Shown here piece after piece: positions 1 through 64,000 of a stretch of 64,000 nucleotides of DNA. The DNA comes from Herbidospora daliensis (GTDB taxonomy: Bacteria > Actinomycetota > Actinomycetes > Streptosporangiales > Streptosporangiaceae). The notes below the pieces were generated by a model, which saw only the letters and a program-made list of their open reading frames with translations, had not been told where the DNA came from and made no database searches. Every line of letters begins with the position of its first letter. Positions within the stretch are counted from its first letter, which is position 1. Made by a program: the position numbers and the translations under genes. The DNA is taken from positions 186,001-250,000 of the forward strand of contig NZ_BBXF01000008.1 in assembly GCF_001570585.1 (NCBI RefSeq), given 5' to 3'.

Positions 1-1
1 C

Positions 2-241
2 GACCGGGCGCACGTCGGCCCGTACGCCTCCGTCCCGCTCACGTCGGAGAACTACCCGAAGGGCAGCAAGGCCCCGATCGACCTGATGGCCCGCCTTGAG
101 CAGGGCTACCGCGAGGCCGAGGCCCGCGTCTGCCTGGTCGACAACGAGACCGAGACGCCCCGGTTCCTCACCCTCGACGAGGCCGAGCGCCTGGTCGAGA
201 CGCTGACGCAGCAGATCCGCCAGGGAAGGGGCGAAGCATGA
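2..241 (+). CDS. Partial hypothetical protein, C-terminal part
   Basis: Open from the window edge to a TGA that overlaps the next ATG (ATGA). The visible 79 residues are acidic and end with a helix reading FLTLDEAERLVETL, the kind of 'L-x-x-x-E-A' helix that closes DUF6907-type proteins such as the two nearby CPSWC proteins. Its N-terminus is outside the window. Function unknown; it probably belongs to the same operon as the gene that follows. Confidence 0.7.
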   Translation, partial: DRAHVGPYASVPLTSENYPKGSKAPIDLMARLEQGYREAEARVCLVDNETETPRFLTLDEAERLVETLTQQIRQGRGEA

Positions 242-612
242 CCGCCAAGCACACCGATTCGTGCCCGTCCTGGTGCGTCAACGGCGAGCATGGCGTCCAG
301 CCGCTCGCCGGGGACCGGATGCACGTGGTGATGGTCGACGCGCAGCCGCTGCTCACCATGGAGTTCGAGAACTGCGGTTCGGAGTGGGAGCCGTATGAGC
401 TCCTCGTCGAGATGACCCAGCACGTTCGCGAGGTTGAGGCCCGGATCGTCATCGCCTCCACGCTGCCGCTGGACAAGCCCCGCGACATGCAGCTCACCCT
501 CGACCAGGCCGAGCATCACGCCCGGCTCGTCCTGGAGCTGGTGCGCGCGGCCCGGACGAACACGCCGGTCGACTACGCCAACGTGACCGGCTCGGAGGAG
601 CAGCAGTCCTGA
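238..612 (+). CDS. DUF6907-like CPSWC protein
   Basis: 124 residues. Near the N-terminus it has SCPSWC followed by NGEHG, a Cys/His signature typical of DUF6907 proteins in actinomycetes and their mobile elements; it ends with a long helix beginning LTLDQAEHHARLVLELV. The function of the family is unknown; a metal-binding N-terminus is an inference from the Cys and His residues. Translation is coupled to the preceding gene by ATGA. A second CPSWC protein is encoded at 2665-3033 in the same element. Confidence 0.75.
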   Translation: MTAKHTDSCPSWCVNGEHGVQPLAGDRMHVVMVDAQPLLTMEFENCGSEWEPYELLVEMTQHVREVEARIVIASTLPLDKPRDMQLTLDQAEHHARLVLELVRAARTNTPVDYANVTGSEEQQS

Positions 613-624
613 GCGTGCAAGAAG

Positions 625-649
625 CCCCCGCCGACGCGATCGGCGGGGG
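625..649 (+). terminator. Rho-independent terminator
   Basis: A 10-bp perfect stem (CCCCCGCCGA at 625-634 paired with 640-649), a 5-nt loop, and a short T run immediately after. It lies 12 bases after the stop codon of the CPSWC gene and closes the upstream plus-strand transcript. Confidence 0.85.
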
Positions 650-746
650 TTTCGCCTTGCGCGGGGCCGGCTGGTCTTCGCGCTGGCGTCAACCGCGGCG
701 CCCGCTCGAGCATCTCCTGTGCATCCCGATACGCCAGGAGCCGACC

Positions 747-917
747 GTGCGACGACTCGCCCCCGCCCTCATGCTCGCCTTCGTGCTCGCCCTCGCGGGG
801 TGCGGCGACGACGAAGGGACCGCCCCGGCGGGCGGCAGCGAGGCGTGCAACTCCCCGGAGACCCTGACCAACGACGAGGCGATCTGGTGCGCCTACCAGA
901 TCGGCGAGACCTGGTGA
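747..917 (+). CDS. Small lipoprotein, candidate lysogenic-conversion gene
   Basis: 56 residues from GTG, with CAGGAG seven bases upstream. The sequence starts with two Arg, has a hydrophobic stretch (ALMLAFVLALAG) and a lipobox LALAGC, so Cys20 should be lipidated and the mature chain (about 37 residues, with two further Cys) anchored outside the membrane. It stands alone between a terminator and the GntR gene, where prophages often carry independently expressed genes. Small phage lipoproteins can act in superinfection exclusion; here that is only a suggestion. Confidence 0.7.
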   Translation: MRRLAPALMLAFVLALAGCGDDEGTAPAGGSEACNSPETLTNDEAIWCAYQIGETW

Positions 918-921
918 TGTC

Positions 922-1692
922 CTACGAGGTGGGGAGCGCCTCGCCGTAGGTCAGCGTGTAGCGCTCGGCGCTGAGCACGGACTCGGCGGTCTCGACCGGG
1001 CGGCCGTCGAGGTCGTAGTGGGTGCGCGTCAGGACGTGGACGACTGAGCCGGGCGGAACCCGGAGCGCCTCGACCTCCTCGGCGATGGCGATGCGCGCGT
1101 CAACCTGGTCGACGCAGCCCGCGATGATGACGCCGATCGAGCGGAACCGGTCGGCGATGCCGAGCAGGTTCTCACTCTTGCCGGGGATCATGACCGGCGT
1201 TCCGCCCGTGATGGCCAGCAGCTCCCACGAGACCGTCTTCTCCGACGGAACCCCGTCCACCTCGAAGAGTGACTCGGTGCGGATGACGTCGGGCTCTTCG
1301 CCGGCGGGGTCCATCCGGAGCCGTTCGCGCACCGGGCCGGGTGCGACGTCTGGCCGCGACGTGGTCCGTAGGAGGACCTGGTGGCCCTGTTCGGGGAGGT
1401 CGAAGACGGCCGATGATCCGGAGTCGGTGAGCCGGAGCGTGAAGTTCCTGACGAGGGTGCGCCTCTTGGGCCGCGCCCTGACGTACGTGCCGCTTCCGGC
1501 GCGTGCTTCGGCGAGGCCCTCGGAGACCAAGATCTGGCTCACCTTGAGGGCGACCGAGTTGGACACGCCGTACAGGCGCTGGATCTCGGGCCGGGACGGG
1601 AGCTGGTCGCCGGGTTCGAGCTCGCCAGATTCGATCTTCTCGCGTAGCTCTTCGACGATCTTTGCGTACAGGTAAGGGCGATCTTCGGTCAC
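922..1692 (-). CDS. GntR-family (HutC/UTRA) transcriptional repressor, KorSA-like
   Basis: 256 residues. Residues 5-75 form a GntR winged helix (KIVEELREKIESGELEPGDQ, then LPSRPEIQRLYGVS); the C-terminal part fits a UTRA ligand-sensing domain of the HutC subfamily, ending ESVLSAERYTLTYG. Family members bind DNA as dimers and are released by small ligands. The gene diverges from the long plus-strand operon, and the 83 bp between them carry palindromic and direct repeats that look like its operator. In pSAM2 a HutC-type regulator, KorSA, represses the transfer/replication activator; the location and the FtsK and Nudix genes downstream suggest the same role. The ligand is unknown. Confidence 0.88.
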   Translation of the reverse strand: MTEDRPYLYAKIVEELREKIESGELEPGDQLPSRPEIQRLYGVSNSVALKVSQILVSEGLAEARAGSGTYVRARPKRRTLVRNFTLRLTDSGSSAVFDLPEQGHQVLLRTTSRPDVAPGPVRERLRMDPAGEEPDVIRTESLFEVDGVPSEKTVSWELLAITGGTPVMIPGKSENLLGIADRFRSIGVIIAGCVDQVDARIAIAEEVEALRVPPGSVVHVLTRTHYDLDGRPVETAESVLSAERYTLTYGEALPTS

Positions 1693-1696
1693 AAAG

Positions 1697-1765
1697 TACA
1701 GCTTGACACCCTGTACCGTCAGCTTGCAAGCTGTAGGAGCAACACAACAGCCTGTACCGACAGCT
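1697..1765. promoter_or_regulatory. Candidate GntR operator region with direct repeat and palindrome
   Basis: Two copies of CTGTACCGWCAGCT (1711-1724 and 1752-1765, one mismatch) lie 41 bp apart, close to four helical turns. Around and inside the first copy are a perfect 12-bp palindrome AGCTTGCAAGCT (1721-1732) and an inverted pair TACAGCTTG (1697-1705) / CAAGCTGTA (1727-1735). The region separates the divergent GntR gene and the plus-strand operon. A TTGACA at 1703-1708 could be a -35 element, but no convincing -10 follows at the usual distance. Confidence 0.65.
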
Positions 1766-1775
1766 AGGCGGTTTG

Positions 1776-2126
1776 ATGTTCCCGACGTCGCTCCCCCCTA
1801 CTGCGGACTCCCCGGCGCTGGCCGCCGCGTGGGCCCGCTCCATCGCCCAAGCGGAGTTCCCGAAGTTCGCCGACGCCGCTGAGGACCTGGCCCGTGACCT
1901 CGTCTCGCAGGCCATCCCCGCGCAGCCGCCGCCCGGCGGTCACCACGTTCAGCTCCAGGTCGGCCTCACCGACGAGGGGCGGTTGCGGGTCGAGGTCCAC
2001 GCCCCGTTCGCCACCAGCCGTGGCGGTGCGGAGTGGGCCAGCCTCTACAGCCTGACCAAGTCGTTCGAGACCACCAACGGCGCCGACGGGCACCACGCCT
2101 GGGCCGAGCTCGGGGAGGCGGTGTGA
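1776..2126 (+). CDS. Hypothetical protein, first gene of the plus-strand operon
   Basis: 116 residues from ATG (a TTG three bases upstream is an alternative). N-terminal helices are followed by a beta-rich stretch (HVQLQVGLTDEGRLRVEVHAPF). I recognise no domain. It ends GTGTGA, overlapping the GTG of the next gene, so the two are translationally coupled. As the first gene after the presumed GntR operator it should be under that control. Confidence 0.6.
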   Translation: MFPTSLPPTADSPALAAAWARSIAQAEFPKFADAAEDLARDLVSQAIPAQPPPGGHHVQLQVGLTDEGRLRVEVHAPFATSRGGAEWASLYSLTKSFETTNGADGHHAWAELGEAV

Positions 2127-2410
2127 AGGCGGACGACGACGAGCTGTTCATCCCGGAGGGCAAGGCGCTCAAGGCGATCGAGTCGGCGGACATCAAGCCC
2201 GGCGACCGGGTCGTGGTCGAGCAGCTCCTCAAGGACCCGGACGCGATCGTCCCGAGCGACGCCCCCGCCTCGATCGTCGGCCGGAAGGCCCGCGTCCTGC
2301 GGGTCTCGGCGAACAAGCGGACCGCCCGGATCCAGATCGAGCAGGTGGGTTCGATCCACACGCTCGTGGCCGCCGGCCTCCGCGCGATCTCCGAGGACGA
2401 CAAGCCGTGA
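2123..2410 (+). CDS. Hypothetical protein
   Basis: 95 residues from GTG 2123, chosen because it overlaps the upstream stop by 4 bp. An acidic, helical start (KADDDELFIPEGKALKAIES) is followed by a short beta-rich region (GDRVVVEQLL, RKARVLRVSANKRTARIQIE) that could be a small barrel. I recognise no family. It sits between coupled small genes of the presumed transfer operon. Confidence 0.6.
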   Translation: MKADDDELFIPEGKALKAIESADIKPGDRVVVEQLLKDPDAIVPSDAPASIVGRKARVLRVSANKRTARIQIEQVGSIHTLVAAGLRAISEDDKP

Positions 2411-2541
2411 GCGGCCAGGAGGACGACCAGAGCGCCGCGCTGGCGACGACGAACCAGACCGGTAAGCCGCCGTTCGCGATCGATCCGAGCGAGTGGCCGA
2501 CCGAGGCCGACGCCATCGTCGACCGCTACCTGACCACCTGA
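2407..2541 (+). CDS. Small hypothetical protein (44 aa)
   Basis: A 44-residue frame starting at GTG 2407, which overlaps the preceding TGA (GTGA). It is acidic, with Trp and Pro (FAIDPSEWPTEADAIVDRYL), and continues without interruption to TGA 2539-2541. Support is the coupling arrangement and the coding-like composition only; no function can be given. Confidence 0.5.
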   Translation: MSGQEDDQSAALATTNQTGKPPFAIDPSEWPTEADAIVDRYLTT

Positions 2542-2664
2542 AGCGCCTGCCGACCACGAGCCCCCGCAGTGGAAGGCAGGCAGGGCCCGGTCCTCCGGCT
2601 ACGCAGCCAGGGACAGGAGGGCCGGGCCCCCAAGACGACGACACAGCCCCGAGAGGAGCAACAC

Positions 2665-3033
2665 GTGGACCAGAGCAGCGCGGCCGGAGGGGACACCACG
2701 GCGACGCCGAAGTCCACCGGACCGTGCCCGTCCTGGTGCGCCCGCCACGCCCACTCCGGCATGGGCGAGCAGCACCACTTCCGGATGATCGGCGGCTGGC
2801 ACGACGACAACGACGTCAGCGTCGAGCTCGTGCTTGAGCAGGAGCTCGGCGAGGGCGAGGAGCCCGTCGTCCGCGTCCTGTACGGCCCGGACTGGGCGAA
2901 GACCGAGCACGTCGACCTGACCGGCCGCGCCGCCGCCGGGCTCGCCGAGGCGCTCGCGTTGATGCCGCCGGGCAAGCTCCCCCAGTTCGCCGAGGGCCTG
3001 CGCCGCGCTGGCGCCGCACTCACCACGGGTTAG
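2665..3033 (+). CDS. DUF6907-like CPSWC protein
   Basis: 122 residues from GTG with a strong GAGAGGAG site seven bases upstream. It contains CPSWCARHAHSG followed by His-rich sequence (EQHHFRMIGGWHDD) and ends with a helix GLAEALALMPPGKLPQFAEGL. It is related in layout to the protein at 238-612. Two or three copies of this family in one element suggest a useful but unknown job. Cys and His residues could bind a metal. Confidence 0.75.
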   Translation: MDQSSAAGGDTTATPKSTGPCPSWCARHAHSGMGEQHHFRMIGGWHDDNDVSVELVLEQELGEGEEPVVRVLYGPDWAKTEHVDLTGRAAAGLAEALALMPPGKLPQFAEGLRRAGAALTTG

Positions 3034-3124
3034 CCGCCGGCTGACCCGCTGACGGCCCCCGACAGGGAATCCGACCTCCCGGCCGAGGGCCTCCCCAGAC
3101 AACCTGACGAAAGCAGGAGTCCGA

Positions 3125-3997
3125 GTGAAGACAGAGGTACACCCCAGGCCGCCCGCCGCGCCAGAGAACGCGCGTTCGGTCGAGGCGGCCGAGAGCGTGG
3201 CCACGCGCAGGGCCGCGAAGATCGTCGTCAGCGTCATCGCGATCGTCGCCGCGTACGTGTCGTTCCGCCACCAGTTCGGCCTGGCCCGGCTCGCCGGTGA
3301 CTCGGCGGAACTGGCGTGGACGCTGCCCGTCCTGATCGACGGCATGATCGCCATGGCGTCGCTGGTGATGCTCGACTCGTCTCGGCGCGGACTGTCCACG
3401 CCGTGGCTCGCCCGGGTCGCGCTGGTCCTGGGGACGGTGGCCACCCTGGTGGCGAACGTGGCCCACGGGTGGCCGGGCGGGCTCACATATCGCGTGATCA
3501 GCGGGGTGGCCCCGGTGGTCCTCGTGATCGCCGTCGAGCTGCTGATGGGGATGCTCCGTCGCTCCGTCGTCGCCCCGCCCGTCGAGGTCGTCGACCAGGC
3601 CCCGGCCGACCCGGAGCCGGTCACGGTCGAGGAACCGCCTGCTCCGGAGCCCGTCCCGAGGACGGCCGACGAGGCGGCCCGGCTCGCCTACGAGGCGTCC
3701 GTGGTCGACGGTAAGCCGATCTCCGAGCGCGGTCTGGCCAGCCAGTTCAACCTCAACCGGCACGCCGCCGGTCGTGTGATCGCTGCGGTGGTCACGGACG
3801 CGGTCCGTGCGTACTCGCTGACGCACAACGGGGAGCTCCCTCCGGCCGCCGACCTGACCGCCCGGTTCGGCATCACCGCCAAGCGAGCCACGGACCTGGT
3901 CATGGCGGCCTACGAGGTCGACCCGGCGCACGGCCCCGAGGCCGCCGACCCCGAAGAGCGGATGGTCCGGCCGGAGCTGAACGGGGCGGCGGCCTGA
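3125..3997 (+). CDS. DUF2637 membrane protein with C-terminal DNA-binding-like region
   Basis: 290 residues. The N-terminal half has about four hydrophobic segments and the DUF2637 pattern (SFRHQFGLARLAGDSAELAW, then VLIDGMIAMASLVM). A Pro/Glu-rich linker (about 155-185) leads to a soluble C-terminus with a helix-turn-helix-like stretch (SERGLASQFNLNRHAAGRVIA). DUF2637 proteins are frequently found beside FtsK-like ATPases on actinobacterial plasmids and integrative elements, as here. A role as an Spd-like or coupling partner in DNA spread is inference. The stop overlaps the next ATG (TGATG). Confidence 0.75.
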   Translation: MKTEVHPRPPAAPENARSVEAAESVATRRAAKIVVSVIAIVAAYVSFRHQFGLARLAGDSAELAWTLPVLIDGMIAMASLVMLDSSRRGLSTPWLARVALVLGTVATLVANVAHGWPGGLTYRVISGVAPVVLVIAVELLMGMLRRSVVAPPVEVVDQAPADPEPVTVEEPPAPEPVPRTADEAARLAYEASVVDGKPISERGLASQFNLNRHAAGRVIAAVVTDAVRAYSLTHNGELPPAADLTARFGITAKRATDLVMAAYEVDPAHGPEAADPEERMVRPELNGAAA

Positions 3998-4395
3998 TGA
4001 AGATCCGTGTGAAGAGCTTCGGCTTCGGCCACGGCGCGCAGCCCGAGGCCGACATGACGTTCGACGCGCGGCGCGTGCTGCGCAACCCGCACCACGACCC
4101 GGCGATGCGCGAGCTGACCGGTCTCGACTGGGCCGTCCGCGAGCACGTCGCCAAGACGCCCGGAGCCGTCGGGATCGCCGTCCACCTCGCGGTCGGCGCG
4201 CGGCACCTCGCGTGGGAGACCGGCCGGGACATCGACGTCGCGGTCGGCTGCGCCGGCGGGCGTCACCGGGCGGTCGCCCTGGCGGAGATGGTCGCGGCCG
4301 AGGTGCGCAAGCTCGGCGACTTCGAGGTGACCGTCGAGCACCTACACGTGGACCGGCCGCTGCTGCCGCTCTCGGCTCACCGGGAGGTGCGGTGA
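3997..4395 (+). CDS. RapZ C-terminal-domain protein
   Basis: 132 residues matching the C-terminal domain of RapZ: IRVKSFGFGHG at the start, FDARRVLRNPHH, an LTGLD segment, and the signature VGCAGGRHRAVALAE near residues 83-97. In E. coli RapZ this domain binds small RNA; the N-terminal ATPase half is absent here. Stand-alone versions occur on actinomycete plasmids and integrative elements. An RNA- or nucleotide-binding role is plausible but unproven. It overlaps the gene before by 1 bp and the gene after by 4 bp. Confidence 0.8.
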   Translation: MKIRVKSFGFGHGAQPEADMTFDARRVLRNPHHDPAMRELTGLDWAVREHVAKTPGAVGIAVHLAVGARHLAWETGRDIDVAVGCAGGRHRAVALAEMVAAEVRKLGDFEVTVEHLHVDRPLLPLSAHREVR

Positions 4396-4547
4396 AGCGC
4401 TGGGAGTACCACGTCGAAGTCACCCGCCCGCCCCTCGGCAAGCAGCCCCTCGACGAGCTCGGCGAAGCCGGTTGGGAGCTGGTCGCGGTCGCCATCCGCG
4501 GCGAGCACGGCAGCTTCATCTACACCTTCAAGAGGGAGTTGGCGTGA
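4392..4547 (+). CDS. DUF4177-like small protein
   Basis: 51 residues from GTG 4392 (GTGA overlap with the preceding gene; GTGA overlap again with the FtsK-like gene). The pattern WEYHVEV ... LDELGEAGWELVAV ... FIYTFKRE is that of DUF4177, a tiny alpha/beta domain of unknown function common in phages and Gram-positive bacteria. Tight coupling to the ATPase gene suggests co-production with it. Confidence 0.75.
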   Translation: MKRWEYHVEVTRPPLGKQPLDELGEAGWELVAVAIRGEHGSFIYTFKRELA

Positions 4548-6712
4548 CCGAGCGCGACCTTCGCCCTGTCCGGGACCCGGAGCAGGCGCCGCCTCTCCCC
4601 GTTCCGGCCCAGGGCGGGGAGCTCGACAGAGTCGTCTACGCCGCCGAGGTGGTCGACGACGAGGTCGAGGTCGAGGCCACCGACGAGAAGGGCCGACGTC
4701 TCCCGGCCCGGATCGTCGGTAAGGCCGCGGCGACCCGGGGGCCTGAAGACGGCCCCACCGTGGGCCGCCGGGTGCTGAGCGTCGGCGTGACGATCGCGAT
4801 GGGCTGGTTCTCCTGGCTGTTCCGGGCGGGGGACGCCGCCACGTACGGCGTCTATCGCAGGCAGATCAAGGCCGCCGAGGCGGTAGGCGACCGCGAGGCC
4901 CTGACCCACTGGCTGACGCTGAAGGACACGGCGGCGAACTCCCGGCACGCCCGGGTGATGGACCTGCCGGCCAAGGCGTTCGGGGTCGCCCGGGTGCTGG
5001 TCGGCGGGTGCCTCGGCCTGGTCGTGCTGATGGTGCTGACCGCGACGCTGGTGTGGGCGGTCGGGGCTGGCGAGTTCACTGCGGTCTTCTCGTGGGTGGC
5101 GACGGCGCTGCGCTGGTTCTTCTGGACGGTCGCGTTCCTGTCGACGCCCGCACTGATCGCCTTCCCGTTCGCGGTGCTGTTCGCCGCCTACCGGGAGGGC
5201 AGCCGCCGGGGCGCGACGCCGACATGGCTGGCCACCTCGGCTGACCTGGACATCGACATCGAGATCGACGAGACGACGATCGCTCGGGCGCTCGGCGCGC
5301 TGCGCATCCCGCAGATCACCGCGTACCTGAAGGAGGGCCTGCCGCTCCAGTTCATCGTCACGGCCCGCCGTGACGGGCGCGGTACGTACGCCGAGGTGCG
5401 GCTCCCGGCCGGTGTGACCGCCGACTCGGTCGCCCGTCGCCGCGCTCAACTGGCCACCGGCCTCTACCGGCTGGCGAAGGAGGTGTGGCCGGGGACCGGC
5501 TCCGAGGCCGGAATCTTGAAGCTGTGGATCGCGGACAAGGGCGCTCTCGCCGAGGGGGCCGGGCCGTACCCACTGCTCACCGAGGGGACGGTCGACGTCT
5601 TCGAGGGGGTGCCGCTCGGTAAGACGCTGCGCGGCGACCCGGTCACGGCTCCGCTGATGGAGCGCAACACGATCGCGGGTGGTCAGCCGGGTCAGGGCAA
5701 GTCGTCGCTCGCGCGGTGCATCTGCGCCGGGTGGATCCTCGACCCGACGGCCGAGCTGTGGATCGGCGTCCCCGACACGAACTACGACTTCGAGCTGTTC
5801 AAGCGCCGGTGCGCCCGCTACGTGATGGGCAACGAGCTCCACCACTTCAAGCAGATCCGGGACGACCTGCTCGACCTGGAAGCCGAGGTCCAGAAGCGCG
5901 GCCAACTTCTCATTGACCACGAGGAGCCGCAAGTCACGCGGAAGCTCGCCGACGCCGGGATCGGTCTGCACCCGCTGCTCTACCTGCTGGAAGAGGCGCA
6001 CCTGGCGATCCAGCACAAGAAGTACGGCAAGGAGATCTCGCAACTCCTGATCGACATCGTCCGCCTCGGCCGTAAGCGCGGCATTCACGTCATCGTCTCG
6101 ACCCAGGCGCCGACGAAGGACAGCATGCCGCGCGACGTCACGCGGAACTGCTCCAACGGCTGCGCGTTCTACGTCGGCGACCACGTCGCGAACGACGCGC
6201 TGCTCGGGCAGGGCGCCTACGCGGCCGGCCACCGGGCGACCGAGCTGATCCCGGGCGTCGACCGGGGCACGGCGGTCTGTAAGGGCATCACGGGCGAGCG
6301 GTCGGAGATCGTCCAGATCTACTTCATCTCCATCACCAAGGGTCGCGACGAGCTGACGCCCATCGTCGAGCGGTCGCTCGCGCTGCTGGAGGCGCGGGGT
6401 TCGGGAGTCCCCGGGACGGACCGCCCACAGCCGGAGCCCGAGGCACCCCGTGACCTCCTGGAGGACCTGGCGGCGGTGCTCGGCGACGAGCCGACCACGG
6501 CAGCGGACCTGCCCGCGCTGCTGGCCGCACACGCCCCCGGCTGGGCTCTGTACAAGTCGATGACCGGCGTCGGTCTCCGGGCGCTGCTCTCCGAGTCTTA
6601 CGGCGTCCGGGTGCCGTCGACCGGCAACAAGTGGCCGGTCTCCAAGGCCCTGATCCTCGACGCCCTGGCGGCCCGCCTCGACCTCGATGAGGACGAGGAG
6701 GACGGCAGTTAG
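4544..6712 (+). CDS. FtsK/SpoIIIE-type DNA translocase, TraSA/TraB-like
   Basis: 722 residues from GTG 4544. Hydrophobic segments lie at about 80-95 (weak), 151-176 and 188-216. A cytoplasmic ATPase follows with Walker A GQPGQGKS (380-387, Lys386) and Walker B LLYLLEEA (478-485), then VSTQAPTKDSMPRDV, typical of FtsK/TraB motors. The C-terminal 60 residues could form a winged helix (ALYKSMTGVGLRALLSESYG). In Streptomyces plasmids and integrative elements one such protein moves double-stranded DNA between hyphae by recognising short repeats at clt. An iteron cluster begins exactly at its stop codon. It is not a terminase, which is encoded separately at 28311-29876. Confidence 0.88.
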   Translation: MTERDLRPVRDPEQAPPLPVPAQGGELDRVVYAAEVVDDEVEVEATDEKGRRLPARIVGKAAATRGPEDGPTVGRRVLSVGVTIAMGWFSWLFRAGDAATYGVYRRQIKAAEAVGDREALTHWLTLKDTAANSRHARVMDLPAKAFGVARVLVGGCLGLVVLMVLTATLVWAVGAGEFTAVFSWVATALRWFFWTVAFLSTPALIAFPFAVLFAAYREGSRRGATPTWLATSADLDIDIEIDETTIARALGALRIPQITAYLKEGLPLQFIVTARRDGRGTYAEVRLPAGVTADSVARRRAQLATGLYRLAKEVWPGTGSEAGILKLWIADKGALAEGAGPYPLLTEGTVDVFEGVPLGKTLRGDPVTAPLMERNTIAGGQPGQGKSSLARCICAGWILDPTAELWIGVPDTNYDFELFKRRCARYVMGNELHHFKQIRDDLLDLEAEVQKRGQLLIDHEEPQVTRKLADAGIGLHPLLYLLEEAHLAIQHKKYGKEISQLLIDIVRLGRKRGIHVIVSTQAPTKDSMPRDVTRNCSNGCAFYVGDHVANDALLGQGAYAAGHRATELIPGVDRGTAVCKGITGERSEIVQIYFISITKGRDELTPIVERSLALLEARGSGVPGTDRPQPEPEAPRDLLEDLAAVLGDEPTTAADLPALLAAHAPGWALYKSMTGVGLRALLSESYGVRVPSTGNKWPVSKALILDALAARLDLDEDEEDGS

Positions 6713-6875
6713 TTAGGTCCGCCCGGTGTCCCCTGAGGCGCTCTCAGGGGCCGTTTCAGGGGCTCGCCGGGCCGGGGCTAACTCACCTAACTACCTAACT
6801 TCCCGCAGCTCAGCGGCGGTTATAGGCCGCTGATGGCTGGAGTTAGGAACCTAACTCGATCTGCTCGACCTAACT
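6707..6875. repeat. CCTAACT iteron cluster downstream of the translocase gene (candidate clt)
   Basis: AGTTAGG/CCTAACT occurs at 6711-6717 (reverse, over the TAG stop of the translocase gene), 6786-6792, 6794-6800, 6841-6847 (reverse), 6850-6856 and 6869-6875, with a shorter CTAACT at 6778-6783. Copies at 6785-6792 and 6793-6800 are perfect tandem 8-mers (ACCTAACT); 6841-6856 is an inverted pair with a 2-bp spacer. Between them is an 8-bp hairpin (6810-6817 with 6826-6833). In Streptomyces plasmids the TraB translocase binds 8-bp repeats in clt, often just after traB. A regulatory or replication role cannot be excluded. Confidence 0.75.
6730..6750 (+). terminator. Hairpin after the translocase gene
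   Basis: CCCCTGAG (6730-6737) pairs with 6743-6750 around a 5-nt loop; a second TCAGGGG at 6756-6762 offers an alternative pairing. There is no clear T run, so it may be an attenuator or RNA-stabilising structure, or part of the iteron region, not a strong terminator. Confidence 0.45.
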
Positions 6876-6894
6876 CACTCCGAAGGGACCCAGG

Positions 6895-7155
6895 ATGCCC
6901 CCCAAGACTCGCTCGACGACGGCCCGGAAACCGGCCGTCAGGAAGGCGCCGGCGAAGCGGAAGAAGGCCCGCCGCAAGATCGTGAAGGCGAGGATCACGA
7001 TCGCCCTGTTCCGCTGCAAGACGTGCAGGCGCGGCTACAACTGGCCGTTCGGCCATGTCTGCATGGTCGGCGCCACGCCCGCACAGCGCGCCGCCGCGCT
7101 GAAGAACATCGCCCTCGCCCGCAAGGCCAAGGCCCAGAAGCGGCGGTGGTGGTGA
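6895..7155 (+). CDS. Basic small protein with a Cys/His zinc-ribbon-like motif
   Basis: 86 residues. The first 45 are very rich in Lys and Arg (KAPAKRKKARRKIVKAR); then CKTCRRGYNWPFGHVCM gives a possible zinc site (CxxC...HxC), and a basic tail ends RRWW. Probably binds nucleic acid, inferred from charge. Start is ATG seven bases after GGGACCCAGG. The stop overlaps the next ATG (TGATG). Confidence 0.6.
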   Translation: MPPKTRSTTARKPAVRKAPAKRKKARRKIVKARITIALFRCKTCRRGYNWPFGHVCMVGATPAQRAAALKNIALARKAKAQKRRWW

Positions 7156-7358
7156 TGGAGACCATCGGCGTACTGCTGTTCGTCCTCATCGTCATCGCCG
7201 TCTTCTACCGGGCGACCGTGAGCAACCCGCTCAAGCGCTGCGGCCGATGCAAGGGCAAGGGCACCATCCCGAGCACCGTCCTGTCGGGCCGCTATCGGGT
7301 CTGCCCGCGCTGCACCCGCAAGGGCGAGGTCCGCGCGTGGGGCGGTGGTTCCGAATGA
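7155..7358 (+). CDS. Membrane-anchored small zinc-ribbon protein
   Basis: 67 residues: one N-terminal transmembrane helix (IGVLLFVLIVIAVFY) and a soluble part with CGRCKGKG and CPRCTRKG, a four-Cys zinc ribbon of the DnaJ-like CxxCxGxG type. Small proteins of this layout occur on actinomycete mobile elements. The role is unknown; a membrane-bound accessory of the translocase is one possibility. Coupled by overlap to both neighbours. Confidence 0.65.
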   Translation: METIGVLLFVLIVIAVFYRATVSNPLKRCGRCKGKGTIPSTVLSGRYRVCPRCTRKGEVRAWGGGSE

Positions 7359-7684
7359 CCATCGTCGCGAACGACATCACGCAGTGGCCGCCGGGCACCG
7401 TGGCCCGCTACCTGACGGTCGTCAAGGCGATCGTCACCCTGTCCGAGCACGCGGGCTGGGTCCGCCTGCCGGACGTCTTCACCGAGCACCGCGCCGAGTG
7501 CTCCGGCTGCGGCGACCACGAGACGTGGAGCTGGCGGTTCAACATGGCCGCCCACGAGGAGGGCCGCCGCCAAGACCCCCACGTCGCCGAGCTGAAGGCC
7601 AAGGGCGTGAAGCAGGGCCGCGAGTGGTCCCAGGCCCACGCCGAGAGATGCCGGGCGCTGCCCCGGCCGCAGGCCAGCCAGTAA
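7355..7684 (+). CDS. Hypothetical protein
   Basis: 109 residues from ATG 7355 (overlapping the preceding stop). Helical N-terminus (VARYLTVVKAIVTLSEHAGW), a CSGCGDHETWSWRF centre and a charged C-terminus with HAERCR. The Cys and His residues might bind a metal. No family recognised. Confidence 0.55.
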   Translation: MTIVANDITQWPPGTVARYLTVVKAIVTLSEHAGWVRLPDVFTEHRAECSGCGDHETWSWRFNMAAHEEGRRQDPHVAELKAKGVKQGREWSQAHAERCRALPRPQASQ

Positions 7685-7712
7685 CACCCCCAACCACACG
7701 AAGGAGAGCACT

Positions 7713-7925
7713 GTGCCCACGAACGAAGTCAGCGGCGGCTACACGCCCATCATGGTCGGCCGGGTGGTGGGCAAGTCCCAGCCCGACCTCGACGACGAGC
7801 AGGAAACCCCGGAGACCGAGGAGCCCAGCCCGCGCGGCAGGACCCGGAACGTCGTCACCGGGAACGCGAAGGTCGGCGTCCAGGCCGACGTCATCCACGG
7901 CGGCGTGAACGTGGTGATGTGGTGA
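7713..7925 (+). CDS. Small protein ending in an amyloid-signalling-like (RHIM/BASS-type) motif
   Basis: 70 residues from GTG, with GAAGGAGAG seven to eight bases upstream. The middle is acidic and disordered (DLDDEQETPETEEPSPRGR). The C-terminus has an N..V.G......VQA..IHGGV pattern (GVQADVIHGGVNV at about 55-67), very like the short pseudo-palindromic motif with a Val-Gln core found in actinobacterial NLR/effector pairs and related to the RHIM amyloid motif. A role in prion-like signalling, or as a decoy for a host system, is inference from this pattern alone. It overlaps the Nudix gene by 4 bp. Confidence 0.6.
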   Translation: MPTNEVSGGYTPIMVGRVVGKSQPDLDDEQETPETEEPSPRGRTRNVVTGNAKVGVQADVIHGGVNVVMW

Positions 7926-8548
7926 AGGGCCCCGAGGCGCTGCACGGCATCGACTTCAAGGAGCGGCAGGCCCGCGCCGCGATCCCCTACGACCTCGACG
8001 ACGACGGCCTTCCCCTCAACCCGGTCGAGCGGCACCTCCCCGCCGGGCGCGGCGACCTGTGGGTGTGGGGCGAGCAACGGATGGCGGACGCGGTCGTCAC
8101 CGCGACGCTCGTCCGGCCCGTGCGGAAGCTGGTCGACCCCGGGCAGCGCGTGGTGCTGATGGTCCGGCGCGGCGACGACGGCACGTGGGCGGCCCCCGGC
8201 GGCGGCATGGACCCGGGCGAGACCCCGATCGAAGCGGCCCGGCGCGAGTGCCGAGAGGAGACCGAGCTCGACCTGACCGGCGTGGACGGACAGGAGGGCG
8301 AGGCCGAGTACGTCAAGGACCCGCGCGCCGGCCTGAACGCCTGGGCGGTCTCCAACGCGTGCCGGTTCGACCTGGGCGAGGTCGAGGTGTTGCCCGTCGT
8401 CCGGGCGTCGGACGACGCCGATGAGGCCGTGTGGGTTCGCGCGGACTCCTTCGACCAGCTCCTCGACGAGCTGGCCGCTTGTGGCGGCGAGCTCTTCCCG
8501 GCCCACACGTCGTTCCTCCGGGCCGCGCTCGACGGCGTGATGGTGTAG
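7922..8548 (+). CDS. Nudix hydrolase, possible Pif-type immunity factor
   Basis: 208 residues from GTG 7922 (GTGA overlap; GTG 7919 is an alternative). The Nudix box starts near residue 94: GGGMDPGE, then RRECREETELDL, matching Gx5Ex7REUxEE with Glu in place of the usual final Gly. Flanking sequence (VVLMVRRGDDGTWAAPGG) is standard. Nudix enzymes hydrolyse nucleoside diphosphate derivatives. In pSAM2 the Nudix-motif protein Pif blocks redundant conjugal entry; here it shares an operon with the translocase, so a similar exclusion role is plausible. Substrate unknown. Confidence 0.85.
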   Translation: MKGPEALHGIDFKERQARAAIPYDLDDDGLPLNPVERHLPAGRGDLWVWGEQRMADAVVTATLVRPVRKLVDPGQRVVLMVRRGDDGTWAAPGGGMDPGETPIEAARRECREETELDLTGVDGQEGEAEYVKDPRAGLNAWAVSNACRFDLGEVEVLPVVRASDDADEAVWVRADSFDQLLDELAACGGELFPAHTSFLRAALDGVMV

Positions 8549-8550
8549 CC

Positions 8551-8688
8551 GTGGCCGACCGCACCCACCCCAACGCCCCGCCCGACAAGGACAACCCGAT
8601 CGACCACGAGGAGTGCGCCGGCCAAGGCTGCCCGGTCGACGGCGGCTCGGGCATGGTGCCCGGCTGGCTCTACACGATCGACTCCTGA
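8551..8688 (+). CDS. Small hypothetical protein (45 aa)
   Basis: 45 residues from GTG two bases after the Nudix stop. Acidic and Pro-rich, with HEECAGQGCPVDGGSG, a possible metal-binding CxxxxC. It is the last gene before a strong bidirectional terminator. No family recognised. Confidence 0.5.
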   Translation: MADRTHPNAPPDKDNPIDHEECAGQGCPVDGGSGMVPGWLYTIDS

Positions 8689-8696
8689 GCACGACA

Positions 8697-8738
8697 AAGC
8701 GCCCCCACCCCGGTCCGGAGACCAAGGTGGGGGCGCTT
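8697..8738. terminator. Bidirectional terminator between convergent blocks
   Basis: A perfect 13-bp stem (AAGCGCCCCCACC at 8697-8709 with 8726-8738) and a 16-nt loop, with A and T at the two ends so that either strand gives a terminator. It separates the plus-strand operon from the end of the minus-strand late transcript. Confidence 0.9.
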
Positions 8739-8787
8739 CGCTTTGCCCCGGGGAGAGGGCAACCGCCGCGTGAAGGCGGGGTCAGGG

Positions 8788-9156
8788 CTACCGGATGGCG
8801 GGTGCGGTCATCTGCGGGCCGGCGTGCGGCTCGACGTGGCCGCGCACGTACGCCGAGGCGAGGACGGCGACGAAGCCCATGACGCTGGCCACCTGGACGG
8901 CGGACCAGTCGAGGCCGAACGTCGCGCCGAGCGTGAGCAGCGCCTGGGCCAGGCCGAGGATCGCGGCCTGCAGCGACGAGCCGCCGTCGACCGCGCGGGT
9001 CGCCCACGCGGTGACGAAGCCGAGGACGGCCGCCGCGGCGGCGTTGACGACCGCGACGGTGGCGTCGTCCCAGTGGAGCCAGAAGGCGACGAGGAACTGA
9101 AGGGCCGCGCTGAACAGGCCGAGCAGCAGCGCGGGTTCACGGCCGAAGATCTTCAT
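8788..9156 (-). CDS. Putative holin
   Basis: 122 residues with three to four hydrophobic stretches (ALLLGLFSAALQFLVAFW; VNAAAAAVLGFVTAWA; LQAAILGLAQALLTLGATF; VASVMGFVAVLASAYV) and a short soluble tail. It lies last in the minus-strand late block, after the endolysin gene. Position, size and topology fit an actinophage holin that permeabilises the membrane; there is no sequence signature beyond that. Confidence 0.7.
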   Translation of the reverse strand: MKIFGREPALLLGLFSAALQFLVAFWLHWDDATVAVVNAAAAAVLGFVTAWATRAVDGGSSLQAAILGLAQALLTLGATFGLDWSAVQVASVMGFVAVLASAYVRGHVEPHAGPQMTAPAIR

Positions 9157-9168
9157 ACGGGACTCCTG

Positions 9169-9531
9169 TCAGGAGGATGGGCTCGGCGACGGAACCGGCG
9201 TCGAGGTACACGAGAACGTCCAGACGGTCGACGTCGTGGCGGCGGCGACGCGCGGACATGACCAGGTCTCGGCGGGCCAGCGGAACACCAGCCGGGCCGG
9301 GGTCACGCCGGTCACGGACGGCAGAGTGATGCGCGTCTCGGAGCTCTGGCACTTGCCGTAGACCGACTTCGGCAGCCGGTTCCGCTCCAGGGCCCGCAGG
9401 TCGCCGGTGGCCTTGCTGACACAGACGCCGTACGACTTCGCGGGCTCGGGGTCGGCGGCCGAGGCGACGGCCGGGCCGATGAAGGCCAGGCCGAGGACCG
9501 CGACGGCAACCAGGGCGAGGATCTTCTTCAC
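9169..9531 (-). CDS. Secreted Cys-containing protein in the lysis cassette
   Basis: 120 residues starting KKILALVAVAVLGLAF with cleavage likely after ASA near residue 25, so a Sec-exported protein. The mature part has four Cys (VCVSK, GKCQS, WSCPR, FSCTS) and a Pro/Ser tail. It lies between endolysin and holin and overlaps the endolysin stop (ATGA). Exported small proteins here could help envelope disruption, or be a lysogen surface factor. No family recognised. Confidence 0.6.
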   Translation of the reverse strand: MKKILALVAVAVLGLAFIGPAVASAADPEPAKSYGVCVSKATGDLRALERNRLPKSVYGKCQSSETRITLPSVTGVTPARLVFRWPAETWSCPRVAAATTSTVWTFSCTSTPVPSPSPSS

Positions 9532-10400
9532 GGGGCGATCTCCTCCTTCGGGGGTTCGGGCTCGCTGACGTCGAGGCGGATCGTGATGCCGTCGATGACG
9601 GCCCCGACCTTGGCCTCGATCTTCGCTACCAGCGCCTCGACGTCGACCGCCTCGTCACGGGCGGCGAGCGCCTCGGCGAGGGTCTGAATGACGACGGCCT
9701 GGGCGTCGAGCCGGGCGAGGATCGCGTCGAGCCGGGCCAGGGCTTCGCGGTGCCTGGCGTAGCCGTCCTTGCCGTAGGCCCAGATCTGCCGGATGCCGGT
9801 CTTCGGGTCGAGCGTCTCGCCCTCGGGGAAGATGCCCTCCCGGACGGCCCACAGGTCGCCCCCGAGCTTCTGGGTCAGCCGGGCGTAGACAGCGTCGGCG
9901 TACTCCTTCGGGCTCATGTCCGCCTCCTGATAGTCGGGATAGCCGTAGCCATAGATCCGGTCACTCGAGCGGGCGACCGTCTTGCGGTAGACGCCGTCGC
10001 CGTTGTGGTAGGTGCCGGCGAGGCTGCCGGAGGTGTTGCCGCCGATCGTGGTGATCGTGGTGTCGGTGACCTTCTCGACCCACTCGACATGGGTTCCGCC
10101 ACCGGCGCCGTAGTAGACGAACGCGCCCACCTTGGGCGTCCGGCCGAACCGGTCGTGCGCCTTGAACCAGGCGACGCCGACCTCACACCCGGCGGTCCAC
10201 GGGAAGTCGACGCCCGGCTCCAGGCCGACGCGGTCGAGGCCGACCGAGAGGAACGTGTGGCACCACGGGTAGCCGAACCCGTCGTGGGGGTAGCCGGGGA
10301 TCTTCCCGAAGGCCCTGTTGAAGGGCGTGTTGTTCTGCCCCGCCTCGCGGTAGCCGATGTGGCTGGCCAGCTCGCGCTGTGTCTCGTCTAACAGGGTCAC
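9528..10400 (-). CDS. Endolysin with CHAP-type catalytic domain
   Basis: 290 residues. Residues 1-150 look like a CHAP amidase/endopeptidase: Cys47 in PWCHTFLS, His104 in GGTHVEWVE and Asn122 in TIGGNTSG form the expected catalytic set. The C-terminal half (about 165-290) is helical with repeated Leu and Ala-Arg (LARLDAILARLDAQAVVIQ) and may mediate oligomerisation or wall binding. It cuts peptidoglycan at lysis. No signal peptide, so release needs the holin. It overlaps its neighbours by 4 bp on each side. Confidence 0.85.
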   Translation of the reverse strand: MTLLDETQRELASHIGYREAGQNNTPFNRAFGKIPGYPHDGFGYPWCHTFLSVGLDRVGLEPGVDFPWTAGCEVGVAWFKAHDRFGRTPKVGAFVYYGAGGGTHVEWVEKVTDTTITTIGGNTSGSLAGTYHNGDGVYRKTVARSSDRIYGYGYPDYQEADMSPKEYADAVYARLTQKLGGDLWAVREGIFPEGETLDPKTGIRQIWAYGKDGYARHREALARLDAILARLDAQAVVIQTLAEALAARDEAVDVEALVAKIEAKVGAVIDGITIRLDVSEPEPPKEEIAP

Positions 10401-10732
10401 GGTGTCCCTCCTTCGGGGATCAGTCGCTCCAGGGCCGCCACGCGCTCTTCCAGGGCACGGCGGGCACGGCGCTCGCTGGCGAGCTCGTCTTCGAGGGCGC
10501 GGCGGGCTGACCGTTCGGTGTCGAGCTGGGTCTCGACCTCGGCGAGCTGGTTCTTCAGCCGCTCGTTCATCTGCGTGAGGGTGTCGAAGGTGGCCACCTG
10601 GACGTCGCTGGTGTTCTTGCTGGCCTCGCTCTTGTCCTTCCGGCGGTTGCCGAAGTAGCCGATGACGGCGGCGACCGTGCCGCCGCCGAGGATCGTCGTC
10701 AGCACGGTCCCGACGTCAACGGCCATACGCAC
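10397..10732 (-). CDS. Membrane-anchored coiled-coil protein of the lysis region
   Basis: 111 residues (ATG 10726 is an alternative start). One N-terminal transmembrane helix (TILGGGTVAAVIGYFG), a basic RRKDK stop-transfer, then a long coiled coil (ERLKNQLAEVETQLDTERSA, continuing to LERLI). The layout resembles phage Rz/spanin-like or holin-associated proteins, but actinophages often lack spanins, so the role is open. Confidence 0.6.
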   Translation of the reverse strand: MRMAVDVGTVLTTILGGGTVAAVIGYFGNRRKDKSEASKNTSDVQVATFDTLTQMNERLKNQLAEVETQLDTERSARRALEDELASERRARRALEERVAALERLIPEGGTP

Positions 10733-11150
10733 CCCGCCGGTTGCTGAGAACCGCCTGCTCTACGGCGGTGCCGAATGCGACGACTCCGAGGGGCCAGGCG
10801 GCCAGGGCGCCGGCCCATCCGCCGACCGTGATGATCGCGACGCCGTAGACGAGCGCCGTGATGCTGATCAACTGGAGGCCGAGGATCATCGCCGGGAGTC
10901 GCCGGACGACGAGGCGCCCGTCGACCTCCCGGACTGAGGCCAGGCCCGCGCCCCAGGCGAGGCACCCGAGCAGCAGGGATGCCGCCCACAGCGGGCGGGC
11001 CCAGAACGGCAGGACCGTGTCGAGCGCCCTCGATGTCGAGGGGCCGACGAGTGTGAGCACCCCGGACGGGATCCCGAGCAGGACGCACATGACGGAGATC
11101 GGCTGTGCCTGGACCCACTCGGGGAGGTGTCGAACCAGGCGGCGGATCAT
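10716..11150 (-). CDS. Four-helix membrane protein
   Basis: 144 residues with hydrophobic segments near 18-38, 48-66, 86-106 and 110-130 (ISVMCVLLGIPSGVLTLVG; LWAASLLLGCLAWGAGL; ILGLQLISITALVYGVAII; LAAWPLGVVAFGTAV). It overlaps the coiled-coil gene by 17 bp. It lies between tail-fibre and lysis genes, where a second holin-like protein is common; no family recognised. Confidence 0.55.
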   Translation of the reverse strand: MIRRLVRHLPEWVQAQPISVMCVLLGIPSGVLTLVGPSTSRALDTVLPFWARPLWAASLLLGCLAWGAGLASVREVDGRLVVRRLPAMILGLQLISITALVYGVAIITVGGWAGALAAWPLGVVAFGTAVEQAVLSNRRGAYGR

Positions 11151-11157
11151 GGGCGCC

Positions 11158-12660
11158 TCATATCCGGGAGTAGGTGACGCCGTCGAAGGAGAGCCAGGTC
11201 GCCGAGGTCACGGCGCGGCCGATCGTGACGTTGCCGGACGTGTCGATGAACCCGTGAATCGCCGTGCTCTGCCCGTTCGCGAGGGAGAACCGGACGGTCT
11301 TGGAGGGCCTGAACTGGCTCGGCAGGATGAAGACGACGTCGTTGAGCACGGTGTTCGTGACGTTCACTCGGCCGCGCATCTGGACCGTCTCGTTCGCCGG
11401 GCCCACGAGCCGGACGGCCGGTTGCCACTCGGCGTGGTTGGCGTCGACCGGCGTGTAGTCCACGTCGTTCGACGTCAGGACCGTCCACGCGCCGTTCGCG
11501 CCCTGGAAGCTCCCGGTGATGACGAGGTTCCCGTTCGGCTTCACGCAGGCCAGCACCGTGGCGTCGGTCCGGTTGTTCAGGACCTGCCAGATGTCGGCCG
11601 TCTGCCCGGACAGGCCGTACCAGCGGGCCGCCGCCTCGTCGATCTTCGCGGCCTCGCCCCGGACGCTGCCGTTCTCGTTCCACCAGGTCTTCTTCACGCC
11701 GTTGTTGAAGATCCGGAACAGGTCCGGGCTGTTCACCGGGTCCGTCGTGTAGTTGACGTGCCACTCAGCGACCGGCGCGGCAGGCTGCGAACTCGCGGTG
11801 TACGCCTTCGGCAAGAACGTCGCCGCCGCGTGCGCCCGATCACCGTGCGGGTCCGATGCGGCAGCGTGCGCCGACACCTTCGCCGTCGCCCCCGACGTCG
11901 TCTCCAGCGCGCTCGTGTCCGCGATGCCATGCACCGCCGTCGTATCGCCAGCATGGGTGGCGAGCTGGCCATCGGCGTAGGCCCGATCTCCGTGGGGATC
12001 GAAGGCGACGGCGTGGGCGCTGACCTTTGCCGTCGCGCCGCTCGTCGTCTCCAGGGCCGCTGTGTTCGCGATCCCGTGGACGCCTGTCGTGTCGCTGGCG
12101 TGGGCCGACACCTCCGAGGCGGCCGTGCCCGCCGGGTCAGCGCCGACGTCGACGGCGTCCAGGACGACCGTGCCGGTCTCGCCGTTGACGCTGTTGACCG
12201 CCCCGCCGCCGCCCTCGCCCGCGTTCTCCAGGACCCATTCCCGGCTTGCCGCCTGGCCGTCTTCGAGGACCAGCGGCCCGGACAGTTCGCCGCCGGTCAA
12301 CGGCAGGTACCCGGCCAGGTCGACGCCCGCCTCGCCGGGGAGAGTCACGCGAAGGTCGGCCGCCCGGTGGTCGCCGTCGGCGGGCACGGAGATGTGGAAG
12401 CGCCCGGCCTGGCCGCCGCCGGTCTCCTCGACGCGCCACAGCGTGGCGCCGTGAGGCGAGGCGATGTCGGCGGTCGGGACCAGGTCGACGGACCAGTCGC
12501 CGTCCGCGTCGACCGCCGGCGAGAACGCCGAGACGATCTCGACGCTGGAGGTGAAGCCGACCACGGGGACGTCGGCCAGGTCGACCAGCGTGACGCGGAT
12601 GGTGGGCCACTTCGGGATGCCCCCGCCCGGGGCTGCAACCTTGCCGGTTACGGTCGTCAC
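11158..12660 (-). CDS. Tail fibre / minor tail protein with internal repeats
   Basis: 500 residues. The N-terminal 110 residues form a beta domain (GKVAAPGGGIPKWPTIRVTL), then YLPLTGGELSGPL, a phrase typical of tail-fibre tip repeats. From about 185 to 280 there are two copies of a 46-residue unit containing TTGVHGIANTAALETTSGA and DPHGDRA. The C-terminal 200 residues are beta-rich and probably bind the host surface. Last structural gene before lysis; no chaperone is obvious. Confidence 0.75.
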   Translation of the reverse strand: MTTVTGKVAAPGGGIPKWPTIRVTLVDLADVPVVGFTSSVEIVSAFSPAVDADGDWSVDLVPTADIASPHGATLWRVEETGGGQAGRFHISVPADGDHRAADLRVTLPGEAGVDLAGYLPLTGGELSGPLVLEDGQAASREWVLENAGEGGGGAVNSVNGETGTVVLDAVDVGADPAGTAASEVSAHASDTTGVHGIANTAALETTSGATAKVSAHAVAFDPHGDRAYADGQLATHAGDTTAVHGIADTSALETTSGATAKVSAHAAASDPHGDRAHAAATFLPKAYTASSQPAAPVAEWHVNYTTDPVNSPDLFRIFNNGVKKTWWNENGSVRGEAAKIDEAAARWYGLSGQTADIWQVLNNRTDATVLACVKPNGNLVITGSFQGANGAWTVLTSNDVDYTPVDANHAEWQPAVRLVGPANETVQMRGRVNVTNTVLNDVVFILPSQFRPSKTVRFSLANGQSTAIHGFIDTSGNVTIGRAVTSATWLSFDGVTYSRI

Positions 12661-12672
12661 AGTGCGCCCTCC

Positions 12673-13128
12673 TCAGCTCGTGGGGGTTACGGAGATCTCC
12701 CGACAGGAGATGTCGGCGGTCCCGGCCCCGGCCGCCGTCGCGTGCATCACCCGGGCGTAGTACGTCTCGCCGGGGATGAGGTTCTGCAGCAGCGACGTCC
12801 GGGAACCGTGGGCGTACTCGGTGGCCGGCACCGAGGCATAGCCGCGGACCACGACGCTCGGGGTCAGGTGCTCGGTGCCGCTGGAGTTCGGGCCGCGGAA
12901 GACCTGGGGGGCGATGAACACGCGGTCTCCGTTGCCGCCGTTGTCGCGGCATCCGCCGCCGACCGTGAGGATCACCCGGCCAGACGTGGGCGCGGTGAAC
13001 GTGACGCCGACCTCCGGTGTGCCCGTGGCGTAGGACGTGTTGCTGAGGTTGAGCTGGGACAGATCGTCTTGGGCCCAGGCGGTCGCGGGAGCGTCCTGTC
13101 CTCGGACGTTCTGACCGTTGATCGGCAT
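12673..13128 (-). CDS. Tail-tip paralogue A
   Basis: 151 residues. Conserved blocks shared with the next two genes: YATGTPEVGVTFTAPTSGRV, PQVFRGPNSSGTE, GSRTSLLQNL and TYYARVMH. The pattern of short beta strands suggests a compact C1q/TNF-like jelly roll, as in actinophage minor tail proteins (inference). It contains two Cys that the other copies lack. One of three tandem copies in the tail-tip region. Confidence 0.7.
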   Translation of the reverse strand: MPINGQNVRGQDAPATAWAQDDLSQLNLSNTSYATGTPEVGVTFTAPTSGRVILTVGGGCRDNGGNGDRVFIAPQVFRGPNSSGTEHLTPSVVVRGYASVPATEYAHGSRTSLLQNLIPGETYYARVMHATAAGAGTADISCREISVTPTS

Positions 13129-13136
13129 CGCTTCTC

Positions 13137-13604
13137 CTACGCGGCGGGGGCGATCGTGATCTGGCGGTAGGCGATGTCGCCGGTCTGCGCGCCCGGGTCA
13201 GCCGAGACGACGTGCATGATCCGCGCGTAGTAGGTGGCGCCCGGCGTGAGGCCCTCCAGGATCGAGAGCCGGGAGCCGTAGTGGAACCCGGCGGCCCCGT
13301 TCTCCGCGCTGTAACCCCTGGTCACGACGGTCGGGGCGAGGATCTCCGTGCCGGTGGCGTCCGTGCCCAAGAAGACCTGGGGCGAGAGGAAGATGCGGTC
13401 TGCGCCGCTGGAGTTGCCCAGGCCGCCGCCGACGATGAGCCGGACCCGCCCGGTCGTCGGGGCGACGAACGTGCCGCCCACGACGGGGCTGCCCGTGGCG
13501 TACGTCGTGTTCGTGGGGTTGTCGATCTGGGTGGCGTCGGTGTATTCGACCGCCGGGGGGAAGTCGAGCGCGTCGACCACGGTCCCGGCAAGCAGGTCTC
13601 CCAT
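13137..13604 (-). CDS. Tail-tip paralogue B
   Basis: 155 residues. Same blocks as its neighbours (YATGSPVVGGTFVAPTTGRV; PQVFLGTDATGTE; GSRLSILEGL; TYYARIMH). Sequence between the blocks differs strongly from copies A and C, as expected if the copies have diverged to bind different targets or occupy different positions. Separated from its neighbours by about 9 bp on each side, each with its own ribosome-binding site. Confidence 0.7.
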   Translation of the reverse strand: MGDLLAGTVVDALDFPPAVEYTDATQIDNPTNTTYATGSPVVGGTFVAPTTGRVRLIVGGGLGNSSGADRIFLSPQVFLGTDATGTEILAPTVVTRGYSAENGAAGFHYGSRLSILEGLTPGATYYARIMHVVSADPGAQTGDIAYRQITIAPAA

Positions 13605-13613
13605 GTCGTCCTC

Positions 13614-14072
13614 TCAGCTCACGGGCTCGACGACGATGTCTCGGACCTCAAGGTCGGCCGTCGAGCCGCCCGAGACCTTGTGCATCGTCCGGACGTAGTA
13701 CGTGCTCCCGGCGGTCAGCCCCGTGATCAGCGACGTCCGGGAACGGTGCTGGTTGACGTTCGAGGTGTTGCCGACCGAACCGACACCTCGCCCGACGACG
13801 TCGGGCGCGAGGAACTGGGTGCCCGCGTTCGAGGTGCCGAGGAAGATCTGAGGCGCGAGGTGGACGCGGTTGCTCGCCGAGTCCTTCGCGGCGAACCCCA
13901 CGGTCAGCAGCACGCGACCGCTCGTCGGCGCCACGAACGTCACACCCACCTCGGGCGACCCGGCCACGTACGTGGTCGAGGTGATGTTGTTGTTCGCGGT
14001 GTTGTCGAACACCGAGCGCGCCGGGGGGAAGTCCGCGGGCTTAACCCTCGCCCCGGCGAACGTGTCTGGCAT
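13614..14072 (-). CDS. Tail-tip paralogue C
   Basis: 152 residues. Shared blocks YVAGSPEVGVTFVAPTSGRV, PQIFLGTSNAGTQ, RSRTSLITGL and TYYVRTMH. It follows directly after the large tail protein gene, so it is first of the three copies in transcription order. All three probably form trimeric appendages at the tail tip; that is inference from fold pattern and position. Confidence 0.7.
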   Translation of the reverse strand: MPDTFAGARVKPADFPPARSVFDNTANNNITSTTYVAGSPEVGVTFVAPTSGRVLLTVGFAAKDSASNRVHLAPQIFLGTSNAGTQFLAPDVVGRGVGSVGNTSNVNQHRSRTSLITGLTAGSTYYVRTMHKVSGGSTADLEVRDIVVEPVS

Positions 14073-14081
14073 ACCGACCTC

Positions 14082-16817
14082 CTACAGGGCCCTGATCGCG
14101 GGCTGGAACAGCTCGACCGGCGCGGCCGAGCCGTGCGCCTTCACGACGCCGTTGACCGAGCGCGTCACCGTGAACGTCTGCGGTGAGCTGGTGCCGCTGA
14201 TCGCGGTGACGGTCATGCGCTCGCCGCCGATCACGATGTCGAACGGCATCTCGCCGGCGTCCGTCGTCCACCTCGGGCCGGACGTCGTGGCCACCGACAA
14301 CGACGTCGCCGAGCTGGTCGCCGAGCTGTTGAGCTGGGACCCGGCCGTCCCGTAGCGGCCGGTGCCGTACAGCGCCACATCCCACGGCCGGGCGGGCGAC
14401 AGGTTCGCCGTCCACAGCCAGCGGAACGAGTCGATCGTCTCCGAGTAGCCGTCGATGATCAGATCGGCGAGGCCCGGCGGGAGCCACGGCGGCAGGTTCG
14501 CGATCGTGATCCGGTCGCCCGAGTCGAGCGCCGCGACCTCCTCGATCAGGTCGGGGTTCGCCCCCAGGTCGATCGTCAGCGTCGGATACCGGGCCTCGTC
14601 CCACGCGCCGAGGTGAAGCAGCCACCCGGCCTGGTCCGCACAGTGGAGGTCCCGGGCCAGGTTGAGCGTCACCGGGGCGTCGTAGCGGCCCGCACCGAGC
14701 GGCGGGGCGAGGACGCTGTTCGGGCCGGACGTCTTCTCGGCGCGTGCTGAACCGCCGCTGCTGCGCGAGACGGTGACGTCGTTCGTCAGCTCCGAGTCGT
14801 CGTCGAGCGGCTTGAACGGCGGGCTGATGTGCCCTTGGGCGTAGTCGAGGGCGAGGCTGACCGGCTGGTTGTAGCGGCCTTGGCGGACGCCGTAGCCGTA
14901 GCCCAACTGCGTGCGGAGCTCGGTCAGAACCCCGTGGTCGGCGTCCGCCGCGTCCTGGATCAGGGTGGAGAGCGTCGCCGGGAGCTGCTCGCCCATCAGC
15001 GTGCCGGTCCCGGTGACCGCCGCGGTGATGCCGTTCTCGGCGCACAGCCGCGCGATCCTCGACCCGGCCGGCTCCCGGAGCCAGCCCCGCGTCTCGTCGG
15101 CCAGGTCGTAGATCGAGGTGACCGAGGTCTGCAGGCTGATGTGCCCGATCGCCGTGTTGGTCAGCCCTCGATCGGGAGCGGCCCAGATGGTGGTGACCCG
15201 GCCAACCGTCTGGGAGTTCGCGGTGCCCGAGGTGACGAAGCCCGCGCCGGTCACCGCCGACATCGTCGCGAACTCCCAGTTCACGTTCCCGCCGGACTGC
15301 GTCAGCCCGATCGTGATGCGCAGCAACTGGCCGTTGACGGCGTAGCTGATCGCGCCGGAGTCGACGGTCGCCCCACCGTCGGGGCTGTAGCCGAACAGCC
15401 GCAACGATCCGCCTGTGCCGTACACGAGCTCCCAGCGGACGATCGAGCCGGTCGTGATGAACCGGATGATCGGCTGACCGACCGTCGCGCCCCCGGACGG
15501 GACCGCGAGCAGCCATCTGACCTGGGTCTGCCCCGTGATCGCGTAGGCGGCGATCCGGCCGTAGAAGCAGGCGTCACCCATGACCGGGATCGGGTCGCTG
15601 GCCAGGAAGCCCGAGAACCCCGCGAGATTGGGCGTGCCTGCGATGGACATGGGCAGGCCGCCCACGCCGCTGGAGATGGACTCGGCGCGCTCGCTGTCCT
15701 CGCACGGCCAGTACGCCACCGGGGGCACCGTCGAGGTCGCCGCCGTCAGGCCGCGCCGCAGAGTCGACGAGAGCGCCGACTGGCCCTGACCGAGCCGCCG
15801 GCCGATGCCCGCGGCGGTCATGTCGACCCAGACGTCGTTGCCGGTGACGTCCCACTCCGACGGCCAGGCGGGGATCTCGCCGACGAAGCGCGTGCGCCGG
15901 TTGGTGAGGGCGCTGCCGCTGGCCACGGTCCACGTCCGCCCGGCCGCGTCGGCGAAGCTGGCGGCCGCCACGGTCTGCGCGGTGAAGTCGGGGTTGGCGA
16001 CCGCCGACCCGCCGATGCCGTTGCGGATCTCCGCCCCGTAGAACTCGCCGAGTGGCTTCAGGAAGGCGATGTTGGTCGCCCCGCCGATCCTGACCTGCGA
16101 CGTGCTGTTGAAGATGCTGGTCGTGCCCGAGGTGGTGACGACCTCTTCCAGCAGGGTCCACGAGCCGCTCAACGTGGCCGCGTAGTAGAACGCGACCGTG
16201 TAGCCGCCCGACCCGTTGCTGACGTCCAGCGTGATCCGCCACGCCTGGCGCCGGCCGGGCGGGATGGGCGGCTCGACCGAGCAGTGGGCCGACAGGGTCG
16301 CGGTGCCGTTCGCTGACCACTCGAAGTAGGGGCGGCCGTCGCGCGCCTGCATGAACCAGGACCGCTGGTTCGAGGTGGTGGTGAACTTCCCGATCAGGTC
16401 GACGGCCAGAAGCGACCCGGACGTCACCCAGTTGTCGAGCCGGGCGTCAATCCTGACGTCGATGTCGCCAGTGATGTCCAAGGCGCTGGCGTCGGGGGTC
16501 GTCACGCCGGTGTTGCCCGTTCCGCCCTGCACGTACAGGTAGGCCGCGCCTTCGTTCACCGACATCCGGACGGGCGTGTTCCGCCCGATCAGGCCATACA
16601 GAGGGCTGAGCGGGTTACGCGGCGAGTACTGCCCACCGGCGTTGTTGACCTGCAGATCCATCGCGGACGGGTCGGTCTTGTCGCCCTCGTCGCGACGCCC
16701 TCGGCTGATTGAGATCTGCCCGTTCTCGCGAAGGAGGACATCGTCGGTGATGTCCTCCCAATCGCCGTCCACGTAGATCTCGATTAGCCCGTCGAGCGGC
16801 GTGCTGGGGAAGGCCAT
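14082..16817 (-). CDS. Large minor tail protein with LamG-like domain
   Basis: 911 residues. The start (EIYVDGDWEDITDDVLLR, SISRGRRDEGDKTDPSAM) is typical of actinophage minor tail proteins that follow the tape measure. Residues about 100-270 look like a LamG/concanavalin domain (DVRIDARLDNW, YFEWSANGTAT, AWRITLDVSNG). A second similar beta region follows near 420-560. The C-terminal part (SGDRITIANLPPWLPPGLAD, GERMTVTAISG) resembles baseplate hub sequence. It overlaps the tape-measure stop by 1 bp. LamG domains bind sugars, so host-surface contact is likely. Confidence 0.85.
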   Translation of the reverse strand: MAFPSTPLDGLIEIYVDGDWEDITDDVLLRENGQISISRGRRDEGDKTDPSAMDLQVNNAGGQYSPRNPLSPLYGLIGRNTPVRMSVNEGAAYLYVQGGTGNTGVTTPDASALDITGDIDVRIDARLDNWVTSGSLLAVDLIGKFTTTSNQRSWFMQARDGRPYFEWSANGTATLSAHCSVEPPIPPGRRQAWRITLDVSNGSGGYTVAFYYAATLSGSWTLLEEVVTTSGTTSIFNSTSQVRIGGATNIAFLKPLGEFYGAEIRNGIGGSAVANPDFTAQTVAAASFADAAGRTWTVASGSALTNRRTRFVGEIPAWPSEWDVTGNDVWVDMTAAGIGRRLGQGQSALSSTLRRGLTAATSTVPPVAYWPCEDSERAESISSGVGGLPMSIAGTPNLAGFSGFLASDPIPVMGDACFYGRIAAYAITGQTQVRWLLAVPSGGATVGQPIIRFITTGSIVRWELVYGTGGSLRLFGYSPDGGATVDSGAISYAVNGQLLRITIGLTQSGGNVNWEFATMSAVTGAGFVTSGTANSQTVGRVTTIWAAPDRGLTNTAIGHISLQTSVTSIYDLADETRGWLREPAGSRIARLCAENGITAAVTGTGTLMGEQLPATLSTLIQDAADADHGVLTELRTQLGYGYGVRQGRYNQPVSLALDYAQGHISPPFKPLDDDSELTNDVTVSRSSGGSARAEKTSGPNSVLAPPLGAGRYDAPVTLNLARDLHCADQAGWLLHLGAWDEARYPTLTIDLGANPDLIEEVAALDSGDRITIANLPPWLPPGLADLIIDGYSETIDSFRWLWTANLSPARPWDVALYGTGRYGTAGSQLNSSATSSATSLSVATTSGPRWTTDAGEMPFDIVIGGERMTVTAISGTSSPQTFTVTRSVNGVVKAHGSAAPVELFQPAIRAL

Positions 16818-19800
16818 CAGGCCGCCCTTCTCTTCCCGAAGGCGACCTGGACGTTCCCGCCGCCGACGACTCGGACCCGTTCGCGGAACCAGCTCATGAG
16901 GTGATCGCCTCCGCCCGTGAAGTCGACGAGCACGTGGACGGTCCCGCCGCCCGAGGTGCCCGTGCGGACCATCCCGAAGTCGCGGGCCATCTGCGCCACC
17001 AGGCCCATCGCGGCGGGACGGTGGGCGGGGTCGTAGGGCACGAAGCCCTCGGGTGCCTTGCCCTCCCCGAACAGGACAGTCGGCCGGGTGGCGATGCCGG
17101 GGCCCGGGCGGATGCCGCCCCGGTCGTAGCGGTGGATGCCGCCCCGCTCGTACCCCATGGAGGAGTACGCCGCCGAGATCTCCTCTTCGGACAGGCCGGT
17201 CATGGCCATGACCTCGGGGATGCTCTTCGCGCCGCGCTTGCGGGCGTCCTTGATGGCGAACACGGCCGGCAGGCTCGCAAGCTTGGCCTGCTGCTTCGAG
17301 GCCGTGCCGACCTGGTTGGCCAGCGCCTTCAGCTTCGTGTTGCTGAGCTTCGCGGCGTCCTTCGCGTACGCCTCGGCCTCGGGGCCGCCGATCTCCAGCA
17401 GTTGCGCGGCGAGACCCGGGTAGCCACGGGCGGCGATGGTCTCCAGGTTCTTGATGAAGCTCGCCGTGTTCTTGATCCCGAGGCCCACGGCGGCGGATAG
17501 CCGGGCGGCGGGCTTGAGCTGGGTCTTCTTGTACCCCGCCTCGGCCGTCGTGAGCTTGGACGTCGCCGCCGCGAGGTCGCGGCGCTCCTTCGCCACCCGG
17601 GCCTCATCGTCGGCGATGGTCCGGGCGCTCTTCCCCGACCGTCGGTCATCGCGCAGCTTCCGTTCGGCCTTCCGGAGCTGCTCGACCGCGTCCTTCCGCC
17701 GGTTGATCGCGGTGGTCAGGTCGGCCTTGGTGACCGGGCTGCTGCCCATGTAGCGGTCGACGAACTCGCTCAGGGGGGCGTCGACCGGACCCCCGGCGGC
17801 GTAGCCGCGCACCGCGCCGCCGGGGGCGTTTCCGACCGGGCCGCCGTTGGCGAACCGGTTCTCGTTGATGGCCTCGATCAGTCCGCGGTGCCGCCTCGTG
17901 GCGTCGGCGTTGACGACGTACTCGCCGTTGCTGGCCCAGATGGGGACCTTGTCTTCGCGCGGTCCGCCGGGGCCGGTGACGGGGCCGCCCGAGGCGCGAC
18001 GGCCAGCGCGGGCGCCGTGCTCTTGGAGGTCCGATCGGACATGCACGCCGATCGTGATCACGCGGCCTGACTGCGTCCTGATCAGGCGCCCGATCGACGC
18101 CTCGGCCGGCGACGTGTTCGCCCGGATCGTGACGATCTTCCCGTTGGGCAGGACCTTGATCGCACCACCGAGGCGGTTGGTGACGATGATCCCTTCCTTG
18201 GTCTTGGTGATCGTGCCGCCCATGGAGCTGGCGAGCCCGTCGACCGCAGCAGCGCCGACCTTGCTGTTCCCCGCCAGCTTCACCAACTGCGGCAGATGCT
18301 TGACGATCTCCGCGTCGGTGAGCTGGACGATCTTCTTGGCCTGGGCCTGCTTGTCGATGTACGTGCCGACCGCGCCGAGGTTCGATTCGAGCTGGCGGCT
18401 CATCGACCGCAGCGCTTCCGACTTCTCGGCGTCGGTGCTGGTCGAGTCCTTCAGGACCTTCTGCGCGTCCTTGATGGTCTTCCCGCTGGCCGCGAACGCG
18501 TCGGCCATCTGGTTGGTCGCCGACAGCACACCGAGCGCCGGGTTGAAGTAGGCGCTCATCGCGGTCGAGACCGCGTCGACCCGGTCCTTCAGCGTCAGCG
18601 CCTGGTTGCCGGCGTCCGCCCACGCCTGCGCGACCACCCGCGTCGGGTCAGAGGCGAACTCCACGGCCTGCCGGTAGCGGTCGAACTTCGCCGCAGCCCC
18701 GGCGGTGACCTCGCCGTTCTCCAGGATGCCCTTCGACAGGTTCACACCGACGGCGTCGGCCAGACGGATGGCCTCATCCCGGGTGATGCCGTACTTCTTG
18801 GCGATGGCGTCCGCGCCGGACACGACCTGGCGGGCCTGCTCGTTGGCCTTCTCCTGCGCGGCGGCGAGCTTCTCGGCCGACTGCTGCGCCTGGTAGCGGG
18901 CGTTGGCGCTCTGGACGACCGAAGCGTTGACCATGCCGTTGTTGGCCTGGACCGCCGCGGTGACTTCCTTCTGCTTCTGCGCCTGCTCCGCCAGGGCCTT
19001 GTTGACCTGGCCACCGAGGGAGGCGGCGAGGTTCTGGTAGCCCGCGATGTTGTTACCGGTCGCCCGGTTGGCCACCGTCAGGGAGTCGATCAGCTTGTCG
19101 GTGTCGGACTTCGCCGACAGCGCCTTCGCGCCGAAGAACGCCAGCGCGACGCCGGCGGCGACGTACAGGTTCGGGCCCGCCGAGGTGACCAGGTTGAGCG
19201 CCTTGGTCGCAAGGCTCGCGTCCTTGGTCTTCTTCGAGAACGCGCCGTACTTGTCCCCAGCCTTGCCGATCATGCCGGTCAGCCCGGAGATCGGGGAGCG
19301 CAGCGCCAGCAGCAGGACTGCCGCCTGAGCGAGCTCGGGGTTCAGGTCAGCCAGAGCTGACACCAGGTCGGCGACCATGCTGATGGCGCCCAGGCCCGAG
19401 GTGGCCAGCGGCATCAGCGACTCGGTCAGCGACATGACCAGGCCGACGCCGCTCCCGGCCGCCTGCCCGAGCGCGGCCACGGCGGCGGGGGCCTCGCGCT
19501 CCAGGAAGACGAAGAACTCATCCGCCCGGTCGGAGTTGAGAGCGTCCTCAAGGTTGTTCGCGAACGTGGTCAGTTCCCGCGCGACCGACTTCGTGAGCGG
19601 CACCAGGCGCGGCATCAGCGCCTCGGTGACCCCCAGCCCCGCGTTGAAGGTCTGCAGCACCTCAGGCTCGACCGACTTCGCGAGCTCCTTGTACCGGGCG
19701 ATGAGCTGCCGCAGCCCCGACGCCGCGACCTTCTGCTCAGTGGACAGGGTGTCCCACTGCTCGCCCATCTCTGCCTGAGCCTTGACCACGCCCATGATGG

Positions 19801-20056
19801 CGGGCACGGCCAGGGCCCCGAAGGCCACGACCCCGGCGCCGGCGGCGACAGCGGCCGGGGCAACGGCGGTAGCGGCGGCGGCCAGCGACAGCAGCTCACC
19901 GCGCATCAGGGAGGCACTCTTCTGGGCCGTCTTCTGGCGGTTCTCCATCCGGGCCGCCGCGTACTCCAGCCGCCGGAGGGACGCCTCAGCCTTTGCGACG
20001 GCGCGCTCTAGGCCGCGGGGGTCGCCGTCGATTGGGACGTTGAGGTCTCTCTCCAC
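16817..20056 (-). CDS. Tape measure protein
   Basis: 1079 residues, the longest gene. The N-terminus is helical (GLERAVAKAEASLRRLEYAA), followed by hydrophobic stretches (LLSLAAAATAVAPAAVAAGA; LYVAAGVALAFFGAKAL). The region about 380-660 is long Ala/Gln-rich coiled coil; the C-terminal part has Gly-rich and basic segments. It sets tail length and is injected with the DNA. Its start lies 71 bp inside the frameshifted GT frame, as in many siphophages. Confidence 0.95.
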   Translation of the reverse strand: MERDLNVPIDGDPRGLERAVAKAEASLRRLEYAAARMENRQKTAQKSASLMRGELLSLAAAATAVAPAAVAAGAGVVAFGALAVPAIMGVVKAQAEMGEQWDTLSTEQKVAASGLRQLIARYKELAKSVEPEVLQTFNAGLGVTEALMPRLVPLTKSVARELTTFANNLEDALNSDRADEFFVFLEREAPAAVAALGQAAGSGVGLVMSLTESLMPLATSGLGAISMVADLVSALADLNPELAQAAVLLLALRSPISGLTGMIGKAGDKYGAFSKKTKDASLATKALNLVTSAGPNLYVAAGVALAFFGAKALSAKSDTDKLIDSLTVANRATGNNIAGYQNLAASLGGQVNKALAEQAQKQKEVTAAVQANNGMVNASVVQSANARYQAQQSAEKLAAAQEKANEQARQVVSGADAIAKKYGITRDEAIRLADAVGVNLSKGILENGEVTAGAAAKFDRYRQAVEFASDPTRVVAQAWADAGNQALTLKDRVDAVSTAMSAYFNPALGVLSATNQMADAFAASGKTIKDAQKVLKDSTSTDAEKSEALRSMSRQLESNLGAVGTYIDKQAQAKKIVQLTDAEIVKHLPQLVKLAGNSKVGAAAVDGLASSMGGTITKTKEGIIVTNRLGGAIKVLPNGKIVTIRANTSPAEASIGRLIRTQSGRVITIGVHVRSDLQEHGARAGRRASGGPVTGPGGPREDKVPIWASNGEYVVNADATRRHRGLIEAINENRFANGGPVGNAPGGAVRGYAAGGPVDAPLSEFVDRYMGSSPVTKADLTTAINRRKDAVEQLRKAERKLRDDRRSGKSARTIADDEARVAKERRDLAAATSKLTTAEAGYKKTQLKPAARLSAAVGLGIKNTASFIKNLETIAARGYPGLAAQLLEIGGPEAEAYAKDAAKLSNTKLKALANQVGTASKQQAKLASLPAVFAIKDARKRGAKSIPEVMAMTGLSEEEISAAYSSMGYERGGIHRYDRGGIRPGPGIATRPTVLFGEGKAPEGFVPYDPAHRPAAMGLVAQMARDFGMVRTGTSGGGTVHVLVDFTGGGDHLMSWFRERVRVVGGGNVQVAFGKRRAA

Positions 20057-20851
20057 CGGTCACCTCCCTCGTCGTGTCGTCGTCGTGGGGGATGAGGGCG
20101 ACCCGCGCCCCGTAGGACTCGTCGGTCAGGCCCTTCGAGAGCGCGCCGATCTGCGCGCACCCCCGGCACTGGGTGATCTCGGCGTAGTAGGCGTCGGTCC
20201 GGCCGCCCTTGTCGGGGTCCCACTCGTCGGCCCGGGTGCCGCACCCGGAGCAGCGCTGACGGGAGCGGACCATCTGCCAGATGGCCTTGTCCCGGTCGTC
20301 CTGGCTCCACTTCAGGAACTCGCTGTGCGGCACTTGGTAGGCCGCGCAGACGTCGAGCTCCAGCGTCAGGAGAGGATCGACATCCAGTCTTTTGGGAGCG
20401 TCGGGGAGATCGTCCTCACGTTCACGGCCACGGCGGCGTTGAACAGGCTGATCTTCTCGGCGTGGCTGCACGTCTTCTTGATCCAGGCCAGCCACTCCGG
20501 CCCGGTCATGACGTCCGGCGCGCACGCCAGGAACGCCGCCTCGGGGAGCGTGTCGGTGTTCCACGCCTCGTCGACCGGGTGGCCCTCACGCGCCGGGTGC
20601 GCGGCCAGCAGCGCCTCGAACTCCTCCGGCTCCATCGGCGTCAGCGGGATCGGCTCGAAGCACGCCGCCAGCGCGGCCTGAGCCGCCTTCACCGCCTCGC
20701 GAGCCGCCTCCTCGCCTTCGGTGCCCAGAGCCGCAAGGAACGCCTGCTGCGCCTCCGTGGCCGCGCTGGTGGCCTCGGTGGTGTCGTCCACCCTGACCAG
20801 GTAGGGCAGCGGCAGGCGCTTCTTGCCTTCGAGCCGTTCACGCAGTCCCAC
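19986..20851 (-). CDS. Tail assembly chaperone GT, made by -1 frameshift
   Basis: Fusion read as complement(20390..20851) then complement(19986..20390), about 288 residues. The first 154 codons are those of G; after the slip the chain continues RLDVDPLLTLELDVCAAYQV to a basic C-terminus. The T part carries CSGCGTRADEW and CRGC, a likely zinc site. G and GT coat the tape measure protein during tail assembly; the ratio is set by the frameshift. The site, the position before the tape measure gene and the overlapping frames all fit the conserved lambda-like arrangement. Confidence 0.85.
20366..20851 (-). CDS. Tail assembly chaperone G (unshifted product)
   Basis: 161 residues from GTG, preceded by AGGAGGGGAAC. 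Starts GLRERLEGKKRLPLPYLVRV; the body is helical and acidic (GTEGEEAAREAVKAAQAALA). It ends soon after the slippery site at TGA 20366-20368. Produced in excess over GT, it keeps the tape measure protein soluble until the tail tube forms. Confidence 0.85.
   Translation of the reverse strand: MGLRERLEGKKRLPLPYLVRVDDTTEATSAATEAQQAFLAALGTEGEEAAREAVKAAQAALAACFEPIPLTPMEPEEFEALLAAHPAREGHPVDEAWNTDTLPEAAFLACAPDVMTGPEWLAWIKKTCSHAEKISLFNAAVAVNVRTISPTLPKDWMSILS
20390..20396 (-). promoter_or_regulatory. -1 ribosomal slippery heptamer C CCA AAA
   Basis: On the minus strand the sequence is CCCAAAA, placed in the G frame as C|CCA|AAA (Pro-Lys), an ideal X|XXY|YYZ heptamer. Slipping back one base changes the reading from Pro-Lys-Asp-Trp to Pro-Lys-Arg-Leu, which joins the T frame that is open to 19986. 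The G stop is eight codons further on. Confidence 0.88.
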
Positions 20852-20862
20852 AGGTTCCCCTC

Positions 20863-21297
20863 CTACTTCCAGCCGTGGCGACGGCCGATTTGAACGATGG
20901 TGTCGGCGAGCTCCTTGGTGACGGCCTCGCCCTTCTCCTCGACCGCGTCGAACAGGAACGGCCGCGCCTTCTGTGCCACCCAGACGTCCCGGTTGCCGAA
21001 CACCGGGTGCCGGAACGGGTCGCCCGAGATGCCCTCGAAGGGGCGCGCGTGGGGCGCACGCTTCGCGCTCGTCACGATCACGACGCCGCCGCGCCTCTTG
21101 GCGAACTTCGTGGTGATGCGAGTCGCCCTCGGGATGCGGCTCGACCAGCTCGCGTTCGCGCGGGCCTGGGAGAGCACCGGCTCGGCGCCCCGCTTGAGCG
21201 CCGGCCTGAGCTCCTTCCGCAGATCCGGCGGGATCTTGCCGAGATCCCGGGTCAGCTTGCGGATCGCCCGGGTCGCGTCGAGCTTGACGTCGATCAT
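20863..21297 (-). CDS. HK97 gp10-like tail component
   Basis: 144 residues from ATG 21297. Starts IDVKLDATRAIRKLTRDLGK; the middle is basic (TTKFAKRRGGVVIVTS) and it continues PHARPFEGISGDPFRHPVFG, the pattern of HK97 gp10-type minor tail/head-tail joining proteins. In HK97 this gene precedes the tail tube gene; here it follows both tube-like genes, a rearranged order. Confidence 0.75.
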   Translation of the reverse strand: MIDVKLDATRAIRKLTRDLGKIPPDLRKELRPALKRGAEPVLSQARANASWSSRIPRATRITTKFAKRRGGVVIVTSAKRAPHARPFEGISGDPFRHPVFGNRDVWVAQKARPFLFDAVEEKGEAVTKELADTIVQIGRRHGWK

Positions 21298-21299
21298 GG

Positions 21300-21704
21300 C
21301 TACGACGTCGCCCGCGAGACCGCGCCCGAGGTCGGGTACGTCACGCCCTTGGTCGCCAGCTCGCCGACGTTGCCGCCCACGGTGTGCTGGCTGATGAAGA
21401 CCTCGCCGGTGTACTTCGGGTTGGTCGCGGAGACCGAGCCGGCGTCCGGCCGCACCTCGAAGCTGACGACCGTGCCGAACAGCGGCCACAGCGTGACGTC
21501 GGTCTCGGCGGCGGCGAAGTCGTCGAGGAACTCGATCTGGAGCTGGCCGGACTTGAGGCCGCCGCGGGCCTTCACCCAGCCGTCGCCCATGGCGGTCGGG
21601 TCGAGCTGGGCCGAGTCCAGGGTGAGAGTCGCACCCTTGACGTGGTCCGACATGTCGACCGAGTTGATGGCGACGTACATGTTGGTCAGTGCGAGAACAC
21701 CCAT
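21300..21704 (-). CDS. Tail tube-like protein, short form
   Basis: 134 residues. GVLALTNMYVAINSVDMSDH at the start, GDGWVKARGGLKSGQLQIEF in the middle, and GEVFISQHTVGGNVGELATK near the end are the usual tail-tube pattern. It shares GGLKxG, a VVxF strand and GGNVGxLA with the longer protein encoded just upstream, so the two are paralogues. One probably forms the tube; the other may cap it or decorate it. Confidence 0.8.
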   Translation of the reverse strand: MGVLALTNMYVAINSVDMSDHVKGATLTLDSAQLDPTAMGDGWVKARGGLKSGQLQIEFLDDFAAAETDVTLWPLFGTVVSFEVRPDAGSVSATNPKYTGEVFISQHTVGGNVGELATKGVTYPTSGAVSRATS

Positions 21705-21759
21705 GGGAACCTCCGGACATGCGAACCAGGCCCCGCGACGGCGAGGCTGGAAGGGGCTG

Positions 21760-22488
21760 CTACTGGACGGCGAGAGCCCCGGCGACGACGAACGCGCCGG
21801 TGATCGCTGAGATGTTGAAGCGGTAGTGGGTGTCGGTGATGGCGCCCGCGACCCGGGTCATCCACCGCCCGCCCGCCGTGGTGAAGGGGCCGAGGGTGGC
21901 CCGCGTCGTCGGCGACCCGAACCCGGACGAGTCGTCCGACTGGACCTGCACCGTGATCGTCGTCCCGGGCGTCCCGAACAGGTGCAGCGTGGCGTAGAGG
22001 AACTGCCCGGCCCCGACGGCGCCGAGGTTCTGAACGCTTCCGAGCACGCCCGTCGCGTTCACCTGCCCCATCGCCTTGGCCAGGCGACCCCGGACCACAC
22101 CGACGGCCTCGGTGTTCTTCCCGGCCAGCGTGAACGGCGCCAGGTCGCCCACGTTCCCGCCGAGGACGTAGTTGAAGTTGCCGCCCTGCCACATGTAGGC
22201 CGGGCCGCCCTCGGTCTCCTCAGGCCCGAACGTGACGACCCTGCCGTCTACGCCGAGGTCACCGAACGCGATCGGGTCGACCTGGTCGGCCCCGGCCTGC
22301 CACAGGCCGCCCATGCTGAACTCGCCGGTCTTCAGCCCGCCACCGGCGAGCGTCCGCCAGCCCTGGGAACGGAAGGTCGTCCGGTCGAGCTCGGCCGCCG
22401 AGCCGTTGAACGTCAGGGCGTTGCTGTCGCCCGTGAAGTCGTGCGAGTCGACATACGAGAAGGCGTTGACCAGCGTGATCGGGCTCAT
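21760..22488 (-). CDS. Tail tube-like protein, long form
   Basis: 242 residues. N-terminal tube-like half (WRTLAGGGLKTGEFSMGGLW; GRVVTFGPEE; LGGNVGDLAPF) plus a beta-rich C-terminal half (LYATLHLFGTPGTTITVQVQ; HYRFNISAITGAFVVAGAL) with an Ig-like look. Major tail proteins often carry such a surface domain. Which of the two tube-like genes encodes the main subunit cannot be told from sequence alone. Confidence 0.8.
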   Translation of the reverse strand: MSPITLVNAFSYVDSHDFTGDSNALTFNGSAAELDRTTFRSQGWRTLAGGGLKTGEFSMGGLWQAGADQVDPIAFGDLGVDGRVVTFGPEETEGGPAYMWQGGNFNYVLGGNVGDLAPFTLAGKNTEAVGVVRGRLAKAMGQVNATGVLGSVQNLGAVGAGQFLYATLHLFGTPGTTITVQVQSDDSSGFGSPTTRATLGPFTTAGGRWMTRVAGAITDTHYRFNISAITGAFVVAGALAVQ

Positions 22489-22670
22489 TCGTCACCCTCC
22501 TTCGGCTCGGTCTCCGACTGCGGCGCGGCCGGGGCCTTCACGGCGATGTGGCCCGCCTCGACGAGCGCGTCGACGTCCACCACGTCGGGGTCGAGGGTGA
22601 CGGTTCGGCCAGGGGGGACGCCGTCGACGGCGTGCGGCCCGACGACGTGGAAGCGGCGCTTTGCGGCCAT
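22485..22670 (-). CDS. Small virion-assembly protein, paralogue 1
   Basis: 61 residues: RRFHVVGPHAVDGVPPGRTV, a DVDALVEAGHIAV segment and an acidic tail. The pattern (short strand, 'VVGP', 'V-PG-xxxL', 'ALVEAGxI') is a small SH3-like protein often found in actinophage head-tail regions. It overlaps the tube gene start by 4 bp and the preceding stop by 1 bp. Confidence 0.65.
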   Translation of the reverse strand: MAAKRRFHVVGPHAVDGVPPGRTVTLDPDVVDVDALVEAGHIAVKAPAAPQSETEPKEGDE

Positions 22671-22831
22671 TACTCCTCCGGTGGGTTCTCATCCGGCGGC
22701 GGCTCGTCGGCGATCGGCTCGATCCATCCGCCGGCCAGGTAGGTCTTGGCGTTGATGTCGTCGAGCTCGATCCGCTCGCCGGGTGCCTTCCCGGCGACGT
22801 GCTCGGGCCCGACCACGCGATAGACGGCCAC
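22670..22831 (-). CDS. Small virion-assembly protein, paralogue 2 (53 aa)
   Basis: 53 residues from GTG 22831 to TAA, which overlaps the next ATG (TAATG). It reads AVYRVVGPEHVAGKAPGERI, then ELDDINAKTYLAGGWIEPI and an acidic Pro-rich tail. It aligns with paralogue 1 (RxxVVGPxxV, PGxxxxLD, AGxI). The frame fills the otherwise empty space between two coupled genes, which supports it strongly despite its size. Confidence 0.7.
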   Translation of the reverse strand: MAVYRVVGPEHVAGKAPGERIELDDINAKTYLAGGWIEPIADEPPPDENPPEE

Positions 22832-22833
22832 GG

Positions 22834-23259
22834 CTACTCCGTTCCTCGGGTGGCGACCATGAGCCGCAGCTTCGCGCCGATGTGATCGATCGAGGCGGCG
22901 GTGAACGTGGTGCCGTAGCTCGACATCGCCGTGATGTGGGCGGCGGTGTTGGACAGCCCCAGCGTCCGCGCCTTGAAGATCGCCTGACGGATGGACCGGT
23001 CACCGGCCCCGGTCACCAGGGCGTCGAGCTGGTCCTGAGCTGTGCCGAGCTCTCCGTCGGAGACCATCACCCACAGCTCGAAGAACCACACGTCCGTGCC
23101 GCGCCCCATGGTCTCCCCGAACTCGGCGTCCTGGGGGAAGACGACGACGCACGGCAGCACGTTCGTGGCGCCGGGAACGGTGTCGTACACCTGTAGCCCC
23201 GAGATCGCGCCCTCCAGGGTCGCCTTGATGGCGTCCCGGACCGCCTCCAGGCCCGCCAT
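22834..23259 (-). CDS. Tail terminator-like / tail completion protein
   Basis: 141 residues from ATG 23259. GLEAVRDAIKATLEGAISGL, then VLPCVVVFPQDAEF and DVWFFELWVMVSDGELGTAQ are the pattern of minor capsid/tail terminator proteins of siphophages. It would cap the tail tube and join it to the head. The start overlaps the connector stop by 1 bp. Confidence 0.7.
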   Translation of the reverse strand: MAGLEAVRDAIKATLEGAISGLQVYDTVPGATNVLPCVVVFPQDAEFGETMGRGTDVWFFELWVMVSDGELGTAQDQLDALVTGAGDRSIRQAIFKARTLGLSNTAAHITAMSSYGTTFTAASIDHIGAKLRLMVATRGTE

Positions 23260-23876
23260 CAGACACCTGCCATCTCGGCCCGCACGAAGCCGTTCAGCAG
23301 CTCGCAGACGTCGGAGTCGCGGCGCGAGATGCGGACCGCGAACCCCTCCGAACCCATGCCGGCCACGCCGAACGGCGAGTCCTTTCGCAGGAACAGCGCG
23401 GCGGCCCGGAGAAGGGTCGCCTCGTGGACGTCGTCGGGGATCGCCGACCAGCCGAACCGGGCCGTCACCCGCAGGGTTGGACGGCCCGAGCTGACCGGGA
23501 ACCGGTGGTCGCCGATCGCCCGCAGCTTCCACCAGGCGTACGCCCCGCCGTCCGCGTCAGCGTCCAGCGGTTCCGGCTGGAAGTCGGACGGGCCCCAGGT
23601 CGTCGACCACGAGCCGTCCAGCGCCGGGTCAGTCTCGACGACCAGGTCGTCGAGGGTCGAGATGTCGTGGACTCTCACCAGCGCGCCGTCATCGGGCCGG
23701 TAGCGGCGGGTCTGGACCGTCGGGTCCTGCCAGAACCGGCGATGGGTGTACTTCTCCACGGCCCGCGAGGTCGCGTTGACGGCCCGCTCCAGCAGCGTCA
23801 GGGACAGCTTGTCGCCGGAGTCCCCGAGGTGCTCGCGCAGCTCGTCGACCGTGCAGTAGCCGTTGACGACTGTCAC
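23259..23876 (-). CDS. Head-tail connector (gp6-like)
   Basis: 205 residues from GTG 23876, overlapping the upstream stop. NGYCTVDELREHLGD, then LLERAVNATSRAVEKYTHRR matches gp6/gp15-type connectors, in which a helical N-terminus packs under the portal ring. The C-terminal half has a beta section and a helix with ATLLRAAALFLRK. Confidence 0.8.
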   Translation of the reverse strand: MTVVNGYCTVDELREHLGDSGDKLSLTLLERAVNATSRAVEKYTHRRFWQDPTVQTRRYRPDDGALVRVHDISTLDDLVVETDPALDGSWSTTWGPSDFQPEPLDADADGGAYAWWKLRAIGDHRFPVSSGRPTLRVTARFGWSAIPDDVHEATLLRAAALFLRKDSPFGVAGMGSEGFAVRISRRDSDVCELLNGFVRAEMAGV

Positions 23877-24094
23877 CGGTTCGCCGCGCCCTTGTGCTGC
23901 CGGTCCGGCGCGGGCTTGGCCTGACGCGGCTTCGCGGGCGTCTCCTTGGCCTCCTGGAGGGCGCCCGGCGAGTCGTTGTTGACCCAGTCGGCGACCTCGG
24001 GCTCCAGCTCGACGGTCTCGCCGGCCTCCCAGGGGCCGAGGACGTCGCCGTCCCGATCGGCCCGGTAGGCGTGCTGCACCTCGTAGCGGGTCAT
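23873..24094 (-). CDS. Small protein of the head-tail region, paralogue 3
   Basis: 73 residues. TRYEVQHAYRADRDGDVLGP, a WEAGETVELEPEVADWVNND segment and a basic tail (KPRQAKPAPDRQHKG). The strand-loop pattern (EV...G..W.AGE.VEL....ADWV) resembles the two small paralogues at 22485-22831. It overlaps both neighbours by 4 bp. Role unknown. Confidence 0.6.
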   Translation of the reverse strand: MTRYEVQHAYRADRDGDVLGPWEAGETVELEPEVADWVNNDSPGALQEAKETPAKPRQAKPAPDRQHKGAANR

Positions 24095-24432
24095 GACTGC
24101 GCTCCGACCATGCCGTACCAGCGGACGCCGTCACACCACACCATCGCGGCCTCGGCCTGCGTCGGCGTGACGATCGTGGCGCCGAGGGCGTCCCGGACGG
24201 TCAGCACCTCGGCGGCGTCGGCCGTGTTCGAGATGTACAGGAACGCCCCACGGCAGGACGCCGCGGCGGGCAGGTCGAGGTTCCGGCCGGCGCCGCCCGG
24301 GTCGAAGGCGACCGCCTGGAACTTCTCGACCTCGGCCAGGGTCAGCACCCGGTTGCCCGTCAGGGTTTCCGCCGTGCGCGCCGAGAACCGAGAGGCCCGG
24401 CCGGTCGGCGCGATTGCGATGCGCTCTCGCAT
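24091..24432 (-). CDS. Putative capsid decoration protein
   Basis: 113 residues from ATG 24432 with GAGGAGG upstream. VLTLAEVEKFQAVAFDPGGA, then SCRGAFLYISNTADAAEVLT and MVWCDGVRWYGM resemble small beta-sandwich proteins encoded right after the capsid gene in many siphophages. Head decoration is inferred from position and fold pattern. Confidence 0.55.
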   Translation of the reverse strand: MRERIAIAPTGRASRFSARTAETLTGNRVLTLAEVEKFQAVAFDPGGAGRNLDLPAAASCRGAFLYISNTADAAEVLTVRDALGATIVTPTQAEAAMVWCDGVRWYGMVGAQS

Positions 24433-24450
24433 CGATACCTCCTCATGCCG

Positions 24451-24476
24451 AGGGCCGGGCGCGACGGCCCGGCCCT
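24451..24476 (-). terminator. Hairpin after the capsid gene
   Basis: A perfect 10-bp stem (AGGGCCGGGC at 24451-24460 with 24467-24476), 6-nt loop, 16 bases after the capsid stop. There is no T run, so it is more likely a partial attenuator or mRNA-stabilising hairpin that raises capsid mRNA over downstream genes. Confidence 0.6.
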
Positions 24477-24491
24477 GGTTGGCTCGCTCGG

Positions 24492-25961
24492 TTACAGGTC
24501 GATGTTGTAAAGGACGTCGGCCCACTCGATGCCGCTCGCGGCACCGGTGGGGGTGAAGCGCCCGAAGCCCATGCGCAGCGAGTAGACGATGCGCGTCTGG
24601 TCCGTGGCCGGGATGCGCTCGGTCTCGACCTGGACGCTGCGCCGGTTGCCGACCACGCAACCGCCACGGTTGAACGTGACGATCTGCCCCTTGGTGTTGT
24701 TCGCCGGGGTGTCGAAGCTGACCTTGCCGTCGGCCTCGGTCTTCGACAGGTCGATCGAGGAGATCAGCGGGTGGGACAGCACCCGCCCCTGCTGGCCGTT
24801 GAGGATCGTCGCGCCGGGGCCGAACTTGTCGACCGTCAGGACCTCGTCGAGGAACGCCACGGCGTCGGCGGTCTCGGGGTCGGCGATGTAGACCAGGTCG
24901 CTCGGGTCGTTCGGGTGGCCCCAGTCGTGCTTGTAGGTCGTCGACAGCATGCGGCCCTTCTGGGCCCGGAACTCGTTGAGGCTGATTGCGCCCGCGACGC
25001 TCTTGGAGTTGCCGGTGTTGTCGACCAGGCCGGCGTGCCGGATGCCGTCGAAGGCGAGGAAGTGCTCCGTGCCGCCCGGGTCCTCGTCGTCCTGGTTGAT
25101 GTTGCCCGTCGCGGCGTCGGTCGTGTCGCCGTTCAGGACCAGGGAGTCCATGTGGTGGGCCAGCGAGCGCATCGCCTGGCGCCGCAGGAACGGGATGAAC
25201 GGGGTGATGGAGTCCTCCTCCATCTCGCCGGACCACATCTGGTGCATCACGAACTTGCGCGCGTTGACCTGGACGCGGTTGGAGCCGGTCTTGGTCGTCG
25301 CGTAGTTCGCCGAGTTGTTGTCCGTCGACTCGCCGACGAACAGCAGTGCCGGGAGGCCCGCCTCGACCGGCAGGTACGCGGTCGGGTCGGTCATCTGGAA
25401 GGAGTTGATCAGGTTGAACACCCGGGCCTGGGCTTGGGCGCCCGTCCAGAGCTCGCCGACGTACTGGGCGCCGATGAGCTGCGAACCGAAGCCCGACTCG
25501 GCGGTGTCCATCGCGCGAACGGCGCGCTCGTAGTCGCGGAAGCTGCCGAAGCGGCCTTCCCGCCACATCTTGTCGAGCTGCTCGTAGCCGTCACCGCGGA
25601 CCAGCGCGGTCTCCCGATAGCGGCCCTCGGAGATCGCGTTGAAGGTGCGGGTCAGCTCCTCCGACGGGCCCTGCTTGGACCGGCCCGACTCCTTCGCAGC
25701 CCGGAGCAGGTCGTGGCAGAACTCCACGTCGGCGACGGTCCAGCCGAGGCGGGCGTACTTGCCGCCGATGAGCTGCTGGTCGGCGCGGCCGAACTTCATC
25801 TTGCGGAGGAACTCGTTGTCCTCGGTGAGCATGCCCTGGAGCGTCTCCTCGACCAGCGCGCGGAGGCGCTGGTCGCTCATCTTCTCCGCCAGGTCGGCGT
25901 TGACGCCTTCGAACCGCTGGCGGATGTCAGCGGCGAGGGCCTCAAGCGTGATCCCACTCAT
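24492..25961 (-). CDS. Major capsid protein (HK97-like)
   Basis: 489 residues. An N-terminal helical region of about 170 residues (RLRALVEETLQGML; KYARLGWTVADVEFCHDLLR) is probably a scaffold removed by the protease. The HK97 core follows: ARKFVMHQMWSGEMEEDSIT, RQAMRSLAHHMDSLVLNG, DLVYIADPETADAV, and the C-terminal SLRMGFGRFTPTGAASG. It is longer than HK97 gp5 and follows the protease gene at 14 bp. Confidence 0.92.
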   Translation of the reverse strand: MSGITLEALAADIRQRFEGVNADLAEKMSDQRLRALVEETLQGMLTEDNEFLRKMKFGRADQQLIGGKYARLGWTVADVEFCHDLLRAAKESGRSKQGPSEELTRTFNAISEGRYRETALVRGDGYEQLDKMWREGRFGSFRDYERAVRAMDTAESGFGSQLIGAQYVGELWTGAQAQARVFNLINSFQMTDPTAYLPVEAGLPALLFVGESTDNNSANYATTKTGSNRVQVNARKFVMHQMWSGEMEEDSITPFIPFLRRQAMRSLAHHMDSLVLNGDTTDAATGNINQDDEDPGGTEHFLAFDGIRHAGLVDNTGNSKSVAGAISLNEFRAQKGRMLSTTYKHDWGHPNDPSDLVYIADPETADAVAFLDEVLTVDKFGPGATILNGQQGRVLSHPLISSIDLSKTEADGKVSFDTPANNTKGQIVTFNRGGCVVGNRRSVQVETERIPATDQTRIVYSLRMGFGRFTPTGAASGIEWADVLYNIDL

Positions 25962-25975
25962 TCCATGAACCCCTT

Positions 25976-26704
25976 TCAGAGGGTGATCGCGGCCAGGAGG
26001 CCCTGGGCTGCGTCGTCTTCGATCCCGGCCACGAGCTCCTCGGGCGGGGCGGTTGGTGTGGCCTTCATCGCCCGCGCGACCGCGAAGGCGAGAAGGTCAA
26101 GGTCGGCGGTCTCCGCCAGGTCGGCCGAGACGCGGACGGTGTGCCACAGGCCGGAAGGCTCGCGGACGGTCTCCACGGGGACGTGAACGCCGGCGGCGTC
26201 GAGCTGTTCGAGCAGCGAGGCCATGGCCCGGGAGCGGCCCGACTCCACGACCGCCGCGGCGTCCATCGGGACGGTCACCGCCGAGAGCTCCAGCAGCTCC
26301 CACTTCTCGGCGACGCCGCCCTTCCAGTACGAGCCGACGCCGTTCTCCCAGGCGTGGACGTCGAAGCCGATGCTGACCGCGTTCATGAACCCGCCGCGAT
26401 ACTTCCGCTCGACCTCGACGGCGAACTCGTCGGCCCGGTCGAACACCACGTCGATCAGCAGCCGGGCCCCGTCGACCCGGACGTCGGTCGCCCGGCCGAT
26501 GGGCAGGCTCGACCGGCCGTAGGTCTGGTGCCCGTACAGGAAGACCGGGTTCGAGCGGTAGCGCTCCAGCTTCGCGCCGGTCATACGCAGGTCGATCAGG
26601 TCAGCCTTGCGGCCCTCGGTCGCGGCGATGAACCGCAGCGGCCCATCCTCTTCGGTGGCGTCGCGGTCCAGAGCGGCCCGCGTGTAACCCATATCCATGG
26701 TCAT
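25976..26704 (-). CDS. HK97-type prohead protease
   Basis: 242 residues. Catalytic residues fit the family: His59 (LYGHQ), Ser111 (NAVSIGF) and Glu139 (WELLELSAVTVP). The last 90 residues are a helical tail. It cleaves the capsid N-terminal scaffold during maturation. The start overlaps the portal stop by 4 bp. Confidence 0.92.
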   Translation of the reverse strand: MTMDMGYTRAALDRDATEEDGPLRFIAATEGRKADLIDLRMTGAKLERYRSNPVFLYGHQTYGRSSLPIGRATDVRVDGARLLIDVVFDRADEFAVEVERKYRGGFMNAVSIGFDVHAWENGVGSYWKGGVAEKWELLELSAVTVPMDAAAVVESGRSRAMASLLEQLDAAGVHVPVETVREPSGLWHTVRVSADLAETADLDLLAFAVARAMKATPTAPPEELVAGIEDDAAQGLLAAITL

Positions 26705-28101
26705 CTCCTCGCGTGACCGTTGATCTGCGGGAACGCGGCCATCAGCAGCGCCCTCGCCTCGTCTTCCACGGCCTGATCGTTCGTGGTCTCGTCGTCCGGC
26801 TCCGTGTCGGGCTCGGTGTCCGGCTCGTCATCGGCCTCGCCGGTGGGGGAGGTGTCGCCCTGGGGTCGCGACGTGGCGTCGCTGACCGCCGACTTGTTGA
26901 CCGGCGCCCACCAGACGTCGCCCCAGGCCACGGGCGCTTCGCCGTTCTTGGCGCGGATCTCGTTGATCGTGTAGCGGCCCACCTCGATGGCCTGCCGCTC
27001 ACGCGACCACACGTCGGAGACCGCCTCTTGCAGCGCCGGCACCTTCGAGTAGTCGTACTCGGCATACTGCGCCCCGCCCCGCCGCTTGAACATCGGAAGG
27101 AGCGACTCGGCGATCTCGTCGGACCGGAGCTGAGAGTCAGGGACGAGCGTGTGAGTCCAGAGGATGCTCTGCAGGTCGCGGACGTTGCTGAGGGTCGCGT
27201 GCTCCAGGTCGTTCAGCAGCGGCACCGGGATGCCGTAGGCGTTGGCGACCTGCCGCAACGTGAGTTGGAGGCCCCCGAGGAACTCGGCGTCCTTCGGGGT
27301 GACGCCCATCTCCTTGAAGGACGCCTCGAAGCGCAGGACCGCCCACCGGTGGGCCTTGTCGACGCCCTTGAAGCGCGTGTCCAGGTCGTCTCGGAGGTCG
27401 TCGGCCTGGTGCTTCTCGAAGGTGACCTTGTCGCCCGCCGGCATGACCACGCCGCCGGGCATCAGGCCGTTGGTGAACAGGTTCCGGTTGGCCTTCATCA
27501 TCGCCGAGGCGGTGTCGGCCGCCAGGCGAGACGCGGCCACGGGGGAGAGAGGCGCGAACTCGTCGAGGGGGTTCGGGTAGCGGAACCAGACGATCTCGTC
27601 GGGCCTGAACTCGATCATCGGGCCGCCGTAGATCGGTTCGTAGAGGAACTTCTCCAGGTAGCCCGACTCGTGCTCGACCGGGCGCATCCTCGACGGCTTG
27701 CACCACCAGATCTCGCGGGGAACGCCGGCGTCGTCCTTCTCGACGGCCCAGAACGACTGGCCCCACACGCACATCGACAGCTCATCCATGCGGGCCAGCC
27801 GGCGCGGCGTCCAGAACGGGTTCACGTACTCCAGCAGCTCGACGGCCGGGCCGTTGATGACCTCGGTCCGGGCCGTGCCACGGCCCCGGAAGAGCTGCAG
27901 ATTGAGGCTCGACATCAGCCGGGCGCGCAGGCTCGCCGCCGAGAAGATCTCGTTCGAGGTGGCGATGTACTCGCCGTACTCCTCGGGCGAGAACTCCGAG
28001 ACGTCGTGCCCGTGCGAGGAGACGAACGGGACGACCGCGCCCTGACCGACCGGCCACGCGCGAGGCTTCCGCGCCGCGCGCATGCGGTCCAGCAGGCCCA
28101 T
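26701..28101 (-). CDS. Portal protein (HK97-like)
   Basis: 466 residues. FSPEEYGEYIATSNEIFSAA, then LNLQLFRGRG, and AVEKDDAGVPREIWWCKPSR are standard portal features; PLSPVAASRLAADTASAMMK and VANAYGIPVPLLNDLEHATL are the conserved central motifs. An acidic, Thr-rich tail (DDEPDTEPDTEPDDETTND) precedes the end. Forms the 12-mer DNA gate. The stop overlaps the protease start. Confidence 0.93.
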   Translation of the reverse strand: MGLLDRMRAARKPRAWPVGQGAVVPFVSSHGHDVSEFSPEEYGEYIATSNEIFSAASLRARLMSSLNLQLFRGRGTARTEVINGPAVELLEYVNPFWTPRRLARMDELSMCVWGQSFWAVEKDDAGVPREIWWCKPSRMRPVEHESGYLEKFLYEPIYGGPMIEFRPDEIVWFRYPNPLDEFAPLSPVAASRLAADTASAMMKANRNLFTNGLMPGGVVMPAGDKVTFEKHQADDLRDDLDTRFKGVDKAHRWAVLRFEASFKEMGVTPKDAEFLGGLQLTLRQVANAYGIPVPLLNDLEHATLSNVRDLQSILWTHTLVPDSQLRSDEIAESLLPMFKRRGGAQYAEYDYSKVPALQEAVSDVWSRERQAIEVGRYTINEIRAKNGEAPVAWGDVWWAPVNKSAVSDATSRPQGDTSPTGEADDEPDTEPDTEPDDETTNDQAVEDEARALLMAAFPQINGHARR

Positions 28102-28307
28102 CAGTCGGCCTCACCGTGGGCGGACTTCCAGCCCAGCACCACGGCCGTCAGCGCCCACGACACGACCGCCCACACCGCCCGGACGACCTGAGCGGCGACC
28201 CAGCCCACGACGAAGAACACCCACGCGATCGGCGTCAGCACGACCGTCACGGGGTCGAGCTGCCGCGCGCCGTGCTGGACGCGCTCCACCACCGTCGTCA
28301 TGTCCAC
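28101..28307 (-). CDS. Small membrane protein between terminase and portal
   Basis: 68 residues (ATG 28301 is an alternative). Two hydrophobic helices (VVLTPIAWVFFVVGWVAA; AVWAVVSWALTAVVLGW) with Trp at the interfaces. It is coupled to the portal gene by a 1-bp overlap. A membrane protein inside the head module is unusual; perhaps an exclusion or entry factor. No family recognised. Confidence 0.6.
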   Translation of the reverse strand: MDMTTVVERVQHGARQLDPVTVVLTPIAWVFFVVGWVAAQVVRAVWAVVSWALTAVVLGWKSAHGEAD

Positions 28308-28310
28308 CCC

Positions 28311-29876
28311 CTATGCCATCAGCGAGCCGACCAGCTTGATCGGCCCCTTCTTGAGGTGGCCCCGGGTCTGGAAGCCCCAGCGGGCCAGCGTGACCGCCAC
28401 GACCGGGCTGATGTCGACGCTGACGCCGCGCCGGGCCCACGCCCACAGGTCGGACAGGTCGCGTTTCGTCGCGCCGGCCAAGGCGGCGTTGAGCGGCGCC
28501 TGGTCGAGGTGGCGCAGCGTCGAACGCCAGTCCTCCGGGGCGTCCTTCGGGGGCACCACGGCGTCGTACAGCGATCCGCACGCCTGGGCATGGTCACGCG
28601 CGGTCGGCTTCACGACCTCGATGCCCGCCGCCTCCAGATCGGGGATGAGCGAGCCTGCCGGGCCAGCGCCGTCGACCACGACCGCACACGGGCCCCATCG
28701 CTCGATCAGCGTCAGCGTCCGCGCGACCATCCATCCCGTGCCGGCCCGGTGGTCGATCACCTCGACGTGCTCCAGGCCGTCGGCGCGGCGGCCGGCGGCG
28801 GCGATCGAGCCCCACGACCGGTCCGGGGTGACGTCGAGGGCGATGGCGATGGGGTCGACCAGCTCCGACTCGGGGTCGATGATCGCCGTCCAGTCGTCCT
28901 GGGGGATCACCGACCACTCGGGTGCCAGCTTGTCGACCTTCTGGCAGAGGCACTCGGTCCGGAACACGCCCTCGGGGTCGGTGTCGAGCGCGTCGGCCAA
29001 GGCCTCCTCGGTCACCGTGTAGCCCAGGCTCGGGTTCGCCAGCGCCCACGCGGTCCGGTCCTGCAGCCGACACCGGACGGTGTGCCGCTTCCCCGGGCGC
29101 CCGCACGTGCATTTCACGTCGTCGGGGGCGCTCCACTCGAAGTGCCCGAACGAGCCGTCCCCGCCGCTCTCGACGGCCTCACGGCCCTTCTCGACCAGGT
29201 CGTTCAGGACCACGCTCTTGTCGTCGCCCGCGTTGGTGAAGGCCCAGATCTGCGCCTGCTTCCGCGCGATCGTGGTCTTCGTGACGGCGGCCCAGGCGTC
29301 CCAGGTCTGATGCTCGCGCAGCTCGTCAAGGTTGACGTCGTCCGCGCTCAGCGACCGGCCGCCCTTGCGGCTCGCCGCGGCGACCTTCCACCGGGAGCCG
29401 TTCGCCAGGCGCAGCGCCTTCTTCCCGTTCGTCCGGTCGACGTGCACGACCTCGGCCGCGAGCTCCGGCGTGGCCTCGACCAGGTCGACGGCGTTGCCCC
29501 AGGACTCTTCGGAGTAGTCGAGGTTCTGCGCGGTGCCGAGCACCAGGCCCACGCCGAGGATGAACATCTTCCACAGGTTCTTGACCTCGACGATCGTGGT
29601 CTTTCCGTTCTGCCGGGCAACCAGGACCAGGACCGTGCGGAACCGGAACTTGCCGTCGGGGCGCAACTCGTGGGCGTGGATCAGCAGCCAGCGCTGCCAC
29701 GGAATCGGCTCGATGCCCAGCGGGTCGTTCGCGAACTCCACCGCGCCGAACCCGCGCGACGTCTCCGGCGTCAGCGCACATCCACACCCACACGGACCCG
29801 GAGGCCCGGTCACCAGCGGCGGCGTCCAGAGCCTAGGCGTCGTGCTTCCCAGCAGCGGCACGGAGCTGCGCAACAC
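28311..29876 (-). CDS. Terminase large subunit
   Basis: 521 residues from GTG 29876, the best start after the overlapping small-subunit gene. ATPase: Walker A VARQNGKT (86-93), Walker B VNLDE (181-185), coupling motif near AFTNAGDD. A CTCGRPGKRHTVRCRL insert may hold zinc. The nuclease domain has acidic motifs in IAIALDVTPDRSWG and CAVVVDGAGPAG. Packages DNA into proheads and cuts at cos or pac. Start uncertain by about 20 residues. Confidence 0.93.
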   Translation of the reverse strand: MLRSSVPLLGSTTPRLWTPPLVTGPPGPCGCGCALTPETSRGFGAVEFANDPLGIEPIPWQRWLLIHAHELRPDGKFRFRTVLVLVARQNGKTTIVEVKNLWKMFILGVGLVLGTAQNLDYSEESWGNAVDLVEATPELAAEVVHVDRTNGKKALRLANGSRWKVAAASRKGGRSLSADDVNLDELREHQTWDAWAAVTKTTIARKQAQIWAFTNAGDDKSVVLNDLVEKGREAVESGGDGSFGHFEWSAPDDVKCTCGRPGKRHTVRCRLQDRTAWALANPSLGYTVTEEALADALDTDPEGVFRTECLCQKVDKLAPEWSVIPQDDWTAIIDPESELVDPIAIALDVTPDRSWGSIAAAGRRADGLEHVEVIDHRAGTGWMVARTLTLIERWGPCAVVVDGAGPAGSLIPDLEAAGIEVVKPTARDHAQACGSLYDAVVPPKDAPEDWRSTLRHLDQAPLNAALAGATKRDLSDLWAWARRGVSVDISPVVAVTLARWGFQTRGHLKKGPIKLVGSLMA

Positions 29877-30264
29877 GACCCCCCGCCTGCTTCTCCTTGC
29901 CCAGCACCTTGCGTGCGGCCGGCGCCCCGCCGAGGTCACGAAGCACGCCCTGGAGCTGGGGGCCGAGCCAGCCGACGGTCTTGGTGACCTCGCACTTCGC
30001 TTCGAGGGCCTTCAGGCGCTTGAAGGCGCCCTCGTCGCCGGCCAGGTCGCGGCGCACCTCGTCGAGCTCTTGCGCGCGGTCGACGGCGGTCTCGATCTCG
30101 TCGGCCAGACGCAGCGCGAGGGCCTTCATGGGCTCGTCGGCGGGGGTCAGCCAGTCCATCGCCTTGATCGCGTCGCGTACGGCATCACGCAGGTCAGGGG
30201 CGCGTTCGCGGGGCGGATCGGCTGTGACGGCCTTCAGATCGGGCTTGCGAGTACGAGGGGGCAC
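29833..30264 (-). CDS. Terminase small subunit-like protein
   Basis: 143 residues from GTG, with GGAGG seven bases upstream. Basic N-terminus (PPRTRKPDLKAV), helical body (LRDAVRDAIKAMDWLTPADE; LADEIETAVDRAQELDEVRR) and a basic tail. Size and position directly before the large subunit fit a DNA-recognising small terminase. The stop lies 44 bp inside the large-subunit gene. Confidence 0.75.
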   Translation of the reverse strand: MPPRTRKPDLKAVTADPPRERAPDLRDAVRDAIKAMDWLTPADEPMKALALRLADEIETAVDRAQELDEVRRDLAGDEGAFKRLKALEAKCEVTKTVGWLGPQLQGVLRDLGGAPAARKVLGKEKQAGGRVAQLRAAAGKHDA

Positions 30265-30404
30265 CCCATCACCTCCGACCGGGTAGGGGGTGGTCGGGGG
30301 GAGAAAAAGGGAGCGGGCGGGCCGGGTCTCCCATATGTCCGGTTTGGCGTGATTTTCAGGGGGCTATCCCCATGATCACGATCACCACGGTTAGGGCTCC
30401 CGAT
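30265..30404. other. Noncoding gap before the terminase, candidate cos site
   Basis: 140 bp without a gene, between the HNH endonuclease and terminase small subunit genes, which is where many HK97-like cos phages have their cos site. It holds a polypurine run (30300-30315), an A/T-richer stretch (30333-30360) and short repeats of GATC-type sequence (30373-30384). An inverted repeat CGATCT/AGATCG at 30401-30416 straddles the end of the HNH gene. The cut position cannot be read from sequence. Confidence 0.45.
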
Positions 30405-30689
30405 CTACCAAGATCGCGACGTGGGGAAGGGGGGTCGGCCGGGCTTGGTGCCCTTCTCCTGGTTGCACTTACGCCCGCAGGTCGGACAGCCCTGCCATCC
30501 GTGCGCGGGCTTGAGGTAGAGGGGGTCGCGCGGGTCGAGGCCGTTGGCTTCGAGCTCCTTGAGCGGCGGGTTGTGGTCCACCTCGGTCGACCCGTCATGA
30601 CCACACAGCCAGCACGTGGTCGAGGCGGCGAGGACTGCGGCCCGGACTCTGCGCCACGGTCGGCCGACACGTCCCTTGCTGCGCGTCAC
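30405..30689 (-). CDS. HNH endonuclease
   Basis: 94 residues from GTG 30689 (GTGA overlap with the preceding gene). CWLCG, then STEVDHNPPLKEL, then CPTCGRKCN: a beta-beta-alpha HNH core with two CxxC zinc knuckles. In HK97-like phages such a protein next to the terminase is needed for efficient cos cleavage, so it is likely part of the packaging machinery, not a homing enzyme. Confidence 0.85.
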   Translation of the reverse strand: MTRSKGRVGRPWRRVRAAVLAASTTCWLCGHDGSTEVDHNPPLKELEANGLDPRDPLYLKPAHGWQGCPTCGRKCNQEKGTKPGRPPFPTSRSW

Positions 30690-30874
30690 GTCCGGGCAGG
30701 CGCCGGGTAGTGGCGTGAGAGCTGTGGCATGACCAGGTCCTTGGGTCCTCGTGCGTACTCGCCGTGCGGGTCGCAGCGGAACCAGATGGTTCCCGTCGTC
30801 TCGAAGCGGGCCCAGTTGCCGATCGGCTCGATCTCGCGGACCTCGGCCCCGGCCGTGACGGAACACCCGTGCAT
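30686..30874 (-). CDS. Small hypothetical protein upstream of HNH
   Basis: 62 residues. Reads HGCSVTAGAEVREIEPIG, then WARFETTGTIWFRCDPHGEY and a basic tail. The strand-rich pattern is compatible with a small beta barrel; two Cys. It is coupled to the HNH gene by a 4-bp overlap. No family recognised. Confidence 0.55.
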   Translation of the reverse strand: MHGCSVTAGAEVREIEPIGNWARFETTGTIWFRCDPHGEYARGPKDLVMPQLSRHYPAPART

Positions 30875-30920
30875 GTGGACCTCCAGCCGTGGCGGGTTGC
30901 AGGCTGCAACTTGCCGAGGT

Positions 30921-30956
30921 GAGGGACCGCAGGAGTCCCGATACCTGCGGTCCCTC
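30921..30956. repeat. Strong hairpin between early and late minus-strand genes
   Basis: A perfect 13-bp inverted repeat (GAGGGACCGCAGG at 30921-30933 with 30944-30956) and a 10-nt loop. No T run on either side. It sits in the 280-bp stretch (30875-31154) that separates the early block from the packaging block, so it may be a regulatory or termination site near the late promoter. I see no gene in that stretch. Confidence 0.6.
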
Positions 30957-31087
30957 GTGCCCCAGCTCCTCCCAGGCGAGGGGTGCCCGGGAGCTCGCCC
31001 GACGTGGCCGTGCTTCCAGTCGGGGGAGTAGGGGCCCGGCGCCCGCTGCGGCTTGACGCCGGGGAATCGTGGGCCAGAAACGCGAAA

Positions 31088-31107
31088 GGCCCGCTCGGTG
31101 GCGGGCC
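31088..31107 (-). terminator. Terminator after the early block
   Basis: GGCCCGC (31088-31094) pairs with 31101-31107 around a 6-nt loop. Read on the minus strand the hairpin is followed by TTTCGCGTTTC, a weak T run. It lies 48 bp after the stop of the 31155-32021 gene. Confidence 0.7.
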
Positions 31108-31154
31108 CAGTACGTCTAGCTGATCAGAATGATGCGCTACAGCAGGTCAGCCAG

Positions 31155-32021
31155 TCAACTCACCTTCCGTGCGTCGCGGTCCTGCACGAGCGTGATGACG
31201 TCCCCGACGCGGTAGGTCGGGATGGGGTCGCCGGTCTCGCTGAGCGACGGCTCGAACCCCCGGATGAGGATCCGGCCACGGGACGCCCACACGCGGACGG
31301 TCGACGCCCCCACGCGGTAGCCGAGCGCGGTCGCCACCTGCGAGGTCCAGGTTGCCGAGCCGAGCATGTCGGTCACCCAGTCGAGCATCCACTTCCGCCG
31401 CCGCTCGACCACGTAGTCGAGCTGACACGGCTGGCACCTGACCAGGGTTGCGCCCGGCCGGGCGTACAGGTCGCGCTCGCACTGGTTGCACGGCCCGGCG
31501 TAGATGGCGTCGGCCCGGCGGTCGATCGTCCGGCGGCCCCGCCGGATCGCGTCGCGCAGCTCGTCGAAGGCGCGGCCGGCCTCCGGGTGAGCGACGAGCG
31601 CGGCGTGCTGGCGTGCGAGCCAGCGGGCCGTGTCGCCGATCTCCTGGCCCGGGTTCGTGACTCGGTCGCGGGCGAGGTTCATCGCGACGCATGTGCGGTG
31701 CTTGCAGGCCCGGCACGTGGGCCCGGGGTAGATGGTGACGGGCGCGCTGCGGATGACGGTCACCCACGCGGTGAGGGTCTCGGCAAGGACCTTCTGGGCG
31801 TCGCGGGCCTTCTGGTTCCAGGGCACGGGCGTCTCGTCGTCGCTCCGGCCGCCGCCTCCGCTACCCATGCGGACCTGCCCGGTGGCGGCGAACTCCAGGT
31901 GTAGGGCGAGGTTGGGGACGTCGGCCAGGTCGCGCTGGAGGCTGCTGACGCAGGGCTTGCAGACGTTCAGGCTGGCGGCCATGTCGAGGCCGCAGGCGGG
32001 GCAGCGAAGCCGGAGAGGCAC
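31155..32021 (-). CDS. Multi-zinc-finger helix-turn-helix protein, candidate late regulator
   Basis: 288 residues with five Cys pairs: CPACGLD, CKPC, CRACKHRTC, CNQCE and CQPCQLD, suggesting two or three zinc ribbons. The C-terminal third has a helix-turn-helix-like segment (SQVATALGYRVGASTVRVWA) with the words VWASRGRI that resemble plasmid or phage DNA-binding proteins. Zinc-plus-HTH proteins in this position are common in Streptomyces phages and may control late transcription; this is inference. Confidence 0.65.
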   Translation of the reverse strand: MPLRLRCPACGLDMAASLNVCKPCVSSLQRDLADVPNLALHLEFAATGQVRMGSGGGGRSDDETPVPWNQKARDAQKVLAETLTAWVTVIRSAPVTIYPGPTCRACKHRTCVAMNLARDRVTNPGQEIGDTARWLARQHAALVAHPEAGRAFDELRDAIRRGRRTIDRRADAIYAGPCNQCERDLYARPGATLVRCQPCQLDYVVERRRKWMLDWVTDMLGSATWTSQVATALGYRVGASTVRVWASRGRILIRGFEPSLSETGDPIPTYRVGDVITLVQDRDARKVS

Positions 32022-32043
32022 GGGTTTCTCCTCAGGCTGTGGA

Positions 32044-32508
32044 TCAAGCTGTGGATGCTGTGGATAGGGCGCGGCGTTCGGCCGGGGTCTGCACGGGAGT
32101 GTCGGGCGTTCGCCGCCGGGCGCGGATGGTCACGTATCCGGGTTGGCCGGCCTCGACGGTGCGGGGGTCGACCGCCTCGAAGGGGCAGTCGGCGGCGTAG
32201 ATACCGTCCGGACTTTCGGACCGGTCGTAGTCCTTGACCCAGAAGACGCGGCGAGCGAAGCCGAAGTCCCAGGACGAGAGCAGCGGGTTGAGGACGCCGT
32301 AGCCGACCGTCCGGCCGATGTAGGGGTTGGGACACCGGACGTGGCCCTTGCGGTTGCGGGTGTAGACGACGGACTGGCGGACGTAGTCGAACGTCTCGAT
32401 GTCCTCGGTCCAGACGATGGCGATCTCGTGGGCGAGTCCCTCCATGAGCCGCTCGGGCCGGGCGGGGCGCCAGGTGAGGTCTCGGCTGGTGGCGTCGAGC
32501 TGGATCAC
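32044..32508 (-). CDS. Hypothetical early protein
   Basis: 154 residues from GTG 32508, with GGAGAAGG upstream and overlapping the preceding stop (GTGA). Contains HEIAIVWTEDIETFDYVRQS, NPYIGRTVGYG and a Pro-rich basic tail. Strand-rich, no recognised domain. Co-transcribed with replication genes. Confidence 0.6.
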   Translation of the reverse strand: MIQLDATSRDLTWRPARPERLMEGLAHEIAIVWTEDIETFDYVRQSVVYTRNRKGHVRCPNPYIGRTVGYGVLNPLLSSWDFGFARRVFWVKDYDRSESPDGIYAADCPFEAVDPRTVEAGQPGYVTIRARRRTPDTPVQTPAERRALSTASTA

Positions 32509-32804
32509 GCCTTCTCCTGCTCCTGGTAGACGTCGACCACGATGGCGCTGAGACCGAGCTCGGCGACGAGTTCGGCCCGGGTCCAGAGACGGCGGTTGTT
32601 GATGAACACGGGCTCGACGACGGTCTCGGGGAAGAGCTCGCCGCCGAAGTCGGCGCTGACGACGGCCCAGGCGACGATCGGGCACCTCAGCCAGTGCTTC
32701 GTGTCGGTGTCGGCCTCGGTCTTCATCGTGACGTCGGCGGTCCAGCCGGGGCCGGCCGTGGTGAGGGAGAGCGGCGACCCGGGGATCAGGTCTCGGGGTT
32801 TCAT
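32505..32804 (-). CDS. Hypothetical early protein
   Basis: 99 residues starting KPRDLIPGSPLSLTTAGPGW. Two motifs worth noting are HWLRCPIVAWAVV and a final helix RAELVAELGLSAIVVDVYQE. The opening half could be a short beta barrel. It lies immediately downstream of the co-varying hairpins. No family recognised. Confidence 0.6.
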   Translation of the reverse strand: MKPRDLIPGSPLSLTTAGPGWTADVTMKTEADTDTKHWLRCPIVAWAVVSADFGGELFPETVVEPVFINNRRLWTRAELVAELGLSAIVVDVYQEQEKA

Positions 32805-32828
32805 CTCGGGACTCCTTCGTGTGGTGCT

Positions 32829-32940
32829 TCGCGCCCGTCAATCTGACGGGCGCAAATTTGAGACGGTCAGGTTGACCGGCTCAAATCGTGATCTTCGAGT
32901 TGACTGCCGCGATTTGCGACGGACAGGTTGTCCGGCGCGA
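32829..32940. repeat. Three related hairpins with compensatory changes
   Basis: Each unit is an arm of 5-6 bases, one base, a 6-base arm, a 3-nt loop and the partners. Unit 1: GCGCCCGTCA (32831-32840), loop ATC, partner 32844-32853. Unit 2: TTTGAG-A-CGGTCA (32857-32869), loop GGT, partner TGACCG-G-CTCAAA (32873-32885). Unit 3: TTGCG-A-CGGACA (32914-32925), loop GGT, partner TGTCCG-G-CGCGA (32929-32939). Where units 2 and 3 differ in one arm, the partner arm changes to match. The pairing itself is therefore conserved. Located between the iteron array and the early genes. Confidence 0.8.
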
Positions 32941-32956
32941 AAGGGGCTGCTGGGTT

Positions 32957-33258
32957 TGCAGGGTTTAGGTGCAGGGTTTGGAAGCGCGGCCGGGCGCTAA
33001 ACCCTGCACGGGTTGTCGCAGGTCAGGGGGCACGTTGCAGGCTTTGCGGGTTTAGCAGGGTTTGTTTTCGATCCGGCCTCATGTGCGCCTGTGTGCGCGT
33101 GTACGTGTAAGACCTCATTTCAAAGCCTGCTAAAGCCTGCAAACCCAGCAAACGGGCGTCTGAGCTGGGGAAACGAGTGCAGGGTTTAGCGTCAGTGATC
33201 GTTTCCAAACCCTGCATTCGGGCGTCCAAACCCTGCACGCGGCCCGCCAAACCCTGCA
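32957..33258. repeat. AAACCCTGCA iteron array, candidate replication origin
   Basis: Copies of TGCAGGGTTT / AAACCCTGCA: 32957-32966, 32970-32979, 32999-33008, 33178-33187, 33207-33216, 33228-33237 and 33249-33258. Variants: 33036-33045, 33054-33063, 33122-33131, 33132-33141 and 33141-33150. The last three exact copies are direct repeats exactly 21 bp apart, two helical turns. An A/T-richer stretch lies between the sub-arrays (about 33060-33125). The array follows the helicase gene in a 460-bp gap without genes. Iterons beside prim-pol and helicase genes suggest the origin where the phage initiator binds. Confidence 0.78.
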
Positions 33259-33264
33259 CCCGGC

Positions 33265-34857
33265 TCATGCCGCACCGGCCTGCTGCTGCTCGACACGGTC
33301 CACGTGGTAGTGCCACACGCCGGTACGGGACTGCTCGCCGACGAGCTTCCAGCCGGAGAAGATCCGGCCCCGACGGCTGGTCAGGAACTTGCCGAGCCCC
33401 TTCGCGGTGAACGGCCTGCCGTCGGGCTTGCTCGGGAAGACGCCGTCCCACGAGTCGTACATCTCGCCGTTGAGGTTCTCGACCCGGGCGCTGTCGAGGA
33501 GCTGCGCAGCCGTCTGGGGCTGCCGCCCGAACTTGGTGTGCCACTTGGTCAGGAACGCGATCGTGGCCGCCTCGTCGTCGTCGGCCTGCTCCATCTCGTG
33601 CCGGTTGTCCATGAACCCGTCGATGCCGTGGAAGCGGGTGAAGCCGCCCATGGTCTGGGCCCAGGCCGAGAAGTTCCGCATCTTCAGGTCACGCTCGCGC
33701 GGCGCCCCGGCCGCCATCCACGCCGCGGTGAGCACCAGCAGGGCGCGCAGCAGCTTGGCCCGGTTGGCGTCGTCGCGGAGCCACGACCACAGGTCGTCGA
33801 TCACGAAGCCCGTTCTCAGGTCGGGCCGCTCCATCTGGGGGTCGAGGCGCACCAGGACGGACCGGGACGCGATGTCCCCGCCGACGGCCACGTTGTTACC
33901 CGTGACGCACCACAGCCGGTCGTTGATCCCGTTGAACGTGGAGTTGACGCCGAGGATGCGGGAGCTGAAGTGGGTCGAGGTCAGCAGCATGGCCAGCGAG
34001 GCGTGTTCGACGGTGTCGAAGACGTCCACGTTGTCCCACGTGACCAGCGGCTCGGTGGTGTCGCGAAGGATGGCGGTGATGGACTTGGCCATCTCCTCCT
34101 CCTTGCGCGGCCAGGGGTACATGCGCCAGCCGTAGATCGAGCCGATGATCTCGGCCAGCAGCGACTTCCCCGAGCCGCGCGTGGTGGCGCTGATGACGCC
34201 GAGGGGCGCGACGCCCTGGGTGAACAGGCGCAGCAGCGGGGTCATCAGCAGGCCGACGAAGTTGGCGCGGCTCGCGGGGGAGTCGAACACGAAGTCGGCG
34301 AGCACGTAGTCGAGGAGGAACCGTCGCGCCGCCGCGATCGTGGGCAGGTCGGGCGCACCCTCGACGGGCGTGTGCGGGAAGTCCGGACGCAGGTAGAGCC
34401 GGGTCGCCGGGTCGTACCCGGGGTCCTGCAAGAAGCTGCCGTCGGCGCGGACGACGGGCGTGGTCGCCACCCCGGCCAGGGTCGGGATCCCGGACCAGAC
34501 GGGCTGCGAGAGCACGTCCTTCGCGACGGCCACCGACGGCAGACCTGAGGTCTCCTCCGGCCCCAACCGGGTGGACCGGACACGGAAGCAGGCCGAATGC
34601 CGGGCGAGCAGCGCCCGCAGGCCGTTGGCGTCAATGGGCTGGATGGCCAGGCGCGGGCCGGTGCCGTCGTCCAGGTCGACGATGCGGCTCAGGCCGCCGT
34701 TGCGGACGTACAGCTCGGGGACGATGCCGCTGTTCAGGGCGTCGCTGATGAACAGGACGGCCTTGTCCTCCAGGGTGATGTCGATGCGCCGCCGCCCTTC
34801 ATCGTCGCGGGAGCCGGGGGCGCCGTTCTCGAACAGGATGTCGTCGGCGGACTTCAC
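33265..34857 (-). CDS. Phage DNA helicase / replication ATPase
   Basis: 530 residues from GTG 34857 (GTGA overlap with prim-pol). Walker A TTRGSGKS (225-232, Lys231); a Walker B-like PLVTWDNVD (270-278); then NSTFNGINDRLWCVTGNN, a sensor-type segment typical of phage DUF927/virulence-E-like helicases that pair with prim-pol. The C-terminal region (about 430-530) may be a winged helix (KGLGKFLTSRRGRIFSGWKL). Probably unwinds DNA at the adjacent iteron array. Confidence 0.82.
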   Translation of the reverse strand: MKSADDILFENGAPGSRDDEGRRRIDITLEDKAVLFISDALNSGIVPELYVRNGGLSRIVDLDDGTGPRLAIQPIDANGLRALLARHSACFRVRSTRLGPEETSGLPSVAVAKDVLSQPVWSGIPTLAGVATTPVVRADGSFLQDPGYDPATRLYLRPDFPHTPVEGAPDLPTIAAARRFLLDYVLADFVFDSPASRANFVGLLMTPLLRLFTQGVAPLGVISATTRGSGKSLLAEIIGSIYGWRMYPWPRKEEEMAKSITAILRDTTEPLVTWDNVDVFDTVEHASLAMLLTSTHFSSRILGVNSTFNGINDRLWCVTGNNVAVGGDIASRSVLVRLDPQMERPDLRTGFVIDDLWSWLRDDANRAKLLRALLVLTAAWMAAGAPRERDLKMRNFSAWAQTMGGFTRFHGIDGFMDNRHEMEQADDDEAATIAFLTKWHTKFGRQPQTAAQLLDSARVENLNGEMYDSWDGVFPSKPDGRPFTAKGLGKFLTSRRGRIFSGWKLVGEQSRTGVWHYHVDRVEQQQAGAA

Positions 34858-35765
34858 GCGGCCCTCATCCCGGCGCGCAGCCCGGACCCGATCGTTCCGT
34901 GGTCGGAGTCGTGGCCGATCTCGGCCGGGGTGAGCCCGACCTCCAGCGCGGCGGCCTGGAGCACCTCGAAGGCGGTGCGCTCGTCGACCTCCCCGGCCGC
35001 GACCATCGCCCCGGCCTTGTGGGCGGCCCAGTTCAGCGCCGAGTTGCGGCCACCGGACGCGCTGCGGAGCACGGTGTCGACGAGACCCCGGAGCCGGGCG
35101 TGCACAGTCGCCGGCGGGGGCGGCCCGGTCTGCTGGCGCGGCTTCGCGCCCGGCGTCCGGGTGAGGTGCGCGGTGATGCGCGGGTGGAGCGGGGCGAGTT
35201 CGAGGTCGAACCGGTCGCCGATCCACCGGTAGGGCTCGCCGGTCTTGGGGCTGCGGGAGGGCCCGACGACGAAGTAGCCGCCGTCGGCCTTCACGTCCAC
35301 GCCGGGGCCGAGCTTCCCGGTCCCGCCCGTGACGCGCCCGCCTGGGTGGGCGTAGACGAGGTGGGTGCCGCCGGAGGGCGTGACGGCGGTGATCGTGCCG
35401 GGGAGCACGCCCGCTTCGTCGAGGCGGGCGGCGGTCTTGATGCCGTCGCTGCCGTGCTCGTCGAGGGTGTCGATGTCGACGACGACGATGCCGGAGACGG
35501 CGCCCGTGCGGATGGCGACCAGGCCGCCGGGGATGCGCTGCTCCATGGCGCGCAGCCGGTCGGGGTCGGTCGTGGCCGCGTAGAAGCCGTGGCAGGTGAG
35601 GCAGGTGCACGCCTCCATCAGCTCGGGCGCCCTGCGGTGCTCCTTGCAGGGGTCGCAGAGCTTGACCGGCGTCTTGGTCTTGGACAACAGGAACGTCCGC
35701 CACCCGTGCGCCGCGTAGGCGAGCATCGCGTCGAGCTTGGGGGTGTCGGGCGTGATCGCGGTCAT
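34854..35765 (-). CDS. Bifunctional primase-polymerase (prim-pol)
   Basis: 303 residues. Prim-pol domain: GWRTFLLSKTKTPV, an inserted Cys cluster (CDPC at 37-40, CTCLTC at 53-58, a zinc site common in actinobacterial versions), the metal-binding VVVDIDT (Asp97, Asp99) and GGTHLVY (His135). The C-terminal helical domain (ARLRGLVDTVLRSASGGRNS) is the usual PriCT-like tail. Makes primers and extends them at the element's origin. Prim-pol genes are also found on integrative conjugative elements of actinomycetes. Confidence 0.9.
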   Translation of the reverse strand: MTAITPDTPKLDAMLAYAAHGWRTFLLSKTKTPVKLCDPCKEHRRAPELMEACTCLTCHGFYAATTDPDRLRAMEQRIPGGLVAIRTGAVSGIVVVDIDTLDEHGSDGIKTAARLDEAGVLPGTITAVTPSGGTHLVYAHPGGRVTGGTGKLGPGVDVKADGGYFVVGPSRSPKTGEPYRWIGDRFDLELAPLHPRITAHLTRTPGAKPRQQTGPPPPATVHARLRGLVDTVLRSASGGRNSALNWAAHKAGAMVAAGEVDERTAFEVLQAAALEVGLTPAEIGHDSDHGTIGSGLRAGMRAA

Positions 35766-36121
35766 TCCCAGCTCCCCGCGGCCTCGCGACGCGCGGCGTT
35801 GGCGGCGGTCTCGTCGAGGAACTCCTCGTGGTGCCGCCTGCTGAGGTGGACCGCCGCGATGAGCGCCTCGACGCCGCGCCCGTGGGCGTTGACGGTGACC
35901 TCGGAGCCGTACAGCAGGCGCCCGAAGTCGAGGAGGGCGTCGGGCAACGTCAGGTCGAGCGTGCCCTCGACGGTGATGGTGATCCGGCCGCTGACGGGCT
36001 CTCGGACGCGCCGGGCGACCTGGCCCGCGTTCTCGCGGTCGAGGACGCCGTCACCGTCGGGGGTGAGCGTGATCTCGGTGCGCCAGGTGACTTCGACCTG
36101 GTGGGTGGTGCTGGTGTCCAT
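35762..36121 (-). CDS. Hypothetical early protein
   Basis: 119 residues from ATG 36121; the reading frame is open further upstream but lacks a better start. Beta-rich first half (HQVEVTWRTEITLTPDGDGV; GRITITVEGTLDLTLPDAL), then helical (EALIAAVHLSRRHHEEFLDE). Stop overlaps the prim-pol start by 4 bp. No family recognised. Confidence 0.6.
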   Translation of the reverse strand: MDTSTTHQVEVTWRTEITLTPDGDGVLDRENAGQVARRVREPVSGRITITVEGTLDLTLPDALLDFGRLLYGSEVTVNAHGRGVEALIAAVHLSRRHHEEFLDETAANAARREAAGSWE

Positions 36122-36170
36122 TTCAGTAACCCCCGGATGTTCTTCCCGAATAGAGCTGGAGCGGATGGGG

Positions 36171-36395
36171 TTACTGAGCGGGCACCTCGTCCTCCAGGCC
36201 CAGGCTGCGCAGCAGGTCGACGCGGGTGACCACGTAGGAGCTGCCGAGGCGGCGGACCGGGCAAGGGAACTCTCCCGCGCGGGCCAGCTCACGGGACTTT
36301 GTGCCGCCCATGCCCCACGCCCGGCCGGCGACGACGAGGGGAACGGAGACGGGGAGCCCGAGGAGCTCTTCCATCGACATGCGGATGACCGCCAT
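36171..36395 (-). CDS. Excisionase-like / AlpA-type DNA-binding protein
   Basis: 74 residues from ATG 36395. MSMEELLGLPVSVPLVVAGR, then GGTKSRELARAGEFPCPVRR and YVVTRVDLLRSLGL are a winged-helix layout of the MerR/AlpA/Xis group: recognition helix followed by a wing with PCPVRRLG. Probably bends DNA at the attachment site for excision or acts as an early regulator. The start overlaps the stop of the Cro-like gene by 1 bp. Confidence 0.75.
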   Translation of the reverse strand: MAVIRMSMEELLGLPVSVPLVVAGRAWGMGGTKSRELARAGEFPCPVRRLGSSYVVTRVDLLRSLGLEDEVPAQ

Positions 36396-36640
36396 CACCG
36401 GCCCCCCGAGGGCGCGGCGAGCAGCGCGGTCATGGGGACGTCGAGGGCGCGAGCGAGGCCCTCGGCCAGCTCGGGCGTGCAGGTCTGTCGCTCGCCGCGC
36501 TCCAGGCGGGAGACGAAGGAGTCGTGGACGCCGACTTCGGCGGCGAGCTCGGCCAGGGTCTTGCCGCGAACCTGGCGGAAGGCGTTGAGGGCGTGCGAGT
36601 TGATGGGGCACCGCCCGCCTCGCTGAGTCTCAGCTTTCAC
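36395..36640 (-). CDS. XRE/Cro-like regulator
   Basis: 81 residues. HTH at about 25-55: KTLAELAAEVGVHDSFVSRL, then ERGERQTCTPELAEGLARAL. First gene of the early leftward transcript and divergent from the larger XRE repressor, the arrangement of cI and cro. Likely represses the repressor gene or the early promoter. Confidence 0.85.
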   Translation of the reverse strand: MKAETQRGGRCPINSHALNAFRQVRGKTLAELAAEVGVHDSFVSRLERGERQTCTPELAEGLARALDVPMTALLAAPSGGR

Positions 36641-36855
36641 AGATCACATACTGCCAGAGTTGGCACTCAACTTGCCACTATGAAGTGTCAGGTGATGTAG
36701 CTGGTTGCAGGTCGGTTGCCCCTCTGGATGTCACAAAACGGCCACATGGGGTGTCATCTTGCGCTTCTGCTGTGACAGATTGGGGAGTACTCTGGCAGTG
36801 AAACAGCACGGTCATGCAGGTCACAGGCCGATGGGCTGCCGATACGGTGAGCCGC
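36641..36855. promoter_or_regulatory. Divergent early/repressor promoter region
   Basis: 215 bp between the Cro-like and repressor genes. It is A/T-richer than its surroundings and contains TGGCA and TGCCA half-sites as an inverted pair (TGGCA-N7-TGCCA, 36662-36678), more TGTCA/TGACA-like motifs at 36687, 36750 and 36771, and an 8-bp palindrome GAGTACTC (36784-36791). These fit a genetic switch with several repressor sites. Exact promoters cannot be assigned by eye. Confidence 0.55.
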
Positions 36856-37800
36856 ATGGGTGATGAGGTGAGGACAACGAAGACGCAGGGCTACTACGTG
36901 CGCAGGCGTCGTGAGGCGCTTGGCCTTTCTCAGGATTCGGCAGCGTGGTTGGCCAGAGTGGCAAAGACCACCTTCCGCAATATCGAGGGCGACAAGGTCG
37001 AAGAAGCGCGCACCTGGCCTCAGGTGGAGAGGGCGCTCGGGTGGCGGCCGGGCAGCGAAGACATGATCAAGATGGGCCTGGAGCCGCGATCGGTGCTCAG
37101 TGATTCGGTGCTCCGGTCGATCGTCAAAGTGGTGCTCCGGTATCAGGAGATCGCCACTTTGATCCGGCAGGAGTGTTCGATAGCCGAAAGGCGTCTGAAC
37201 GAGCTTCATGCCGAGCGGGGGAGAGTGTCGACGGAGCCCGACGCGGATCAAGAAGCAATAAGCCGTATCGAGTACGAAATAGAACGATCCGAAAAATATA
37301 TCCACGAGCGAGAGCGGACTCTGGAGCTGCGGGATTACAACGCTTTCCATCTCCAGTCTATGTACTCTGGATTTCTTTACGGTTTGGCAGACGGGACGCT
37401 GGCCCCGGCTCTCACGACGCATGAGTTTGCAACCCTCATGGCGAGAGCGATGCAACCAGGGGAGTTCGAGAGTCTCGTCACCGATGTGATCAATATCACG
37501 GGTATGGATATCCGAGGCTTCCTAGATGAAGACGTACTGCAAGACCTACCTGCGAACTTGCGCAATGGAGTGCAGCGAGTCGAACGCCTCCCACATTTGA
37601 TGCGCCCTCCAGCTTCTCCGGTGGAGAACCGTCTGGTTCTGTCCCTCGCCGTACCGGGCGCCGAAAATCTGGATGAGTCGGATGTGCAATTCATCGCAGC
37701 CCAAGTAACCGAGGTGGCAACAGCCATCGCGAAAGCTTTCGTGAGAGCTAAAGCTTCCGGTGCAACACAGATTCAGATGGGTGAGACGAAAAGAGGATAA
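36856..37800 (+). CDS. XRE-family phage repressor with long coiled coil
   Basis: 314 residues from ATG 36856 (an upstream ATG at 36814 is possible). HTH: YYVRRRREALGLSQDSAAWL, then ARVAKTTFRNIEGD. A long charged coiled coil follows (about 105-175, ERSEKYIHERERTLELRD) and a helical C-terminus. Codon use is clearly more A/T-rich than in the neighbours (about 37180-37800), a sign of separate origin. It immediately precedes the integrase and probably maintains lysogeny. Confidence 0.8.
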   Translation: MGDEVRTTKTQGYYVRRRREALGLSQDSAAWLARVAKTTFRNIEGDKVEEARTWPQVERALGWRPGSEDMIKMGLEPRSVLSDSVLRSIVKVVLRYQEIATLIRQECSIAERRLNELHAERGRVSTEPDADQEAISRIEYEIERSEKYIHERERTLELRDYNAFHLQSMYSGFLYGLADGTLAPALTTHEFATLMARAMQPGEFESLVTDVINITGMDIRGFLDEDVLQDLPANLRNGVQRVERLPHLMRPPASPVENRLVLSLAVPGAENLDESDVQFIAAQVTEVATAIAKAFVRAKASGATQIQMGETKRG

Positions 37801-39516
37801 GTGGTTACTGCAAATGGCTATAAGCGGTGCCGATGTAGAGATGCCGAAGGGCGCGAGTTAGGTGCAAAGTGCCCGAAGCTGCGACGGAAGAACGGCTCAT
37901 GGAACCCGAACCATGGGGCGTGGGCAGGTAAAGCCGAGTTGTCCGCTGGGCCCGACGCTAAGCGGGTCTTCCTCCGGATGGGCGGCTTCGCCTCCGAGAG
38001 CGACCTCGACGACGCCTACGAGCTGGCGGGCAAACTGCTCGACATCCCCGACGCCGGGCACGAGGGACACCAGGCCCGCATGGAAATCAGGGACCTGGTC
38101 ATGGCGGCCCACGCCAAGAAGGCGCCGTGGCCCGACGAGGACGAGCTCCGCCGGAAGTACAAGGCCGGCCAGCCGCTCCAGTCGATCCGGTTCGGCGAGT
38201 ACTTCACCGCCTGGATAGAGCGCCGGCGCAAGGCCGGCGACATCCGCAAGACGACCCTGATGGGTTACGAATCCCACTACCGCGTCCACCTGGAAGAGGT
38301 CCTCGCCCAGGTCCGCATGGACCGCCTCTGGGTCGTCACGCTGGAGGCCGTGTTCGTCCGGATCGAGGAGAAGAACGAGGCCGTCCGGAAGGTGCGAGCC
38401 TCCGGCGACCGCGAGGCGCGGGCGGCGATCAAGGGGCAGAAGATCACGGGAGCGGCGACCAAGCAGCGCATCCGGGCGACGCTCCGGACCGTGCTGAGCG
38501 ATGCCCAGCGCGAGGGCGTGATCGGGTCCAACCCCGCCAAGCTGGTCAAGCTCGACCCGGGCAAGCGGCCCAAGGCGCTCGTCTGGACGAAGGCCCGGAC
38601 CGAGGCGTTCATGGAGGCGTACAACCGGCGGCTGGAGGAGACTCGCGCGGCGGCCCGGGGCCAGGCCGTGAGCGGCCTCAAGGTGTGGCGGAACACGCCC
38701 TCCGAGCTGCGGCCTTCCTCGGTCATGGTGTGGACGCCCCGCCAGCTCGGCGCGTTCCTCGACCACGCGGCCAAGCACCGGCTGTACGCCCTGTTCCACC
38801 TGATCGCCTTCCGGGGGCTTCGCCGCGGCGAGGCGTGCGGCGTCCGCTGGGTCGACGTCGACTTCGACGAGAGCACGCTCACGGTCACCAAGCAGCTCGT
38901 CCAGCTCGGCTGGGAGTTCGAGGAGGGCGCCCCGAAGACCGACGCCTCCGACAGCACGATCGCCCTCGACGCTGGCACGGCGGCCGTACTGAAGGCCCAC
39001 CGGGCACGGCAGAACGCCGAGCGGCTGGAGTGGGGCGAGGCGTGGGAGAAGACCGGCCGGATCTTCACACGAGAGAACGGCGCCGAGCTGCACCCCGCGT
39101 GGGTGAGCGAGCTCTTCGAGGAGCTGACCTACGAGGCCGGCCTTCCGCCGATCCGGCTTCACGACCTCCGGCACGTCGCGGCGTCGATCGCGTTCGCGGC
39201 CGGGGCTGATATGAAGATCGTGTCTGCGATGCTGCGGCACTCGTCGACCGGGATCACGAGCGACACCTACACGTCGATCCTGCCCGAGCTGGCCCACAGT
39301 GCGGCCGAGGCGAGCGCGGCCCTGGTCCCCCGCCTGGTCGCCGTCGGAGAGGCGTCCCAGACTGGCGGTCTCCCTTCGGTCTCCCCTGTGGGTGACCGAG
39401 CCTCCGGGTCACCCCGGGTTAGAAAGAAGATGCAGGTCAGAAGGTCGGAAGATGGTGGGGCGCCAGGGATTCGAACCCTGAACCTACGGATTAAAAGTCC
39501 GGAGCTCTGCCGTTGA
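37801..39516 (+). CDS. int: Tyrosine integrase
   Basis: 571 residues from GTG right after the repressor stop, with AAAGAGGA upstream. The N-terminus has a small Cys motif (KRCRCRD...KCPK) and arm-binding region; a core-binding domain follows (QSIRFGEYFTAWIERRRKAG). Catalytic set: Arg341 (GLRRGE), His454 and Arg457 (HDLRH), His480 (LRHSS), Tyr490 (DTYTSI). A helical insert lies near 190-300. The last about 20 residues (GAPGIRTLNLRIKSPELCR) are translated from the antisense strand of the tRNA-Lys gene, so the end of the gene is part of the attachment site. Confidence 0.95.
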   Translation: MVTANGYKRCRCRDAEGRELGAKCPKLRRKNGSWNPNHGAWAGKAELSAGPDAKRVFLRMGGFASESDLDDAYELAGKLLDIPDAGHEGHQARMEIRDLVMAAHAKKAPWPDEDELRRKYKAGQPLQSIRFGEYFTAWIERRRKAGDIRKTTLMGYESHYRVHLEEVLAQVRMDRLWVVTLEAVFVRIEEKNEAVRKVRASGDREARAAIKGQKITGAATKQRIRATLRTVLSDAQREGVIGSNPAKLVKLDPGKRPKALVWTKARTEAFMEAYNRRLEETRAAARGQAVSGLKVWRNTPSELRPSSVMVWTPRQLGAFLDHAAKHRLYALFHLIAFRGLRRGEACGVRWVDVDFDESTLTVTKQLVQLGWEFEEGAPKTDASDSTIALDAGTAAVLKAHRARQNAERLEWGEAWEKTGRIFTRENGAELHPAWVSELFEELTYEAGLPPIRLHDLRHVAASIAFAAGADMKIVSAMLRHSSTGITSDTYTSILPELAHSAAEASAALVPRLVAVGEASQTGGLPSVSPVGDRASGSPRVRKKMQVRRSEDGGAPGIRTLNLRIKSPELCR

Positions 39517-39527
39517 GCTAGCACCCC
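39453..39527 (-). tRNA. tRNA-Lys(UUU), prophage integration site
   Basis: Minus-strand cloverleaf of 72 nt plus encoded CCA: acceptor GGGGUGC/GCGCCCC, D arm GCUC/GAGC, anticodon loop CUUUUAA (anticodon UUU), T arm CAGGG/CCCUG with UUCGAAU. The acceptor has a U5-G68 wobble and the anticodon stem a C27-U43 mismatch, perhaps because the 5' half is host-derived and the 3' half phage-derived. Confidence 0.93.
39453..39527. other. Right attachment site (att core within tRNA-Lys)
   Basis: The integrase gene runs into the 3' end of the tRNA and the host genes begin beyond its 5' end, so recombination took place in the tRNA, most likely in the anticodon loop to T-arm segment. The matching left copy must lie outside the window, before base 1. 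Core length cannot be fixed without it. Confidence 0.8.
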
Positions 39528-39596
39528 TCGTCTGCAGGGTACAGCGATCGTCTCACCGGAGCGAAGCAGTTCCCTGTGATCAGCCTACCGGCCGCT

Positions 39597-40748
<1,152 letters not shown>

Positions 40749-40827
40749 GATGGCAGCGTATCCGGGCGGGGTCGGGGTAGGGCCAGGGGGAATCCCGATG
40801 TGCCATAGACGACAAAAGGGGCACGCT

Positions 40828-41229
40828 ATGGACATGAACGAGATACAGCCCAGTGGCCACGTCAAGCAGCTTCGCCGGACTCGCAACGGCCGGATCGTCG
40901 CCGGGGTCTGCTCCGGTGTCGGCCAGTACATCGGCATCGACCCGAACATCCTGCGGATCGTCCTCGCGGTCGCGTCGTTCTTCGGCGGCCTTGGCATCGG
41001 CGTCTACGCCGTCGCCTGGCTCCTGATCCCGAGCGAGGAGAAGAACGCCTCGATCGTGCAGGACCTGATCGAGAAGAACAAGGACAACCCGACCTGGCTG
41101 GACGTCAAGGCCAAGACGCAGGAAGGGTGGGCCAAGGCGACCAAGTCGCACAACGGTCACCAGGCGACCGCTCCGGTCGACCCTTACACCGTCCACCCCT
41201 ACGCCCAGACGAAGCAGCCGAACGACTGA
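40828..41229 (+). CDS. PspC-domain membrane protein
   Basis: 133 residues (ATG 40834 is an alternative). PspC domain: LRRTRNGRIVAGVCSGVGQY, then IGIDPNILRIVLAVASFFGG and one or two transmembrane helices (GLGIGVYAVAWLLIP), then a soluble tail. PspC proteins sense envelope stress in enterobacteria; in actinomycetes the role is less clear. It ends one base before the convergent MFS gene. Confidence 0.88.
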   Translation: MDMNEIQPSGHVKQLRRTRNGRIVAGVCSGVGQYIGIDPNILRIVLAVASFFGGLGIGVYAVAWLLIPSEEKNASIVQDLIEKNKDNPTWLDVKAKTQEGWAKATKSHNGHQATAPVDPYTVHPYAQTKQPND

Positions 41230-42516
41230 TCACGAGGTGTGCACCTTGGCGATGATCTCCGTTCGGGAATCCGTCCACGCGATGGCCAGGATGGCCGCGG
41301 CGCTCAGCCCGGCCACCCCGGCCAGCGCCACGACCGGCTCCGGGCCGAGGATCTGCGCGAGCGCGCCGCCGATGAGGATGCCGACACCCTGTGAGGCCAG
41401 CAGGCCTGACTGGACCAGGCCGAACGCCTGACCCCGTCGTTCGGGGGGCACGCACTGGACGAAGGCGGCGTTGGCCGCCAGCTGGTATGCGCCTCCCACG
41501 CCGGACAGGATCCAGAGCACCAGCACGATCTCCAACGGCGGGCGCATGGCGCACACGACCAGCGGAGCGCAGGTCAGCATGGCCATCCAGCCCATCGTCT
41601 TGAGACGGGTGCTGGGGTTGACGAACCTGCTGAACAGGAACGCCCCGAGGACCGTGCCGGTCGGCATGGCGGCCATGAGCAGGCCCGTGATCACGGGCAC
41701 CGGGAGCCCGCCGTCGTCGAGCTCGGCCGCGTAGGGCACCGCGATCCCCTCGGGCAGCACGTAGAAGCCGCACAACCAGGCGAACAGCACCAGCGTGCGC
41801 AGCCGGCGGTCGCCGAAGACCAGCCGGGCGCCCGCGGCGGTCATCGTCCACATCGAGGGTTTCCCCCCGTCGGCCGACACGGTGGCCGATCTGCGGCTCA
41901 CCCCGGCGACGATGATGAGGGCCGAGGCCAGGAACGTGGCGCAGTCGAGCGCCAGCGCCCGATAGGGGCCCAGGCCCGCGATGACGGCCCCGCCCGCGGC
42001 GAATCCGAGCATCTGGACGGCCTGGTTCGTCATGTTCTGCAGGGCGCTGCCCGCGACGTACCGATCGCCTTCGAGGATCTCGGGCAGCAGCGCGGCGCGC
42101 GCGGCCGAGAACGGCGCGCTGAGCAGCACCACCAGGAAGACCAGCACGCACAGCACCGGGAACGGGACGCCGGGGATCGCCATGATCGCGACCATCAGGG
42201 CCCGCAGGATGTCGCAGACGAGCATGACCTGCCGGCGCGGATAGCGGTCGGCGAGGCCGGCCAGCAGGGGGCCGCCGAGGATCGGCGGCAGGTAGGTCAG
42301 TGCGTAGACGGCCGCCGTGGCGAGCGCCGACTGGGTGCGGTTGAATACGAGCACCGCCAGGGCGACCTGCGCGAGCTGGTCGCCGAGCAGAGACAACCCC
42401 TGGCCGAGCCACAGGGCCCGGAACTCCTTGATCGCGATGACTTCGCCGTATGTCGCTTGGCGCTCCGCTGGACGGCGGTGTCTCCCCGGCAGTTTTCCGG
42501 GCTTCGTGGCCGCCAT
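41230..42516 (-). CDS. MFS transporter
   Basis: 428 residues with about 12 hydrophobic helices. FRALWLGQGLSLLGDQLAQV at the start and the loop GLADRYPRRQVMLVCDILRA (MFS signature) are typical of EntS-type multidrug/siderophore exporters. Probably exports a small molecule; the substrate is not deducible. A short hydrophilic N-terminus precedes the first helix. Convergent with the PspC gene with no gap. Confidence 0.88.
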   Translation of the reverse strand: MAATKPGKLPGRHRRPAERQATYGEVIAIKEFRALWLGQGLSLLGDQLAQVALAVLVFNRTQSALATAAVYALTYLPPILGGPLLAGLADRYPRRQVMLVCDILRALMVAIMAIPGVPFPVLCVLVFLVVLLSAPFSAARAALLPEILEGDRYVAGSALQNMTNQAVQMLGFAAGGAVIAGLGPYRALALDCATFLASALIIVAGVSRRSATVSADGGKPSMWTMTAAGARLVFGDRRLRTLVLFAWLCGFYVLPEGIAVPYAAELDDGGLPVPVITGLLMAAMPTGTVLGAFLFSRFVNPSTRLKTMGWMAMLTCAPLVVCAMRPPLEIVLVLWILSGVGGAYQLAANAAFVQCVPPERRGQAFGLVQSGLLASQGVGILIGGALAQILGPEPVVALAGVAGLSAAAILAIAWTDSRTEIIAKVHTS

Positions 42517-42607
42517 TTCTCTCCGCTGAGCTCAGGCCGTAGCTGACAGAATGTGTTCAGTATGTCACCTACAGTGCCTATGGCGCTCGCGAATCGCAAC
42601 CTCGCGA

Positions 42608-42949
42608 CTACCATCCGAGTTCGTGCAGCCGGTCGTCGTCGATGCCGAAGTGGTGGGCGATCTCGTGCACGACCGTGATCTGGACCTCTTCCACGACGTC
42701 AGCTTCGGTTTCACAGATTGCCAAGGTCGGATTTCGGTAAATCTCGATCCGGTCGGGAAGCACTCCTGAGTACCACTCGCCCCGCTCCGTGAGCGGAATG
42801 CCGGTATAGAGACCGAGGAGGTCAGGTTCGGGCGGATCGTCCACGACCACGACGACGACGTTGTCCATGACTTTGGCCAGATCGGGTGGGATCAGGTCGA
42901 GTGCCTCGGCCACGAGCTCCTCGAACTTGCTCCTCGAGACGTCGATCAC
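42608..42949 (-). CDS. Small zincin-like metallopeptidase
   Basis: 113 residues. VSRSKFEELVAEALDLIPPD, then DRIEIYRNPTLAICE and VVHEIAHHFGIDDDRLHELG. The HExxH plus downstream His/Asp matches the 'metallopeptidase family' (DUF1025/MPN-like) proteins widespread in actinobacteria. Cytoplasmic; substrate unknown. Divergent from the metallophosphoesterase. Confidence 0.88.
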   Translation of the reverse strand: MIDVSRSKFEELVAEALDLIPPDLAKVMDNVVVVVVDDPPEPDLLGLYTGIPLTERGEWYSGVLPDRIEIYRNPTLAICETEADVVEEVQITVVHEIAHHFGIDDDRLHELGW

Positions 42950-42995
42950 ACGTCAAATCTACTTCCCCGTGGTTTTCGGGTAGACAGGAAGGAAC

Positions 42996-44591
42996 GTGGA
43001 TTTGCCGAAGTGGGGGGAATCCGTGGTCCGGTTCCTTCGGGGCCGGTTCGTGCGGTTTCTGACAGTCGTCGTTGTAGCCCTGGCCGGAGCGTGGCTGGGG
43101 CTTTTGTTCGGCGCGTCCGTGCAGACCCCGATCGGTCCCGCCGACATCAACATGGCGCTGCGGCCCTCCTTCGACGGGGGCACGGTCGTCGACGTGCGGC
43201 CGCTCGGAACGCTCCGGTTCGACACCCACTCGGGGCCGGTGCAGCTCAACCTGAGCATCGAGGCGGTTCATCCCGAGGCCGCCGAGCAGATCCTGCAGAA
43301 CCCCCGATGGGCCGACCGGCTGCCCGAGACCATCGAGACCGACCTGATGGGCGGCGTGCAGGACCTGCTCGTCAGGGCCGCGATCGGCGCGGTGATCGCC
43401 GGCTTCCTGGGCGGGCTGATCGTCTTCAGAGACGTCTTCCGCGGCCTGTGGAGCGGTCTGGGCTCGATCCTGCTGGTCGGCGCGATGGCCGTCACGGCCG
43501 CCCTGAGCTTCAACCCCCAGGCGATCGCCGAACCCCGCTACACCGGCCTGCTCACGGGTGTGCCGTCACTGGTCGGCAACGCCCAGTCGATCGTCACCAA
43601 GTTCTCCGAATACCGGGGTCAGCTGGCCAAGCTCGTCACGAACATCAGCCGCCTGTACGAAGCCGGCTCGACCCTCCCCATCTACGATCCCGACCCCGAC
43701 ACGATCAGGGTGCTGCACATCTCCGACCTGCACATCTACCCGCCGGGCTGGAACGTGGTCCGCTCCCTGATCGACCAGTTCAAGATCAACCTGGTCATCG
43801 ACACCGGCGACATCAGCGACCACGGCACCAAGATCGAGAATTCGTTCGTCGAGGAGATCGGCGACCTGGGCATCCCCTACGTGTTCGTCCGGGGCAACCA
43901 CGACTCGATGGAGACCCAGAAGGCGGTCGCCAAGCAGAAGAACGCGATCGTCCTCGACGATCGGGTCGCCGAGGTCGCGGGCCTGCGCATCTACGGCATC
44001 GGGGACCCCCGCTTCACGCCCAACAAGTCGGTCGAGGTCGAGGAGGACGCCGAATCGCTGGCGGCCCTCGGCCGGGAGAAGGCCGCGGGCGTCGCGCCGC
44101 CCGAGTGGCCGCGCTCGTCGTCGACCACGGCGCCGCAGCGGTCTCCGGTCGATCTGGTGGCCGTCCACGATCCGACCATCGGCCGGGCCTTCTACGGATC
44201 GGTGTCGCTGGTGCTGGCCGGCCACGTCCACGCCCGCTCGACCGAGCTCTCGCCGACCGGCACCCGCCTGATGATCCAGGGGTCGACCGGCGCGGCGGGC
44301 CTGCGGGGCCTCGAACACGACACCCCCACACCCATCCAGGCGTCGGTTCTCTACTTCAGCAAGGACACGCACAGGCTTCAGGCCTGGGACGACGTCACGG
44401 TCGGAGGGCTCGGAGAGCAACGTATCGCCGTGGAGCGGCAAATCGAGGCCGCGCCAGGTCGTACAATTTTCCCAGTGCCAGGGAACGCCCCGTCTCCGAC
44501 GGGAACGATCTCTGACACACCGTCGCCGGTCGCTTTGGCACAGAGGGCAAACGTCCCCTATGCTTCAGAGGTCCCCGACGGAGCGCGGTAA
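42996..44591 (+). CDS. Membrane-bound metallophosphoesterase
   Basis: 531 residues from GTG. Transmembrane helices near 25-45, 130-150 and 155-175 (FLTVVVVALAGAWLGLLFG; AIGAVIAGFLGGLIVF). Catalytic domain: HISDLH (241-246), DTGDISDH (from 269), RGNHDS (about 299), VHDP and AGHVHAR (about 408), the five blocks of calcineurin-like phosphoesterases. Active site faces the cytoplasm or surface depending on topology. Precedes the tRNA cluster. Substrate unknown. Confidence 0.88.
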   Translation: MDLPKWGESVVRFLRGRFVRFLTVVVVALAGAWLGLLFGASVQTPIGPADINMALRPSFDGGTVVDVRPLGTLRFDTHSGPVQLNLSIEAVHPEAAEQILQNPRWADRLPETIETDLMGGVQDLLVRAAIGAVIAGFLGGLIVFRDVFRGLWSGLGSILLVGAMAVTAALSFNPQAIAEPRYTGLLTGVPSLVGNAQSIVTKFSEYRGQLAKLVTNISRLYEAGSTLPIYDPDPDTIRVLHISDLHIYPPGWNVVRSLIDQFKINLVIDTGDISDHGTKIENSFVEEIGDLGIPYVFVRGNHDSMETQKAVAKQKNAIVLDDRVAEVAGLRIYGIGDPRFTPNKSVEVEEDAESLAALGREKAAGVAPPEWPRSSSTTAPQRSPVDLVAVHDPTIGRAFYGSVSLVLAGHVHARSTELSPTGTRLMIQGSTGAAGLRGLEHDTPTPIQASVLYFSKDTHRLQAWDDVTVGGLGEQRIAVERQIEAAPGRTIFPVPGNAPSPTGTISDTPSPVALAQRANVPYASEVPDGAR

Positions 44592-44611
44592 GGACAGAGA
44601 GAAATCTCTGC

Positions 44612-44684
44612 GCCCCCATCGTCTAGCGGCCTAGGACACCGCCCTTTCAAGGCGGCGGCACGGGTTCGAATCCCGTTGGGGGCA
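44612..44684 (+). tRNA. tRNA-Glu(UUC)
   Basis: 73-nt cloverleaf with acceptor GCCCCCA/UGGGGGC, anticodon loop CUUUCAA (anticodon UUC) in stem CGCC/GGCG, and T arm around GGUUCGAAUCC. CCA is not encoded. First of three tRNAs in the order Glu-Asp-Phe, a common actinobacterial cluster. Confidence 0.95.
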
Positions 44685-44781
44685 CGGAAGGGCCAGGAAA
44701 ACGGCAGGTCGAAGACCTCCGAAGAACTGGTAAGCTACAAAAGCCGAAAGCGAAACGCCGGAAGCGAAAGTAGCAAAGCAA

Positions 44782-44856
44782 GGTCCTGTAGAGCAGTTTG
44801 GAGTGCTCGCCACCCTGTCAAGGTGGAGGTCGCGGGTTCAAGTCCCGTCAGGACCG
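44782..44856 (+). tRNA. tRNA-Asp(GUC)
   Basis: 75-nt cloverleaf with acceptor GGUCCUG/CAGGACC, discriminator G, anticodon loop CUGUCAA (anticodon GUC) in stem CCACC/GGUGG. Separated from tRNA-Glu by 97 bases, in which I see no gene. Confidence 0.95.
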
Positions 44857-44860
44857 CTTG

Positions 44861-44934
44861 GGTCAGGTAGCTCAGTTGGTACGAGCGACCGCCTGAAAAG
44901 CGGTAGGTCGGCGGTTCGACCCCGCCCCTGACCA
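44861..44934 (+). tRNA. tRNA-Phe(GAA)
   Basis: 74-nt cloverleaf with acceptor GGUCAGG/CCUGACC, discriminator A, anticodon loop CUGAAAA (anticodon GAA) in stem ACCGC/GCGGU. Four bases after tRNA-Asp, so cotranscribed. Confidence 0.95.
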
Positions 44935-44956
44935 CATCTCTTGCTAGAACGAAATG

Positions 44957-44985
44957 CCCTGCACACATCGTGTGCGGGGTTTTTT
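44957..44985 (+). terminator. Terminator of the tRNA cluster
   Basis: 10-bp stem (44957-44966 with 44970-44979, one G-T pair), 3-nt loop and a run of six T. A strong rho-independent terminator 23 bases after tRNA-Phe. Confidence 0.93.
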
Positions 44986-45039
44986 CATTTCTCCCGTGAG
45001 AACGGCCCGCCGAGACTTTTTCGGCGGGCCGCCGTCGAA

Positions 45040-45786
45040 TCAGCCGACTCTCGGCTCGTTCGCGCTGAAGGTGTCGCACGATCTGGCGTCCCGCGACTCG
45101 AAGCCGCGCGTGAACCACGCCTCCCGGTTGCGCGGCGAGCCGTGGCTGCCGTTGATGCCGCCCCCGTCGTCGTCGAGGGTCATCATGCGCCGCAGGTCCC
45201 GCAGGTCGGAGGCGGGCCGGTTCAGCGACTTCCACGCGCTGCCCATGAACACCCCGGCCAGGCACTCCGACTGCAGCTCGATGCGCCGGGAGCGCTCCAG
45301 TTCCTCGGCCTGGCCGGAGGTCGGCAGGTTGACCTCGGCCCACAGGATGCCCGTCATGTGCTGGACGTGGTGCCCGTATTCGTGGGCGGCCAGCAGGAAG
45401 GTGCTGAGGTCGTGGGGCGTGGCCAGCAGGCGCTGGTCGAGCAGGACGTCGAAGCGGCGGTCGGCGGGGCAGTACTGGCCCTGGATGCCCTGCCGCCACA
45501 TCACCCCGCACCGCATCTCGGGCCGGTTGACGAAGCCCGCGGTCGCCGGCGGCATCGGCACCCCGACCCGGCCCATGAGGTCGGCCCAGGCGGTGTTCAT
45601 ACAGTCGACGATCGAGCGGACGTACTTCCTCGTCAGGTCGCGGTTGCCGACGGCGACACGTTTCTCTGGGCAGTCGACGTCGGCCATCTGGCCGGCCCGG
45701 TAGAGCAGGTTGCCGGTCAGGACGGGATCGTCGACCGGGTAGGCCGTGCCGCCCACCAGCAGGAGGGAGACGAGGAGAGCGCGCAT
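45040..45786 (-). CDS. Secreted neutral zinc metallopeptidase, copy 3
   Basis: 248 residues. Signal peptide (RALLVSLLLVGGTAYP), then NLLYRAGQMADVDCPEKR and the zinc site HEYGHHVQHMTG with a downstream ESECLAGVFMGSAW-type segment (here LQSECLAGVF), the YpfJ/Zn_peptidase family. Last gene of three tandem copies; its ATG abuts the stop of copy 2. Acts outside the membrane; natural substrates unknown. Confidence 0.88.
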   Translation of the reverse strand: MRALLVSLLLVGGTAYPVDDPVLTGNLLYRAGQMADVDCPEKRVAVGNRDLTRKYVRSIVDCMNTAWADLMGRVGVPMPPATAGFVNRPEMRCGVMWRQGIQGQYCPADRRFDVLLDQRLLATPHDLSTFLLAAHEYGHHVQHMTGILWAEVNLPTSGQAEELERSRRIELQSECLAGVFMGSAWKSLNRPASDLRDLRRMMTLDDDGGGINGSHGSPRNREAWFTRGFESRDARSCDTFSANEPRVG

Positions 45787-46530
45787 CTATGCCACCTTGC
45801 CGGGCTTGGAGGTCCAGGTGTTGCACGATTTCGGGTTGCGGGATTCGAATCCCCGCATGAACCAGGTCTCCTGGTTCTTGCCTCTGCCGTGGTCGTGGCC
45901 CTTCCAGTACTCGTCGCCGCTGCTCCGGATGATCTGCCTGAGCTCGGCCACGTCGCTCGCCGGGCGGCCGAGCGACGCGAAGGCGCTACCCAGGAAAACC
46001 CCTGACAGGCAGGTGGCCTGGAGTTCTAATCGGCGGGTCAGTTCCTGCGTCTCGCGTTTTCCGCCGGTCGGGTAATAGCTGTACGCCTCGATGAGACCCA
46101 TCGTCTTCTGGATGTGATGGCCGTACTCGTGGCCGACGAGCTGGAAGATGAACAGGGTGTGGGGATATTCGAGCAAGTTGCGGTCGAGCAGGATGACGTA
46201 GCCGAAATCCCGGTGGCAGTACATTCCGGCGACGCTGGCCTCCCATTTCGATCCGCAGTGGTTCTTGCGCTTGTCGATGAAGCCGAGGTCGGCGTCGGTG
46301 AGCGGCAGGCCGACCTTCTTGAGCTGGGCCCGCCACGCCTTGTTGAGGCAGTCGTTCAGCGCCTTGATGTACTTCCTGGCCTGCGGGCGGTTCATCGACG
46401 AGAGCGGCTTCTCGCGGCACTTGACCTTGGCCATCTTCCCCGTCTTGTACAGCGGGTTCTCGGTGAGCGTCGGGCTGTCGACGGGGTGGGCGGTCGTCAC
46501 GGAGAGTGCCAGGGCGAGGGGGATGAGCAC
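45787..46530 (-). CDS. Secreted neutral zinc metallopeptidase, copy 2
   Basis: 247 residues. Signal peptide (LIPLALALSVTTAHP), NPLYKTGKMAKVKCREKP, zinc site HEYGHHIQKTMG, then LQATCLSGVFLGSAFAS. Aligns over its whole length with its two neighbours. Codons are a little more A/T-rich than in the other copies (about 46030-46260). Confidence 0.88.
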   Translation of the reverse strand: MLIPLALALSVTTAHPVDSPTLTENPLYKTGKMAKVKCREKPLSSMNRPQARKYIKALNDCLNKAWRAQLKKVGLPLTDADLGFIDKRKNHCGSKWEASVAGMYCHRDFGYVILLDRNLLEYPHTLFIFQLVGHEYGHHIQKTMGLIEAYSYYPTGGKRETQELTRRLELQATCLSGVFLGSAFASLGRPASDVAELRQIIRSSGDEYWKGHDHGRGKNQETWFMRGFESRNPKSCNTWTSKPGKVA

Positions 46531-46531
46531 G

Positions 46532-47284
46532 TCAGGCCACCTTCGTTGACTTGGCGGTCCAGGTGTTGCAGGCCCCCGGCTTGCGGGTCGCGAAGCCGCG
46601 GTCGAGCCAGCCGAGCACGTTCTTGCCCCGGCCGTGCGTGCGGCTGTGGCCGGTGCCGTCGAGTTCGCGCAGGTACTGCCAGTCGGTGTCGGTGCGGCCG
46701 AGGGTCGGCCAGACCGCGCCGAAGAACACCCCGGCCAGGCATTCGGCCTGGAGTTCGTTGCGGCGGATCTGCTGGTAGAGCTCGGCTTTGGAGTGGTAGG
46801 GGTGGGTGCGGTAGGCGTCGGCCATGCCGGTGAGGTTCTGGATGTGGTGGCCGAACTCGTGGGCGATCACGAGGTAGAGGTAGAGGTTCGACGAGTCGAC
46901 CAGGGCGTCCTTGTCGAGCAGCACCATGAAGCGTCGTTGCGAGTCGCAGTAGCGGCCGGCGGCGTCGCCCCATTTGCGGCCGCAGAACGCCTTCGGCCTG
47001 GTCTGGAAGCTGATCTTCACGGGGGTGAAGGGCAGGCCGTGCTTGCGGAAGTGCGCACCCCATGCCTCGTTGAGGCAGCTCAGCACCGTGGTCGCGTAGC
47101 GGCGGGCCGAGGCCGCGTCGCCGTCGCGTAACGGGGGTTCGGGGCAGTCGACCGGTGCGAGCCGGCCCGTTCGATAGAGCGCGTTCTGGGTGAGGGCGCG
47201 GTCGTCGATCGGGTAGGCGTTCGCGGGGGCCGCTCCTACGACCAGGAGCGAGGCGAGCACGGTGACGAATGGGGTTAAACGCAC
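46532..47284 (-). CDS. Secreted neutral zinc metallopeptidase, copy 1
   Basis: 250 residues from GTG 47284; an ATG at 47311 would overlap the FAD oxidase gene. Signal peptide (VTVLASLLVVGAAPANAYP), NALYRTGRLAPVDCPEPP, zinc site HEFGHHIQNLTG, then LQAECLAGVFFGAVWP. First of the tandem trio, ten bases after the oxidase stop. Confidence 0.87.
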   Translation of the reverse strand: MRLTPFVTVLASLLVVGAAPANAYPIDDRALTQNALYRTGRLAPVDCPEPPLRDGDAASARRYATTVLSCLNEAWGAHFRKHGLPFTPVKISFQTRPKAFCGRKWGDAAGRYCDSQRRFMVLLDKDALVDSSNLYLYLVIAHEFGHHIQNLTGMADAYRTHPYHSKAELYQQIRRNELQAECLAGVFFGAVWPTLGRTDTDWQYLRELDGTGHSRTHGRGKNVLGWLDRGFATRKPGACNTWTAKSTKVA

Positions 47285-47294
47285 AAAGGCGATC

Positions 47295-48578
47295 CTAGGT
47301 GGGCGACACATTCTGGTTGAGGTGGAATATGTTCTCGGGATCCCATTTGCGCTTCAGTTCGGTCAGGCGCGGGAGATTGTCGCCGTACGCCAGCCGTACG
47401 CCCTCCTCGGCCAGGTGGTTGACCTCGGCCCCCACCGACCAGTCGCGGGTGGCCTGCCAGAGGTCGTCCGCCCAGGTCACGTGGGGTGCGGCCGGGGCGT
47501 CGCCGGGCCAGGCGGCGGCGATTTCGAGGCACCAGCGGGCGGTGCGGTGGAAGTAGGCGGTCTCCGACGGGCCGACCTCGGCGATGGCGCCGCCCAGCTC
47601 GGCCAGCAGGATCATCGTCGCCGGCGACGGGGGCGCGGAGCCGAACTCCACCAGGGTCTCGATCAGCGGCTCGGTCAGCGGCCCGCCCAGGTGGTGGCGC
47701 ATCCGGTAGGGCGTCGGGTGGTCCTGCCCGTCGTTGGCGTGCTGGAGGGCGGCGAACGTGGTCGGGCCGATCAGGTCGGCGAGCGGGGTGCCGAGGCCGC
47801 GTAACCAGGCCAGGTCGCGGTCGCCCGACAACCAGCAGACGGCCAGGAGGAAGACCGGCCGGCCGGGCTCGGGGAGGAACGGCGGCGCGCCCATGATCGC
47901 GGCCAGCACGCTCGCCTCGCGCGGGGCCTCCCACTCGGCCAGCGTGCGCAGGAGCGCGGGGGCCTCCTCCAGCGGGTAGAAGATCATGCCGCCGATGACC
48001 TGGTCGACCGGGCGCAGCCGCAGGGTGTACTGCAGCACGATCCCGAAGTTGCCGCCGCCTCCGCGCAGGCCCCAGAACAGGTCGGGGTTGTCGTCAGGGG
48101 AGGCGGTGACCACCTCGCCCGAGGCGGTCAGGACCTCGGCCGACAGCAGGTTGTCGCAGGCCAGGCCGTAGGACCGGCCGAGCCAGCCGTTGCCGCCGCC
48201 CAGGGTCAGCCCGGCCACGCCGACGCCGCCGACGTGGCCGCCCACGGGGGCCAGGCCGGTGGGGGCGGCGGCGTCGGTCAGTTCGCCCCAGCGCACGCCG
48301 GGGCCGACCGTCGCGACGTCGCCGGTGATCTCGATCGTCTTCATCGGGCCGAGGTCGAGGACCAGGCCGCCCTCGGTGGTGGCGAAGCCGGGGAAGCCGT
48401 GGCCGCCGCCTCTGACCGCGACCTCCAGGTTCGCCGACCGGGCGTGGGCCAACGCGGCGGCCGCGCCTGCCGCGTCGGAGCAGCGGGTGATCGCGGCCGG
48501 GCGCCGGTCGACGGCCCGGTTCCAGACCCGTCTCGCCGTGTCGTAGTCGTCATGGGCGGGGGTGATCAGTTCGTACAT
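47295..48578 (-). CDS. FAD-linked oxidase with BBE domain
   Basis: 427 residues from ATG 48578. FAD-binding type 4 fold: EVAVRGGGHGFPGFATTEGG (the His is the usual covalent flavin site), GHVGGVGVAGLTLGGGNGWL, then DLFWGLRGGGGNFGIV. The C-terminal LTELKRKWDPENIFHLNQNV is the BBE signature of berberine-bridge-like oxidases. Oxidises sugars or secondary metabolites in related enzymes; substrate here unknown. Follows the alpha/beta hydrolase by 17 bp. Confidence 0.9.
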   Translation of the reverse strand: MYELITPAHDDYDTARRVWNRAVDRRPAAITRCSDAAGAAAALAHARSANLEVAVRGGGHGFPGFATTEGGLVLDLGPMKTIEITGDVATVGPGVRWGELTDAAAPTGLAPVGGHVGGVGVAGLTLGGGNGWLGRSYGLACDNLLSAEVLTASGEVVTASPDDNPDLFWGLRGGGGNFGIVLQYTLRLRPVDQVIGGMIFYPLEEAPALLRTLAEWEAPREASVLAAIMGAPPFLPEPGRPVFLLAVCWLSGDRDLAWLRGLGTPLADLIGPTTFAALQHANDGQDHPTPYRMRHHLGGPLTEPLIETLVEFGSAPPSPATMILLAELGGAIAEVGPSETAYFHRTARWCLEIAAAWPGDAPAAPHVTWADDLWQATRDWSVGAEVNHLAEEGVRLAYGDNLPRLTELKRKWDPENIFHLNQNVSPT

Positions 48579-48595
48579 CAACCAAGTCTGAACCG

Positions 48596-49225
48596 TCAGG
48601 AGCGGTTGATGAAGTCCGCGACCTCCTTCGGATGGCTCAGCATCGGCATGTGGCCGGCCGGGATGTCGGCCGTCTCGGCATGGGGCAGTCGGTCGTCGAC
48701 CATGCGGCGCATGAAGTCGATGGGGAAGAAGCGGTCCTCCGTACAGAACAGGAAACGCACGTGGACGTTGGGCCAGGCCTCCCCGGGAGCGTCGAAGACG
48801 GTGAACGACTGGTCGCGGGTGGCGGCCTCGCCGATCGCGACTCCCTCGGGGTCGACGCCGTTGTAGAAGACGGCCATCTCGTCGGAGGAGTCGACGCCGA
48901 GCTCGTGGTGGCCGGTGTTCTCCCACCATTCGCCGCCGGTCTCGCCGGGCTTGGGCACCATCGCGGTGAGGAGCACGATCGCGCGGGCCGGGACGCGGGC
49001 GGCGACCCTGGGAGCGGTCAGGCCGCCCAGCGAGTGGGCGACCACGACGACGTCGGTGCGGTCACCGACGGCCTCGACGGCCAGGTCGGCGTATTCGGGC
49101 ACGCCCGCCGCCGGGTCGCCCGTCGGCAGGTCGAGGGCGATCACCTCGCCGTCGAGCAGGGGCGCGAGCCGGCTCCAGTAGCCGGGCCCCGCGCCGCCGC
49201 CGGGTATTAGAACGTAAGTGCGCAT
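48596..49225 (-). CDS. Alpha/beta hydrolase
   Basis: 209 residues. YVLIPGGGAGPGYW (oxyanion loop), nucleophile elbow VAHSLGG, acid near FCTEDRFFP and His in DIPAGHMPMLSHP. Small esterase-type member of the salicylate esterase (EstC/MES-like) group. Substrate unknown. First gene of the minus-strand group and 23 bp from the divergent lyase gene. Confidence 0.85.
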   Translation of the reverse strand: MRTYVLIPGGGAGPGYWSRLAPLLDGEVIALDLPTGDPAAGVPEYADLAVEAVGDRTDVVVVAHSLGGLTAPRVAARVPARAIVLLTAMVPKPGETGGEWWENTGHHELGVDSSDEMAVFYNGVDPEGVAIGEAATRDQSFTVFDAPGEAWPNVHVRFLFCTEDRFFPIDFMRRMVDDRLPHAETADIPAGHMPMLSHPKEVADFINRS

Positions 49226-49248
49226 GCTTCTACCCTAAGCTGGGGCGC

Positions 49249-50961
49249 ATGCTCTCGCGGCGTGCTTTCCTGGCCGGGGTCGTGCTGCCGGCGGCCGGGG
49301 GCCGCGACGACGTCTGGCCGGCGCTGGAGCGCAACTGGCTGGCCGTCTCGTCCCGGGGCGAGCCGTCGTCGCCCGAACAGGCGATGGCCCGGGAGTTCCG
49401 CCGCACGGGCGATCCGGCGCTCAAGAGGAAAGTCGTCGGCGAGATCGACCGGGCGGTCCGGGTGGCCTACCACGCGGGGGCGGTCAAGGCCGGGAACTGG
49501 TGGAACTGGGAGATCGGCCTGCCCCGGTGGCTGCTCGACCTCGCGATCCTCGTCGGCCACCGCGACGACGACCTGATCGCGGCGGTCGACCACTTCGTCC
49601 GGCCGTGGCGGCTGCTGTTCTACCGGGGCACCAGCACCGCCGCCAACCGCGCCGACCTGTGCCTGGTCACGCTGCTCAACGGCATCCTGGCGCGCGACCC
49701 GCGAAAGATCTCCCGCGCCGCCGGGGCGCTCTCTCCGGTCTTCCGGTACGTCACCGAAGGCGACGGCCTCCACCGCGACGGCTCGTTCATCCAGCATTCG
49801 ACCGTGCCCTACCAGGGCACCTACGGGGCGTCGATGCTCCACGGGATCGGCGCGATCCTGCGAACGCTGCGCGGCACCCCGTGGGAGATCACCGATCCGG
49901 CCCTCCAGAACGTCTTCGGCAGCGTCGAACACTCCTTCCTGCCCTTCCTCCACGAGGGCCGGATGATGGACCTGGTCAGCGGGCGGGCGGTCGCGCGCAA
50001 GCCGTACGGAGACCGGAGAAGGGCCCGCGCCTTCGCCGACGCGCTCGACCTGCTCGGCGAGTCGGCCCCCGCCTCCCAGCGTTCTCGCTGGCGCGAACTG
50101 ATCGCGAACCCGCCGACCGGCCACCGCCTGATGCCGGCCAGCGCCCGCGCGGTCCACCGCGGCGACGGCTGGGTGGCCGCGCTCAGCATGGCCTCCCACC
50201 GGGTCGCCCACTACGAGCACGGCAACGGCGAGAACCTGCGCGGCTGGCACACCGGGGCCGGAATGCTCTATTGGTGGGGCGAGGGCCACGGCGACCACTA
50301 CTCGGGCGACTTCTGGCACACCGTCGACCCCTACCGGCTGCCCGGCACGACGGTCTCCACCAAACGCCTGCCCGACGGCGCGGGCGGAGCCTGGGGCGAG
50401 AACTGCCCGCCCGCGCGGTGGGTGGGCGGGGCCTCCGACGGCGTGCACGCCACCGTCGGCCAGCACCTCTTCGGCCTGGAGAGCACCCTGGAGGCCCGCA
50501 AGTCGTGGATCTTCCTCGACGACATGGTGGTCTGCCTGGGCGCCGGGATCACCTGCCGTGACGGCGTTCCGGTCGAGACGATCGTCGACAACCGCCGCAC
50601 CCACGCCCGGCTCACCGTCGGCGACGGCTGGGCCCACCTGGAGGGCCACGGCGGCTACCTCTTCGACGGCTCACTCCGCGTCGACCAGGGCGAATACACC
50701 ACGCTCTGGTTCGACCACGGCACCGACCCAACTGACGCCCGCTACTTCTACGCGCTGCTGCCCAACGCCGACCTGGCCGCCACGAAGGCGGCCCGGGTCA
50801 CCGTCGTGGCCAACACGCCCGCCGCGCAGGGCGTGACCACGGGCGGCCTGACCGCCGTGAACTTCTGGCGACCGGGAACGGCCGCCGGCATCACGGTCAC
50901 CGAGCCGTCGGCGATCCTCTACCGGCCGGGCCGCTCCCTGGTCGCCGAAGCGCAGGGTTAA
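49249..50961 (+). CDS. PL8-type polysaccharide lyase (hyaluronate/xanthan-lyase-like)
   Basis: 570 residues, shorter than typical 700-800-residue members. Start MLSRRAFLAGVVLPAAGG is twin-arginine-like. Family features: GNWWNWEIGLPRW, GDGLHRDGSFIQHSTVPYQG with TYG (catalytic His and Tyr region), NGENLRGWHTGAGMLYWWG. The all-helical N-domain and beta C-domain are present; the C-terminal beta region is reduced. Cleaves uronic-acid polysaccharides outside the cell by beta-elimination; exact substrate not deducible. Confidence 0.88.
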   Translation: MLSRRAFLAGVVLPAAGGRDDVWPALERNWLAVSSRGEPSSPEQAMAREFRRTGDPALKRKVVGEIDRAVRVAYHAGAVKAGNWWNWEIGLPRWLLDLAILVGHRDDDLIAAVDHFVRPWRLLFYRGTSTAANRADLCLVTLLNGILARDPRKISRAAGALSPVFRYVTEGDGLHRDGSFIQHSTVPYQGTYGASMLHGIGAILRTLRGTPWEITDPALQNVFGSVEHSFLPFLHEGRMMDLVSGRAVARKPYGDRRRARAFADALDLLGESAPASQRSRWRELIANPPTGHRLMPASARAVHRGDGWVAALSMASHRVAHYEHGNGENLRGWHTGAGMLYWWGEGHGDHYSGDFWHTVDPYRLPGTTVSTKRLPDGAGGAWGENCPPARWVGGASDGVHATVGQHLFGLESTLEARKSWIFLDDMVVCLGAGITCRDGVPVETIVDNRRTHARLTVGDGWAHLEGHGGYLFDGSLRVDQGEYTTLWFDHGTDPTDARYFYALLPNADLAATKAARVTVVANTPAAQGVTTGGLTAVNFWRPGTAAGITVTEPSAILYRPGRSLVAEAQG

Positions 50962-51443
50962 CGCACCCTCCGGGGCTTGCCGAGCTGCTTGATCGTCTTC
51001 GGGTCGGCCCCCTTGGGCAGGTCGGCCGCGGTGATGGGCCCCTTGCCGTGGGCGACCTTCATGTTGGGCAGGCACATGTTCGTGGCCAGCCGCCCCTCCC
51101 ACTTGTAGACGAACACCAGATACCGCGCGCCCCGCGAGAACTCGGCGCCACAGGCCGCCGTCTGCGTGGGCGTGCCCACCGAGACGACCCGCTTCGGCTT
51201 TCCCTTGTACGCATGGTCGACCCGGAAGCTGTAGGTGACCGGCCGTTCCGGGTCCCACCTGTCCTTCGGCCGTCTCACCGTCTTGACGGTGCCGGTGAAC
51301 ACCAGCGCCGAGCTCTTCAGGTGCCGGGGAACCTCGGGAGGCATGCAGCTACAGGCGTAGGAAGGCGTCGCCCCGAAGACGAGGGTGCCTAAAACGAGGG
51401 TGAGAACGATCACGATTCGACGCAGCATGCCCCTGAAACGCAA
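50958..51443 (-). CDS. Secreted TIMP/NTR-like protein
   Basis: 161 residues (ATG 51428 is an alternative start). Signal peptide (IVIVLTLVLGTLVFGATPSY) then a mature N-terminus ACSCMPPEVPRHLKSSALVF, the Cys-x-Cys start of netrin/TIMP-like domains; FTGTVKTV and CGAEFSRGARYLVFVY complete the OB-fold pattern. Inhibitor function is not established in bacteria. Stop overlaps the convergent lyase stop by 4 bp. Confidence 0.8.
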   Translation of the reverse strand: MRFRGMLRRIVIVLTLVLGTLVFGATPSYACSCMPPEVPRHLKSSALVFTGTVKTVRRPKDRWDPERPVTYSFRVDHAYKGKPKRVVSVGTPTQTAACGAEFSRGARYLVFVYKWEGRLATNMCLPNMKVAHGKGPITAADLPKGADPKTIKQLGKPRRVR

Positions 51444-51534
51444 ACCGATGCCGAACGGTTCGGGCGAAAAACCTGGGTTGGGCTAGTCGCGATCAAGAGA
51501 GGCCACTACGCTTGGCCAGCAGTGAATCCGCCGT

Positions 51535-51930
51535 GTGTCCGCGGGCCTTTTCTCATTTCATTGGGGTGGCTACGTGTCGGGGCCCGGCGTTGAGTTCCTG
51601 CTCGCCAATGTGCTGCAAGGTGTCGCCGACCTTTCCGGGGTCGACGGGGCCGCCCTTCGCCTGCTCGACGACTCCGATCGGCTCCGCATGATCGGAGCCA
51701 CCGACGAAGACGGCTGGGTTCTCGAGCGCGCGGGCTGCTCGGCCCTGTCCGTTCCCCTGGTCGAGGGCCGAGAAGTCATCGGGGAGCTCACTCTCTACAC
51801 GCACGAGCGTCACGAGTGGAGCCGTTCCGAGGTGGAAAAAGGCGCGCGGCTGGGCGAGCTCGTCGTCGTCGCTCTTGAAGCCATGGCCGGGGGCAGGACT
51901 GAGTCCTCCGCCTCTGGGCAGGTGAGATGA
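51535..51930 (+). CDS. GAF-domain protein, short
   Basis: 131 residues from GTG (GTG 51574 is an alternative). GVEFLLANVLQGVADLSGVD, then ALRLLDDSDRLRMIGATDED and SVPLVEGREVIGELTLYTHE form a single compact GAF domain without output domain. Overlaps the following GAF-ANTAR gene by 4 bp, so the two products are likely partners. Confidence 0.78.
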   Translation: MSAGLFSFHWGGYVSGPGVEFLLANVLQGVADLSGVDGAALRLLDDSDRLRMIGATDEDGWVLERAGCSALSVPLVEGREVIGELTLYTHERHEWSRSEVEKGARLGELVVVALEAMAGGRTESSASGQVR

Positions 51931-52712
51931 CCACGAAGCTACCTCTCCACGACCGCGCCGGCGCACAGGTGAGGTTCACGGGAGGATACGGAATGACCCA
52001 TATCGATCCAGAAGCGCTCGTCGCGAGCTTGCGGCGAATGCAGAAGGCCGCTCCGGCGACCGGGATCGTGTACCACCTTGAGCGGATCGTCCAGGTCGTC
52101 GACCGGATCTTCGGATATTCCGGGGCCGGCCTGATGTTCGCCGATCCCGATCGCACCCTGCGATACCTGTTCGCCACCGACGAGGCGGGACGCAGCCTCG
52201 AACACGCCCAGGCGACCGTCCAGGCGGGGCCCTGTGTGGCCGCGTACACGACCGACGACGCCGTGACCACGTACGACGTCCGGAAGGACGACCGCTGGCC
52301 CGATCTCGCGGCGCTGCTGCACCCCGATGTGCGGGCCGTCGCGGGCGTGCCGGTACGTCTCGGCGGAGAGCCCGTCGGAACGCTGAACGTCTACCAGGAC
52401 ACCACCCACGACTGGGAGGAGTCCGACACCGAGGCGTTGCACGCCTACGCCCATGTGATCGAGCAGGTCATCGCCGCCGCCGTCGAGGCGGAGGAGAAGT
52501 CCCAGCTCGCCGACCAGCTCCAATACGCGCTCGACTACCGCGTGGTCATCGAACGGGCCATCGGTTACCTGATGGGCAAGCACGACCTGACCGCCAGCCA
52601 GGCCTTCACGGGCCTGCGCAAACAGGCCAGGGACAGTCGCCGGAGGGTTGCCGATCTGGCCGCCGAACTGCTCGGGGAACAGGGTCGTGGAGATCCGGAC
52701 CACGCGATCTGA
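51927..52712 (+). CDS. GAF-ANTAR RNA-binding regulator
   Basis: 261 residues (ATG 51993 would give a protein starting THIDPEALVA). GAF domain about 40-180 (GAGLMFADPDRTLRYLFATD; GVPVRLGGEPVGTLNVYQDT), then an ANTAR helical hairpin at the C-terminus (DYRVVIERAIGYLMGKHDLT). ANTAR proteins bind two-hairpin RNA and prevent termination; the GAF domain would sense a signal. Common in actinomycetes. Confidence 0.88.
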   Translation: MTTKLPLHDRAGAQVRFTGGYGMTHIDPEALVASLRRMQKAAPATGIVYHLERIVQVVDRIFGYSGAGLMFADPDRTLRYLFATDEAGRSLEHAQATVQAGPCVAAYTTDDAVTTYDVRKDDRWPDLAALLHPDVRAVAGVPVRLGGEPVGTLNVYQDTTHDWEESDTEALHAYAHVIEQVIAAAVEAEEKSQLADQLQYALDYRVVIERAIGYLMGKHDLTASQAFTGLRKQARDSRRRVADLAAELLGEQGRGDPDHAI

Positions 52713-53127
52713 CCTGATGACCACGATCATCCTGCAAGGTGATCTCGACGTCTTCGGCGCCGTGGAACTCCGCCGCGCCGTCTGGAGGGCCGGCCGGGCC
52801 GCGCATCTGCGGCTCGACCTGGCCAAGGTGACGTTCATCGACGTCGCGGGCGCCCGGACCCTGCTCTGGGCGCACCGCAGGGCCCGCGGGCGGGTCTCCT
52901 TCGCGAACCCGCCCGAGGGGGTGCTCCGGCTGCTGCGGCTGCTCGACTTCGACCGGTACCTCGAAGTGGATACGCTGGCCGGTGATGTCGTACCGAATGT
53001 TCTTCACGTGGGTCCTGCGCCGTACCGACGCGGAGAAGATCCACCATCTGACGATTCGACTGCTGGCGACCCTGTCGGTCCTGCCGGTCGTGAAACGGAT
53101 CCTCCACGCCGTCCTGGCCCCCCGTGA
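52687..53127 (+). CDS. STAS-domain protein, anti-sigma-antagonist-like
   Basis: 146 residues from GTG 52687 (ATG 52717 is an alternative). STAS domain: TTIILQGDLDVFGAVELRRA, then LRLDLAKVTFIDVAGARTLL with the expected Asp and Ala instead of the phosphorylatable Ser. The domain ends near LEVDTLAG; about 50 more residues (Pro/Asp-rich) overlap the start of pyrD by 143 bp in another frame, which is unusual. Confidence 0.75.
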   Translation: MEIRTTRSDLMTTIILQGDLDVFGAVELRRAVWRAGRAAHLRLDLAKVTFIDVAGARTLLWAHRRARGRVSFANPPEGVLRLLRLLDFDRYLEVDTLAGDVVPNVLHVGPAPYRRGEDPPSDDSTAGDPVGPAGRETDPPRRPGPP

Positions 53128-54049
53128 CGAGTCCCTGCGGGTCCAGGCGTTCGGGGTGCACTTCCCGACGCCGTTCGGGCTCGCGGCCGGGTTCGACAAG
53201 AACGCCGAGTGCGTCCCGGCGCTGAGCGCGCTGGGCTTCGGCCACGTCGAGGTCGGCACGATCACGGCCCACGCTCAGCCCGGCAATGCCCGCCCGCGCC
53301 TGTTCCGGCTGGTCCCGGAGAAGGCGATCATCAACCGGATGGGCTTCAACAACGAGGGCGCCAAGATGGCCGCCCGCCGGTTGAAGCGGGTGCGCGGGGT
53401 GCCCGCGGTGGTCGGCGTGAACATCGGCAAGACCAAGGTCGTGCCCGAGGAGGAGGCGACCCGCGACTACGTCGCCAGCGCCAGGGTGCTCGCCGGGCTG
53501 GCCGACTACCTGGTCGTCAACGTCTCCTCGCCCAACACGCCGGGCCTGCGCAACCTGCAGGCGGTCGACCTGCTGCGCCCGCTGCTGACCGAGGTCAAGG
53601 CGGTCGCGGGCCGCACCCCGCTGCTGGTGAAGATCGCCCCTGACCTGGCCGACGAGGACGTCGACGAGGTCGCCGAGCTCGCCGCCGAGCTGGGCCTGGC
53701 CGGCATCATCGCGACCAACACCACGATCAGCCGCGCGGGCGTCGCCAGCACCGAGACCGGGGGCCTGTCGGGCCGTCCGCTGAAAGACCGGTCGCTTGAG
53801 GTGCTGCGCCGCCTCCACGCCAAGGTCGGCGACCGACTGGTTCTGGTCTCGGTCGGCGGCGTCGAAGACGTCGACGACGTCTGGGAGCGCCTGCTGGCCG
53901 GCGCCACGCTGGTCCAGGGCTACACCGGCCTGATCTACGGCGGCCCGCTGTGGGCCTCGACCATCAACCGGCAGTTGTCCCGCCGCCTGCGTCGCCACGG
54001 TCTTTCCTCGGTACGCGACCTACATGCTCGGGCGGGTCGAGTCGGCTGA
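52985..54049 (+). CDS. pyrD: Dihydroorotate dehydrogenase, class 2
   Basis: 354 residues from ATG 52985 (GTG 52982 is an alternative). Amphipathic N-terminus for membrane contact, GLAAGFDKNAECVPAL, INRMGFNNEGAKMAARRL, the catalytic-Ser loop VNVSSPNTPGLR, then KIAPDLADEDV and TNTTISR. Oxidises dihydroorotate with quinone in pyrimidine synthesis. The end overlaps the convergent hexosaminidase by 30 bp. Confidence 0.95.
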   Translation: MSYRMFFTWVLRRTDAEKIHHLTIRLLATLSVLPVVKRILHAVLAPRDESLRVQAFGVHFPTPFGLAAGFDKNAECVPALSALGFGHVEVGTITAHAQPGNARPRLFRLVPEKAIINRMGFNNEGAKMAARRLKRVRGVPAVVGVNIGKTKVVPEEEATRDYVASARVLAGLADYLVVNVSSPNTPGLRNLQAVDLLRPLLTEVKAVAGRTPLLVKIAPDLADEDVDEVAELAAELGLAGIIATNTTISRAGVASTETGGLSGRPLKDRSLEVLRRLHAKVGDRLVLVSVGGVEDVDDVWERLLAGATLVQGYTGLIYGGPLWASTINRQLSRRLRRHGLSSVRDLHARAGRVG

Positions 54050-55603
54050 CAGCGTCAGCTCGTCGAGATGGCGCATGACGGCGGCCACGTCGTTGCGGCC
54101 CGGTGTGTGGGGCCGTGAGCGCTGCCAGGGCCGGGGGCCGTCGAGCGGGCGGTAGTTGACGCCCACGGCGTCGAGCCGGCCGAGATGGTGCTCCAGGCGG
54201 CCCGGGAAGTCCGGCGCCGCCGGGCGGCCCGTCCAGGCGATCTCGGCCATGGCGCAGCCCCGGGGCCACGCCTTGTAGTCGAGGGTGCGGGCGTCGGGGA
54301 TGTGCTCCGACCACAACTGGAACTGCGCGCCCGGGTACCCCGAGACGTCGAAGGCCGCGACGTCGGCCACGGTGATCGTCTCGCCCAGCGCGGCCGGTTC
54401 GTCGGCCGAGGCGGCCTCGGCGTAGTCGAAGTAGAGCGGGAACACCGGCGTGAGGACCACGTCGTGCCCCGCGGCGGCGGCCCGCCGGGCGACGTTCATG
54501 CCCCGCCAGGGCATCACGATCGTGTCCGCGCGCAACATGCCGCTGACGAACGCCTCGTCCCACACCACCGCGCGGCTGCCCCGCTGGGCCAGCAGGTCGG
54601 CCAGCTGCCGCAGGAACCAGGCGTGCAGGTCGCCCGGCGTGGCCAGGCCCTGAGCCCGCTGGAAGGCGGTGATCTCGGTGGACGCGGCCCAGGCGTCGAG
54701 CACGCACTCGTCGCCGCCGATGTGGAAGAACGGGGTGTCGCCGAGCGCGCCGAGGATCTCGTCGACGACGGCGGCCAGGAAGTCGATCGTCTTCGGCAGC
54801 GGGGCGAGGATCGCGGGGGAGATGCCCCACCGCTCCAGCACCAGGTGCCGCTGGGCCGGGTCGGCGCCGAACTCGGGGTAGGCGGCCAGGATGGCCGACG
54901 CGTGGCCCGGAACGTCGATCTCCGGCACGACCGTGACCGCCCTTTCCCGGGCATAGGCCGCGATCTCCCGCAGATCGTCGAGCGTGTAGAAGCCGCCGTG
55001 GGGGGTCGCGTCGTACGTCTGGGGCTCGCCCTTGCGCGAGGTGATGGTCTGGGCGCGGTGGGAGCCGATCTCGTGCAGGCGCGGATAGGCCCGCGACTCG
55101 ACCCGCCAGCCCTGGTCGTCGGCCAGGTGGAGGTGCAGCCGGTTGAGCTTGTGCATCGCCAGCAGGTCGATCATCCGCAGCACGTCGTGCTTGGGCAGGA
55201 AGTGCCGGGAGACGTCGAGGTGCGCGCCGCGCCACGAGAGCGCCGGAGCGTCCTCCACACGCACGCAGGGGACGTCATATGCCGAAAGCGGCGAAACGGC
55301 GCGGAAGGCGTCGTGGGGGAGCAGCTGGCGCAGGGTCTGCGCGGCGTAGAAGGCGCCCGCGGCGTCGCCCGCCACGATCTCGACGCCGTCGGCCGTCACG
55401 GTCAGGGTGGACGACTCGGGGGCGCCGTGGCGGCGTACCGAAACAGGGTGGTCGCCCGCGACGGGGCCGAGGGCCGCGAGCGCCCGCCGGACCGGCTCGG
55501 CGAGGTCTCCGCCGACGCCGAAACCGGGCGCGAGCGGGAACGCGCCCGGGAGGGGTTCGACGGACCGGGGGGCAGGCAGGAAGTCGCGCATGCCCTCGAT
55601 CAT
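54020..55603 (-). CDS. Beta-N-acetylhexosaminidase (GH20)
   Basis: 527 residues (ATG 55591 is an alternative). Small N-terminal domain, then the GH20 barrel: SWRGAHLDVSRHFLPKHDVL, LHLHLADDQGWRVES, VPEIDVPGHA and the catalytic pair in FHIGGDECVLD. Removes terminal N-acetylhexosamine from chitin oligomers or peptidoglycan fragments. No signal peptide seen, so probably cytoplasmic. Its neighbour is an amidase, suggesting wall recycling. Confidence 0.9.
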   Translation of the reverse strand: MIEGMRDFLPAPRSVEPLPGAFPLAPGFGVGGDLAEPVRRALAALGPVAGDHPVSVRRHGAPESSTLTVTADGVEIVAGDAAGAFYAAQTLRQLLPHDAFRAVSPLSAYDVPCVRVEDAPALSWRGAHLDVSRHFLPKHDVLRMIDLLAMHKLNRLHLHLADDQGWRVESRAYPRLHEIGSHRAQTITSRKGEPQTYDATPHGGFYTLDDLREIAAYARERAVTVVPEIDVPGHASAILAAYPEFGADPAQRHLVLERWGISPAILAPLPKTIDFLAAVVDEILGALGDTPFFHIGGDECVLDAWAASTEITAFQRAQGLATPGDLHAWFLRQLADLLAQRGSRAVVWDEAFVSGMLRADTIVMPWRGMNVARRAAAAGHDVVLTPVFPLYFDYAEAASADEPAALGETITVADVAAFDVSGYPGAQFQLWSEHIPDARTLDYKAWPRGCAMAEIAWTGRPAAPDFPGRLEHHLGRLDAVGVNYRPLDGPRPWQRSRPHTPGRNDVAAVMRHLDELTLSADSTRPSM

Positions 55604-55606
55604 GGG

Positions 55607-56428
55607 CTACTTCAGGTAGGTCTGGAAGCTGCCCGCCAGCGCCTGGGCGAGCTCCTGACGCCACTTGGCGCTCTTCATCTTCGCGGCGTCGCCGGCGTTG
55701 CGCATGTTGCCCGACTCGATGAAGATCTTCGGCACCGTCGACAGGTTCAGCCCGCCCAGGTCGGAGCGGTAGTCGAGGGCGTTCTTGCCGATGTAGTTGG
55801 CGTAGGGCATGCCGGTCTGCTTCTTCACGGCGTCGCGCACGGCGAGGCCGAGCTTGGCCGACTTGCCGACCACGGGGTCGACCGGGCCGTTGATCTTCTT
55901 CGGCATGATGACGTGGAAGCCGTGGCTGCCGGCGCCCGCGCCGTCGGCGTGGATCGAGATCGCCAGGTCGGCCTTGGCCTTGTTGCCGATCGCGGCGCGC
56001 TGGGTGATGCACGGCCCGACGCCCGTGTTGTTGTCACGGGTCAGCTTGACCGTGGCGCCCTCGGCCCGCAGCAGCTTGGCGAGGCGGACCGAGACGTCCC
56101 AGGTGAACGCGGCCTCGGAGTAGCCGTCGTTGGTCGCGGTGCCGGTCGTGTCGCAGGCCTTCTTCTGCGTGAGCACGTCGACCTGCTTGTTGATCACGTC
56201 GGGGCGCTTGTAGTTGCCGCCGTTGTGACCCGGGTCGATGACGACGACCTTGCCCGCGAGCGGTTTCGCGGGAGCCTGCGCGGGGGCGGCGACCGCTTCA
56301 GCGGTGTTCTTCTGAACGGCGGCCGGGGCAGACTCGGCACCCGCGGCCACCCCGCCACCGCACGCGGCGGTTCCCAGACCGAACACGGCCAGAGCGGCGG
56401 CGGCGAGCGCCGGACGAGTCTTCATCAC
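55607..56428 (-). CDS. N-acetylmuramoyl-L-alanine amidase, lipoprotein
   Basis: 273 residues. Lipoprotein signal with lipobox LGTAAC (Cys near residue 23), an Ala-rich linker, then an Amidase_3 domain: VVVIDPGHNGG (zinc His), ISIHADGAGAGSHG (zinc His) and PKIFIESGNMRN (catalytic Glu). Cleaves the sugar-peptide bond in peptidoglycan at the cell surface. Four bases downstream of it on the same strand is the GH20 gene. Confidence 0.92.
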   Translation of the reverse strand: MMKTRPALAAAALAVFGLGTAACGGGVAAGAESAPAAVQKNTAEAVAAPAQAPAKPLAGKVVVIDPGHNGGNYKRPDVINKQVDVLTQKKACDTTGTATNDGYSEAAFTWDVSVRLAKLLRAEGATVKLTRDNNTGVGPCITQRAAIGNKAKADLAISIHADGAGAGSHGFHVIMPKKINGPVDPVVGKSAKLGLAVRDAVKKQTGMPYANYIGKNALDYRSDLGGLNLSTVPKIFIESGNMRNAGDAAKMKSAKWRQELAQALAGSFQTYLK

Positions 56429-56518
56429 GGAGGTTCCTCTCGCAGGCGGGCAGTACGAACACCCAACCTACGCGTTCCCTGGCCGTGACCTGGCCGTTAT
56501 GTGGGTAAAGGATGCGAT

Positions 56519-56758
56519 TCACCCAGAGCCCAGGTTCTGGATCTGCAGCAGGGCCGCCAGTTCGCGGGCCTCCTCGGCGTCGAGACCGAGGACGACCCGG
56601 GGACGGCCCCACGGGTGGTCGATCGAATGCGCCACGTAGCTGGCGACGGACTCGTCGCCCGCCTCGGCGCGGCCCCGGGAGTGGCGCCAGTGGCCCCAGG
56701 CCCGTTCGAGTTCGGCCGCCGCGCGCTGGGCACAGGAGACCAACTCAGGATCACGCAT
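56519..56758 (-). CDS. Small hypothetical protein
   Basis: 79 residues from ATG 56758, with GGGGGAAT upstream. RDPELVSCAQRAAAELERAW, then PRVVLGLDAEEARELAALLQ. Mostly helical; no recognised family. Lies between the amidase and LacI genes on the same strand. Confidence 0.65.
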   Translation of the reverse strand: MRDPELVSCAQRAAAELERAWGHWRHSRGRAEAGDESVASYVAHSIDHPWGRPRVVLGLDAEEARELAALLQIQNLGSG

Positions 56759-56837
56759 TGAATTCCCCCAGATCTTCACCGTCCGGCGTCGTGGCCCGAG
56801 TCAACACGGACCGTGACCCGACGCCGGACCGGTTGAC

Positions 56838-57935
56838 CTAGCTTTGGGAATCCTTTGGCGCGGGCCCAGTGCTGCGGCGGGTGATCAGCTGCGGCGTCAC
56901 CTGACGCAGCCGGGAGTTCTTGCCGGGCTCGGAGATCCGGTCGCTGAGCAGCGCGGCGGCCGAGCGGCCCATCGCGCGGCGCGGCTGGTCGACCGAGGTC
57001 AGCGAGATGTGGTGGACGGCGGCCAGGTGGGTGTTGTCGTAGCCGACGACCGACAGGTCTTCGGGGACCCGCAGCCCGAGTTCGCTGGCGGCGGTGAGTA
57101 CCCCCAGGGCGACGACGTCGTTGGCGGCGAAGATGGCGGTCGGCCGGGGCTCGCGCTCGAGCAGGGCCAGCGCCGCGCGGCGGCCGCCCTCCTCGGTGAA
57201 GTCGCCGTGCTCGACCATGATGTACGGCGCCAGCGCGTGGCGGCGCATGGCCACCAGGTAGCCCTCGCAGCGGCAGCGGGCCGCGGAGGACGGGGCGCCT
57301 TCGATGTGGGCGATCCGGCGGTGTCCGAGCTCGACGAGATGGTCGACCGCGAGACGCGCGCCGAGCTGGTCGTCGTCGACGACGATGTCGACGCTCTCGA
57401 GGTCGACGTCGCGTTCACCGACGACGACGGTGGGCGTGTAGGCGGCGGCCTCGGCCAGCGTGTCGCTGGACGGGGCGACGCCCAGCAGCACCAGCCCGTC
57501 GACGCGCAGTTCGAGGAAGGCCTCGACGGCTTCGTCCTCGAACGCCGGGTCGAAGCGGCCGGAGCCGATGAGCAGCCGCAGGCCCTCACCGTGGAGGCTC
57601 TCCTGGAGGCCGTCGAGGAACTCGGCGTAGAACGGGTTGTGGAGGTCGGCGACGAGGGCGCCGACCAGATGTGTGCGGCCTTCGACGAGACTGCGGGCGA
57701 CGGCGTTGGGCCGGTATCCCAGCTCCCTGGCCGCCTGCAGAACCGCCTCCCGGCGATGTTCGCTCACATGAGGTGAGCCGCGAAGGACCAGCGAGACCAG
57801 GGACTTAGAGACGCCCGCGCGCTCGGCTACGTTGCGAATCGTCGGCCGTGGCCGTGGACTGAATCCGTCGAGTCCGGTAGGTCCGGGTACCGCGATGTCG
57901 CGCCGGGCAGTGGTCTGCATGGACGGTCCTGACAT
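56838..57935 (-). CDS. LacI-family transcriptional regulator
   Basis: 365 residues from ATG 57935, preceded by GGGGAGAA. The HTH starts near residue 31: [20 protein letters not shown], then [16 protein letters not shown] hinge with RSLVEGRT and a periplasmic-binding-like domain follow ([32 protein letters not shown]). Represses sugar or catabolic genes in related systems. The long N-terminal extension of about 30 residues is unusual. No target operon is adjacent. Confidence 0.9.
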
Positions 57936-58182
57936 GGTTCTCCCCACGATGCGCGGATGTGCACCTGCCAAGAAGAACGATCGAGAGCCGAATAAGGTAC
58001 GGCCGACTTGTCTCGATCCTTGAGAAAGCTGTCAGGACGAAGCGGGAGGGGCCACCGAACCGGTGGGGGTTGGCGCCGGGCGGGCGGCGCCTTTCCACAC
58101 CCCTACTGCAGGTGTGCGGCTGTTGGACGCGCTCACTCACGCGAGCGCGCCATCCCCCTCGTGGTTGCGACCCCCCGCTGCG

Positions 58183-58386
58183 TTACTCCGAACGCTGCTG
58201 CGGAATCCCCGCCAGCAGCGCCCTCACCTCGGTCTCCCGGTAACGCCGGTGCCCACCGAGCGTGCGGATGGACGTCAACTTGCCGGCCTTCGCCCACCGC
58301 GTGACGGTCTTGGGGTCGACCCGGAACATCGTTGCGACCTCCGCCGGGGTGAGCAGTGGCTCTGCCTCGGGTGTACGAGCTGACAT
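58183..58386 (-). CDS. bldC: Developmental regulator BldC
   Basis: 67 residues from ATG 58386 (SARTPEAEPLLTPAEVATMF, then RVDPKTVTRWAKAGKLTSIR), practically the Streptomyces BldC sequence, a MerR-like winged helix that controls the timing of differentiation. A longer frame from 58452 exists but the short form matches the known protein length. Its neighbours here (hypothetical protein and valine dehydrogenase) match the Streptomyces order. Confidence 0.97.
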   Translation of the reverse strand: MSARTPEAEPLLTPAEVATMFRVDPKTVTRWAKAGKLTSIRTLGGHRRYRETEVRALLAGIPQQRSE

Positions 58387-58708
58387 TTGTGCGGCCTCTC
58401 CTCCGTGTGGACCGGCGACAGCGATCCTGCGACTTATATCTGCGCTTGTCACGGGATGTCCCTCAATGATCCATAACGTGCGGTTTCACGGACCATTTGC
58501 GGCATCACCCGATGTGACCATACAGCCACGTAGCGCGATTGGCGAGCCCTCTGGGCACAACGTCTCGACCACGTGTTGATGTCACGCTCGGTGATTCTAG
58601 CGACACGTTTCGTGGTATCGCAGTGAAAACGGCAAACTACTCAGTTCGCAGTTGTGAGATCGCGCATCTCCTGACCCAATGTTGCAGGTCAGCGTCGCGT
58701 GATTACGG
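58387..58708. promoter_or_regulatory. Upstream region of bldC, no gene seen
   Basis: 322 bp between bldC and the next gene, more A/T-rich than its surroundings, with several short TTGCGG/TGCGGTTTCACGG-like stretches (58480-58505). It must hold the bldC promoter. I see no convincing coding frame and no clear -35/-10 pair. Confidence 0.5.
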
Positions 58709-59596
58709 TCAGTTAGCCGATTCGAGGCTCTGCACCGACCGCCAGCGGAGGATCACCCGCTGGTACATGGCGAAGGCAAGTTCTTCCTGACCGTTGTCCA
58801 AACCCGTGAGAGCGGCCGCCAGCTCGGCGACCGACTGGTCGGCCTGCAGGGTCTCGTCGTCCATGAGGTGGACGATGCCGCCGTAATCGAGCTCGACCAG
58901 GGAATGGGGGTGGAACTCCTCCAGCCAGCGGCCCACTTCCTCGACGTCGGTGAGGGTGTCGACGTCGCCCACGTGCCGGCGGATGACCACCAGGGCGCGG
59001 GCCACCCGCTTCCTGGCCTGGGCCATCGAGGTGACGTAGAGCATGTTCCTGGCCGGGGCCATGGTCACGCCGGTCGACGACTCGGGCTCCTGCTCACCGC
59101 GCAGCACGAGCCAGCGCTCGGCCGAATCGAACGGTACGAACCAGGGCGTCGGCACGTGCCAGGTGCTGGTCATGATGTGGGTGCGCAGCGAGGGTTCGCC
59201 GCGCTTGAAGGCGTCGAACTCGTCGGCCGTGTGCTCCGCGACCGGCGGGGGGACGAACCGGTTGGCCAGCTTGGTCGGCAGGCTGCCCCGCCACGAGGCG
59301 AACGCCAGCCACGACCGCAGCCGGGTCTGCCACGGGCAGACGTAGAGGACGCCGTCGACCCGGCGCAGATAGGCGTTGTGACTCTCCGCCGCCGGCGCCG
59401 GGGCGGGTGGGACCCGCAACAGCCGGCGTACCGACTCCTCGTGCTCCACCGCGAGGGCGCCCGCACGGCGGGGCCGCCGCGGATTCTGGGCATAGGCGTT
59501 CCACCGAAGGCGTTCCTGCTCGGAGAAGGCGCTCAGCGGCTCATAGACGCGGAGATACGCGGCGTAGGGCAGCACAACGGCATCGTGCCATGCCAC
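58709..59596 (-). CDS. Conserved actinobacterial hypothetical protein next to bldC
   Basis: 295 residues. Reads WHDAVVLPYAAYLRVYEPLS, HNAYLRRVDGVLYVCPWQTR, and later VTSMAQARKRVARALVVIRR and HSLVELDYGGIVHLMDDETL. Not recognised as an enzyme; the position between bldC and valine dehydrogenase is conserved in Streptomyces. Soluble, no signal peptide. Confidence 0.8.
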   Translation of the reverse strand: MAWHDAVVLPYAAYLRVYEPLSAFSEQERLRWNAYAQNPRRPRRAGALAVEHEESVRRLLRVPPAPAPAAESHNAYLRRVDGVLYVCPWQTRLRSWLAFASWRGSLPTKLANRFVPPPVAEHTADEFDAFKRGEPSLRTHIMTSTWHVPTPWFVPFDSAERWLVLRGEQEPESSTGVTMAPARNMLYVTSMAQARKRVARALVVIRRHVGDVDTLTDVEEVGRWLEEFHPHSLVELDYGGIVHLMDDETLQADQSVAELAAALTGLDNGQEELAFAMYQRVILRWRSVQSLESAN

Positions 59597-59703
59597 GCCG
59601 CGTCACGCATTGGGCGGCGTTCCGTAATCCATGATCGTCGCTACGCTGGAAGGTGTAACCGCCGCAACGGGGCGGCGGACAGAGACGATCAGGAGTCACC
59701 AAA

Positions 59704-60789
59704 GTGACCGACGTCTTCGGGCTTTCCCACAAGGATCAGACCCGTCACGAACAGGTCGTGTTCTGCGCCGACGACAAGTCCGGCCTCTACGCGATCATCG
59801 CCATCCACAACACCGCCCTCGGCCCCGGCCTGGGTGGAACACGTTTCTATCCCTACCCGGACGAATCCGCCGCGCTGGCCGACGTGCTCAATCTGTCGCG
59901 GGCGATGGCGTACAAGAACGCGCTCGCCGGCCTCGACCACGGCGGCGGCAAAGCGGTGATCATCGGCGATCCCGCGACCGACAAGTCCGAGGCCCTGCTG
60001 CGCGCCTACGGCAAGTTCGTCCAGTCGCTCGGCGGGCGCTACTACACCGCCTGTGACGTGGGCACCTACAGCGAGGACATGGACCTCATCGCCCGCGAGT
60101 GCTCCTACGTCACCGGCCGCACCCCGGCCAACGGCGGGGCCGGCGACAGCTCGATCCTCACCGCCTACGGCGTCTACCAGGGCATGCGCGCCGCCGCCCG
60201 GCACGCCTTCGGCGAGACCTCCCTGCGCGGCCGCCGGGTGGGCGTCGAGGGGGTCGGCAAGGTGGGTCACCGGCTGGTGGAACACATTCTCGACGAGGGC
60301 GGCGAGGTCGTCGTCTGCGACGTCGACGAACGCGCGGTCGACCGCGTCCGGCAGCGCCACCCCCAGGTCGAGGCCGTCGCCGACGCCGCGGCCCTGAAGA
60401 GCAGCGATCTCGACGTGTACGCCCCCTGCGCCCTCGGCGGCGCGCTCGACGACACGGCCGTGGCCGAGCTCCAGGCGAAGATCGTCTGCGGCGGGGCCAA
60501 CAACCAGCTCGCCCACCCCGGCGTCGAGAAGCAACTCGCCGACCGAGGCATCCTCTACGCCCCCGACTACGTGGTGAATTCGGGGGGAGTGATCCAGGTC
60601 GCTGATGAGATCGCCGGATTCGACATGGACAGGGCGAGAGCGCGGGCGGGTCAGATCTTCGACACGACCCTGAAAATCTTCGCCATCGCCGATGACGAAG
60701 GCGTTCCACCGGCCGTCGCAGCAGATAGGCTGGCGGAGCGCAGAATGTCGGAAGTCGGGCGGCTTAGGGGTATTTGGCTGGGCCGGTGA
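59704..60789 (+). CDS. vdh: Valine/leucine dehydrogenase
   Basis: 361 residues from GTG. Catalytic region [20 protein letters not shown], then [20 protein letters not shown] (two catalytic Lys); NAD-binding [15 protein letters not shown] (GxGxxG). Oxidatively deaminates branched-chain amino acids, feeding branched fatty acid and polyketide precursors. Position beside bldC as in Streptomyces supports the Vdh assignment; leucine or phenylalanine as preferred substrate cannot be excluded. Confidence 0.9.
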
Positions 60790-60941
60790 CCGCCGACGCG
60801 CATACGGCGTACCGAGCGGGGCGCAAAACAGGTACGGTTGTAGGCGAACGAATTGGCTGACGTCCAAAGTCAGGTGACGTCAGTGCGTGGTGCGTTAGCG
60901 ACGAGGGGTCGGGCACGACCCCGCATGAGGGGGTCGAGCCA

Positions 60942-61178
60942 ATGGGGCGCGGCCGAGCCAAGGCCAAGCAGGTCAAGGTTGCCCGCCAGCTGAAGTACAA
61001 CAGCGGCGGCACCGATCTTGAGCGCCTGCGCGCGGAGCTCGGAGTCGAGGAGCCTGTCGATTCCGACCGCACAGACGAACCCGACCCTTATGACGAGTTG
61101 GCCGAGCGGTACGCCGACTACGCCAACGTCGATGACGAGGATGATGAGGACGACTCCTCATCCGGGGGCCGTCGTTGA
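60942..61178 (+). CDS. DUF3073 protein
   Basis: 78 residues. GRGRAKAKQVKVARQLKYNS at the start, then an acidic C-terminus (DEDDEDDSSSGG) are the DUF3073 pattern, a small actinobacterial protein of unknown function. Position between Vdh and purM is conserved in Streptomyces. Confidence 0.92.
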   Translation: MGRGRAKAKQVKVARQLKYNSGGTDLERLRAELGVEEPVDSDRTDEPDPYDELAERYADYANVDDEDDEDDSSSGGRR

Positions 61179-61201
61179 GCGGCACCTGACCCAGCGTTGA
61201 T

Positions 61202-61234
61202 CACGCCCGGCGCGGTTCGCCACGCCGGGTGTTT
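61202..61234 (+). terminator. Terminator after the DUF3073 gene
   Basis: Imperfect G/C-rich stem (CACGCCCGGCG paired with CGCCGGGTG, two-base bulge) followed by TTTT, 24 bases after the stop. Confidence 0.75.
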
Positions 61235-61310
61235 TCCGCGCGACCTCGTGAGGGTCCCGCGCTCCGGGTGACCGGAGTGCATACAGTCATTTCCATACGA
61301 GACCGAGAGC

Positions 61311-61341
61311 GCCGCCCGGTGGCAACCAACCACCAGGCGGC
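61311..61341 (+). terminator. Second hairpin in the convergent gap
   Basis: GCCGCC-GGTGG (61311-61322) pairs with CCACC-GGCGGC (61330-61341) around a 7-nt loop, with one mismatch; CTTTCGTGTTTC follows. Probably a back-up terminator for the plus strand. Confidence 0.65.
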
Positions 61342-61356
61342 CTTTCGTGTTTCTCC

Positions 61357-61382
61357 GAGCCCGGCGGCCGCCCGCCGGGCTC
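61357..61382 (-). terminator. Hairpin after purM
   Basis: Perfect 10-bp stem (61357-61366 with 61373-61382) and a 6-nt loop, 13 bases after the purM stop on the minus strand. No T run, so termination may be partial. Confidence 0.6.
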
Positions 61383-61395
61383 TTCGGCGTGGTGA

Positions 61396-62421
61396 TCAGC
61401 GGTATCGCGCTTCGCCCGAGCCCGGCACGATCTCGCCGAGCACCCACGACGGCACGCCGCGCGTGGCGAGCAGTTCCAGCGCCTTGTCGGCCTCTTCGGC
61501 CGGGACGATCGCGGCCATGCCGACGCCCAGGTTGAAGGTCTTGTCGAGCTCGGCCTGCGCGACCTTCCCGGCCTCGCCGAGGACGGTGAAGACCGGCGGG
61601 ACCGTCCACGACGAGCGGTCGAGGACCGCGTCGACACTCCCGGGCAGCGAACGGGCCAGGTTGGCGGTCAGGCCGCCGCCGGTGATGTGGGCGTAGGCCC
61701 GGACCGGCACGTGGCGCATCAGGGCCAGGCAGTCGAGCGAGTAGATCCGGGTGGGTTCGAGCAGTTCCTCGCCCAGGGTCCGGCCGAACTCGGCGATCGG
61801 GGAGTCGAGATCGAGACCCGCCGTCTTGATGATGTGGCGGACCAGGGAGTAGCCGTTGGAGTGGACCCCGGATGACGCCATGGCCAGAACCACGTCACCC
61901 GCGCGGACCCGGTCGGGGCCGAGGAGCTCGTCGGCCTCGACCACGCCCGTGCCGGCGCCCGCGAGGTCGTACTCGTCGGGGCCCATCGCGCCCGGGTGTT
62001 CGGCGGTCTCGCCGCCGACCAGGGCGCAGCCGGCCTGGCGGCACCCCTCGGCGACGCCGCCGACGATCTCGGCGATGCGCTCGGGCACCACCTTGCCGCA
62101 GGCGATGTAGTCGGTCATGAACAGCGGCTCGGCGCCGCAGACGACCAGGTCGTCGACGACCATGCCGACCAGGTCGATCCCGATCGTGTCGTGCTTGCCG
62201 AGCTTGGACGCCAGCATGACCTTGGTGCCGACCCCGTCGGTCGAGGTCGCCAGCAGCGGCCGGCGGAACTTCAGCAGCGCCGACACGTCGAACAGGCCGG
62301 CGAACCCGCTGGCGTCGTCGACCACCTCGGGGCGCCGCGACCGGGCCACCTTCGACTTCATCAGCTGGACGGCGCGGTCACCGGCCTCGATGTCGACACC
62401 GGCGGCGGCGTACGAGGTCAT
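61396..62421 (-). CDS. purM: Phosphoribosylformylglycinamidine cyclo-ligase
   Basis: 341 residues. TSYAAAGVDIEAGDRAVQLM at the start, LLATSTDGVGTKVMLASKLG (ATP site), ALVGGETAEHPGAM and HITGGGLTANLARSLPG are PurM motifs. Makes aminoimidazole ribotide in purine synthesis. The ATG overlaps the purF stop by 4 bp, so the two enzymes are translationally coupled. Confidence 0.97.
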   Translation of the reverse strand: MTSYAAAGVDIEAGDRAVQLMKSKVARSRRPEVVDDASGFAGLFDVSALLKFRRPLLATSTDGVGTKVMLASKLGKHDTIGIDLVGMVVDDLVVCGAEPLFMTDYIACGKVVPERIAEIVGGVAEGCRQAGCALVGGETAEHPGAMGPDEYDLAGAGTGVVEADELLGPDRVRAGDVVLAMASSGVHSNGYSLVRHIIKTAGLDLDSPIAEFGRTLGEELLEPTRIYSLDCLALMRHVPVRAYAHITGGGLTANLARSLPGSVDAVLDRSSWTVPPVFTVLGEAGKVAQAELDKTFNLGVGMAAIVPAEEADKALELLATRGVPSWVLGEIVPGSGEARYR

Positions 62422-63854
62422 GCGCGGGCCTCCAGGACGTACTTGCCGACCTTGTCCTGGTCGATCGGGATGGGGTAGCTGCCGTCGAAGCAGGCGCGGC
62501 AGAGCTTCTGGGCCGGGATGGTGGTGGCCTCGGTGAGGCCCTCCATCGAGATGTAGCCGAGGGAGTCGGCGCCCAGGTGCTCGCGGATCTCCTCGACGTC
62601 CATCGACCCGGCCAGGAGCTCGGCGCGGGTGGCGAAGTCGATGCCGTAGAAGCAGGGCCAGGCCACCGGCGGGGCCGAGATGCGCACGTGGACCTCGGTC
62701 GCCCCGGCCTCGCGCAGCATCTTCACGATCGCCCGCTGGGTGTTGCCGCGCACGATCGTGTCGTCGACCACCACCAGGCGTTTGCCCTGGACGATCTCCT
62801 TCAGCGGGTTCAGCTTCAGCCGGATGCCGAGCTGGCGGATCGTCTGGGACGGCTGGATGAAGGTCCGGCCGACGTAGGAGTTCTTCACCAGGCCCTGGCC
62901 GTAGGGGATGCCGCTCTGCTCGGCGTAGCCGATCGCGGCCGGGGTGCCCGACTCGGGGGTCGGGATCACCAGGTCGGCGTCGACCGGGTGTTCCCTGGCC
63001 AGGCGGCGGCCGACCTCGACCCGGGTGGCCTGGACGCCGCGCCCGGCGATCGTGGTGTCGGGGCGGGCCAGGTAGACGTACTCGAACAGGCAGCCCTTGG
63101 GGTCGGCCGGGGCGAACCGCTGCGACTTGACCCCGCGCTCGTCGATGGTGAGGAGCTCACCGGGCTCGACCTCGCGCACGAACGTCGCGCCGACGATGTC
63201 GAGGGCCGCCGTCTCGGAGGCCACCACCCAGCCGCGCTCCAGACGCCCCAGGACGAGCGGACGGATGCCCTGGGGGTCGCGGGCCGCGTAGAGCGTCTTC
63301 TCGTCCATGAAGACGAGTGAGTAGGCGCCGCGCACCGCCGGGAGCAGGCGGGCCGCCGCGTCGTCGATCGGCTCGTCGCGGTCTTTGGCCAGGATCGCGG
63401 TGAGGATCTCGGTGTCGGTGGTGGCCCTGGTGGTGCCGGGGGCCACCCGCTCGGCGAGCTCCCCGGTGTTGATCAGGTTGCCGTTGTGGGCCAGCGCGAG
63501 ACCGCCCACGTCGGTCGAGCTCAGTGTGGGCTGCGCGTTCTCCCACACACTCGAACCGGTCGTGGAGTAGCGGCAGTGGCCGATGGCCAGGTGTCCCTTG
63601 AGGGTGCCGAGAATCGACTCGTCGAAGACCTGGGCCACCAGGCCCATGTCTTTGTAGACGAGGATGCGGCTGCCCTCGCTGACCGCGATGCCCGCGGACT
63701 CCTGCCCGCGGTGCTGCAACGCGTACAGCCCGTAGTAGGTGAGTTTGGAGACGTCCTCCCCCGGAGCCCAGACGCCGAAGACGCCACAGGCGTCTTTCGG
63801 GCCTTGGTCGAGGGGGTCAAGGTCATGGCTCAGATGGCCGTCGCCCTTCAGCAC
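62418..63854 (-). CDS. purF: Amidophosphoribosyltransferase
   Basis: 478 residues with a 22-residue propeptide before the nucleophile Cys23 (ACGVFGVW). Glutaminase: YYGLYALQHRGQESAGIAVS and HNGNLIN; phosphoribosyltransferase: VVVDDTIVRGNTQRAIVKML. The C-terminal CRACFDGSYP holds Cys residues that in related enzymes bind an iron-sulphur cluster. Commits PRPP to purine synthesis. First gene of purFM. Confidence 0.97.
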   Translation of the reverse strand: MLKGDGHLSHDLDPLDQGPKDACGVFGVWAPGEDVSKLTYYGLYALQHRGQESAGIAVSEGSRILVYKDMGLVAQVFDESILGTLKGHLAIGHCRYSTTGSSVWENAQPTLSSTDVGGLALAHNGNLINTGELAERVAPGTTRATTDTEILTAILAKDRDEPIDDAAARLLPAVRGAYSLVFMDEKTLYAARDPQGIRPLVLGRLERGWVVASETAALDIVGATFVREVEPGELLTIDERGVKSQRFAPADPKGCLFEYVYLARPDTTIAGRGVQATRVEVGRRLAREHPVDADLVIPTPESGTPAAIGYAEQSGIPYGQGLVKNSYVGRTFIQPSQTIRQLGIRLKLNPLKEIVQGKRLVVVDDTIVRGNTQRAIVKMLREAGATEVHVRISAPPVAWPCFYGIDFATRAELLAGSMDVEEIREHLGADSLGYISMEGLTEATTIPAQKLCRACFDGSYPIPIDQDKVGKYVLEARA

Positions 63855-63982
63855 ATGCTTGAGTCTATTTCGGCCTCTTGGCTGCTCGGACCCCCGGGTG
63901 GGCTCAAGCCGACGAAATGATCACCAGCGCTTTGCCGTGTCGGCCGCCGTACCCCCGGTCTCATAGGGGAAGTGACAGGAAC

Positions 63983-64000
63983 ATGACCACTCCTGACGAG
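63983..64000 (+). CDS. Possible start of a gene cut by the window edge
   Basis: ATG with ACAGGA two bases upstream begins a frame of only six codons (MTTPDE) before the sequence ends. Divergent from purF with a 128-bp gap. Too short to identify. Confidence 0.3.

Follow-up and report, generated by a model that had tools for sequence, protein, structure and literature searches.

The chromosome of Herbidospora daliensis carries a 40.3-kb siphoprophage, one arm of which encodes proteins of the kinds used for DNA transfer by actinomycete conjugative elements, and the question raised by this locus is whether the arm belongs to the phage and, if so, what it does there. The features considered below are as follows, with coordinates referring to the window, i.e. 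the whole stretch of 64,000 nucleotides that was analysed.

922..1692, minus strand: GntR/UTRA (HutC-type) regulator in a KorSA/TraR-like position (Pfam GntR, 7.7e-16; UTRA, 6.1e-10)
1693..1775, no strand: divergent promoter region and candidate operator, with two direct copies of CTGTACCG(T/A)CAGCT
3197..3997, plus strand: DUF2637 membrane protein in an SpdB-like position (Pfam DUF2637, 4.8e-16; four hydrophobic 19-mers)
4544..6712, plus strand: FtsK/TraB-type membrane DNA translocase, 722 aa (fold, profiles and homologues)
6707..6875, plus strand: clt-like cis site in which a GCAGCTCA box is surrounded by eight TAACT/AGTTA copies, direct and inverted
7713..7925, plus strand: 70-aa protein, repeatedly found paired with the Nudix gene (homologues in two elements)
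7919..8548, plus strand: Nudix-family protein, candidate Pif-like factor (Pfam NUDIX, 2e-15)
8788..29741, minus strand: siphophage block with endolysin, tail, capsid, protease, portal and terminase large subunit (PHROGs, eight proteins)
33265..34857, minus strand: replication protein related to pWTY27 RepA and RepPP-AICE proteins (identities)
34854..35765, minus strand: prim-pol primase/polymerase (Pfam Prim-Pol, 1.1e-31)
37978..39516, plus strand: tyrosine integrase (Pfam Phage_integrase, 1.2e-16), its 3' end overlapping the att site
39453..39498, no strand: att core in the tRNA-Lys gene, with an identical copy at C8:185192-185237

The left end of the element, at C8:185192, lies 809 bases before the window, and the right end is at window position 39498; the ends are formed by 46-bp att repeats at tRNA-Lys. 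Since identical att cores flank the element, the transfer arm lies inside the phage; the original prediction that the arm shares one element with a siphophage structural and packaging set was confirmed by the structural genes identified with PHROGs and by these common bounds. PHROGs matches were obtained for the terminase, portal, protease, capsid, tape measure, major tail protein and endolysin, the capsid match being weak (1.7e-4). These genes, together with the lysis genes, the integrase and the att sites, make up the set expected of a temperate siphophage. The integrase, prim-pol-type replication genes and Tra that characterize an AICE are also present on this single att-bounded element, but an AICE is without a virion gene set, and the element is therefore classed as a phage that bears a module of AICE type. 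The replication protein is 35.5% identical to pWTY27 RepA (1e-86) and 39% identical to its homologue in an AICE of Streptosporangium saharense (locus L127), and the best of the relatives found is encoded by a Nonomuraea prophage (53%); on the latter result, an AICE origin of the entire non-structural part was rejected. An AICE of a congener adjoins tRNA-Glu/Asp/Phe, ~5 kb from tRNA-Lys and not at the same tRNA-Lys.

The HutC/GntR gene that had been placed in the plus-strand arm exists, but it is a minus-strand gene that diverges from the arm. Its product shows 29.6% identity to the GntR protein of pSVH1 (3e-14) and 39% to its counterpart in the second prophage of the same genome. The two copies of the promoter repeat (D10), 89% identical and 41 bp apart, are a candidate operator of this regulator. 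A GntR/HutC gene that is read away from the transfer genes, out of a common promoter region containing repeats, is the arrangement of KorSA/TraR, and a repressor role is predicted here. The DUF2637 and Nudix genes were also correctly recognized from the sequence, the start of the latter being corrected to 7919. Homologues of the DUF2637 protein are encoded 5' of the translocase in phages and AICEs, and pSVH1 SpdB2 gave no match to the DUF2637 profile at E 0.01. The 70-aa protein has homologues in the second prophage (53%) and the S. saharense AICE (40%), and the Nudix protein has homologues in the same two elements (58 and 46.5%, respectively) and on Streptosporangiaceae plasmids (47 and 44%). 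At E 1e-5, relatives of the Nudix protein were found in 44 plasmid records, all actinomycete, and in none of the phage records. By analogy with Pif, a member of the same family, it may block the entry of sibling copies.

The translocase gave no Pfam match at E 0.1. NCBIfam yielded weak matches to anti-phage HerA (3.1e-4) and plasmid_TraB (5.7e-4), and PADLOC yielded weak matches to mad8 (3.2e-7) and HerA; the proposed profile check against TraB was thus positive, but weakly so and with HerA slightly better. The AlphaFold model (mean pLDDT 84.6, pTM 0.61) matched the FtsK motor 2IUT (Foldseek, E 2e-15) and also TcpA of pCW3, and the protein contains a Walker A motif and two hydrophobic N-terminal segments (152-170 and 196-214). 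Both the motor fold and the N-terminal membrane segments typical of TraB/TraSA are therefore present, and the description of a membrane FtsK-type translocase followed by short repeats holds. The C-terminal domain, at about residues 633-722, was modelled as helices plus a short hairpin (pLDDT 89); no PDB structure matched it below E 0.001, and most of the best matches were winged helices, with E values no better than 0.29. The translocase shares 28.8% identity with pSVH1 TraB (9e-30), and that of pWTY27 gave no BLASTP match to it at E 0.01. In eight viral pairs, the dN/dS of the gene was 0.12-0.31, compared with 0.22 for two AICE copies and 0.14 for an AICE copy paired with that of an unclassified locus, showing that the translocase is under purifying selection in the viral pairs.

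The closest translocase found, with 67-69% identity, belongs to the S. saharense AICE, which carries int, prim-pol, helicase, SpdB-like and Nudix genes; the genome containing it has no phrog_9 terminase at E 1e-6. In the careful tree, this copy and that of the window are sisters (support 100/97), and a second phage copy (L076, from a record with terminase and portal) falls within a set of 12 rows, the rest of which are all AICE. An AU test rejected a topology separating phage copies from AICE copies (p = 0.0001) and, with it, a phage-only translocase lineage, the clustering that had been named as evidence against the original prediction. The 17 phage rows of this test include four of the loci L071, L072, L074, L078 and L083, which are labelled phage from local lysin/tail profiles only and whose records (G016, G017, G019, G023 and G027) have no phrog_9/phrog_12 match. 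The tree indicates that the module is exchanged between AICEs and phages and has been so more than once. The translocase occurs in 50 further viral records, 37 of which have a terminase or portal match. The quick tree comprises 139 rows (from 135 main-cluster translocase loci, nine duplicates and four of <450 aa were left out), five of which are excluded from the repeat counts, and in it one viral record, L125, is rule-labelled AICE. PF01580 is described as the basis of the Tra survey by Ghinet et al. (PMC3218068). At E 0.01, this profile missed 13 of the 40 sequences in alignment A2, including the window translocase, and so this branch may be under-counted.

The clt-like site starts at the translocase stop codon and contains eight of the nine TAACT/AGTTA pentamers of window 1-39500, whereas the maximum per 180 bp in 200 Markov simulations was three. 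CCTAACT occurs seven times in the window versus 1.0 expected, and the direct pair CTAACT-N0-4-CCTAACT is found nowhere else in the 8.5-Mb genome. An Rfam search of window 1-9000 gave no matches. The conserved site common to AICEs and phages consists of TAACY copies around a GCAGGTCA box and occupies the position in which transfer sites have been proven in pSVH1 and pWTY27. In pSVH1, used as a positive control, five of the seven GACCCGGA motifs lie within ~115 bp 3' of traB; the clt of pWTY27 is reported to consist of 16 bp of tra and 159 bp behind it, to be needed for transfer and to be bound by the translocase (PMC3583192). When the translocase C-termini were typed with two profile HMMs (14 HMM seeds being included among the counted rows), the 68 of class A were followed by TAACY repeats in 61 cases, AGGGA in none and other sequences in seven, and the 64 of class B by AGGGA in 31, TAACY in none and other sequences in 33. 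No cross-over was seen among these 132 typed homologues (two of 134 were untyped), a link that amounts on the tree to two independent switches (2/2, p 0.5). Phage G009 is without a typical post-translocase site, and the site of G011 carries TAAT. In the Nonomuraea prophage, nearly all of the translocase gene has been deleted and the site kept, which indicates that the translocase is not needed for prophage persistence. At 6707-6875, the repeats make up a conserved cis site with the location of a clt; the translocase may bind to it.

The module had been described as pSAM2-like. Homology and the tree support its being a transfer-type module related to those of actinomycete conjugative elements, but its nearest relatives found are prim-pol (RepPP-type) AICEs, and its gene order is that of pSVH1 and pWTY27. 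The S. saharense AICE shares the post-translocase site as well as the homologues given above, including the helicase/RepA-like protein; unlike the window element, it has no detected phage structural genes, and its replication genes lie on one strand together with, and close to, those for the translocase and integrase. Both pSVH1 and pWTY27 have the order GntR (minus strand), orfs, SpdB2 or DUF2637, TraB and transfer-site repeats, with clt directly behind tra, but they are plasmids without a virion set and their repeat motifs differ. One gene of pWTY27 is annotated as a phage capsid. The likeness to pSAM2 is one of function by family, namely a HutC-type regulator, an FtsK-type Tra and a Nudix protein (KorSA, TraSA and Pif); pSAM2 uses RepSA, and no clt is on record for it (PMC9513070). 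The closed 41.9-kb circle pPaSha2 of Pseudonocardia alni is annotated with terminase, portal, protease, capsid, holin, DUF2637 and an FtsK-type Tra, the last being 31.8% identical to the window translocase and on a distant branch in the tree; it has a GCAGGTCA box with GCTAC copies ~290 bp 3' of the Tra gene, but no TAACY cluster directly 3' of that gene. A precedent for a phage carrying a tra region is the Streptomyces plasmid-phage pZL12, which is reportedly a 90-kb extrachromosomal element and is set apart by description from the tRNA-integrated 40-kb siphoprophage studied here. Phage genes and a tra region are combined on one replicon in pZL12 (Zhong 2010, in PMC3583192).

We consider it likely that the arm is a TraB/clt-type dsDNA transfer module of the prim-pol AICE/pSVH1/pWTY27 kind, built into a temperate siphophage and moving phage DNA between hyphal compartments or hyphae. 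Spd proteins and TraB also act in intramycelial plasmid spread, most of the translocase hosts named fall in filamentous genera (locus L128 being from a short contig of a Nocardioides MAG), and a diverged copy of the module is present in one phage record that is a closed circle in plasmid form. The module might accordingly serve one mycelium only, distributing the excised DNA of the phage across septa or to the compartments of spores, without mating; this is rather unlikely, given that the AICE version is credited with mating transfer in the survey cited above (PMC3218068). That the repeats are instead an operator or a replication origin is a reading to which we give a small chance: they include inverted and direct copies and precede another gene group, and the prim-pol plasmid pWTY27 is reported to have an iteron (PMC3583192), but in this phage the site adjoins the translocase gene and is 26 kb away from the prim-pol and RepA-like genes, its repeat type tracks the translocase C-terminus, and the proven pSVH1 and pWTY27 transfer sites are at the same place.

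A phage-specific or defensive task for the translocase, such as superinfection exclusion, DNA entry or packaging, is brought to mind by its weak HerA-type profile matches and by the FtsK-like proteins of unknown use in Streptomyces phage records. The latter, however, match members of the family at only 25-27%, with 25-41% of the query covered, none of 50,697 phage records matches the window translocase at E 1e-5, and homologues with the same site behind them occur in AICEs without detected phage genes, which together make such a task very improbable. We find it harder still to regard the arm as a passive remnant picked up from an AICE. The translocase deletion in the related Nonomuraea prophage would fit such decay, but the purifying selection in the viral pairs and the retention of the gene with its repeats in many diverged viral records speak against it.

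In the transfer reading, release of the GntR repressor would allow the DUF2637 protein and the translocase to be made, and the latter would assemble in the membrane. Its C-terminal domain would recognize the repeats 3' of its own gene on excised or replicating phage DNA, which would then be pumped through the membranes or septa of hyphae to reach adjacent compartments or mated hyphae, while the Nudix protein may bar sibling copies from entry. As the prophage carries a DNA pump, a control gene and a probable loading site, virion-free spread may be possible, and the element may have the dual mobility, by virions and by hyphal transfer, that was originally proposed from its gene set. A wider reading is plausible, but we stop short of calling it probable: widespread temperate phages of filamentous actinomycetes would spread without virions, their lysogens pumping excised phage DNA via TraB-type pores to neighbouring hyphae, and phages and AICEs would share one interchangeable translocase-site code. 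With such a shared code, an AICE would be able to move a phage in trans, and the Nonomuraea prophage that retains the site would be mobilizable. If true, this would join two routes of horizontal transfer that have been treated as separate in actinomycetes and would offer a concrete means by which a phage could cross a mycelium.

The prophage could be delimited on both sides. The window corresponds to C8:186001-250000 of the 8.52-Mb source genome (C8, contig NZ_BBXF01000008.1), and the 3'-terminal 46 bases of a tRNA-Lys gene (39453-39498) are repeated unchanged at C8:185192-185237; the prophage is therefore 40.3 kb long, its left end lying 809 bases outside the window and its right end at position 39498, and it encloses the transfer-type arm. 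The arm and the integration site comprise the following features.

922-1692, minus strand: GntR/UTRA regulator
3197-3997: DUF2637 protein
4544-6712: translocase
6707-6875: repeats
7713-8548: 70-aa protein and Nudix protein
37978-39516: tyrosine integrase, reading into the tRNA-Lys gene
39453-39527: tRNA-Lys gene, on the strand opposite to the integrase

Because the integrase frame crosses the att core, the excised element is expected to have other final codons in this gene than the integrated one. Six copies of this core were found (C8:143528, 170847, 185182, and 225430; contig C3:1048088 and 1063837), which suggests tandem elements at the tRNA-Lys site. Left of the phage lie a separate integrase-like gene (C8:183984-184916) and a 1360-aa open frame of the FtsK_SpoIIIE family, perhaps EccC. 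The complete siphophage set of the original prediction is borne out by PHROGs, with clear scores for terminase, portal, protease, tape measure, major tail protein, and endolysin, and a weak one for capsid. The terminase matched 1,916 phage records (best, 45%). In the tail-region protein at 14082-16817, residues 651-816 match a PHROG annotated as phosphodiesterase.

All predicted arm genes and repeats were recovered, with the correction that the GntR/UTRA gene lies on the minus strand, not the plus strand. The translocase had no match in Pfam and weak matches in NCBIfam (HerA, 3.1e-4; plasmid_TraB, 5.7e-4). In predicted structure, the protein matches both the FtsK motor and the coupling protein TcpA. 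By alignment, it shares 28.8% identity with TraB of the conjugative plasmid pSVH1 (9e-30), and the regulator shares 29.6% with the pSVH1 GntR protein (3e-14). As in the arm, pSVH1 and a second conjugative plasmid, pWTY27, carry a divergent GntR gene, small genes, SpdB2 or DUF2637, Tra, and the transfer site, in that order. The C-terminal model of the translocase consists of helices and a short hairpin, without a significant PDB match. The dN/dS values were 0.12-0.31 in eight pairs of close viral translocase copies, 0.22 for a pair from two actinomycete integrative conjugative elements (AICEs; L129/L130), and 0.14 for a pair from one AICE and one unclassified locus (L134/L135).

The predicted short repeats can be described further as a conserved site resembling clt, the transfer site behind the translocase gene in conjugative plasmids. 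Of nine TAACT/AGTTA pentamers in the first 39.5 kb, eight fall in 6707-6875, and the paired direct repeat occurs once in the whole genome. An inverted copy stands at the stop codon and is followed by direct TAACY copies, a box of the GCAGGTCA type, a pair in inverted-direct arrangement, and a last copy; the Streptosporangium saharense AICE (L127) and most of the phage sites listed show a similar layout. As a positive control, the motif GACCCGGA was located in pSVH1, where five of its seven copies lie directly behind traB. The plasmid pPaSha2 has the same box as the window site, with GCTAC copies, approximately 290 bp behind Tra. According to PMC3583192, the pWTY27 clt, made up of 16 bp of tra and the 159 bp that follow, is required for transfer and bound by the translocase, and helix alpha-3 of the C-terminal winged helix of pSVH1 TraB reads its repeats.

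When translocases were divided by C-terminal profile HMMs into classes A and B, the repeats followed the class: TAACY was found in 61/68 class A sites and AGGGA in 31/64 class B sites, with no cross-over (background per 275 bp, 0.19 and 0.29, respectively). A loose GCAG box pattern was present in 54/68 class A sites (20/24 AICE-labelled, 20/25 phage-labelled) vs 16/64 in class B. Neither repeat type occurs in 7 class A and 33 class B rows, the latter including many Amycolatopsis-type loci with odd C-termini and CTAG-type AICEs of congeners. Gene and site are passed on together, so that the association between class and repeat comes down to two independent switches. AICE-like elements of the source genome and genus (L048, L050-L053) carry a CTAGC/CTAGA repeat at the equivalent place behind Tra. 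Where D precedes the conserved N of the predicted wing (L071/L074; viral record G011), the copies are mostly TAAT, and in the relatives L072 and G010 they are wholly or mostly TAAC; the two instances belong to different lineages and hint at a finer residue-repeat code. Counter-cases are G009, with CAACT-like copies and no typical site, and L134, L135, and L145, with a standard C-terminus and mixed sites. The arm is likely to work like a TraB/clt system.

Relatives of the Nudix protein were found in 44 plasmid records and in none of the phage records. In pPR2 of Planobispora rosea, the Nudix gene lies downstream of genes for DUF2637 and an ATP-binding protein. The Nudix box appears largely intact by eye against the consensus, and the protein is a candidate Pif-like factor. 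The closest plasmid relative, in pSROS01, is part of a longer protein, and the adjoining gene is annotated as a Pycsar effector. The regulator promoter contains two direct repeats, where a putative operator of the KorSA type would be expected, given that KorSA itself binds the promoter of its own gene (PMC8584621).

None of 50,697 phage records matched the window translocase at E 1e-5. At E 0.001, two diverged family members matched FtsK-like proteins alone (7 and 30 records, chiefly from Streptomyces phages; 25-31% identity across no more than 41% of the query). The window translocase matched 37 plasmid records, all below 60% identity. In IMG/VR, the translocase alignment gave 59 loci, 50 of which were tested further, the others being seven records assessed separately (two matching the window terminase) and two of the source genome. 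The phrog_9 terminase was present in 33/50, the phrog_12 portal in 29/50, one or both in 37/50, and neither in 13/50. Among the 79 loci representing the best 80 of 168 genome-contig matches, 29 carry prim-pol without a structural gene by our profiles in the flank covered, and 19 of these have their genes arranged as SpdB-like, Tra, prim-pol, helicase, integrase; the AICE-type label is provisional because the structural-gene profiles are few. In 14 of 25 genomes harbouring 26 loci of this type, S. saharense included, phrog_9, the sole family sought, was absent at E 1e-6.

The source genome contains another siphoprophage (contig C4, arm at approximately 79-86 kb) with a diverged copy of the arm (Nudix 58%, 70-aa protein 53%, translocase 34%, DUF2637 39%, GntR 39%); its structural genes differ from those of the window prophage and adjoin the arm on the other strand. 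pPaSha2, deposited as a plasmid, is a 41.9-kb circle that resembles an entire phage and includes DUF2637 and Tra. In a prophage of Nonomuraea gerenzanensis (53% in the replication protein, 47% in a tail protein), DUF2637 and a site that looks complete are retained and the translocase is deleted except for the 3' end, which argues against a universal need for the translocase.

The original prediction would have been contradicted by clustering of the translocase with phage-only proteins; its sister is instead the S. saharense AICE protein (support 100/97; careful tree, 53 rows). In the same tree, L076, from a record with terminase and portal, falls inside a 12-row set that is otherwise all AICE (96/97). 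The phage label requires 20 changes on a quick tree of 139 rows, and holding 17 phage rows, four labelled by lysin or tail profiles alone, on one side of 23 AICE rows was rejected (AU p 0.0001).

Among the open-access papers listed, no title or opening of an abstract describes a TraB/clt module in prophages. The portions covered of an actinobacterial prophage survey (PMC10023795) do not mention conjugat, TraB, or translocase, nor do those of a Streptomyces prophage paper (PMC11302927) mention FtsK, TraB, or AICE; those of a Mycolicibacterium survey (PMC8190616) assign TraB-like translocases to plasmids and to a single AICE, and none to a prophage.

The arm gene set is part of a recurrent phage-AICE family, between whose members exchange may have proceeded in either direction on the tree. 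The prophage itself may be mobile in two ways, as virions and by hyphal DNA transfer.
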